A stretch of DNA of 31,890 nucleotides from a virus, in the IMG/VR virus record IMGVR_UViG_3300008624_000042, positions 1 to 31,890 of that record. One strand, 5' to 3'. The notes under the pieces were generated by a model that saw only the letters and a list, made by a program, of their open reading frames with translations, had not been told where the DNA came from and did not search any database. Shown here piece after piece: positions 1 through 31,890 of the stretch (positions within the stretch are counted from its first letter, which is position 1; each line of letters opens with the position of its first letter). The translations under genes and the position numbers were made by a program.

Positions 1-11
1 CATTAGAACGT

Positions 12-341
12 ATGATTGAATCCCGATTGCGACGGTGGGGCCTAAAGCCCCTCCGTCGTGGTGGGCAGGTGTTCATCTGCAATCCAACGAATGTCAAACT
101 CAAGCTTGGTGATTTCTTCACAATCATGGAGTTTGATAATGAGTTAAAGATTGCGCGATCCGATGAGCCGATCATGTCCGTACTGGACAATAGAGTTCAG
201 CGATGGACGAACCCAACCCAGCCTTGGGAGAACTATGTGGCTGAAGAGAAGAAGGATGCAGACTACAAGAGAGAGCAGGCTCTCGGAGCCTTAGGCGAAA
301 TGCTTGAGGATGTATCAAAGATAAAGGTGCAGGTTAAATGA
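12..341 (+). CDS. Hypothetical late protein, possibly 5'-truncated
   Basis: A 109-residue basic/acidic protein of unknown function. The first ATG lies 12 bases into the window and no ribosome binding site fits in the available upstream bases. The frame stays open to the window edge, so the true start may lie outside and this may be a C-terminal part. Its stop overlaps the next start as ATGA (338-341), so it belongs to the late structural unit. Residues 1-20 are rich in Arg; the C-terminal third (about 75-109) is charged and probably helical. Its position between the missing capsid region and the neck genes suggests a virion-assembly role, but no family was recognised. Confidence 0.6.
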   Translation: MIESRLRRWGLKPLRRGGQVFICNPTNVKLKLGDFFTIMEFDNELKIARSDEPIMSVLDNRVQRWTNPTQPWENYVAEEKKDADYKREQALGALGEMLEDVSKIKVQVK

Positions 342-1084
342 CAACCTTGAATATCAACCAGCTAAGAAGCGCCATCCAAAAGTATTTGGATGATGATGGG
401 ACAAGGTGGAGTGTGGGCAGCACTTCAAGCCTAATGCTCTCAATGGAAGTTGATCGAGCAATATGGTTCTCGCTTCAGCAGGCATCAAGGTTCTATGTCA
501 AGAACGGTGGCGATGGCCTTCTTGTTCAAAGACAAATACAGACAGACACGGCTGGTCAGGCCGAGCTAGGCACAGCGAAAGACGTTGAGCCGTTATTTAT
601 TTCGAACGTATGTATCTCCGACGGAACGGGTCCGGCACCTCATTGGGCTATTTGTAAATCAACAAGAGCCGATGAGGTTGAGTACCCTGACAACACAGTG
701 AGAACACTGAGAATCAACTACGTTCCTAAGCCATTCATCGACAGCACCAACGGGAACGTCGTTCTTTACGGCGATAGCTCGGTGGTGAATCCCATGGCGC
801 TAGAGGAGCTGATTATTTTAATCATACTTTATTCAACCAGATCTCTGCTCCCGAAAGACAATGAGCAGAATATGGCTTTGAATGATGCTATCTTTCAGGC
901 AGAAGCAGCAATCGGCGCAACTATCGACACGCCAGCTGCGGTAGAGTTTCCAAGGTATGGAATGAGCCAACAGGTTATGGAGCAGTATCGATGGGCTTTT
1001 ATCCCGTTCGACCATGCTACGGGAAAAAGAAACGTAATACAGATCCATAGACCTCTGTATTCTTTTTATGATGTTATATTGTAG
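338..1084 (+). CDS. Probable neck / head-tail adaptor protein
   Basis: A 248-residue protein whose start overlaps the upstream stop as ATGA. Residues 1-60 look helical (LRSAIQKYLDDDG, then VDRAIWFSLQQASRFYV), residues 60-130 look beta-rich, and a further helical part carries a hydrophobic stretch (LEELIILIILYSTRSLL). In short-tailed phages a protein of about this size usually follows the capsid gene and precedes the gp10/gp12-like tail protein, joining portal to tail. The adaptor role is inferred from position and secondary-structure impression, not from a recognised domain. It could also be another neck component. Confidence 0.4.
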   Translation: MTTLNINQLRSAIQKYLDDDGTRWSVGSTSSLMLSMEVDRAIWFSLQQASRFYVKNGGDGLLVQRQIQTDTAGQAELGTAKDVEPLFISNVCISDGTGPAPHWAICKSTRADEVEYPDNTVRTLRINYVPKPFIDSTNGNVVLYGDSSVVNPMALEELIILIILYSTRSLLPKDNEQNMALNDAIFQAEAAIGATIDTPAAVEFPRYGMSQQVMEQYRWAFIPFDHATGKRNVIQIHRPLYSFYDVIL

Positions 1085-1095
1085 GAGCATGTATC

Positions 1096-1935
1096 GTGTA
1101 CAACCGAGGAGCAGATACATACTTCGGACGTTCAGGGCTGCAACAGCCATCAGGACTTGGCTATGACCACCGAACACGCGAAGCTATTAACGCTGTTGCT
1201 TCTGGCATTAGCAGTTATCGTGAGCTTGCTTCTGCCCTTGCTGAAGCTGTAGATGGAACCACGATAGAGATCGTGGAAACATTTGAGGTTCCCGAACCGA
1301 TACTCATTCAGAACAACAAGATTAGAATCATCTGCACAGGCAAGGGAGGGCTGATGCCTGCATCGGCTGGCCTCACCTTGTTTGATGTTAAGGATGCAGA
1401 CGACTGCACCTTTCAAAACATTAAGGTGTTTAGAAATAAAGCCAAGCAGATGTTTGATTACTTCATGCGGTTTGACTGGCAGGAAAATAAGAAGAATGTT
1501 TTCATCTACGACAACTACGTGGAAACATTAAGCTTTTTGAAATGCACCTTTGGATGGTCAAACCTCACAACCCCTACGGTTTTGAATACAGCATTCCTCA
1601 ATGACTTCATTGGTCAGCGAACTTATATTTCTGGTAACACACACAGAAACTATCAGTTCGCGCCAAGGGTAAATGATTATAGGTTTATCGAGGGCTTTCC
1701 TCATATGTTTACAATCACCGGAAACGAAACAGAGGCAGCGATAGAACTCTACGGCGTTGGCAATATCATCAGCAACAACGGGATATTTGGCATCACTGCC
1801 GGAGGTGTGAACACGTCTGTCTCTATTCCTGCTACATCACAAAACATTGTGACGAGCAATCTGGTAGCGAACGCTGGCGCTCCGATTGTGTTTGGTGGAA
1901 ACATTGCCGCAGACAATCTGGAGATAGCACTTTGA
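1096..1935 (+). CDS. Beta-helix-like virion protein (possible tail spike or appendage)
   Basis: A 279-residue protein starting with GTG, with a TAGGAG ribosome binding site 8 bases upstream. After a helical N-terminus (about 15-45) the body shows successive short beta-strand turns with Asn/Gly corners, such as IQNNKIRIICTGKGG, CTFQNIKVF and NIVTSNLVANAGAPIVFGG. This is typical of right-handed parallel beta-helix proteins used in phage spikes and pectate-lyase folds. No catalytic residues were recognised. The gene sits between neck and tail-nozzle genes, which fits a tail-attached protein. The fold is inferred by eye. Confidence 0.45.
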   Translation: MYNRGADTYFGRSGLQQPSGLGYDHRTREAINAVASGISSYRELASALAEAVDGTTIEIVETFEVPEPILIQNNKIRIICTGKGGLMPASAGLTLFDVKDADDCTFQNIKVFRNKAKQMFDYFMRFDWQENKKNVFIYDNYVETLSFLKCTFGWSNLTTPTVLNTAFLNDFIGQRTYISGNTHRNYQFAPRVNDYRFIEGFPHMFTITGNETEAAIELYGVGNIISNNGIFGITAGGVNTSVSIPATSQNIVTSNLVANAGAPIVFGGNIAADNLEIAL

Positions 1936-3545
1936 TAAACATTCAAGACTGGGACAAAAGAAATATCTGGATCGATGGATCAGGAGATCTCGTTGTACGA
2001 GAGGGAATGCAGAGAGTCTTTGGTGCATGGGGTCTGGATCTGGAAGAGTTCTATGGTGGATTCTCCGTAGAGAATCCACGAACCAGTGAGCAAGTTCATT
2101 ACATTCTAGGCTGCTCCCATGAGGGAGATACGTTTATCTACACTGTCAACGAAGAGTTCTACCCAACAGCGAGAGTCTTTGTTGGCAGAAAGATAAGACC
2201 CGCAGGCCCCTTTCAGGGAGGAGTCCTTGGTAATGGACAGATCCTTTGCGGTGCGCCGGGGATGCAAATGTACTGGGGATATGTTGGTTGTGGATTAAAA
2301 CCAGCAGAGCGTACAAACTCCGCTCTTGATGTTGACTTCACAACCCAAACAATCAACGATGGGCTTGTTGCATCGTGGCAAAATCGAATCGTTATTGGGG
2401 TCAGGGATGCGTTGTATTTCAGTGATATAGGCTCCCCCCGCGCCTTTCTTGCTGCAAATACAACCCCTGCCCCCGGTTTCATTTACTTCTTAAAAGTTTC
2501 CGCATCGGGGATGTTGTTCATGGGAACAACAAACGGAATGTATTCTGTGGCAGCAGACTCAGTTTACAGCGGAGAGATTGTCCAGCCAGTCTTTCAAAAG
2601 GTCAGCGAGTTTCCAGTAAACAGCTTTTGGCAGGCAGCTGTTACGGACAAAGGCCCTGTCGCCCTATCGAGTGAGGGCATTGTAAGTGCAGCAGCCTATG
2701 GCGGTGAGGAGCTTTTGCTTGGTGATCGAAGAATAACGAGAACAATTTCCCAGCCTGTTCACTTTGAGGATTACAAGGTTGGGAAGATTTTCTCCACGCC
2801 TGAGGGACCAATCGCATCGTTTGCAGCCGAGATGGACCATGATAACGCAACATGGTTACTGGCTAGGGTGCATGAGAGAAGAGGGTTCTTCTCTTGGTTT
2901 GAGCCAGCGATCCAAAGACGTGAGTCTGATGGTGAGGTGGTTGGGGATGTGGCTTTCTCTGAAAGCTTTGAGATAAGAGCTGTTCTCGAAGATTCAGATG
3001 GCACACCCTACTTCCTAACAGACAGAAGTATCTTTAGGTTCTACGGAAACGTAGACACTGTTGCAGATGATCCCATTGGGAGATTTGTTGTAGGCACGTT
3101 GGCCGGATCAGTACTGGTAGACCCTCAGCAGAACCCAGTACTGAGATCGGTGACAACGGTAAGCGACAACGTAGGAACATTGCAATACGCATCCATTCAC
3201 GGAACAGAGAAGAAGAGATCCCCTGATGACTTCATCAAGTGGGTAGATCCAGATTCGGTTACATTCCTTAATGAAACGGCAATCGCATTTCCGATATGCG
3301 ACCTCAGTCTCTGGAAGGATGCAGCAGCGGGAACGCCCGGAGCAGAGGTTGATAAGTATTATACCAGAAGATTGAAGTCTATTCGTCATCGCTTCTCGCT
3401 TCGGACGAATGACTTATCGATGGAGATTGGCGTTGAAGGCTCAGGCTTTAGGATTGGATTGGTGTCTTTCCAGACAAAGGGAGCAGGCCAACTGCGACCA
3501 CAGGACGGGAAAGACCTAGATATAAAAACATTGAAGGTGGATTGA
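1932..3545 (+). CDS. P22 gp10-like tail / DNA-stabilisation protein
   Basis: A 537-residue protein starting with TTG overlapping the previous stop (TTGA); GGAG lies 9 bases upstream and no closer in-frame ATG precedes the conserved-looking N-terminus (WDKRNIWIDGSGDLVVREGM). Repeated beta-strand blades follow, such as NRIVIGVRDALYFSDIGSP, GMLFMGTTNGMYSVAAD and GTPYFLTDRSIFRFYG. The C-terminal sequence (RRLKSIRHRFSLRTNDLSME) resembles the end of packaged-DNA stabilisation or tail-tube-nozzle proteins of P22 and T7-like phages, which are beta-propeller proteins of about 470-800 residues extending the portal channel. The call rests on this pattern and the gene order. It could instead be a related propeller tail protein. 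Confidence 0.5.
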   Translation: MINIQDWDKRNIWIDGSGDLVVREGMQRVFGAWGLDLEEFYGGFSVENPRTSEQVHYILGCSHEGDTFIYTVNEEFYPTARVFVGRKIRPAGPFQGGVLGNGQILCGAPGMQMYWGYVGCGLKPAERTNSALDVDFTTQTINDGLVASWQNRIVIGVRDALYFSDIGSPRAFLAANTTPAPGFIYFLKVSASGMLFMGTTNGMYSVAADSVYSGEIVQPVFQKVSEFPVNSFWQAAVTDKGPVALSSEGIVSAAAYGGEELLLGDRRITRTISQPVHFEDYKVGKIFSTPEGPIASFAAEMDHDNATWLLARVHERRGFFSWFEPAIQRRESDGEVVGDVAFSESFEIRAVLEDSDGTPYFLTDRSIFRFYGNVDTVADDPIGRFVVGTLAGSVLVDPQQNPVLRSVTTVSDNVGTLQYASIHGTEKKRSPDDFIKWVDPDSVTFLNETAIAFPICDLSLWKDAAAGTPGAEVDKYYTRRLKSIRHRFSLRTNDLSMEIGVEGSGFRIGLVSFQTKGAGQLRPQDGKDLDIKTLKVD

Positions 3546-5419
3546 TGGCGTTACCAAACGTAAGAGCAGGAACAACGCAAACAGGATTTGTAATAAACAG
3601 CTTCACTGGTGTGACCCCTGTTCCTTTTGATACAACCCAAACACTTACAGTCACCATTGAGGGTGGCGACTGTAAGGCTGTAAATGTTAATGTGACAGCA
3701 GCATCTGTCACGTTTGACGTTGAAGCAAACAAAGACGCGATCCCCGGCTGGAGGGACGTTCGCCTCCAATACGCAACGGCGAACGCAGTCCCAGTCTTTA
3801 AGCGTCGAATGGTTCATGTTGTTCGGAGAGGATGCCTTGGCTCACGAATGTATTGCTGGGTAGTTGATGCCAATCCGGGTGGCTTAAATCCTCCGGGTTC
3901 ACCCACTGAAGATTTCGGATCTGGTCCAGTCTTCATCGATGAGCTTGCTCCAGACAAAAGATGGACCATGATGGGGGGAACTCCTCATAATGCGCCACGG
4001 ATTTATCTTTGGGATATTGGTTACGAGAACAACCAGATGAAGGTTGTTGGCAGCGCAAGCGATCAACCAAAGCTTATAAACAACGTTGTGCCTGTTCCCG
4101 CCAACGCATTTGATCCCGATAGGCACAACAGAGATTACAACATCGAAAGCATACAGCCTCAGCGATACCTTGGTGGAGCTGGGACAGAAGACCAGAGCAA
4201 GTACTGGCTTGCGCCATCGCCCGTAAACCCTTGGCCCTATCAATGGACACAGCAGGGCAACGGGGCTGTAGGGCTTGCGCCAGATGAGCTAGTGCAAACG
4301 TCAGCATTGGCGGTGAACGAATCAAGGTGGAGAGGTTTTCCTGCGCCGATCTTTCCCTTTACGGCTATCGGAGATCACCCAAAGAATACTTTCTGGAGAA
4401 AGTCTTGGCACTATCTATCGACCGGAGATTGGTTCTGGTCGAACGCGAAGCTTGGTGATGCCAGTGCTGCAACCCCGTCTGCTGCCGAGCATTGGATCAT
4501 CAACAGAGGCGCGAGCAACTTCATAGGCATTCCCTTATGGGAAAGAGGGACTGGCGTTGGATTTAATGCAGCGGAGTATGATCAACCATTCAAACTCCTG
4601 AGAGAGTATGAATGGGCAAATGATTTGTATTACGCTCCGAAAAATACAACAACCGGAACACCACCTGTTCAATCGCCAGCCAAGGCGATTCTAACAATAT
4701 CCATTGAGGCGGTGGACCTTTTGCTGCCCGGACCTCAAACGAAAAGCCCGACAGCAACAGCTCACCCGTACAGGCAGCAGCATACATATCGGAGGGCGAA
4801 GTACGATAACACCGGAGAGCTGGCGCAAGGCAACAGCAGGAAGGGAACCTCCACCAGATTCTCGAAGATAAAGGTTCAGTACCAAGACCTTTATGCTTGG
4901 CAGGATGAGTATGGTCCGGGAGGTCACACTTCCGGGGCGCACGAGATGAGCGAGCCAATCGTCATAGCCGAAGCCTATGTTCCAAGAATAGACATGACGA
5001 TTGATTATCAAGGCTGGGCAGATGCGGTTCCGCCGCAGCCGATCCCTCAAGACGCTCAAGATCCAGATGGTCCGAACAGACCAGTGGTGTCGTTTGAGTC
5101 AGAGCCTTTTGAGTGGAAGCAAGTTCTCACAAGCCCAGAGCAGGTAACAGTTGGTGATTCAGTTTCACCCGGAGTCCCTAATGGGAAGTTCATACTGAGA
5201 GAAAAGGCTGCTGCTGCTGCGGAGTTATTCATGGCTGAGTTCGAGGGCTATGATTGCAAGCTGATACTTGACAGGTCTTGGTACGGATCACACCCCGATG
5301 ATAACTGGTTTGCTCCGGCAACAAGGCCGTATGCACAGACAATGACAGACCGAGAAGGAACGTGGCTGGCTGTTCGCGCTCATATCGAAGTGGTGGAAAA
5401 GGAAGGGTATAATCCATGA
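3545..5419 (+). CDS. Large uncharacterised structural protein with N-terminal Ig-like part
   Basis: I chose the ATG that overlaps the upstream stop as TGATG rather than an in-frame TTG one codon earlier, giving 624 residues. Residues 1-100 look like an immunoglobulin-type beta sandwich (LTVTIEGGDCKAVNVNVTAA, then ASVTFDVEANK), as found in phage surface proteins. The rest is rich in Pro, Gly, Trp and Tyr with few charged helices, typical of secreted or virion beta proteins. It is the first of three tightly coupled genes of this composition. No known family was recognised. It is probably a tail or head-surface component by position. Confidence 0.55.
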   Translation: MALPNVRAGTTQTGFVINSFTGVTPVPFDTTQTLTVTIEGGDCKAVNVNVTAASVTFDVEANKDAIPGWRDVRLQYATANAVPVFKRRMVHVVRRGCLGSRMYCWVVDANPGGLNPPGSPTEDFGSGPVFIDELAPDKRWTMMGGTPHNAPRIYLWDIGYENNQMKVVGSASDQPKLINNVVPVPANAFDPDRHNRDYNIESIQPQRYLGGAGTEDQSKYWLAPSPVNPWPYQWTQQGNGAVGLAPDELVQTSALAVNESRWRGFPAPIFPFTAIGDHPKNTFWRKSWHYLSTGDWFWSNAKLGDASAATPSAAEHWIINRGASNFIGIPLWERGTGVGFNAAEYDQPFKLLREYEWANDLYYAPKNTTTGTPPVQSPAKAILTISIEAVDLLLPGPQTKSPTATAHPYRQQHTYRRAKYDNTGELAQGNSRKGTSTRFSKIKVQYQDLYAWQDEYGPGGHTSGAHEMSEPIVIAEAYVPRIDMTIDYQGWADAVPPQPIPQDAQDPDGPNRPVVSFESEPFEWKQVLTSPEQVTVGDSVSPGVPNGKFILREKAAAAAELFMAEFEGYDCKLILDRSWYGSHPDDNWFAPATRPYAQTMTDREGTWLAVRAHIEVVEKEGYNP

Positions 5420-6243
5420 CAATAACGATTGACCCCAACGAAATAAAGTCTGATCAGCTCAACGAGTCCTTTGGTCAGTTTTCTTCTGATGGGTTTTCAA
5501 CGGCGACCTCACCGGACACGGGTTGCCTTGAAGACCTAAGAAGATTAAACCAGTCTCACGTTGAATGTAAAACATTGTCATTCAACTTTGATATGTTGAG
5601 CTTGAGCAATGGTCCAAAGCCACCGGGGGCAACAACGCTCATCGCCCTACACGCAGGACATCCAGACATAAACTACCAACAGGTATTTAGAGTTTATGAT
5701 GATGTGCAAGTGATGGGGTACGTTGCAGACCTATGGGGTGTGAACAGGGCAGGGAACCAAGGTAACTTTGAAAGAGTTACCTTGGCTGGTCAGCAGTCAG
5801 CAGCAGTCTCATTTAATGTTAAACTGCTTGGCAACTACACGGCTCTCGATGATGAGCTGGGCTACCCATCGGTCTTTAAGTCAACAGAGTTTAACTTGCT
5901 TGATGATATTCAGATTAGCTTTGAGGATCGGATTGGCAGAATGGACACTGCGCTTGCAGCACTAAGCGCGAAAGACTTGTCTCAAAACATCATCGATCAA
6001 GGATGGTACAGCGATGAAAACAGAGACATTGTGCAGAAAGAAATCAGATCTGTTTGCTATCCGGTAAGACAAGAAGAGAACCCTGTTCACCTTCTAGGCG
6101 GTGCCGAGTACATCATAGAGGTTGGCCCTGCGACCTCCAACGGATCTGTCAGCGTGGACCTGAATAACAATCCAGCGTACCACATGGTGACAGCGTTGCA
6201 GTTCACTATGATCTGCCGATGCACGAGAAGGAGATGGGCATGA
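5416..6243 (+). CDS. Uncharacterised structural candidate
   Basis: A 275-residue protein whose start overlaps the previous stop as ATGA. The N-terminal 60 residues are polar, then beta-rich segments (VFRVYDDVQVMGYVADLWGV, AAVSFNVKLLGNY) and a helical segment around 170-215 follow. The last residues (ICRCTRRRWA) are unusually basic because the frame runs through the next gene's ribosome binding site. It is coupled to both neighbours and probably makes a complex with them. No family recognised. Confidence 0.55.
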   Translation: MTITIDPNEIKSDQLNESFGQFSSDGFSTATSPDTGCLEDLRRLNQSHVECKTLSFNFDMLSLSNGPKPPGATTLIALHAGHPDINYQQVFRVYDDVQVMGYVADLWGVNRAGNQGNFERVTLAGQQSAAVSFNVKLLGNYTALDDELGYPSVFKSTEFNLLDDIQISFEDRIGRMDTALAALSAKDLSQNIIDQGWYSDENRDIVQKEIRSVCYPVRQEENPVHLLGGAEYIIEVGPATSNGSVSVDLNNNPAYHMVTALQFTMICRCTRRRWA

Positions 6244-8201
6244 AGGTTGTTGAGCCTCCTAATAGATTTTTCCCAAAGAGAGCCTATGCGACTGAGGATG
6301 TTAATCGTAACCTAAGCCATGCGGCAAACATGATTAGGAACGATCAGGACGAGAGATACGTTTACACATCGGTGCGGGTTCCGCTGGCTACCATATCAGG
6401 TAGGCAGTCTTACGGGCCAGCGCCGGATGCAAAGTACGGGTCGAGTGCGTATGGTGATCTTGAGGCTAACAGCAGGATCATTGAGAACTCATGTTCTGGA
6501 GCTGCTGCCCTCTGCCCCAATAACCACGAGGGACTTAGAACCTTTGCGTTTGTCCCACCGTGGGATATGAAGATTGTTTCCTCGGACCTCTATGTTGTTT
6601 GCAACACGGACGAGGAACTGTATCTTGGTGCAGGCACTGATCCAATCCAGATAACAGACAACCATCCAATGGTTGTAAAGCTTCAGTGGATCGCAGACGA
6701 TGGCGGAGAAGGCTATCCAGCCAGACCAAAGTCTTATCTGCCAGAGGGATTGCGATACGACAAAGACCCAGACCTGTATCGCATTCATGATCAGATCACT
6801 ATAGATGTAACCGCTAAAGGCGGTTACTTCTCATTAACTGATAACACTGAGCTGGTCCTCCGTGGAGGCAGGTGTTATCGGCTATGCGTTAGCGATCCCG
6901 ATATACCAAGCATCTCAAAGAACTTCGGATTCAAACCGGAGGATCTGCCGAACGAGTATGATCTCCGATGGTTCTGGAGGTATGATGCTGCTTGGGTCCA
7001 GCTTAACTTTCAGTATGACAAGTGGAAGTTTGATGAACTCAACAGGCCCGATGTGACATTCTTCACAGCGGATAACGCAGTTGAGAGAAGCAATACACAG
7101 GACACTGGAATATCTGATCAACTAGAATCTTTAGATAGCCATCGGCAAGCAACAACGGAAAAGAGAAGATACCCGAAAGCCGAACTCTTTTCCTTCGGGC
7201 TTGGAAACTTTTCCGGCATGTGGAACCGTCCGTACTCCGATGGCGACCCAACGGCAACGGTTGGTCCCGGTAACGACAGCTTAATGACAGATCAGGCAAA
7301 CAGCCTGAGCGCTGTAACTTCTCACAGTGATTCATGGTATCGCCATGCAATCCCTGATCTTGATTACAGATACAACGGGGAAGCATTGCCCGGTCCTGCC
7401 GTCAGAGAAATAATGGATGCGCGTTACGCCCACAACTTCCAGTATCAAACAGCTTGGAGGTATCCAGTATCCCCGCTAACTCCCGGAGTACTGGATAACA
7501 AAAAGCTGTACGGATATAGTGTTGGGCTAATGCACAATACATCTCCAGACTTCTGGCAGAAAGACCCGGCCTTTCTCTGGAACCCAGCCATACCGCCTCA
7601 AGCGAAGATGAAGGTAAGGCATTATGGATATGATTGGCATTGCAGACTAGGGCATGGTCTTGCCTTTGATGGCAGGGCGACAAACATACCGGACAACTAT
7701 TCCGTGTACAATGGAAGCGAAACGGATGAGGCAAACAACAAGACAACTCCAAAGCTGACGGAGAACAACTCCGTAACAGGAGGAGGTCTTGATGGTGTCA
7801 ATCCGATTGGGCTTGGTTGGAACAACACGCCTTGGGCGTCTACATCGATTCCGTTGTCTCTTGACTCATCGGAAAAGCATTATGGTGTGGCATCAGGATT
7901 TCCCGGTGACTACCTTTCAGAGATTCATTCCGGTCCTCAGTACGGAAAAGATCCTGACAATCCAACCATTCCGCTGTCATCACTGTCTACATCTTCAGGA
8001 AACTTCGTTGACCCAGAAGTCTCACACAAGTTCCCGATGGATCTTGGGAAGCTGAATGATGAAGACGATTTGTTTTTAATACTTAATACCTTTTGTTCTA
8101 GCACTAGCGCATTCGTCGGTACGCCGGGATCTCTTGACTGGGATAACGACTTGCAGCGTAGAAACTTTCAAAAGGTTTATGTTCTAATGTGGGTAATGTA
8201 G
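6240..8201 (+). CDS. Large uncharacterised structural protein (Trp/Tyr/Asn-rich)
   Basis: Starts are possible at 6219, 6234 and 6240. I chose 6240 because it overlaps the previous stop as ATGA and has AGAAGGAG six bases upstream, giving 653 residues beginning MKVVEPPNRFF. The protein is beta-rich and unusually high in Trp, Tyr, Asn, Pro and Gly, with many aromatic turns (WFWRYDAAWVQLNF, YQTAWRYPVSPL). It forms a trio with the two preceding genes. This composition suits a virion-surface or tail-fibre protein, but no domain, chaperone signature or catalytic motif was recognised. Confidence 0.55.
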   Translation: MKVVEPPNRFFPKRAYATEDVNRNLSHAANMIRNDQDERYVYTSVRVPLATISGRQSYGPAPDAKYGSSAYGDLEANSRIIENSCSGAAALCPNNHEGLRTFAFVPPWDMKIVSSDLYVVCNTDEELYLGAGTDPIQITDNHPMVVKLQWIADDGGEGYPARPKSYLPEGLRYDKDPDLYRIHDQITIDVTAKGGYFSLTDNTELVLRGGRCYRLCVSDPDIPSISKNFGFKPEDLPNEYDLRWFWRYDAAWVQLNFQYDKWKFDELNRPDVTFFTADNAVERSNTQDTGISDQLESLDSHRQATTEKRRYPKAELFSFGLGNFSGMWNRPYSDGDPTATVGPGNDSLMTDQANSLSAVTSHSDSWYRHAIPDLDYRYNGEALPGPAVREIMDARYAHNFQYQTAWRYPVSPLTPGVLDNKKLYGYSVGLMHNTSPDFWQKDPAFLWNPAIPPQAKMKVRHYGYDWHCRLGHGLAFDGRATNIPDNYSVYNGSETDEANNKTTPKLTENNSVTGGGLDGVNPIGLGWNNTPWASTSIPLSLDSSEKHYGVASGFPGDYLSEIHSGPQYGKDPDNPTIPLSSLSTSSGNFVDPEVSHKFPMDLGKLNDEDDLFLILNTFCSSTSAFVGTPGSLDWDNDLQRRNFQKVYVLMWVM

Positions 8202-8209
8202 GAGAAGCT

Positions 8210-9460
8210 ATGGCCGAAAAAGACATCCAAGGATACAGAAGAAGTCACAAGAGGATACCAACAAGCGTGGCTCTTGATGATGATCAAGCAGAGTTAAGCG
8301 CAAGACAAGCTGCCATTGGGCAGCTTGGCGGAAAGCTTAAAGGCGAGAAGCCTAAGCGTAAGCTCTTGAAGGACTACTCTCAGTTTGGGATGAGTAACGC
8401 GAAGCACATGTCTACTGATCCCACTTACGGCCCGGAGTCCGATCCGAATGATCCCACCTACGATGCGGAAACCGCGAGAGCAGCAGTCGATGAAGCTGCT
8501 GCCGAGGCATCTCAGCCAGTAGATCCAGACGGCTTCAAGATGAACAAAGACTGGAAGGATCTGTTGGGTGGGACCTATGGCGGATACCCAGAGATACCAG
8601 TGGAGGAGCCAAGCAAGATTAGGCAGGATCTTGAGAACTGGCTAGACTCTCAGTGGGATGAAGACGAGAAAGAAAAGAGAATAGCCAGACAGCGAGCATC
8701 GCAAGAAGCTATGGTTCGCGCCCAGATGGGAGCCGGAGAAGCTGGTCGCTCTGGCGCGGCTGCTCTCCTACAGGGAGAGGCAGGCCGCTTGGCAGAGTCC
8801 CAAGCAAGGGTTGCCGAGATGGAGAGAGAGCTTGAGCTTACAGGTCTTCAGAGCTGGCTCATGGGCTTTGATCTCCAGAAGGAACAGTACGACCAAGGAG
8901 AAAGAGAACAGGCAGCACAGGCAGCCCTGCTCGGTCTTGAGGTCTACGATCTTGACTATGATGATATGTGGGAACTTTTCCAGTTACCTGAGAACGCAAA
9001 GAGCGAGGCGGCGAGAAAGCTCCACAACAAAGCTTGGAAGCAAATGCAGGAAGATGGCCACTACGATGAGGAAGATGATGAGCCTGAAGACGTTGCAAAC
9101 ATCTTTGTTCCTGAGTGGGCTGAGGGAACCGAGGTCGATTTGCTTGAGGGCGAGACAGCAGCGGAGTGGGACGAGAGAGTAAGACTTCTCTATCTGGCTG
9201 CGAAAGTGCCTGCCGAATGGATCACCTCATGGAGGATGAGCAACTTCCTTCCGGTTGATGACATGTACGCATTCAAGAGTTCTGGAATCTTTGACACCAG
9301 AGAGGACGGCATTATTATTCCAAGGAATAGCGCCTTCGATCCAGTGGAGCAGGGATGGGTTGATACCGGGGATACCATTACTGTGACCAACAGCAGGGGC
9401 GAAGAGATTGTTCACAACAAATACAAATCAGGCGATCTAGTTATCTACATCCCAGCATAA
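8210..9460 (+). CDS. Putative internal virion / ejection protein (helical, acidic)
   Basis: I chose the ATG at 8210 (AGGAG about five bases upstream) over an in-frame GTG at 8189, giving 416 residues. The N-terminal 60 residues are basic. A long charged coiled-coil-like segment (about 140-230: EDEKEKRIARQRASQEAM through AESQARVAEMERELELTG) follows, then an acidic part (HYDEEDDEPEDV) and a beta-rich C-terminus. It is the first of four consecutive genes with helical, Ala/Gln/Glu-rich products at the position where podoviruses keep their ejection proteins (T7 gp14-16, P22 gp7/16/20). The role is inferred from position and composition. Confidence 0.45.
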   Translation: MAEKDIQGYRRSHKRIPTSVALDDDQAELSARQAAIGQLGGKLKGEKPKRKLLKDYSQFGMSNAKHMSTDPTYGPESDPNDPTYDAETARAAVDEAAAEASQPVDPDGFKMNKDWKDLLGGTYGGYPEIPVEEPSKIRQDLENWLDSQWDEDEKEKRIARQRASQEAMVRAQMGAGEAGRSGAAALLQGEAGRLAESQARVAEMERELELTGLQSWLMGFDLQKEQYDQGEREQAAQAALLGLEVYDLDYDDMWELFQLPENAKSEAARKLHNKAWKQMQEDGHYDEEDDEPEDVANIFVPEWAEGTEVDLLEGETAAEWDERVRLLYLAAKVPAEWITSWRMSNFLPVDDMYAFKSSGIFDTREDGIIIPRNSAFDPVEQGWVDTGDTITVTNSRGEEIVHNKYKSGDLVIYIPA

Positions 9461-9470
9461 AGGAGAAACC

Positions 9471-10319
9471 ATGTTTATACCAGCAGCACCACCACCAGAG
9501 TATCCCAAGTCAGGCCCACAAGCATTGTCTGCCGCATATTCCAAAATGCTTCAGAAGCAGGGAATGGCCCAGACAAGGAAGGCGAACTATGGCGCTCAAC
9601 AGCAGCAGCAAATCATGGAAGCATTGAGAGATGCGGCCATGACAGCTAATGCCATTGGGCAAGCGGAAGCAACGAAAGACTTGGCGGCAGCTCAGTCTGA
9701 AGCAACGCGAACGCTAAAGACAGAAGCCGCGATGCAGCGCATCGAGGATGTTATCGCGACAGAGCAGATAAAGATTAACACAGCCGAAGCGTTGATTGCT
9801 TCTGGTATTGGTCAGGATGATCCCGCACTGCTTGCCCAGCAGCAGGCGATCATCTCGCAATCCAAACAGAAAATCAACAAGGCAGTTAATCAAGGCAGCA
9901 AGATATTCATGAACGATGAATATCAAAGAAACTATGCAGATGCTTTCCTAAAGGAGAACCCACAAGGAGCCACTGGCCTAAGCCCCATACAGGCTGCGGT
10001 CGGTGCTGTGGATTCTGTGTATGGTCCTCCACCAGAGAGGAACTACATGGATCGCTGGCTCGAACCTCCGACGGATACACCGTCAGTGGTGATCAATACA
10101 ACGACCGTTCCCCAGCTAACCAACCCTGTTGAGGGTATGGAGCCGCTGGATATAGCGACCTCTGCACAGCCAGAGGTTACGGTTGAGGAAGTTCAAGTTG
10201 AGCAGCCAAAAGAAAAAGAAGAGAGACAGCATCCCTTTTTAAGATGGCTTATGAACGGGGAGATGTTTCAGCAAAGAAAGCCCAAGCATCTCCCGAATGA
10301 TCCGTTTGGATTGCTATAG
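9471..10319 (+). CDS. Putative internal virion protein (Ala/Gln-rich helix)
   Basis: A 282-residue protein with AGGAG six bases before the ATG. After a Pro-rich leader (PAAPPPEYPKSGP), residues 20-150 form an almost continuous Ala/Gln/Glu helix (MEALRDAAMTANAIGQAEAT, AAAQSEATRTLKTEAAM). The C-terminal 130 residues are Pro/Val/Glu-rich and probably disordered. This resembles the small ejection proteins of podoviruses such as T7 gp14 in composition only. It lies between two other ejection-type genes and is separated from each by about ten bases. Confidence 0.45.
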   Translation: MFIPAAPPPEYPKSGPQALSAAYSKMLQKQGMAQTRKANYGAQQQQQIMEALRDAAMTANAIGQAEATKDLAAAQSEATRTLKTEAAMQRIEDVIATEQIKINTAEALIASGIGQDDPALLAQQQAIISQSKQKINKAVNQGSKIFMNDEYQRNYADAFLKENPQGATGLSPIQAAVGAVDSVYGPPPERNYMDRWLEPPTDTPSVVINTTTVPQLTNPVEGMEPLDIATSAQPEVTVEEVQVEQPKEKEERQHPFLRWLMNGEMFQQRKPKHLPNDPFGLL

Positions 10320-10328
10320 GAGATTGGT

Positions 10329-11840
10329 ATGTCATCAACATTTGCAACACCACATATCAGGGACACGCTTGCAAGGCTTGCCTCGGCGCAGTCTCCGGCA
10401 AGCCCCGTGGTCAACATCAATGTAAACAACAACCCGGAAAACATAGAAGGTTTAACCTTTGGCGAGATCCAGAAGAAACGTGGGCGTAAAACGGCATACG
10501 AGGATATGATTGAGCGAGGCAATCGCGAGGCGCTTGATCTGACCGTGAGGGACAGGGAAACTATAAACGCCACAGGTGGTCGAGTATCCCCAGTACCGGA
10601 CTGGCACAGCAATACCAAGTTTGAAAGTCAGCCGTTGCCAATGCCGAAGGAGCTGCCCGCTGAAAAAGGTACGAGCATATACAAGGCTCCATCAGGACAG
10701 TATGTGCCTGATGTCCTTCCTCCAGAGGGGGTGGCCTTGCTTGAGGAGGCTCGCTCTCAAACTCCACGATCTGAATCTATTTCAGTGAGGGAGGAGGAGT
10801 ACAGACCAGCCAAAGGTGTTCCACGTGAAACAGCGGCTAGGTTTGAGGAAGTCAAAAAGGAAGTCGTTAGACCAGAGATGTACTCGGCCAACCTTCAGTC
10901 TCTAGCAAACGATCAATATGATGGTGATATTTTTCAGGTCATCATTGATAAGTACGCAGACAAGAACCCTTGGCTTAGTCGCGATGCCGTTGAGAATGTT
11001 GTTCTCAACGTGAGATCAAAGCACGAAGAGGCGTATGGTCGATACAATGACGACGGTAAGTATATGGATTGGGTTCTTCGATCAATGGATCGCCATCGTG
11101 CGAGAAAGGATGCACGAGAAGATGCAGACTATTCGAGAGAGGAAGATCACAAATACTTCGTGAAGAGACAGAAGGTGATGGCCGATGCAAGAAAGAAGGG
11201 CAGGAAAGGCAAAGGCGGGAAGTCCTCAAAGAAATCACAAGGCACTGCGAACAAGAACTACAACAAGATCATGGCGTTCAACAGCGAGGAAACAGCAGAT
11301 CTGAATAAGCTTGTTGAGGGAATGAGGAATGTTCAGTATGAAGTTACTCAGCAAGTGCAGGTGCATAAGGGCAAGAATGCCGAAAAGCAATTCGGCAGAC
11401 TGATGTTAAGTGATGAAGAGTATAAGCAGGCCAGCCCAGAGAAGCAGAAAGAGATGTTGGCTGAGGCAATGCGGAACCCTACCGCAATGGAGAACAATCT
11501 AAACAATGTTGCATCCCAGATAGCATCCTCTAAGATGAGGACAAATCTAAGAGGTGAACACGATGGGCCTTTCTATGGAAAGACATGGACTGCAAACGAG
11601 GATGCGTTAAGAGGAATCCTTCATAGCCGAGTACTAGATCTTGCTCGGACAGACAAGAAACTTGCTAAGGACATTGGCTTTCGCCCTGAGTCAACATCGG
11701 GCGGCGACCGCAGAGAGAGGTACGACAGAGACAAGGTTGAGGACATGGTGGACTTTATTGTTGATAGAAAGCTAAGGCTTGCATCTCCAAGAAAGGCCTA
11801 CGCTTCCACGCAATCAAAACAGAAAAAGAAAAGCAAATAA
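10329..11840 (+). CDS. Putative internal virion protein (basic, largely disordered)
   Basis: A 503-residue protein with a TAGGAG site about seven bases before ATG. Residues 1-190 are low in hydrophobic residues and probably disordered. A helical region (about 190-270) is followed by a strongly basic segment (KRQKVMADARKKGRKGKGGK) that could bind DNA. The C-terminal part is helical again and ends in Lys/Ser. It stands immediately before the giant 1185-residue protein, the usual place of a mid-size ejection protein. Function is inferred only from order and composition. Confidence 0.42.
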   Translation: MSSTFATPHIRDTLARLASAQSPASPVVNINVNNNPENIEGLTFGEIQKKRGRKTAYEDMIERGNREALDLTVRDRETINATGGRVSPVPDWHSNTKFESQPLPMPKELPAEKGTSIYKAPSGQYVPDVLPPEGVALLEEARSQTPRSESISVREEEYRPAKGVPRETAARFEEVKKEVVRPEMYSANLQSLANDQYDGDIFQVIIDKYADKNPWLSRDAVENVVLNVRSKHEEAYGRYNDDGKYMDWVLRSMDRHRARKDAREDADYSREEDHKYFVKRQKVMADARKKGRKGKGGKSSKKSQGTANKNYNKIMAFNSEETADLNKLVEGMRNVQYEVTQQVQVHKGKNAEKQFGRLMLSDEEYKQASPEKQKEMLAEAMRNPTAMENNLNNVASQIASSKMRTNLRGEHDGPFYGKTWTANEDALRGILHSRVLDLARTDKKLAKDIGFRPESTSGGDRRERYDRDKVEDMVDFIVDRKLRLASPRKAYASTQSKQKKKSK

Positions 11841-11842
11841 CA

Positions 11843-14800
11843 ATGGACGAGATTCTTGAACAAATAGATTTAGATTTATCCCAAGGCAGCATCGACGAGC
11901 AGCTTGAGGATGTTTCATTTTCTAAGGGACAGTCAGACAATCTGCTTGAGCAGATTCACTTTGACTTGAGTACCCTTCAAGAAAGGGAGTACGAGCTTCC
12001 TGAAGACCACACCATGATGCACGAGGGTCACAAGGATGCTTTGGATATAGAGCTTGAAAGATTAAAGAAGGACGGTCCCAAACCGTTCTTCGGTCTTGCC
12101 GATCTGCCAGACTTGATTGACCAAGAGATCGCAACCCAAATGCTTACACCCACAGGTCCGGCAAGCAGTTGGTTGCGAGACTATGGCAATGCGATGGGCT
12201 ATGACGCAAAGGCCCTGTACAAAGAATCTACAGGGATAGACTGGCAAGACGAAAACGAGATGCGTCAAAAGGTTGAAGCAGGTCTGATGGGCGACCGAGA
12301 AAGGATGGCCATTGTTGCAAGGCAAACATCGATGGCGGATAATATGTCTCGGAGCTGGGAAGAGTTGATGCTGGTCATGTCTGATATATTGCCTGCCGCA
12401 GCGAGTGGAGTTGGTCAGATGATAGACCACGCCGTCGAGGGTGACACAGAGGGACTGGCTCGTGACTGGGAAGTGACCAAAGATATAGCGGAGATAATGG
12501 CTATCGAGTTCGGAGCTGATGCACTTGCACTTGTCACCAGACCCTTGTCGTACATGAGAGAGCAGCCACTTGATGCGGCAGCTTGGTTGCCGATAGGTTC
12601 CGCTCTCAAGGTGCCGGGTGCTGTGGCCAAAGGCTCGAAGGCTTTGGCCCGTACCAGAAAAGTTAGCGAAGCTGGTAAGGAAGCAATGACTTACTGGAAG
12701 AATACAAAGAGCGGCGACATCGTGAGAGGCGTAGGGAAATCTATTGTTGACGCAGCGCCAGTTCCCAATGGACTGAAGCGAGCGTTCATAGATCTCTATG
12801 CCGGAACACCGGAGCCATTTAAAGCCTTGAGGAAAAAGTTCCAACGGAAGAGGGATGCAGACTCTGCCGTTATTGAAGAGTTTGTTTTGCAGCCATTACA
12901 CAAGATGGCGAAGCAAAAGAATATAGGACCAGAGGAAATGTCTCAGATGTACACAGCCTTGGTGAGTACATTGCAAACAGTTTCTCAAAGAAAGAAAGCT
13001 GTCGCTCTGGCGATGGAGCCAGACAGCTCAACTAAAAGATTACTGATGGGTGGCGCTAGGCACGAGATAGACAGCGCAGTGCCTAAGTATGTTACATGGG
13101 AGTACGACGGGATACCCATGAACACCTCTCAGTTTATCTTTGACTTTAAACCTCAGCAGTGGGATGCGGCAAAGATCACTGCGAAGATTATGCCGGACGC
13201 TCCGCCAGCGGTACGGCAGAACATTGATCGCCTTATTGCGATCAAGAAGACCTTGTTTGATTTAGGCGCGAATCAAACAAAAGTTAAAACCTCGCCCGGC
13301 TTTGGTGGAGTGGGAAGAGGAAGACACGCTCGCGTATCTGACAACACTTTTCTTGCAGAAGATTTCTTTAAGGCAACAGCGTCAGACTACCTGCCTCTCG
13401 TTAAAACTCAGGCAGGTGGTATGCCGGACTGGAAGACTTGGTTCTCTCTAAAGAAAAGATGGAACGAAGTGGATACTGGTATGACCGGGACTGCTGCTGA
13501 CGTGAGGAAGTATGCAGCAAAAAGTGCAGACTGGGTGAACAAGCTGAAGGATGAAGGCTACGCAGTAGGCGATAGGTTTATCGAGGCGCTGGAGCTATCG
13601 CTGCCAAAAACGATAGACACCCTAGAGCGGTATCGTTTTTATCAGCAGGTAGCAGAGAATGCAGACCTAGCATCCAAAGTCCCGAAGAAGGGATGGGTTA
13701 AGATAGAGGCACCGAAGGCAGGTCTTCACAAATCAAGAGACATGACTAAGGGTGGCGACATCATGAGGTACGGTGCGCTTGAGGGAATGTATGTTCCCAA
13801 GGGAGTTAGAGCTGTTATCCGTGGTGGGGAAAAGCATATCAAGGATTATGAAAACCTATTCACGAAGCTAGGAGATTCACATCGTGCGCTTCTGAATATG
13901 GTTAAGCATAACAAGCTTATTGCAAACTTTTCCACACAGTTCCACAACATCTATGGTGTTGCGAACCTTGTTGTCGGGGAAAGCCTTGACGCTTTCAATC
14001 CGCTTTCTCCGACAAAGTTTCGCCATGTTTGGGAGGACTCTCTCAAGTTCATGAAGCACAAGGATGATCCATTCTATCGCGCACTCCTTGAGACAGGCAC
14101 GTTACCGAAAGCCGCTCGCGGTGTTGGAGATATTAGCGACATCACCTCGGCAATCATCAAGACGCATAACCCTTTTGATTTCGCAAAGGTCATGTGGAAA
14201 GACATGGACAAGCAAGTCAAGGGTGGGCGTGGAAGGATTGCGGCAGGAGCGAGTACACTTGCTAGGGGTGCGCCCGCTCTACCAATGAAGACATTAGAGT
14301 TTGCCAGCTACGGAGTTCTTGGTGCTGGCGGTAGAATGGCTAAATGGTTTACGGCTGTTGACCGGATGGCAAGGTATGGTTTCTTCAAGAAGAGATTGCG
14401 GGAGGTAGCCAAAGAAGCAGGTGTGTCTCCAGAGCAAGCATTGAAAAACCCCAAGCTAGTTGACGAGGCTGCAAAGTTTCAATCTGATATAATGCTCGAC
14501 TACTCAGATCTCCCGACAGCAGTTCAGTGGATGCGGCAATCTGGTGTTGCTCCCTTCATAGCATACCCTTGGAGAGCCACCAGATATTATTTAGAGTATC
14601 CTTTCCGCAAGAGAAAATCGTATCTGACTCTTGACGCATGGCAGAGAGCCGAGCATCAGACTGACACCAAGGAAGATAGACAGAGAAGAAGGTCTAGGTT
14701 CCCCGGCGATTTCATGTACCCAGTGAGCCGGGGCCTAAGAGACATAATGAACAAGGCATCTCTTGCTGGTGGTGGTCCCAAGTGGGATGAAGTAAACATA

Positions 14801-15400
14801 TCCGGTAGGTACTGGTCGCCCGTCCCAAGGGTTCCAGAAGAAACCTTGGGACTGAGCGTGGATAGGTTTGCCGGAAAAGGGACAACCATTGGAGAGGCAG
14901 GTCTGACTTGGCTGGACCAGAGAAGTTCGGCAGGCAGAATAACAGAGGCGCTTGGCATTGATATGCCGGAGGGATATGGCCGCAGGGACTGGAAGGGCGA
15001 AGAGATTGGTGGTCTGCCTATACCCGACCCGATGGGGCTGGCACCAATCTTAAAGATGCTCGACCCCAAGGAGGTCAAAGATCTCGACGGAGAAAAGAGA
15101 GCGCCTACATTATCCGAAAGACTTTTGCGCGGTGCGTCAGAAGCAGCACCGACATACATGCCGAAACTGAGCAGGGACCAACTGTATGGAATACCAGTCG
15201 AGAGTCGAGACTTGATTGCTCAGTCATTATTTGGATTGCGGGTTATACCTAAGACACACAGGAAGGCAGCTTTCGATAGAGGTCAACAGGCAATACGAAA
15301 GTTGAAAGGTGAACCCAGATACAAGGGTGCTACCTACAAAGACCAGATGAGAATGGAAGAAGAGGCACTTCGTCGCCAATCCAGACTCACATTGTTTTAG
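11843..15400 (+). CDS. Giant internal virion (ejection) protein candidate
   Basis: The longest gene of the window, 1185 residues, starting two bases after the previous stop. The product is mostly helical. The N-terminus is acidic (MDEILEQIDLDLSQGSIDEQ), the middle has Ala/Gly-rich amphipathic stretches (around 215-270) that could touch membranes, and a conserved-looking aromatic/basic part lies near 920-960 (VQWMRQSGVAPFIAYPWRAT). The last 60 residues are basic. No lysozyme or transglycosylase motif was seen. Its size and place, just before the lysis genes, match the large DNA-ejection proteins of podoviruses (such as T7 gp16, about 1300 residues). Confidence 0.45.
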   Translation: MDEILEQIDLDLSQGSIDEQLEDVSFSKGQSDNLLEQIHFDLSTLQEREYELPEDHTMMHEGHKDALDIELERLKKDGPKPFFGLADLPDLIDQEIATQMLTPTGPASSWLRDYGNAMGYDAKALYKESTGIDWQDENEMRQKVEAGLMGDRERMAIVARQTSMADNMSRSWEELMLVMSDILPAAASGVGQMIDHAVEGDTEGLARDWEVTKDIAEIMAIEFGADALALVTRPLSYMREQPLDAAAWLPIGSALKVPGAVAKGSKALARTRKVSEAGKEAMTYWKNTKSGDIVRGVGKSIVDAAPVPNGLKRAFIDLYAGTPEPFKALRKKFQRKRDADSAVIEEFVLQPLHKMAKQKNIGPEEMSQMYTALVSTLQTVSQRKKAVALAMEPDSSTKRLLMGGARHEIDSAVPKYVTWEYDGIPMNTSQFIFDFKPQQWDAAKITAKIMPDAPPAVRQNIDRLIAIKKTLFDLGANQTKVKTSPGFGGVGRGRHARVSDNTFLAEDFFKATASDYLPLVKTQAGGMPDWKTWFSLKKRWNEVDTGMTGTAADVRKYAAKSADWVNKLKDEGYAVGDRFIEALELSLPKTIDTLERYRFYQQVAENADLASKVPKKGWVKIEAPKAGLHKSRDMTKGGDIMRYGALEGMYVPKGVRAVIRGGEKHIKDYENLFTKLGDSHRALLNMVKHNKLIANFSTQFHNIYGVANLVVGESLDAFNPLSPTKFRHVWEDSLKFMKHKDDPFYRALLETGTLPKAARGVGDISDITSAIIKTHNPFDFAKVMWKDMDKQVKGGRGRIAAGASTLARGAPALPMKTLEFASYGVLGAGGRMAKWFTAVDRMARYGFFKKRLREVAKEAGVSPEQALKNPKLVDEAAKFQSDIMLDYSDLPTAVQWMRQSGVAPFIAYPWRATRYYLEYPFRKRKSYLTLDAWQRAEHQTDTKEDRQRRRSRFPGDFMYPVSRGLRDIMNKASLAGGGPKWDEVNISGRYWSPVPRVPEETLGLSVDRFAGKGTTIGEAGLTWLDQRSSAGRITEALGIDMPEGYGRRDWKGEEIGGLPIPDPMGLAPILKMLDPKEVKDLDGEKRAPTLSERLLRGASEAAPTYMPKLSRDQLYGIPVESRDLIAQSLFGLRVIPKTHRKAAFDRGQQAIRKLKGEPRYKGATYKDQMRMEEEALRRQSRLTLF

Positions 15401-15409
15401 GAATAAAAA

Positions 15410-15679
15410 ATGGAAGAGACATTTCACTTTATAGATAGGTACGGATTCACGCTGGTTGCGGCAGTTGCTATGGCCATTGCCCTGTATCGCATCGTGATGT
15501 TTGCTCTCGTGGGAAAGGCTGCACAGTTTCAAGAATCCCACAAAGAACTTCATGAGATGCAGATCAAAGTACTTGAGCGTTTGACAGACATCGAGAAGGA
15601 GCTGTCAAACCAAGAGGGCAAGCTGGACATAATCAGCGACTACGTTAAGAACAGAATGATGGGAGGCGGCAAGCTATGA
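15410..15679 (+). CDS. Small membrane protein with coiled coil, lysis region
   Basis: An 89-residue protein with AGGA just upstream of ATG. Residues 12-34 form one clear membrane segment (FTLVAAVAMAIALYRIVMFA). The rest is a charged coiled coil (HEMQIKVLERLTDIEKELSN) ending in Gly. It heads the lysis cassette and overlaps the next gene as ATGA. Single-span proteins of this kind in this place are often holin-like or inner-membrane spanin components. There is no lipoprotein partner in sight, so the exact role is open. Confidence 0.5.
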   Translation: MEETFHFIDRYGFTLVAAVAMAIALYRIVMFALVGKAAQFQESHKELHEMQIKVLERLTDIEKELSNQEGKLDIISDYVKNRMMGGGKL

Positions 15680-15840
15680 GCAAGTTTAAGAAGTTAAGCA
15701 AAGAGCTAAAGGAAGATGGCGCTGAAGATCCTGACGCATTAGCGGCATGGATCGGCAGAAAGAAATACGGCAAGAAGGGCTTTGCCAAACTAGGACAGGC
15801 GGCAAAGAACAGGGCCGCAGAAAAGGTAGGTAAGAAATGA
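15676..15840 (+). CDS. 54-residue basic protein between lysis genes
   Basis: A short gene coupled by ATGA on both sides (15676-15679 and 15837-15840), which is the main argument that it is translated. The product is Lys/Ala-rich: MSKFKKLSKELKEDGAE, then PDALAAWIGRKKYGKKGF, ending AAEKVGKK. The central AAWIGRKKYGKK-type motif resembles small hypothetical proteins seen in other environmental phages (from memory, not checked). No signal peptide or membrane segment. It may be a small virion or nucleic-acid-binding protein. Confidence 0.6.
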   Translation: MSKFKKLSKELKEDGAEDPDALAAWIGRKKYGKKGFAKLGQAAKNRAAEKVGKK

Positions 15841-16175
15841 TCACGCTAGAACTCTTAGGAATGGTAGGCAATATTGGATTACCGATAGTTATAACAATGG
15901 CACTGCCTTGGCTCATCAAGTTGTTAAGGGCAAAGCTCAACAACGAGCAAGAGATCACCCTCTCTCGCATCGCTGAAGGCGCGTACTTCGCGATTGAGAA
16001 GATGGCTCGCAAGTCAGACAACAAGATCGATGACAAGATTGCTGAGGCTTTGAAGGTCGTTTCAGAAGAACTAGGACGACAGCCAAAGGCGAGGGAAAAG
16101 AATGTTATCTTGAGAACTATCTCTGTGCTGCACGAGTCCAGCAAAAAAAACTCGTTAAGGCTGAAGAACAAATGA
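15837..16175 (+). CDS. Putative holin, LLH-type
   Basis: A 112-residue protein with one N-terminal membrane segment (about residues 4-30, IGLPIVITMALPWLIKLL), followed by a charged amphipathic part (ISRIAEGAYFAIEKMARKSD-like region at 40-60, then KIDDKIAEALKVVSEELG). This order, a membrane span then a helix with spaced Ala/Glu/Lys, fits the LLH holin family in general shape. It is coupled by ATGA to the endolysin gene immediately downstream. A holin is expected here because the endolysin has no secretion signal. Confidence 0.5.
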   Translation: MITLELLGMVGNIGLPIVITMALPWLIKLLRAKLNNEQEITLSRIAEGAYFAIEKMARKSDNKIDDKIAEALKVVSEELGRQPKAREKNVILRTISVLHESSKKNSLRLKNK

Positions 16176-16642
16176 GCGTTAAATCTGTAGAGAAAGATCT
16201 GTCAAAGCTAAGTCCAACCTTTTCCCCTATATGGGAAAAGGTGGCAGAGACTATCGAGGAGAACGGTTTGCCTCTCGTAATCTTTGAGACATACCGATCC
16301 TCCGAGAGACAGACATATCTTTTTGAAGAAGGAAGATCCAAGCTCAAGGGGAAGTCTGGCGCTCACTGTCACGGAATGGCGGTAGACTTGATTCTTGATA
16401 CGGAAAACTTTAGCGATCTATCTGGTTTTTCTCCGTGGGAGACAGGGGTAAAGTCAGGCCGAGTTGTCTTTCCCGATGTTCTTGCCGTCTGGCTTTGGCT
16501 TGGGCGCGAGTTGAAGATGAAGCATCCTGAGATTCGATGGGGTGGTGACTGGCGTCGAGGGAAACAAGTTGCCCTCGGATGGGACCCCTACCATATCGAA
16601 CTACGTAACTGGAAGGATCATCTTCATCTATCAAAGGTGTAG
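16172..16642 (+). CDS. Endolysin, M15-family peptidase
   Basis: A 156-residue cytoplasmic peptidoglycan peptidase of the M15 (VanY / L-alanyl-D-glutamate peptidase-like) group. The zinc signature is visible: SGAHCHGMAVD gives H65 and D72, GGDW lies at 124-127, and WDPYHIEL gives H141 with catalytic-type E143. YRSSERQTYLF near 41-51 matches the conserved substrate-loop region of such enzymes. The length suits a single-domain endolysin without a cell-wall-binding domain. No signal peptide is present, so it depends on the upstream holin. It is the last gene of the plus-strand late unit. Confidence 0.85.
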   Translation: MSVKSVEKDLSKLSPTFSPIWEKVAETIEENGLPLVIFETYRSSERQTYLFEEGRSKLKGKSGAHCHGMAVDLILDTENFSDLSGFSPWETGVKSGRVVFPDVLAVWLWLGRELKMKHPEIRWGGDWRRGKQVALGWDPYHIELRNWKDHLHLSKV

Positions 16643-16792
16643 CACCTACAACCTCACCGGAGAAAAGTCCTTTGATGTAAGCGATGAGTCTTCTGGATTC
16701 AGGGGATGCGTTCACTGAGTCCAGTATAATCGATTCGTGTTTTTCAAACACCACCTTCATAAGAGGAAGTTTAACACCCTTGGGTGGGTGGG

Positions 16793-16825
16793 TAAACAAA
16801 AAGCTACACCGGAGGCGCAGCTTTT
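16793..16825 (-). terminator. Intrinsic terminator, left arm
   Basis: On the minus strand AAAAGCT and AGCTTTT form a stem extended by GCGCC/GGTGT with wobble pairs around a three-base loop, followed by TTTTTGTTT. This is a standard rho-independent terminator for the minus-strand gene just upstream. Its counterpart is found in the right arm. Confidence 0.7.
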
Positions 16826-16834
16826 GATGAGAGG

Positions 16835-16861
16835 CTTGACCTTCTATAAGAGAAGGTCAAG
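16835..16861 (-). terminator. 11-bp hairpin at 3' end of the left-arm gene
   Basis: A perfect 11-bp stem (CTTGACCTTCT / AGAAGGTCAAG) with a five-base loop overlaps the last codons and stop of the 181-residue gene. No T-run follows directly; the T-run terminator lies just beyond. The right arm has the same hairpin with two compensated base-pair changes. Confidence 0.6.
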
Positions 16862-17389
16862 TGAAGCGAGTGGCTGGTCGAGAGCATCTTCGCTCTTTCC
16901 AGACTCCTCTTCTTCGTAGTGATTCCATTCTTGGTATCCCTTGATGTCCCCTTGCTCATGGATTTTCCATGAGATCATATTGATCACGCAGATCAAATCT
17001 TTCTTGGGGAGGAACGCAAGCTCCTCGTTAAGCTTGCAGGGCAAGCCTGCCTTCCAGTTGGAGGGATGGTCCGTAGCAACAATCTGCTTTGCTGTTGCTC
17101 GGTACATATGCTTCAACATTTTCAAGGAATCTTGATTCCGAATATCTTCATCGAGGCGGTTGAAAGCCTCCAAGCGGTGAGCCAATGCTGCGTCGGTGCG
17201 GCCTTGCTCCCATTCGTCACATTCAAAATCAATCTTGTCCCAAGTGCGGAAGATGTCCATGCGAGATTCCCAATCACACAAGTCTTGGAAGTCTTGGCCG
17301 TTCAAGAGGAAGTCGTAGTTATCTACGATCTTTTCAACACGGATGCCTGCTTCTTGTTGTGCGATTTCGGTGAGGGTTTTGAAAGTCAT
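16844..17389 (-). CDS. 181-residue acidic protein of unknown function (intact paralogue)
   Basis: I chose the ATG at 17389 because AAGGAG lies six bases before it; a longer reading reaches into non-coding sequence. The 181-residue product is acidic and helical, with many Trp, Asp and Glu (WESRMDIFRTWDKIDFECDE) and an acidic tail (HYEEEESGKSEDALDQ). No known domain was recognised. It is the left arm of a large inverted duplication whose right arm holds a broken paralogue. The gene ends in two hairpins, the second with a T-run. It is separated from the main minus-strand unit by about 900 bases and so probably has its own promoter or is reached by read-through. Confidence 0.75.
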   Translation of the reverse strand: MTFKTLTEIAQQEAGIRVEKIVDNYDFLLNGQDFQDLCDWESRMDIFRTWDKIDFECDEWEQGRTDAALAHRLEAFNRLDEDIRNQDSLKMLKHMYRATAKQIVATDHPSNWKAGLPCKLNEELAFLPKKDLICVINMISWKIHEQGDIKGYQEWNHYEEEESGKSEDALDQPLASLDLLL

Positions 17390-17516
17390 GATGATCTCCT
17401 TGTTAGTGTTTGGCCAATCCCGTGGGGAGAGCCGTGACAATCGTAGTAAGGTTTGAGAAAAGTTAATGGACCACGCAAGACAAACCATGAAGACACTAGC
17501 ACTGGGACTTGCCTTG

Positions 17517-17547
17517 CCCTTGACTTTCCTCCGAGGAATGTCAAGGG
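17517..17547. repeat. 31-bp near-palindrome at the centre of the inverted duplication
   Basis: CCCTTGAC at 17517-17524 and GTCAAGGG at 17540-17547 are perfectly inverted. The inner bases CCTC and GAGG also pair, leaving only two mismatched positions and a one-base centre. Both strands contain a TTGAC sequence resembling a -35 element, but no convincing -10 element at the right spacing was seen. It may be an operator, a divergent regulatory site, or the relic of the event that made the duplication. Confidence 0.6.
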
Positions 17548-17707
17548 TCCCTGAGTGCATGAGTGGCTTAGGTTGTCGTAGCTGGTCGGCTTTTCGAGGA
17601 CCGTCGAGGCTTGGCACGTCCGTAGGATTCCGTTAATGGGACAGCTCTGCTGGCCGACGGAAGCTCTAACCCACACTCTTAGGCCACACTGACAAAGGAG
17701 TGAGTCA

Positions 17708-18223
17708 ATGACGCATCAAAACCCGAAGCCGAAATCTGTACTGCACAACAAGATGCTGGCTCTGTGGAAGAAAAGTTCGATAGATAACACGTCTTCCTCG
17801 AAGATCGGCCAAGGCGCACCAAGACGCCGGGTGTTGGAGAATATCGCATAGGTCATCAATGCACTTGGGTGAGATTGATTGTGACGCATGGGGGCATGGT
17901 CGCACGTATCGACGCTGCATGGCTCGCTGCTTGGTTAAGGCTTTCCCGACGAATGAAGTTATTCGGGATCACCTTGAAGATGTTGAAGCGTACCGGGCAA
18001 CAGCGATTGTTGCTACGGACAGAACATCCATCCAACGGAAGTCAGGCGCAGATCCTGCTGCTTAACGGGGTGCTTTCGTTCCGAGAAAGATTTGGCTGCT
18101 ATCTGTGTTCAATATGAGCTTATGGAAAATCTGTACCCATGAGCAAGGGACTCAAGGGATTCGGTTCCAAGATGGAATCACTATGAAGACGAGGAGTGGC
18201 ATACTGAAGATGCTCTCGATTAG
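17708..18223 (+). pseudogene. Frameshifted paralogue of the 181-residue gene
   Basis: The right-arm copy keeps AAGGAG and an ATG but cannot be read in one frame. One frame gives AEICTAQQDAGSVEEKF, matching the intact TEIAQQEAGIRVEKI, and then hits a stop. Another (17859-18065) gives EIDCDAWGHGRT, then NEVIRDHLEDVEAYRATA and IVATD, matching KIDFECDEWEQGRT, DEDIRNQDSLKMLKHMYRATA and IVATD, and again ends in a stop. A final part matches around the ISWKIHEQG segment. Several gaps between the copies are multiples of three, so the paralogue was probably coding for some time before it decayed. It might now act as an RNA. Confidence 0.75.
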
Positions 18224-18234
18224 ACACGAGTGAA

Positions 18235-18260
18235 CTTGTCCATCTTGTTAGATGGACAAG
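18235..18260 (+). terminator. 11-bp hairpin at 3' end of the right-arm copy
   Basis: A perfect stem CTTGTCCATCT / AGATGGACAAG with loop TGTT. Compared with the left-arm hairpin, stem positions 5 and 8 are changed on both sides (A-T to T-A and T-A to A-T), so pairing is kept although the sequence differs. Confidence 0.6.
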
Positions 18261-18269
18261 CCGACATTC

Positions 18270-18301
18270 AAAAGCTGTGATGCAGGTGTAGCTTTTTGTT
18301 T
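18270..18301 (+). terminator. Intrinsic terminator, right arm
   Basis: AAAAGCT (18270-18276) pairs with AGCTTTT (18290-18296) and runs into TTTTTGTTT on the plus strand. It is the counterpart of the left-arm terminator; the inner loop differs and pairs less well. Its presence suggests that plus-strand transcription through the broken copy once ended, or still ends, here. Confidence 0.6.
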
Positions 18302-18313
18302 CGGGGTCGGGTG

Positions 18314-18655
18314 TTAAACTTCCTCGCCCTTCATCGCAAAACGAAAAGGCTTTTCTCTTTCAGACTGTGCCTTTGATATGGCAATAGATACCTCAGTTAC
18401 CATTAGCTCTTGGAATGCTTCAGCTATCGGTTGGAGGGCGTAGCCTATTTCCATTACGTCGTCATGCGCATCTTCATTGCCCCATTCCTCTGCGAGCTTA
18501 ACGAGAGCAGAGCTGCAAAGATCGAGCGCGACGGCAGTGTTTAGAACTTCTTCCATGCGTTCGTTGAGATTATCCGATGCGGTATCTTCGACCACGGTGT
18601 TCTTGATCATGGTCTTATATCTTCCCCATCGGGATAGCGTGGTCTCTTTTTTCAT
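18314..18655 (-). CDS. Small helical protein of the early region
   Basis: A 113-residue protein of unknown function. The chosen ATG has a strong AGGAGA site and starts 41 bases inside the preceding exonuclease gene; a later ATG (MIKNTVVEDT) has a weaker site. The product is acidic and helical (NERMEEVLNTAVALDLCSSA, QPIAEAFQELMV), with no recognised motif. Its stop codon lies in the 17-mer that ends the inverted duplication. It is the last gene of the continuous minus-strand unit. Confidence 0.6.
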   Translation of the reverse strand: MKKETTLSRWGRYKTMIKNTVVEDTASDNLNERMEEVLNTAVALDLCSSALVKLAEEWGNEDAHDDVMEIGYALQPIAEAFQELMVTEVSIAISKAQSEREKPFRFAMKGEEV

Positions 18656-19295
18656 TGTCTTCTCCTAGTAGTTTTTCGTATTGACTTAAAGCTTCTTCGA
18701 TAAGCAGGTTATCACACATGGTGAGCATCCTGTAAAACTTGACGCCTTCAGCAAGGATCTTTTCCTGCATGGTGGGATTCTCCTCAAGCTCAATATGGAA
18801 TACTGATTGTCCTCCACAGAGAACATAGAACTCCCATGATGGCAAACCGAATACCATCATGTAGGTCTGGGCTTGAGTCTGGTAGTAGATCGGCACTCCT
18901 TCTCTCCACGATTTCTTAGAGAAGGTGCCGATGTTTTTAATCTCAAGGCCACCGACAATCTTGTCTCCTTTGAGGATGAGCCTGTCGGGTGATGCTGCGA
19001 GCCAAGGGTAATCGGGATGACGAACCTGATGCCCTTTGTCCCAGTCCTTAACTGGGTCAAAGATTGTATGCTCGTCGTCACAGTACCGTTCAGCGTAGAC
19101 ATCTGCGATAGCGGATTCGAGCTGTGTTCCCCAGAACATTGGCTCGTTTACTTTGACTTCTTTTCCAAGAGCTTTTCTTTCGAGAAGCTGCTGTGGCGTA
19201 GTCCACTTGGAAAAGCCGAGGATGGCTGCGACATCCGAGCCGCCGATGATTTCTCCTCTGTCGATAACTTCCCATTCGAAATCAGTTAGTTGCAT
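18615..19295 (-). CDS. YqaJ-like viral recombinase exonuclease
   Basis: A 226-residue protein of the YqaJ / lambda-exonuclease family, which digests one strand of double-stranded DNA ends to feed single-strand annealing. Visible motifs: GGSDVAAILG (18-27), WGTQLE (55-60), SPDRLI (102-107, catalytic Asp), GGLEIKN (115-121, the E-x-K of the PD-(D/E)XK core) and YYQTQAQTYM (137-146, family helix). The length matches the family. It lies in the same unit as SSB and an annealing-protein candidate, giving a lambda-Red-like set. Confidence 0.88.
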   Translation of the reverse strand: MQLTDFEWEVIDRGEIIGGSDVAAILGFSKWTTPQQLLERKALGKEVKVNEPMFWGTQLESAIADVYAERYCDDEHTIFDPVKDWDKGHQVRHPDYPWLAASPDRLILKGDKIVGGLEIKNIGTFSKKSWREGVPIYYQTQAQTYMMVFGLPSWEFYVLCGGQSVFHIELEENPTMQEKILAEGVKFYRMLTMCDNLLIEEALSQYEKLLGEDNEKRDHAIPMGKI

Positions 19296-19659
19296 TGCTT
19301 AGTCCTTTCAGTTCTCGAATAATATTCTCTGCATCTTCAAGGGTTTTTCTGTGGGTGCAGTACTCTTTCGCATAGAAGCCTTCGCACTTGAATGGCATGG
19401 CGCAGTCAAGAACTGTGACCCACCAGCCTTTCTTGAAGTGCATCTCTCCGTCAACCATTTCCTTTGGTCCACCACCACGATAGGGTTCGGCGTGACCAAG
19501 GTGTGTTCCGCTTCTGGTGTGGACAAGGGTTTTGCCTCTGAGCTTTTTTCCCATGCCGATCATGGCAATCCAATGCGTAGCATTGGCGGCGACATCCAGT
19601 GATTGCTGGATGCGCCATTGCTCATAGTCGTAGTCGATATCGAGATCTTCATCGATCAT
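19282..19659 (-). CDS. Hypothetical protein
   Basis: A 125-residue protein with AGGAGA before the ATG; its end overlaps the exonuclease start by 14 bases. The N-terminus is acidic (MIDEDLDIDYDYEQW). The middle has a Gly/His-rich part (KTLVHTRSGTHLGHAEPYRG) and two Cys in the C-terminal third. No family recognised. Its coupling to the exonuclease suggests co-expression, not necessarily shared function. Confidence 0.6.
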   Translation of the reverse strand: MIDEDLDIDYDYEQWRIQQSLDVAANATHWIAMIGMGKKLRGKTLVHTRSGTHLGHAEPYRGGGPKEMVDGEMHFKKGWWVTVLDCAMPFKCEGFYAKEYCTHRKTLEDAENIIRELKGLSNATN

Positions 19660-19994
19660 GATGTTTCTCCTGTGAATGTTTTGATGAGGTCAACTGTCTT
19701 GCTGCTGAGAACTGAGTCCAGTAGTCTGTCTTCTCTCTCTGCCTGTACAGCGTTGACTGGTGAGTAGCCATCGAGGAATGCCCACTCGTCACGTTCATGG
19801 GTCCACTCTTCTGTGAGGTGGTTGTAGACTTCGGATGCGCTGCGTCCCAAGTACCTACGACACTTGCGACAATCCCATGCGGCATCGATGGTGTTGTACA
19901 GCTCACCACAGCTGCACTCAAAAACGTAGCCGTCTTGGATTGCTTCTACGATGTACTCTGGAAGCGGTGCTGGTTCTGCGTTCTTGTCTTTCAT
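19656..19994 (-). CDS. Small putative zinc-binding protein
   Basis: A 112-residue protein with TAGGAG before the ATG and a four-base overlap with the next gene. Residues 25-50 read FECSCGELYNTIDAAWDCRK followed by CRRYLG, giving a CxC ... CxxC cluster of the zinc-ribbon type. The rest is acidic and helical. Such small zinc proteins are common in phage early regions as nucleic-acid- or protein-binding factors; the specific role is unknown. Confidence 0.6.
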   Translation of the reverse strand: MKDKNAEPAPLPEYIVEAIQDGYVFECSCGELYNTIDAAWDCRKCRRYLGRSASEVYNHLTEEWTHERDEWAFLDGYSPVNAVQAEREDRLLDSVLSSKTVDLIKTFTGETS

Positions 19995-20003
19995 GTTGAT
20001 CTC

Positions 20004-20822
20004 CTAAGTGAATGGCTGAGATATTTCCCAGTCTGCGTACACGGAACGTCCTGATTCTGCTCCGTCCTTAACCCTTAGCGTTAAACTAAATGGCTCCGCT
20101 TGGGGGCCAGCTTTGACTTGGCAGATCACATTGTTCTGCCAAATGTTTCGCTCGTTGCATTCGATCTTTCTCATACCAATGATTCCATCAACTGCTCCGT
20201 ACAGTGAGGAAGATCCACGCATGGAATGGCCAACGCTTTCCTCGTCTGACTTCTTCATCTTCTTGAAGTGGTGATTGATTACCACTGAGCAGAAGGTTTT
20301 ATTTCTGATAGCGATGCACCGTTCCATGACTTGCTTCATGGAGGATGAGTCATTCTCGTCCTCGGCATGAGCGTTGCGTAGGGGATCGATGATGATTAAA
20401 CCTGCACGTTCTTGATCTAAATCAAGAACTGTTCTGATAATCGAATCGGAATCCTGTAGAAGATCCAGTGGTTCGCGGCACCGAATATAGAGCGGTAGAT
20501 CTTTGAGGTCTTCAACGCTCAGGCCCTTGGCTGCTCCTAGTGCGGTGAGTCTAGCTTGGACATTAAAGATTCCATCTTCAAGTAGAAACAAGTAGACTGG
20601 TCTGCGTTCATGGTAGCAAGTGAACTCATGACTGTTGAAGCAATCGGTTCCACTTGCTACGCTGAGAGCAATCTCCAAGACTGCCCAAGTCTTGCTTGTC
20701 TTTGGTTCGCCGCCTAAGACAACAAAGGTGGACTGTTCGATTAAACCTCTGACAGTCCACTCAAGTTTCTTTGGCGGAATGCTGAAGAACTCTGAGGCGT
20801 TTAACATCGTTAGGTTTGGCAT
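20004..20822 (-). CDS. RepA/RecA-like AAA ATPase (AAA_25 type)
   Basis: A 272-residue P-loop ATPase. Walker A is GGEPKTSKTW (37-46), with Ser in place of the usual Gly before Lys-Thr. Walker B is LIIIDPLRN (142-150), and a sensor-like VINHH follows at 181-185. This arrangement matches RepA-like hexameric helicases and related RecA-fold ATPases that load or move along single-stranded DNA. The start at 20822 has AAGGAG eight bases upstream and lies 62 bases inside the sigma-factor gene. It is the only replicative motor-type protein in the window. A purely recombinational role (Sak4-like) is the alternative. Confidence 0.75.
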   Translation of the reverse strand: MPNLTMLNASEFFSIPPKKLEWTVRGLIEQSTFVVLGGEPKTSKTWAVLEIALSVASGTDCFNSHEFTCYHERRPVYLFLLEDGIFNVQARLTALGAAKGLSVEDLKDLPLYIRCREPLDLLQDSDSIIRTVLDLDQERAGLIIIDPLRNAHAEDENDSSSMKQVMERCIAIRNKTFCSVVINHHFKKMKKSDEESVGHSMRGSSSLYGAVDGIIGMRKIECNERNIWQNNVICQVKAGPQAEPFSLTLRVKDGAESGRSVYADWEISQPFT

Positions 20823-21324
20823 AAGCTAACTCCTTCTTTAGTTTACCGAGTACCTTTGCTAGACGTTGGTCAACAGCCTGTCTGCTTATGCCCCACGCCT
20901 TACCTATCTCGGTAGTGTTTTGTCCACAACAAAACCTGCCGAGCATTTCTCTGTCTCTACCATTGAACTCCGAGACTACGGTGTTCAGGTAGATTGTCTG
21001 TTCTGGGTTGGATACGTTAGGATAAAGCAAATCAAGACTACGGTCTATTGGTTTGTGTTTCTTTATCTCATCTCTGATGAAGCTTCGTATCCAATACCAA
21101 GCCCAAACTTGGAACGAAGATTTCTCTTTGTTCCAAGTTTGGTCTGCCTTCACGAGTCCAAGCAGTCCGACCTGACGCAAGTCTTCCTTGCCTCCAGCGT
21201 AGGAATGCGGGACCGTAAAGTTTCTAAGGTAGTAATCAACTATCTTAGAATGGCGTGTAAGCATCAGCTCCGCCGAAGTCATACGACTCCGATGTTTCTT
21301 CTTGCTTTGGTTTTGCTTTGGCAT
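20761..21324 (-). CDS. Phage RNA polymerase sigma factor, sigma-70 family
   Basis: A 187-residue protein from the ATG at 21324 (GGGAG eight bases upstream); 21282 and 21264 are alternative starts. A region-2-like block is seen at about 47-90: EDLRQVGLLGLVKA, then the aromatic FQVWAWYWIRSFIRDEIKK that contacts -10 DNA. Region 4 is at about 112-165, with the helix-turn-helix TEIGKAWGISRQAVDQRLAK that reads -35 DNA. Region 3 is very short, as in minimal phage or alternative sigma factors. It is encoded between SSB and the ATPase, and probably directs host RNA polymerase to late phage promoters; that target is inference. Confidence 0.82.
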   Translation of the reverse strand: MPKQNQSKKKHRSRMTSAELMLTRHSKIVDYYLRNFTVPHSYAGGKEDLRQVGLLGLVKADQTWNKEKSSFQVWAWYWIRSFIRDEIKKHKPIDRSLDLLYPNVSNPEQTIYLNTVVSEFNGRDREMLGRFCCGQNTTEIGKAWGISRQAVDQRLAKVLGKLKKELAYAKPNDVKRLRVLQHSAKET

Positions 21325-21649
21325 CACCACCGCTCCCGATGAAGTGGACTTGATTCGCTACACACTTGGAGGAGAATCTTTCGACTCCATCTTTTCCTGT
21401 GTAGCGATCTGTTTGAAGCCTGCCTTCAACCAGAACTTCTCGCCCTTTGGTTAGGTACTTGCTGCATGATTCAGCTTGATTGCCAAAGCAAACAACCTTG
21501 ACCCATTCAACGGTTTGCTCGCCATCGGACATCTTGCCCGGTGTGGCAACGCTAAGTTGACACACTGGGATTTTACTTTTGGTATTCAACTCAGGATCAG
21601 CGCCAAGCCGACCTGAGATTATCAAACGGTTAAAGCCACGTACTGCCAT
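21245..21649 (-). CDS. ssb: Single-stranded DNA-binding protein
   Basis: A 134-residue SSB with AAAGGAGA before the ATG. The OB-fold pattern is clear: FNRLIISGRLGADPELN, then VEWVKVVCFGNQAESCSKYL and GREVLVEGRLQTDRYTGKDG. A flexible acidic tail (EETSESYDFGGADAYTPF) ends in a Pro-Phe pair like the partner-binding tip of bacterial SSBs. It coats single strands during replication and recombination. The sigma-factor gene begins within its tail-coding part. Confidence 0.92.
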   Translation of the reverse strand: MAVRGFNRLIISGRLGADPELNTKSKIPVCQLSVATPGKMSDGEQTVEWVKVVCFGNQAESCSKYLTKGREVLVEGRLQTDRYTGKDGVERFSSKCVANQVHFIGSGGDAKAKPKQEETSESYDFGGADAYTPF

Positions 21650-21660
21650 AACATTCTCCT

Positions 21661-22227
21661 TTATAGACTAGCCAGCTTAGTCTGACTAGCTTTCTTGATT
21701 TGCCGTTGAACTGCGGCGGGTAGTTCCATGAGGTCATCAGTATGATGGCTCATGATTGACTGGACATTTTGTTCAGTCGTAGCTTCGCGGATCAAAGTCA
21801 TAATGCGTTTAGCATTATCTGAATCTTTCCGTGAAGCTGGTTTCTTTCGGAAGTCATCAGACTCCTCAGAAGAGTAGACACCGTACTGGCGCAGGTTGGC
21901 GAGATGAAGGATAACTTTATCTTCGCCACGTTTCTGTGCCATGCTTACAGGGTAAGCATTCTTGTTGTTGCTGGGCAGGGCTTCGCCAAAGTCCCAGCGT
22001 TCGCGTCCGTCCTGTGTGTAACCACGGACTTTGATTACGACCTCTTTCTTTGAGAGGTCTTGGTGTACGACTTCGGGTTCAGAGAACCTGATGTCCAGCT
22101 TTGCTGCTATCACTTGGCAGGCCGAGTGATAGAGTACCCAAGTCCCGTGGCAATCCCAGATGGATTCCCGTGGGTTAAGGTCGTACTTCTCAAGCAGGGC
22201 TTTGACCTGCGGTTTGATTGTTGCCAT
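21661..22227 (-). CDS. Putative single-strand annealing protein
   Basis: A 188-residue protein with GGAGG before the ATG. A central region reads ERWDFGEALPSNNKNAYPVS, then MAQKRGEDKVILHLANLRQYG and YSSEESDDF. This pattern (G-E, Asn-rich, tyrosine, then A-x-KR-x-x-D and an EE pair) recalls Rad52/ERF-like phage annealing proteins and related uncharacterised families. Its place immediately upstream of SSB, in the unit with the exonuclease, supports a role in strand annealing. The family assignment is by eye only; a generic unknown phage protein is the alternative. Confidence 0.4.
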   Translation of the reverse strand: MATIKPQVKALLEKYDLNPRESIWDCHGTWVLYHSACQVIAAKLDIRFSEPEVVHQDLSKKEVVIKVRGYTQDGRERWDFGEALPSNNKNAYPVSMAQKRGEDKVILHLANLRQYGVYSSEESDDFRKKPASRKDSDNAKRIMTLIREATTEQNVQSIMSHHTDDLMELPAAVQRQIKKASQTKLASL

Positions 22228-22243
22228 TGCTTACCTCCGTTGG

Positions 22244-22555
22244 CTACTTGTAAACATTCATCTTTGCGGCGATCACTTCGCATGGAACGATTCCATGTTT
22301 CGGTGAGTCGGGATCTATCTTGTCGATGCCAGCCTTGAGTACAAGAACTGTGTCTCCTTTCTCGATCTGTTTAACTCCGTCGCTGACAGAGATAACTTCC
22401 CAGATCTTGCAATGGTGCATCTCATTGAGATGATCAGTGCCGATGATCTGGTCGAAGTCGGAAGGGACAATCCCTTTGATGATTGCCCTTCCCTCTGTCA
22501 TGAACACAGGTTGTAATGCCTTGAAATCAAAGCCTCTTTTATACACGTCACGCAT
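22244..22555 (-). CDS. GroES-like small protein (possible phage co-chaperonin)
   Basis: A 103-residue protein starting directly after the preceding stop, with GGAGAG upstream. The second half reads CKIWEVISVSDGVKQIEKGD, then TVLVLKAGIDKI, ending PCEVIAAKM. That order matches the GroES barrel (EV-x-AVG, V-x-x-GD-x-V, final D-I-x-AI) in spacing, and the length matches GroES at about 97 residues. In the first part the T-E-G-R-x-I-I-K-G-I-V-P stretch could be the mobile-loop region. Phages such as T4 (gp31) encode GroES substitutes for capsid folding. Identity is too weak to be sure. Confidence 0.38.
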   Translation of the reverse strand: MRDVYKRGFDFKALQPVFMTEGRAIIKGIVPSDFDQIIGTDHLNEMHHCKIWEVISVSDGVKQIEKGDTVLVLKAGIDKIDPDSPKHGIVPCEVIAAKMNVYK

Positions 22556-23434
22556 TTAACTCTCCTTGTTTTCCATGTTGTGTTTACCTTCCAGTATATA
22601 CTGGAAGGCTTTCTCTGCTTCGGTGCAAGCAGTCTGAAGGATCGAAGGATCTTCTTTGATCTGCTTGTACCAGTGAGCAATGTAAGCAGCCGATTGCTCT
22701 TGGCAATCCATGCTGCTTCCAGTGTAGCCACACAGGTAAGCTGCCGTCATCTCGGCCACGAGTTCTTCGACGCCGTATTGGTGTGAGCCAAAGGCGTCGA
22801 AGTCTGTGATGCCTTCTCTGTTAAGACGAGATGCAGCTCCTGTGCTGTGACCCATCTCGTGAAACAGAGTTGGGTAGTAGTGCTTGGGGTCTGTCAAAGC
22901 AGAAGGAGAAGGGCAGTTGATTCTGTCCTTCTTCGGACTGTAGCTCGCCATGCCTGCAAGGTGGGTGAGCGGAATGTTTTCCCGTTCAAGATAATCTCTG
23001 ATTATCTGTTCGGTCTGCTTTGACTCAGACTGTTCCGGTATCCAGTCAAGAAAGCTGTGATCATCGAAGCAGCATTGATCAAGGTTGAAGACTGACCAAG
23101 ACTTAAAGACTGGATACCAGATTTCTTTTCCGTCTTGATCGAGCCTGTCGGATTTGTTCCAACCATTGTAAACGATGGTTGTTGCCTTCGAGCCTTTGGC
23201 TATGTGTCCCTCACGTTTACGCACTGCGTTAGACGTAAGCCAGTAGGGAGACTGGTAGTTGTTGGTCATAGCTTCGAGGTTCAGGATCAAAGTGTTGAGG
23301 CCACGGTAAACGTGACCGTTAATGCTTTGCTGTTTGAGATAGGGAGACTGCCAAGGCACGACACCTTTCTCAAGCTGAGAAAGAATCGAGGATGTAACTC
23401 CCTGTATAATATCGTCTTTAGTTTTACGTTGCAT
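22556..23434 (-). CDS. ArdC-like antirestriction / zincin protein
   Basis: A 292-residue protein with the two-part ArdC layout. The N-terminal single-strand-DNA-binding domain runs from about 1 to 125 (EKGVVPWQSPYLKQ, YRGLNTLILNLEAM, GSKATTIVYNGW). A zincin-type metallopeptidase domain follows, with HEMGHSTGA at 192-200 and a likely third ligand in EELVAEMTAA. ArdC proteins protect incoming DNA from restriction or occur as anti-defence factors in phages and plasmids. A candidate promoter and a strong inverted repeat lie just upstream, so it may start its own transcript. The substrate is unknown. Confidence 0.8.
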   Translation of the reverse strand: MQRKTKDDIIQGVTSSILSQLEKGVVPWQSPYLKQQSINGHVYRGLNTLILNLEAMTNNYQSPYWLTSNAVRKREGHIAKGSKATTIVYNGWNKSDRLDQDGKEIWYPVFKSWSVFNLDQCCFDDHSFLDWIPEQSESKQTEQIIRDYLERENIPLTHLAGMASYSPKKDRINCPSPSALTDPKHYYPTLFHEMGHSTGAASRLNREGITDFDAFGSHQYGVEELVAEMTAAYLCGYTGSSMDCQEQSAAYIAHWYKQIKEDPSILQTACTEAEKAFQYILEGKHNMENKES

Positions 23435-23452
23435 GATTGTTTACCTTTCTGT

Positions 23453-23481
23453 ACTTTAGTACCTTGCGTTTTCCCAGTCAA
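23453..23481 (-). promoter_or_regulatory. Candidate sigma-70-like promoter for the ArdC unit
   Basis: On the minus strand TTGACT (23476-23481) and TAAAGT (23453-23458) are 17 bases apart, with AT-rich DNA upstream. The spacing is ideal and the -10 has four of six consensus bases. It sits between the terminator at 23564-23602 and the ArdC start, where a new transcript must begin if that terminator works. Confidence 0.4.
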
Positions 23482-23495
23482 CTATCTTATATATA

Positions 23496-23535
23496 TTTAT
23501 GTATGTTGTTTGCAAAAACAAACAACATACATAAA
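23496..23535. repeat. Perfect 17-bp inverted repeat upstream of the ArdC promoter
   Basis: TTTATGTATGTTGTTTG (23496-23512) is exactly inverted at 23519-23535 around CAAAAA. No T-run follows on either strand, so a terminator is less likely than a protein-binding site or a structured leader. A second perfect palindrome (CTAATAAGC TAT GCTTATTAG, 23536-23556) touches it. Confidence 0.7.
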
Positions 23536-23563
23536 CTAATAAGCTATGCTTATTAGCCTTAGA

Positions 23564-23602
23564 AAATCCCACGATCTGTTTACCGTCGTGGGATTTTTTT
23601 TA
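23564..23602. terminator. Bidirectional intrinsic terminator
   Basis: AATCCCACGA and TCGTGGGATT form a 10-bp stem. On the plus strand it is followed by eight T; on the minus strand by TTTTCT. It covers the last codons and stop of the resolvase-like gene and would end the distal part of the minus-strand unit. Confidence 0.7.
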
Positions 23603-23927
23603 TCTCAGCTATGAGATAAAGCAGATGATCCAGTGGAAGTGTTGCCCAGTCAGAGCCTTGATCTTTTCGTGAAACGATCAAGGGGATTTTGCCTCTGTGT
23701 TCTGGGCTGCACTCAGTCAGGTCACGGTTGGCCTGTCGTATCTTACTGTAAACTCTAGGACTTTTACCGTGTGTAACTTCGACCCAATAGTCTGGGACTA
23801 TTAGGTCTGGCTGAAGAGCGCCCATCTTCTGGTTGCCTCTGGCAATATCCTCTCCGAAGATGGGCTTGAGTTTGTCACGGATCAGGCGCTCGTATCTAGC
23901 ACCTTTGTCTCGTTGGCTTTTACCCAT
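23580..23927 (-). CDS. PD-(D/E)XK resolvase-like nuclease
   Basis: I chose ATG 23927 (GGAG seven bases upstream), giving 115 residues, over a longer in-frame start. KGARYERLIRDKL (8-20) carries the N-terminal Glu. PDLIVPDYWVEVTHGK (40-55) carries the Asp and Glu of the PD-(D/E)XK core, although the usual Lys two places after Glu is Thr and a Lys comes later. IPLIVSRKDQGSDWATLPL resembles the end of archaeal Hjc-like and phage Holliday-junction resolvases. It probably resolves branched DNA produced by recombination or before packaging. The variant core should temper the claim. Confidence 0.55.
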   Translation of the reverse strand: MGKSQRDKGARYERLIRDKLKPIFGEDIARGNQKMGALQPDLIVPDYWVEVTHGKSPRVYSKIRQANRDLTECSPEHRGKIPLIVSRKDQGSDWATLPLDHLLYLIAEIKKIPRR

Positions 23928-24138
23928 CGTTAGACTCCAAGATTCTGATGAGGGTTGTAAGTTTTCCGCGAGCGATCTTGACGTGTTCAATGATCTCGTC
24001 CCTCTGCATTTTGCCGGGGATGAGATCTAATCGTTCGCAGGATTTAAGAACTTCTTCTTCGTGTTCCTTAACGAAGTCGTCGATGTCAATCTCTACGTCG
24101 ATGGCTTCGTCGATGTTCATGGTGTGTGTAATGTACAT
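23920..24138 (-). CDS. Small acidic protein
   Basis: A 72-residue protein from the ATG at 24138 (TAGGAG six bases upstream), shorter than the maximal frame. It starts MYITHTMNIDEAIDVEIDID and continues with an acidic helix (FVKEHEEEVLKSCERLDL). It overlaps the resolvase-like gene by eight bases. Unknown function. Confidence 0.55.
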   Translation of the reverse strand: MYITHTMNIDEAIDVEIDIDDFVKEHEEEVLKSCERLDLIPGKMQRDEIIEHVKIARGKLTTLIRILESNDG

Positions 24139-24146
24139 GTTGTCTC

Positions 24147-24692
24147 CTATAAGATCCAAAGGATCTTCATGGTTTGTTCGTCTGCATTAAACTTTAGACG
24201 AAACTTTGTTGAGTCTTTGTTGGCATTGTCGTAGTCGCAGAACTCTTCAAGTAGATCTGAGATCCACTCGTGAAGTCTGTTGCTCCAGCGAGCTTGAGGA
24301 TTCGATACGATGCTTGCGGTCTGAGCAAGCTCAAGGTTCGTATCGAATCCGAACCAGTCATGGACAATGCCATAGTCGAAGTCGTCGTCAAAGGTGAAGA
24401 CTGCTAACGCCTCGCACGTTTCGTCGTAAGAGCTGAAGTCTTTGAGATGCACGTTAAGATCTGTGATCCAGTTGACGTGCGTATCATAGTCAAGACGTGA
24501 GACTTCTGCCTCGCAGCATTCAGTGAAGTCTCCGTCTTTGTAATGTACTTTGAACGTGCCTTCTCCAAAGGGACGGTCAAAGTCTTCTGATGTTTCAGGG
24601 TGATAGGAGAACTTGGGCCAGATCTCTTTGCAGTTAGAACAGAAGTCGATGCTTGCTTCTCCGATGCACTTGCCGTGAATGTCGTAGGTCAT
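24147..24692 (-). CDS. Hypothetical early protein, acidic, Cys-bearing
   Basis: A 181-residue protein with TAGGAG before the ATG. The N-terminus has a Cys cluster (C9, then FCSNCKEIW at 17-25) that may bind zinc. The rest is strongly acidic and aromatic (VFTFDDDFDYGIVHDWFGFD). No family recognised. It is one of a run of small early genes typically involved in host takeover. Confidence 0.55.
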   Translation of the reverse strand: MTYDIHGKCIGEASIDFCSNCKEIWPKFSYHPETSEDFDRPFGEGTFKVHYKDGDFTECCEAEVSRLDYDTHVNWITDLNVHLKDFSSYDETCEALAVFTFDDDFDYGIVHDWFGFDTNLELAQTASIVSNPQARWSNRLHEWISDLLEEFCDYDNANKDSTKFRLKFNADEQTMKILWIL

Positions 24693-24701
24693 GATGTTCT
24701 C

Positions 24702-24995
24702 CTATAGGCTTGAGTAGAGTGAGCGATTCCACATGCTCTCGTAAACTACTTTGACTCTGGTCAATGCGGTTCGCAGTTCCTGAGATGGATTGACTTCGAG
24801 AGCAGACTTGATTTCGATGATGGCAAGGGAGAGTTCGCACATCGCAGACTGTTGCTTGTCGAGTATTGCTTGCTCCATCTCAGCGTAGTCCTGCTCCATT
24901 TGCTCGTAGTCAGACAGCTCATAGTCTGTTGACTTGGCTTCGTTGTCGAGGTGTTTGGTTTGCTGTTCGATTTGTTTATTCTTGAAGTAGCCCAT
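24702..24995 (-). CDS. Small helical protein
   Basis: A 97-residue protein from ATG 24995 (AGGAGG seven bases upstream). It is almost wholly helical with Gln/Glu-rich heptad-like stretches (NKQIEQQTKHLDNEAKST, EQMEQDYAEMEQAILDKQ), suggesting a coiled coil. Unknown function. Confidence 0.55.
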   Translation of the reverse strand: MGYFKNKQIEQQTKHLDNEAKSTDYELSDYEQMEQDYAEMEQAILDKQQSAMCELSLAIIEIKSALEVNPSQELRTALTRVKVVYESMWNRSLYSSL

Positions 24996-25044
24996 GCTGG
25001 CCTCCTGTGTTTTGAGTTTCACGATAAACTATTTAACTAATGCT

Positions 25045-25194
25045 TTAATCGTCAAGAGTTAGAAGCCCGATTACAAATAGGATGAACGCGATTGCGATGC
25101 GGGAGACTGTTACGTCTTGACCTAGTATCCCTGTACACCATGAGGCTGTTGCCATTGTAAGGACAATGGCGACAGCCAATATGAATAGTGTCAT
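25045..25194 (-). CDS. 49-residue protein with two membrane segments
   Basis: A short frame starts with ATG at 25194 (AAAGG about nine bases upstream) and ends TAA at 25045. The product has two hydrophobic spans: MTLFILAVAIVLTMATAS (1-18) and RIAIAFILFVIGLLTL (32-47), joined by a short polar turn, ending in LDD. It fills an otherwise empty gap in the minus-strand unit. It may be a superinfection-exclusion or membrane-remodelling peptide; this is inference. Confidence 0.5.
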   Translation of the reverse strand: MTLFILAVAIVLTMATASWCTGILGQDVTVSRIAIAFILFVIGLLTLDD

Positions 25195-25272
25195 TCTTTA
25201 AACCTTTCAAACGAGGATGAACGAGTTTGCTTCGGCGAATGTAATGAGCCGAAAATATTTTTTCTGGTAGGG

Positions 25273-25623
25273 TTAGGTCTTGGGTTTGCAGAGCATATCA
25301 AAGAGATCGATGATTGGTTTGTTCTGCGCGACGATGCCTTGAACGTAAACGTCTGCGTGTTTCTGCATGTAGTACAGCTCGCAGTCTTTGAACAAGTCAT
25401 CGGGTGTATCCCATTGTTTTCCCTTGAGTTCTCCATCAGTACACTCGATGTCGTAGATGTTGGGAAACTCTGTTTGTTCTCCGACAAGGTGGGCAGGCAT
25501 GAGTCTGTCGCATGATGCTTCGAACGTGTTGCCCCAGTTGTCTTCGCCTTCAATGATGGCAGCGTCGTGACATGAGTCATGAGGTGAGTGCCAAGTAATA
25601 GTAGGCAAGAATGTAGTTGCCAT
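25273..25623 (-). CDS. Hypothetical early protein
   Basis: A 116-residue protein with GGAG eight bases before the ATG. It begins MATTFLPTITWHSPHDSCHD and has spaced Cys/His/Asp residues (CHD, SCDR, IECTDGE, DCELYYM) that might bind metal. No known family. It lies between small unknown genes of the early unit. Confidence 0.55.
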   Translation of the reverse strand: MATTFLPTITWHSPHDSCHDAAIIEGEDNWGNTFEASCDRLMPAHLVGEQTEFPNIYDIECTDGELKGKQWDTPDDLFKDCELYYMQKHADVYVQGIVAQNKPIIDLFDMLCKPKT

Positions 25624-25627
25624 GATG

Positions 25628-25867
25628 TTAGCTCCATTGTGTTAGGTGGTTATCAAGGTCCATCATTAGACCATCGAACTTGTCCTGTGTCATAGATGAA
25701 TCAACCTCATCTTGTATCCATTTAACTAAGCGGTTGTAGTTGTTACCGTTGTAACAATAGAAATGCAGACAGGCTTTCTCTAAGGAAAGCATGTCTGCTG
25801 GTTGGTCATCGAGTCCAAGTCCTCGTACGAATAGCCGTTTGATGTAGCCATTAGTGTGTGGTGTCAT
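25628..25867 (-). CDS. Small hypothetical protein
   Basis: A 79-residue protein from ATG 25867 (GGAG seven bases upstream), five bases before the next gene. The sequence is aromatic and Asp-rich (ACLHFYCYNGNNYNRLVKWI) and probably folds as a small helical domain. Unknown function. Confidence 0.5.
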   Translation of the reverse strand: MTPHTNGYIKRLFVRGLGLDDQPADMLSLEKACLHFYCYNGNNYNRLVKWIQDEVDSSMTQDKFDGLMMDLDNHLTQWS

Positions 25868-25871
25868 GATG

Positions 25872-26081
25872 TTACTCCTGCATCCATGATGCCAAGTGTG
25901 GTTCAGTTGTGTCAAACTCTGGAGGGAGTTCGATGTTGTCAGGGTACTTGTCGCACTGAGGATCAAAGAGATAAGCTTCGTACTGAGCTACACGTTGCTC
26001 GAACTTGTTGCCTTGAAAAGTGTAGGTGTATCCCATGTGTTCGCACCATTGCTTGAATGTAAGTTTGTTGTTGTAGACCAT
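25872..26081 (-). CDS. Small hypothetical protein
   Basis: A 69-residue protein from ATG 26081 (AAAGGAGA upstream). It starts MVYNNKLTFKQWCEHMGYTY and is rich in Tyr, Phe and Pro. Its leader lies next to repeat copy A of the 44-bp intergenic element. Unknown function. Confidence 0.5.
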   Translation of the reverse strand: MVYNNKLTFKQWCEHMGYTYTFQGNKFEQRVAQYEAYLFDPQCDKYPDNIELPPEFDTTEPHLASWMQE

Positions 26082-26096
26082 GATGTTCTCCTTTGT

Positions 26097-26140
26097 TTTC
26101 AATGCCTTGCATTTAACTAAGCGCAGCGTTTGCCTTGGGT
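26097..26140 (-). repeat. 44-bp intergenic repeat, copy A
   Basis: Differs from copy B at two of 44 positions. On the minus strand it covers the last codons and stop of the DUF4326 gene and leads into the ribosome binding site of the next gene. It contains the small palindrome-like AATGCCTTGCATT and the common core GCATTTAACTAAG (plus-strand reading). Confidence 0.8.
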
Positions 26141-26440
26141 GTCGAAGACAGCCTTGCCTTCATCGCTGTGTAACCAAGCGATGGCTGCTGCAAGCACGTC
26201 GCCATGACATGGCAAGGGCTTGCAGAAACAGCCAAGGGTTTTGCCTTTAAGTCCACGGACTTGAAGGACAAAGGACGGGCTGTTACAAAGTTTGTGCCAC
26301 AAATACTTTTTGTATTGGGTGCAAACTTTGTGGTGTGCAGCGGCTGACCGTTCGGTTGGGCGGAAAGGATTTCCGTAGACCGAAGGGCGGCCGATGTACA
26401 CCTGCGCTTTACCATGCTGCTTTATGTTCATGACTTGCAT
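26117..26440 (-). CDS. DUF4326-family protein
   Basis: A 107-residue protein from ATG 26440 (AGAGGAGA upstream). The DUF4326 pattern is visible: VYIGRPSVYGNPF (14-26), a Tyr-rich helix (TQYKKYLWHKLC), then LKGKTLGCFCKPLPCHGD (64-81) and VLAAAIAWL. The CFC ... CHGD cluster suggests metal or nucleotide binding. The family is common in phages and its biochemical role is not established to my knowledge. The C-terminal residues (TQGKRCA) are encoded by repeat copy A, so the repeat was inserted into, or captured with, the gene end. Confidence 0.8.
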   Translation of the reverse strand: MQVMNIKQHGKAQVYIGRPSVYGNPFRPTERSAAAHHKVCTQYKKYLWHKLCNSPSFVLQVRGLKGKTLGCFCKPLPCHGDVLAAAIAWLHSDEGKAVFDTQGKRCA

Positions 26441-26451
26441 AACTTCTCCTC

Positions 26452-26495
26452 TTTCAATGCTTTGCATTTAACTAAGCGAAGCGTTTGCCTTGGGT
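26452..26495 (-). repeat. 44-bp intergenic repeat, copy B
   Basis: Matches copy A at 42 of 44 positions by eye. It lies between the stop of the 65-residue gene and the DUF4326 ribosome binding site. Its right end touches the upstream stop codon. Confidence 0.8.
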
Positions 26496-26692
26496 TAGGA
26501 GATAGGATCTCCGATGCGGTAGCCGATGTTGATGCGTTCGCCATCAGCATCAATGGGATCGATGCCGAGTACGTTCTTGCGGCCATAGATCTCGACGATC
26601 TCTGCGACTACGGAAGTGAAGTCATGACCAAGGTCAAAGGTGAACTGATCGTCGCGGCCTTCGGTAAGGAACACATAGTATATTTGTTTCAT
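26495..26692 (-). CDS. Small protein, first gene of the minus-strand unit
   Basis: A 65-residue protein from ATG 26692 (AAGGAGA upstream). It reads MKQIYYVFLTEGRDDQFTFD, then SVVAEIVEIYGRKNVLGIDP, a compact alpha/beta pattern. It is followed by repeat copy B and preceded by the shorter copy C. Unknown function. Confidence 0.5.
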   Translation of the reverse strand: MKQIYYVFLTEGRDDQFTFDLGHDFTSVVAEIVEIYGRKNVLGIDPIDADGERINIGYRIGDPIS

Positions 26693-26707
26693 GAGTATCT
26701 CCTTTGT

Positions 26708-26732
26708 TTTCAATGCTTTGCATTTAACTAAG
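26708..26732 (-). repeat. Intergenic repeat, short copy C (25 bp)
   Basis: Identical to the first 25 bases of copy B (plus-strand reading), ending in GCATTTAACTAAG. It lies upstream of the first minus-strand gene, where a promoter for the whole early unit is expected. Confidence 0.65.
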
Positions 26733-26756
26733 GGAGGTTACGACCGTTGGTGTCAG

Positions 26757-26963
26757 CATCGCAGATATAGCGGAGCGAAGAAGGCCGAAGGCAGGAGGGA
26801 GCGAAGCGACCGTGGACCATCGGAGATATAGCGAGCGCAAGCGAGCGTAGCAGCATCGCAGATATAGCGAGCGAATGCGAAGCGTGGAACCGCCGGAGGC
26901 ATAGCGAACGCAGGTGAGCGTAGACCCATCGGAGATATAGCGAACGAAGGTGAAGCGTAGAAT
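26757..26963. repeat. Tandem iteron-like repeats
   Basis: Five units begin near 26757, 26818, 26854, 26891 and 26927, a period of 36-37 bases after the first longer unit. Each has a form of CATCGSAGATATAGCGARCG followed by a variable GCGARGCGTRG-type half. A minus-strand frame through them (26753-27016) exists but lacks a ribosome binding site and merely mirrors the repeat. The arrangement resembles initiator-binding iterons. Confidence 0.7.
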
Positions 26964-27858
26964 GCAGTGATGTAAATATATTTATGACAGATAAATATAT
27001 TTATTGCTGGATGCAAACACAGCAGTTGTTTGCTTGAGGTCCAGCGACAAGACGGTGGACTAGCTGAGAGAGATGCGATGGATGTGACACTTGCGATAGG
27101 TGTGACAGCTTTGCTGGCGGAGCTATTGCTGGTGGCGCAGCCATTGCCTCGAAGCCAGTGGACCAGACCTTGGTCTTGTCCGTGTGACTGATGGACCTTG
27201 GTCCGAAGTATAGTCCCGAACGAAGTGAGGGATAGGGATAGGGTGGGAAGATCGGAAGATCGGGAGCCTTGCGGATTAGCTAGTGTTTGTCTTATTTAGT
27301 TTACATAGCTTGTTGGTTAGTAGTGGTGTTGGTGTTGGTGGGTTGTGTTGGTTGTGTTGGGGTTGGGGGTTAGGGGGGGGAGCCTAGAGTAAGTAGGTGA
27401 ATGAAATGGATGAACTTTTTAGTATCAATGAATTAGATAATTTTAATTTAAATAATAATAAATCTAAATAAGATATGGGGTATTTACCCGAGGGTTTTAA
27501 AAAAACAATTATATATATATATTATATATATATAATAATAATGTATATGTAATGTATATGTATTAAGTATAGTATAGTAGGTAAGGGGTTCTCTCTTTCA
27601 CAAAGGGGGGATAGGATACAAGGGGGGATATGGGGGAAGGGAAGGTTAGATATAGGGAGGATAGTTAGAATAAAGAATAGTAAGAGTAAGGTATTCAGAT
27701 TTACTAAAACAAATTAAGTGAGCTACGCTAGTAGTTCATACCTTATAGGATAGGGGCAACGAAGTGGCCCTGTCGGGAAGACCAAGGAAGGGGTCCACGA
27801 CCCCTTCAAAACCCCGTAAATTACACCCCGATGAAATTTTGAAAAGCGAGGTAGGCAC

Positions 27859-28362
27859 ATGTGGGACAAGCCCAGTAAGAAAAGAAAGTACAACATACCT
27901 GAGCAGGAGCGCAGGTGTAAGTACTATCATCCTAACGAAGAGCAGTGCCGAGCATTGAAGATGCTTGGCTATACATACTGCTACTACCATGAGCCTACCT
28001 ACGCAGAACAAAGAAGTGAGAACGGACGGAAAGGAGGAAAGGCCCCAAGGCTTTTGCCTCCGCAGATGCCAGCACCTGAAATGGAAACGCTTGAGCAGGT
28101 GAGACAGTTCGCGGTTGAAACATTGCATCAGGTTCGGACGGGGCATCTTGAGCCACGGACTGCTGCTGTTGTCAGCAGTCTCGTAGCGCATGTTCTTAAA
28201 ACATTACCAGAGGTTGGAGCTGAAGAGGTCAGTGCTGCCGAGAAACTGAGAGGGCTATTGACTGATGACTTTTCCGAATCCAAAAAAGATGAAGATGCTG
28301 GCGAGCCTGTGCAGGATAACAGATCAGGTGAGTGGGAAACCCATACAGTTTCAGGTGTATGA
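27859..28362 (+). CDS. Putative small terminase subunit / DNA-binding zinc protein
   Basis: A 167-residue protein from ATG 27859, with a GAGG element about eight bases upstream. Residues 18-44 hold a Cys/His cluster (RRCKYYHPNEEQC, then YTYCYYH), likely a zinc site. GRKGGKAPR follows. Residues 75-150 are helical and could oligomerise (LEQVRQFAVETLHQVRTGHL, AAEKLRGLLTDDF). It lies directly before the large terminase and overlaps it by 98 bases. Position and a DNA-binding-like N-terminus support the small terminase role. The sequence family itself was not recognised. Confidence 0.45.
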   Translation: MWDKPSKKRKYNIPEQERRCKYYHPNEEQCRALKMLGYTYCYYHEPTYAEQRSENGRKGGKAPRLLPPQMPAPEMETLEQVRQFAVETLHQVRTGHLEPRTAAVVSSLVAHVLKTLPEVGAEEVSAAEKLRGLLTDDFSESKKDEDAGEPVQDNRSGEWETHTVSGV

Positions 28363-29698
28363 GGAACAAGAAAGGATCTTGAAGGCGGCCCACGAATCGC
28401 GGAACATTATCATCCTAAAGAGCAGGCAGATTGGTTGCTCGCAGATTTGTTGTTTTCTGGATGCCGTCTATACTATTCTGAATCCCGGTGCCAAGGTCGC
28501 GGTTGTGGCCGACACGGAACAAAAGGTCCACGGTTTACTGGACCGTGTTCGTGAGGTGTACCGCGATCTTGAAGTACCGCTGAGAATATCTAACCGATCT
28601 AAGATAGTAACGAGAGAAGGATCGGAAGTCCATGCCGTTACTGCTAACGCAGCGAAAGGACAGGAACAATCCAAGGCTGGGAGATCTATGAGCTTCCAGA
28701 TGCTGCACCTTTCGGAGCTGGCGTTCTGGCCAGATCAAGATGCCTTTGGCGCGTTGGCTAGTTCGGCTGGATTGTCTGCACCAATCCTTATCGAGTCAAC
28801 ATCATCTGGTCCCGGCGATTTGATGTGGAGACTTTGGACAGAAAAGAATGAGTTTGCCAAGCTGTTCTTTTCGGTAGAGGATCACCAAGCATATCGATCA
28901 GACCTACCCTTAACAGCAGAAGAGTGGCGGGAGATGCAGGATCTTGGGTTTACAGAACCAAACGCTGCGGCTTGGTTTAAGGAAACCCTTAACAATAGAT
29001 TCCAAGGCCATCTTGTTCGGGCTTTGCGGGAATATCCGCAAAGACCAGAACACGCATTCATGTCGGCGGAGGGAAGATGGATCGACTTAACTCCTCCAGT
29101 GTTGGCACATACAATGATGCAGGGCTTGAAGATATTCAAACCTAAACAACAGCTTGAGGAATATGTTATAGGTGTCGATACAGCTGGAGGCTTAGGCAAG
29201 GACGCAAGCGCCATTGCCGTTATACAAAAAAGCGATTTGTCCCTAGTTGCAACGTGGGTAGACGAGGATGCTACCATTGACACCCTTGCGGATTTCGTAC
29301 GCGCAGCTTATCAAATATATGGTGGCAGTGTAGTTATTGAGTCTAACGGCATCGGGTTGGCGACGGTGCAAGCAGCTAGAGCTAGAGGCATACCAGTGAT
29401 CGAAGCTAAGACTTCTCAGGCAAGACAGTACCAAGGTCTGCTCGCGGTGAAGAGGAAAGTGGAAGATGGCTCACTGGCAGGCCCATCTGAACTAGCCGAA
29501 GAGTGCGACAGCCTTCATGTTAATAGGCATGAGAAGTTTGACGGGAAGAAAGATCTGTGTATGGCGATAGGTTTTTCCTTACTATTTATTGACAAATCTC
29601 CTATGGGAGAGATACCTAAAGAGGAGCCAACTGAAAATGTTTTCTCCCTCAGTAGGTATCATAACAGGCAGAAGGCCGGAAACTGGAGCGAGTTCTAA
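28265..29698 (+). CDS. Terminase large subunit
   Basis: A 477-residue packaging motor. The ATPase part shows a phage-type Walker A (LKSRQIGCSQ, 51-60) and a Walker B ending in the catalytic Glu (FQMLHLSELAFW, 144-155). The RNase-H-like nuclease part begins VIGVDTAGGLGKDASAIAVI (301-320, first Asp at 305) and continues with SVVIESNGIG (second acid) and a late GKKDLCMAIGF. The start at 28265 gives a long overlap with the preceding gene; ATGs at 28289 or 28295 would shorten the N-terminus by 8-10 residues. It ends at TAATG, coupled to the next gene. Confidence 0.92.
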   Translation: MTFPNPKKMKMLASLCRITDQVSGKPIQFQVYEEQERILKAAHESRNIIILKSRQIGCSQICCFLDAVYTILNPGAKVAVVADTEQKVHGLLDRVREVYRDLEVPLRISNRSKIVTREGSEVHAVTANAAKGQEQSKAGRSMSFQMLHLSELAFWPDQDAFGALASSAGLSAPILIESTSSGPGDLMWRLWTEKNEFAKLFFSVEDHQAYRSDLPLTAEEWREMQDLGFTEPNAAAWFKETLNNRFQGHLVRALREYPQRPEHAFMSAEGRWIDLTPPVLAHTMMQGLKIFKPKQQLEEYVIGVDTAGGLGKDASAIAVIQKSDLSLVATWVDEDATIDTLADFVRAAYQIYGGSVVIESNGIGLATVQAARARGIPVIEAKTSQARQYQGLLAVKRKVEDGSLAGPSELAEECDSLHVNRHEKFDGKKDLCMAIGFSLLFIDKSPMGEIPKEEPTENVFSLSRYHNRQKAGNWSEF

Positions 29699-30168
29699 TG
29701 GCAATGGAAGATCCCAATAGAAGCATCATACGCAAGAAGCGGAAGACAAAGAGAAAGCTTCCTCCAGAATATCAGAACATCAGCACCGCAAGAATGGAAC
29801 ACGCCGCAGATCAGCAGAGCTTTGGATCGTGGCTTGGTACATTGCTTGGTGGACTCACGGGCGCGTTCGGCTTCTTCGGTGGCCCCGCTGTTGGGATACC
29901 AACAACATTGGCAGGCGCTAGTCTTGGCAACCAAATCGGTGGCGCTATTGGTGGAGAGGATGCTGTTGCAGCCCAAGCAGACTACTATGCACAGCAGGCT
30001 CAACAAGAATACGATATGAGTAAGTGGGCAGTTCTTGAACAGATGGAGGCTGAGGAGGAAGCTCGTCAGGCCGCAATAGATTTCTCGTTCAAAGAAATGA
30101 TTAACGCAAATACAAAGAAGACTAGCCCGGAGCATACATTTAAAGCAAGCAACTGGAGGAATGCGTAA
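29698..30168 (+). CDS. Glycine-rich, membrane-active-looking protein between terminase and portal
   Basis: A 156-residue protein starting at the TAATG overlap. The N-terminal 30 residues are strongly basic (IIRKKRKTKRKLPPEY). Residues 43-86 form a hydrophobic glycine-zipper block (GSWLGTLLGGLTGAFGFFGG, then GIPTTLAGASLGNQIGGAIG). The C-terminus is an acidic Gln-rich helix (YYAQQAQQEYDMSKWAVL). Glycine-zipper segments occur in phage ejection or pore-forming proteins. Such a protein here suggests an internal virion component made with the portal. Function is not known. Confidence 0.6.
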   Translation: MAMEDPNRSIIRKKRKTKRKLPPEYQNISTARMEHAADQQSFGSWLGTLLGGLTGAFGFFGGPAVGIPTTLAGASLGNQIGGAIGGEDAVAAQADYYAQQAQQEYDMSKWAVLEQMEAEEEARQAAIDFSFKEMINANTKKTSPEHTFKASNWRNA

Positions 30169-30410
30169 TGGATAACGGTGCAATGCTGATCCTTGAAGCC
30201 AAGGATATGGCCGCAGATAAGATGTCAAGCGGCATGGACAAAAAGAAAAAAGAAGAAACAGAAAGCATAGAAGGCGAACTGCTTGATGAACTGAAGAAGC
30301 TTCTTGATGGTTGGGATGATATGGATCATGACTACTACAAGGAACTTAAAGAAGTTTACACGAAGCATGGCGGCGAACTGGAAGAAGAAGAAGTAGAAGA
30401 AGAATACTAA
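30168..30410 (+). CDS. Small acidic protein next to portal
   Basis: An 80-residue protein coupled by TAATG on both sides. It has a Lys stretch (MDKKKKEETESIEGE), a helical Asp/Glu middle and a nearly pure Glu tail (GGELEEEEVEEEY). The charge pattern fits a small assembly factor, scaffold or portal partner. No family recognised. Confidence 0.6.
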   Translation: MDNGAMLILEAKDMAADKMSSGMDKKKKEETESIEGELLDELKKLLDGWDDMDHDYYKELKEVYTKHGGELEEEEVEEEY

Positions 30411-31890
30411 TGGCACTAGACAAAGAAGTAAAAGTAGGACCTACTAGCGAAGCGATTACTTGTGAGCAGCTTATTGAGGAGCTGTACAAGAAAGGCGCTA
30501 CCGCGAGATCTAGGTTCTTAGTCAAGGCAGATCGTAATGAAAGATATGTACACGGTGAGCAGTACCAAGACATCAATCGGCTTACGGGCGTACTGCAAGA
30601 TGTGCCGTGGCAGTCCTACGTTCCAAAGGTTACGGTCAACCTTCTTAGAAACCTTGTGCTTACTTGGACTTCTCGGCTTCTTCGAAACCGTCCATCTGTT
30701 TCTGCTTACCCACATAACGGGGAAATAGCAGACATGACCAGTGCGTCAGCTGCTTCAACGATCATCGAGTTCTTTGAGCATGACATCGATATTGATGATA
30801 TGATGTTCGAAATGGTGTCAAGAGGCTGCGCTCATGGCGTAGGGGGAGTTAAACTTGTTTATGATCCAGACGATGATAATGTTACTTGGGACCCCATTAC
30901 TATCTTTGATTTTGTTATGGACCCACAGAACAATCCGCAAGATTCCGTTTGGCTCATATACGAGAAGTACATTGACGAGGCTGAGGCGAACATGCTTCTA
31001 CGGGAAGCAGGTTCGACAACTAGAGCAACGCCGGAGCAATACTATGTAGGCGTGAATGATTATCGCCAAGGCGTAAAGGTTAGAGAACTCTGGTATCGCC
31101 CAGATCCTAGAATACCAGCAGGACTATACTGCCTTGAAGTCTCAGGCGAGATCACGACTGCAATGGATTATCCCTACATTTTCAAACGCTTAGAGTCTCC
31201 CGGTGACACACAGGAAGAAAGCTTTCTCCCCATCGCACTGTTCACAGTGGACCCAGTTAGAGGTACGGTGTATGGAGACACTTGGGTGAATGATGCTGTA
31301 CCAACACAGCGTCAGATCAACGAAGTGGAATCTACTCTTACCAAACTGAGAAGAGATACTGCGGGAGCAAAGCTTGTTGCGCCCGGATCTATCGCCAACG
31401 CGATAGACACGGGCAATCAGATTTTAAAGGTAGACGATCCGATGCAGGCACAGATGATCCGGTACATGGAGCCGCCTCGCATTAACAATCTTTTGTTTCA
31501 AGACAGAGAGGTCTTGCAGAAAAGAATGTATGATCTCGCTGGGTTAAACGAGTTGATGGTTGGAGCGGAGGCCGCAAAGAGTGGCCAGAGCGCAAAGACA
31601 ATCGCGTACCTCAGCGAGCTGGATGGGATGAAGCAGTCTGGAACAGCGCGGTCCATCGAGAAGTTTTTACTCGAAGCATGGAGAAAGACGCTGGTCTTGG
31701 TGCGTAACTACTACACCGAGCCAAGGCTGCTTACCATTATAGGAGAAGATAATGTCTTGGCTCAAACGAGTTTTCTTGGAACGGATATTGATGGCGTTGG
31801 TCTTCGTCTTGAGCCACGCTCAGGCAAAGCTCGCTATTCTGCGAGCAAAGAAGAAGATATTATCAATCAAAGCAAGATGGGCATACGAGA
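30410..31890 (+). CDS. Portal protein, C-terminally cut by the window end
   Basis: Open from ATG 30410 to the last base (493 codons visible). It starts MALDKEVKVGPTSEAITCEQ. The order of elements matches phage portals: an N-terminal helix with RSRFLVKADRNERYVHGEQY, then VTVNLLRNLVLTWTSRLLRN (the usual stretch after the first strands), GCAHGVGGVKLVYDPD, and PTQRQINEVESTLTKLRRDT (stem/helix region). Near the end KSGQSAKTIAYLSELDGMKQ resembles the clip/wing part of short-tailed phage portals. It makes the dodecameric DNA gate. The missing end should be followed by scaffold and capsid genes. Confidence 0.85.
   Translation, partial: MALDKEVKVGPTSEAITCEQLIEELYKKGATARSRFLVKADRNERYVHGEQYQDINRLTGVLQDVPWQSYVPKVTVNLLRNLVLTWTSRLLRNRPSVSAYPHNGEIADMTSASAASTIIEFFEHDIDIDDMMFEMVSRGCAHGVGGVKLVYDPDDDNVTWDPITIFDFVMDPQNNPQDSVWLIYEKYIDEAEANMLLREAGSTTRATPEQYYVGVNDYRQGVKVRELWYRPDPRIPAGLYCLEVSGEITTAMDYPYIFKRLESPGDTQEESFLPIALFTVDPVRGTVYGDTWVNDAVPTQRQINEVESTLTKLRRDTAGAKLVAPGSIANAIDTGNQILKVDDPMQAQMIRYMEPPRINNLLFQDREVLQKRMYDLAGLNELMVGAEAAKSGQSAKTIAYLSELDGMKQSGTARSIEKFLLEAWRKTLVLVRNYYTEPRLLTIIGEDNVLAQTSFLGTDIDGVGLRLEPRSGKARYSASKEEDIINQSKMGIR

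Follow-up and report, generated by a model that had tools for sequence, protein, structure and literature searches.

A putative clade-specific AT-rich control locus with nearly C-free flanks upstream of the terminase genes of a tailed phage, possibly a replication origin helped by transcription

Introduction

The T4 origins oriF and oriG each combine a promoter and an A+T-rich unwinding element, for which other such elements can be substituted (PMC3016281). In human mitochondrial DNA, the G tracts of CSB 2, which vary in length, act in transcription termination in vitro (PMC5027508). A third system, the rut site, is described as a stretch of 78 nt with C far above G, regularly spaced C and weak folding (PMC6407284).

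Here, we describe the anatomy, strand bias, conservation and variability of a non-coding phage locus that shares features with all three. It is found in IMG/VR virus record IMGVR_UViG_3300008624_000042 of a tailed phage, and "the window" denotes the whole 31,890-base stretch of DNA analyzed. The locus resembles oriF and oriG in its A+T-rich candidate unwinding element and its exchangeable sequence, with transcription adjoining the element in T4, whereas the T4 origins require a MotA middle promoter and phage replisome proteins, and at the locus described here no promoter stands out from chance; C-free flanks are not mentioned in the sections of the T4 source used here (PMC3016281). It shares with CSB 2 a G tract on the non-template strand that varies in length and lies in a control region, here a putative one, but the G runs of the phage are not kept in relatives and the polymerase is unrelated (PMC5027508). 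The resemblance to rut sites concerns the leftward RNA of the locus and is one of sequence and predicted folding (PMC6407284). By titles and abstract starts, none of the literature matches listed dealt with a phage locus of this kind.

A sequence-only reading of the window had drawn attention to a G/T-rich tract with a quadruplex candidate and had suggested an R-loop there that could prime replication. This tract would form the left flank of a clade-specific, AT-rich control locus spanning about 0.5 kb of non-coding DNA, for which the likeliest reading is an origin of replication assisted by rightward transcription through an R-loop (probability about 0.35). In the phage collection, no record matches the 1.7 kb around the locus at the DNA level, and the terminases found are all less than 60% identical (197 records, with 23–27% identity for the 20 listed). 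The locus is an obvious candidate for the starts of both replication and late transcription in the group.

Gene Setting of the Locus

The locus (27222–27700) is located between leftward early genes on one side and rightward terminase genes on the other. The rightward genes are a putative small terminase gene, the large terminase gene and the portal gene, starting at 27859, 28265, and 30410, respectively. The large terminase gene (28265–29698, plus strand) matches phrog_2 (E 2.1e-23), while the small terminase gene (27859–28362, plus strand, 167 aa) was assigned by position only, having no Pfam or PHROG match. The leftward early module, of which the ORF closest to the intermodule gap begins at 26713, encodes a YqaJ/RecE-type exonuclease, an AAA_25 ATPase, a sigma factor, an SSB and an ArdC-type protein. 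The sigma factor gene (20761–21330, minus strand) contains sigma-70 region 2 (Pfam E 1.5e-8). The AAA_25 ATPase matches the ATPase (helicase) part of PHROG families named DNA polymerase/primase (phrog_906), primase/helicase and DnaB-like helicase. No ORF of at least 60 codons (ATG, GTG or TTG start) overlaps positions 27017–27735, and Rfam gave nothing at gathering score in the window (two matches in 26700–27900 have E-values of 3.9 and 4.6).

Between the early genes and the locus, the repeat scan revealed an iteron-like 36/73-bp tandem repeat (26799–26962). The wider segment 26754–27003 consists of such repeats carrying CATCGSAGATATAGCG, followed by a 13-bp AT inverted repeat (26973–27003), and represents a second candidate origin or regulator site. 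Elsewhere in the window, about 590 bp are duplicated (16794–17382 and 17716–18301, 72% identity) in the gap separating the convergent modules, as seen against G002, which matches the window there; Pfam gave no match for a leftward ORF in this area (16844–17617, 257 aa). In comparison with G004, about 2.7 kb seem to be missing between the ends of the record (31890 and 1), which makes a closed genome improbable.

A C-Free G/T Tract and Its Surroundings

The three longest C-free runs of the window (84, 76, and 73 nt) all lie in this one intergenic region. The 73-nt run is the G/T tract (27310–27382, plus strand), which ends in G runs of four, five and eight. The plus strand had been described as containing almost no C and little A for about 70 bases, and the composition of 27310–27380 agrees with this (39 G, 29 T, 3 A, and no C). 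The 3′ end of the tract reads G4-TT-G5-TTA-G8, with GGGGTTGGGGGTTAGGGGGGGG at 27359–27380; the four G tracts claimed for this ending can be formed provided that the last run of eight G supplies two of them. GGGGTTGGGGGTTAGGGGGGGG falls where G4Hunter gives its top score for the window (2.76), so the sequence is quadruplex-prone by prediction, as proposed. The strand asymmetry and the rightward terminase module downstream of the tract are both present as well.

The composition had also been said to be unlike the rest of the window. Indeed, 27310–27380 is the most G+T-rich 71-mer (0.958, against a window mean of 0.512 with sd 0.069) and lies beyond chance as modeled by 200 first-order Markov sequences of the window's length and dinucleotide make-up, where the longest C-free run was at most 52 nt and G+T per 71 bases at most 56 (observed 73 and 68). 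With respect to the lack of C, however, the tract is not unique, as the two longer C-free runs occur in the same intergenic region, at 27507–27590 (84 nt, mostly A+T) and 27620–27695 (76 nt), both on the plus strand by run-length count. Plus-strand C amounts to 10% in 27222–27309, 0% in 27310–27382, 5% in 27383–27580 and 6% in 27581–27700, compared to 20 and 23% in the stretches flanking 27222–27700.

From left to right, the locus begins with an upstream G cluster, GGGATAGGGATAGGGTGGG (27223–27251, plus strand, G4Hunter 1.52), which is also present in the same-species relative L006. One base past the G/T tract, a pattern search with at most one mismatch located a conserved first box, CTAGAGTAAGTA (27384–27395, plus strand). 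It is followed by the AT-rich core (27416–27565), the most AT-rich 150 bp of the window (128/150 A+T), placed between the two G-rich parts of the locus. The core contains a perfect 14-bp inverted repeat (27508–27536), and a conserved element, AAAAACAATTATATATA, is found at 27501–27517 on the plus strand (with at most two mismatches, once each in the window, G002, G004, and L007). A conserved second box, GGGG-T-TCTCTCTTTCAC, was located by pattern search at 27585–27601 (plus strand), and a second G cluster comes after its TCTCTC part (27600–27651, plus strand, G4Hunter 2.28), with counterparts in L006, L007, L008, and L009. A hairpin at the TCTCTC box was considered and rejected (z-scores of −1.63, 0.85, −0.67, and −0.86 in four phages).

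What Close Relatives Retain

A scan with the large terminase (TerL) yielded 13 loci; further scans gave more distant loci and no new close relative covering the region. The locus is fully or partly covered by L006 (in the 22.5-kb G002), L005, L007, L008 (in the 38.2-kb G004), and L009 (in G005), with TerL identities to the window of 100, 100, 82, 74, and 76%, respectively. L006 and L005 belong to the same species as the window. L005 starts at 27584, and the contig of L009 (G005) starts inside the AT-rich part. No relative was confirmed among 65 pattern matches in genome_contigs, a search for same-species records by DNA pattern led back to G002 only, and the small terminase as a query retrieved two same-species records only.

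The composition bias is the best-kept property of the locus. The 200 bp with the lowest C content are located here in all five stretches compared (7 C in the window, 7 in L006, 12 in L007, 10 in L008, and 12 in L009), which also holds across all examined pieces of G002, G004, and G005. The first box CTAGAGTAAGTA occurs once each in the window, G002/L006, L007, and G004/L008 (at most one mismatch) and was not found in G005, whose contig begins further right. The second box is found in its strict form, GGGGnTCTCTC, once each in the window, G002, and L007, and L008 (GGGGATAGTCTCTCAC) and L009 (GGGATGTCTCTCTCAC) have looser versions at the corresponding position; near matches to its TCTCTCTCAC part are found elsewhere in the genomes. 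G clusters adjoin the second box in the window and L006 to L009. From CTAGAGTAARTA of the first box to the TCTCTC box, the distance is 206 bp in the window, 205 bp in L006, 188 bp in L007 and 189 bp in L008, the four sequences that span the locus. The boxes enclose the most AT-rich 150 bp of the window (128), G002 (128), G004 (118), and L007 (119, for the 7,372 bases of its contig covered by the figure), with next-best values elsewhere of 108, 108, 107, and 94, respectively. In G005 the most AT-rich 150 bp lie elsewhere because its contig starts inside the AT-rich part.

This AT-rich core with two boxes at a near-constant distance is the reason for favoring an origin. An A+T-rich unwinding element is indicated by composition in the window, G002, G004, and the covered part of L007, while G005 is cut off inside it, and the phage encodes an SSB and an AAA_25 ATPase, which we also count in favor. 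Under this reading, the core would be the AT-rich stretch between the boxes, and the flanks would be kept nearly C-free on the plus strand. Rightward transcription would yield a G-rich, C-poor RNA with few internal G-C pairs on account of its little C. This RNA could stay hybridized to the C-rich minus strand and keep the duplex open, allowing the AT-rich core to melt, whereupon the phage SSB, the helicase-like ATPase and host polymerase would start there. Transcription through the locus, formation of the hybrid and the replication start are steps that we infer. The exact sequence (GT, GA or the number of G) may vary provided that C is absent, and a quadruplex would be an optional by-product.

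The same boxes could instead bind the phage sigma factor or a regulator, with the AT core as an upstream element and the C-poor stretch as an unstructured leader of the late genes. Such a late promoter is consistent with the phage gene containing sigma-70 region 2, with the position of the locus directly ahead of the rightward terminase genes and with a conserved first box occurring once per sequence. We nevertheless regard it as doubtful, although, like the gate on leftward RNA considered below, it comes close behind the origin reading: the spacing between the boxes varies by 18 bp, consensus promoters are close to their chance number and C-poor tracts flank the core on both sides.

Distant Relatives

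Five more distant records (G006–G010, TerL identity 57–60%) have longest C-free runs of 31–47 nt and lowest C counts of 22–27 per 200 bp, compared to runs of 62 nt in G004, 84 nt in the window and 105 nt in G005, with 7–12 C per 200 bp. In nine distant loci, A+T reached at most 107/150 within 2.2 kb upstream of terL. The first box (at most one mismatch) was found in none of the 14 distant stretches scanned, and a two-mismatch match to the second box in three of them (L027, L029, and L057). Among the stretches compared, C-free flanks, an AT-rich core and the boxes accordingly occur together in this clade only.

C-free runs as such are also present elsewhere, which speaks against the origin reading. 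L027 (774–836) and L029 (1384–1446), with a TerL identity of 59% and not among the five distant records G006–G010, both carry a 63-nt C-free G/T tandem repeat with a unit of about TTTGGTGGTTGG, situated between leftward ORFs about 1.4 kb upstream of terL. G/T repeats therefore occur in the wider group. L028 has a layout similar to that of L027 and L029 and no G/T repeat. G005 contains an additional 61-nt C-free run at 2807, far from the locus.

What Varies Within the Locus

The window and G002 differ at 18 positions across 11869–31871, and 15 of these lie within 27248–27659; a second alignment with an 8.6-kb part of G002 places 15 of 17 differences in the locus. The 15 differences comprise 10 substitutions (three A/G and no C/T) and five single-base indels, and they include G-run lengths and an inter-run spacer. 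In L006 the G runs are altered to G3-TT-G4-CGGA-G7, in L008 a GA repeat takes the place of GT and no G4Hunter match of at least 1.2 is found there, and L007 has no counterpart of the left G/T tract. L005 is identical to the window over 27584–31890.

Since G runs change, GA replaces GT in L008 and L007 lacks a counterpart, both sequence and quadruplex appear free to vary at the G/T tract. The earlier proposal had named variable or absent G runs in relatives as the result that would speak against it, and this is what L006, L007, and L008 show (the contig of L009 starts too late for the comparison). A conserved quadruplex as a functional element is thus not supported by these relatives. The L008 GA tract without G runs and the missing left tract of L007 likewise count against the origin reading.

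Selection for the downstream G clusters as such was also rejected, as dinucleotide shuffles equal the best G4Hunter score in 14–49% of cases in the window, L006, L007, L008, and L009. For the G/T tract, the best score was reached by 3% (window) and 14% (L006) of dinucleotide shuffles. Two figures point the other way: mononucleotide shuffles equal the downstream-cluster score in 0.2–0.3% (window and L006) and 10–36% (L007, L008, and L009), and for the G3-run count of L009 the corresponding shares are 3.6% (dinucleotide) and 0.15% (mononucleotide). The G clusters are mostly a product of composition. As the only reason for the missing C, decay of C to T on an exposed plus strand was rejected: the repeat of L008 is GA instead of GT, and the 15 locus differences include no C/T change.

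We should note that part of the G-run variation may be technical, as these are metagenome assemblies in which G runs are possibly error-prone. The window and G002 agree near-perfectly outside the locus and a segment at 9436–9626, which does not settle how large the technical share is. This second diverged spot (191 bases) contains 23 of the 24 differences in 9364–11969, surrounds the start of the gene at 9471–10319 and possibly results from recombination.

Concentrated differences, a third of them single-base indels (5/15), would also be expected of low-complexity drift, in which repeats and G runs change by slippage (or by assembly or read error) in a functionless non-coding gap. L005 has its contig end (27584) and L009 its start within the locus, and the unrelated G/T tandem repeat of the distant L027 and L029 indicates that such repeats arise elsewhere too. 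Slippage, however, leaves unexplained why the window and four relatives, whose repeats differ (GT and GA), all lack C at this place and on the same strand, and it does not account for the conserved boxes and the AT core; we consider drift unlikely.

The Leftward RNA

A C-free plus strand gives a C-rich RNA when transcribed leftward. Rut sites are C-rich, nearly G-free and unstructured in RNA, and the RNA from 27305–27382 (minus strand) has 41 C and one G in 78 nt. The locus might therefore contain a putative rut site at which host Rho halts leftward transcripts before the early operon, transcripts that would begin either inside the AT-rich core or as antisense RNA of the late genes. In all five stretches, the 78-nt segment in which C most exceeds G is leftward RNA of the locus, with C:G values of 41:1 in the window, 41:3 in L006, 40:2 in L007, 39:1 in L008, and 32:0 in L009. 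Segments with a C/G ratio of at least 8 are confined to leftward RNA and, across these five stretches, to the locus. Both the GT repeat of one phage and the GA repeat of another yield a C-rich, almost G-free leftward RNA. When both strands were tiled in 401-nt segments, the leftward RNA of 27201–27601 had the weakest fold (−46.5 kcal/mol, against a median of −122.9). It also contains 78 nt with C/G above 1 and C spaced at 11–13 nt in chains of six to seven, in keeping with the RhoTermPredict rule (PMC6407284).

The mild form of this rule is passed by 8764 of 31813 leftward windows, and only the extremity of the locus is therefore special. Moreover, a Rho gate alone leaves the AT-rich core and the boxes unexplained and, as a consequence of composition, cannot be counted independently of the R-loop reading. 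R-loop and rut consequences of a C-free plus strand are inseparable by composition alone, and both fit equally well. We take a Rho gate as a tentative possibility.

It is conceivable, though we would not expect it, that selection in this clade acts on the lack of C in one strand to either side of a melting element, with the sequence nearly free, and that the locus is an origin or transcription gate that reads composition rather than sequence. If so, comparable loci of other phages would escape motif searches but would be found by searching for C-free strands.

Origin Hallmarks and Remaining Alternatives

Several observations count against the origin reading. Sigma-70-like sites in 26600–28300 number four against 2.7 expected, although the phage's own promoter type may differ. 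The GC3 skew of leftward genes (plus coordinates) is +0.19 to +0.22 in the window, measured on the genes in 18314–26713, but −0.10 in G004 and −0.10 in G005 (three genes). One-way replication as deduced from third-position skew was dropped, since the skew is not repeated in G004 or G005. Among the distant records, the skew is +0.11 in G009, negative in G006 and G008, and spans zero in G010, while G007 has one leftward ORF. The window shows no cumulative skew minimum at the locus. With up to one mismatch allowed, the window's locus contains no match to the DnaA box TTATCCACA, and L007 has one there, at 293, with one mismatch. An R-loop extension zone is expected to have at least 40% G over at least 100 nt; such a zone is found only after the 27229 cluster in the window and in its L006 copy.

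The position directly upstream of the terS–terL genes also fits a cos or pac site at which packaging would start, recognized by the product of the adjacent small terminase gene. To our knowledge, a C-free composition is not a feature of cos or pac sites, and the contig ends of relatives differ (L005 at 27584, L007 and L009 elsewhere), which makes a packaging start improbable. Within this intergenic gap, L008 has a long inverted repeat, seen by eye at approximately 3713–3830, whose arms (TGACCAAACCAAAAGCCCA and the complement) are separated by about 80 bp.
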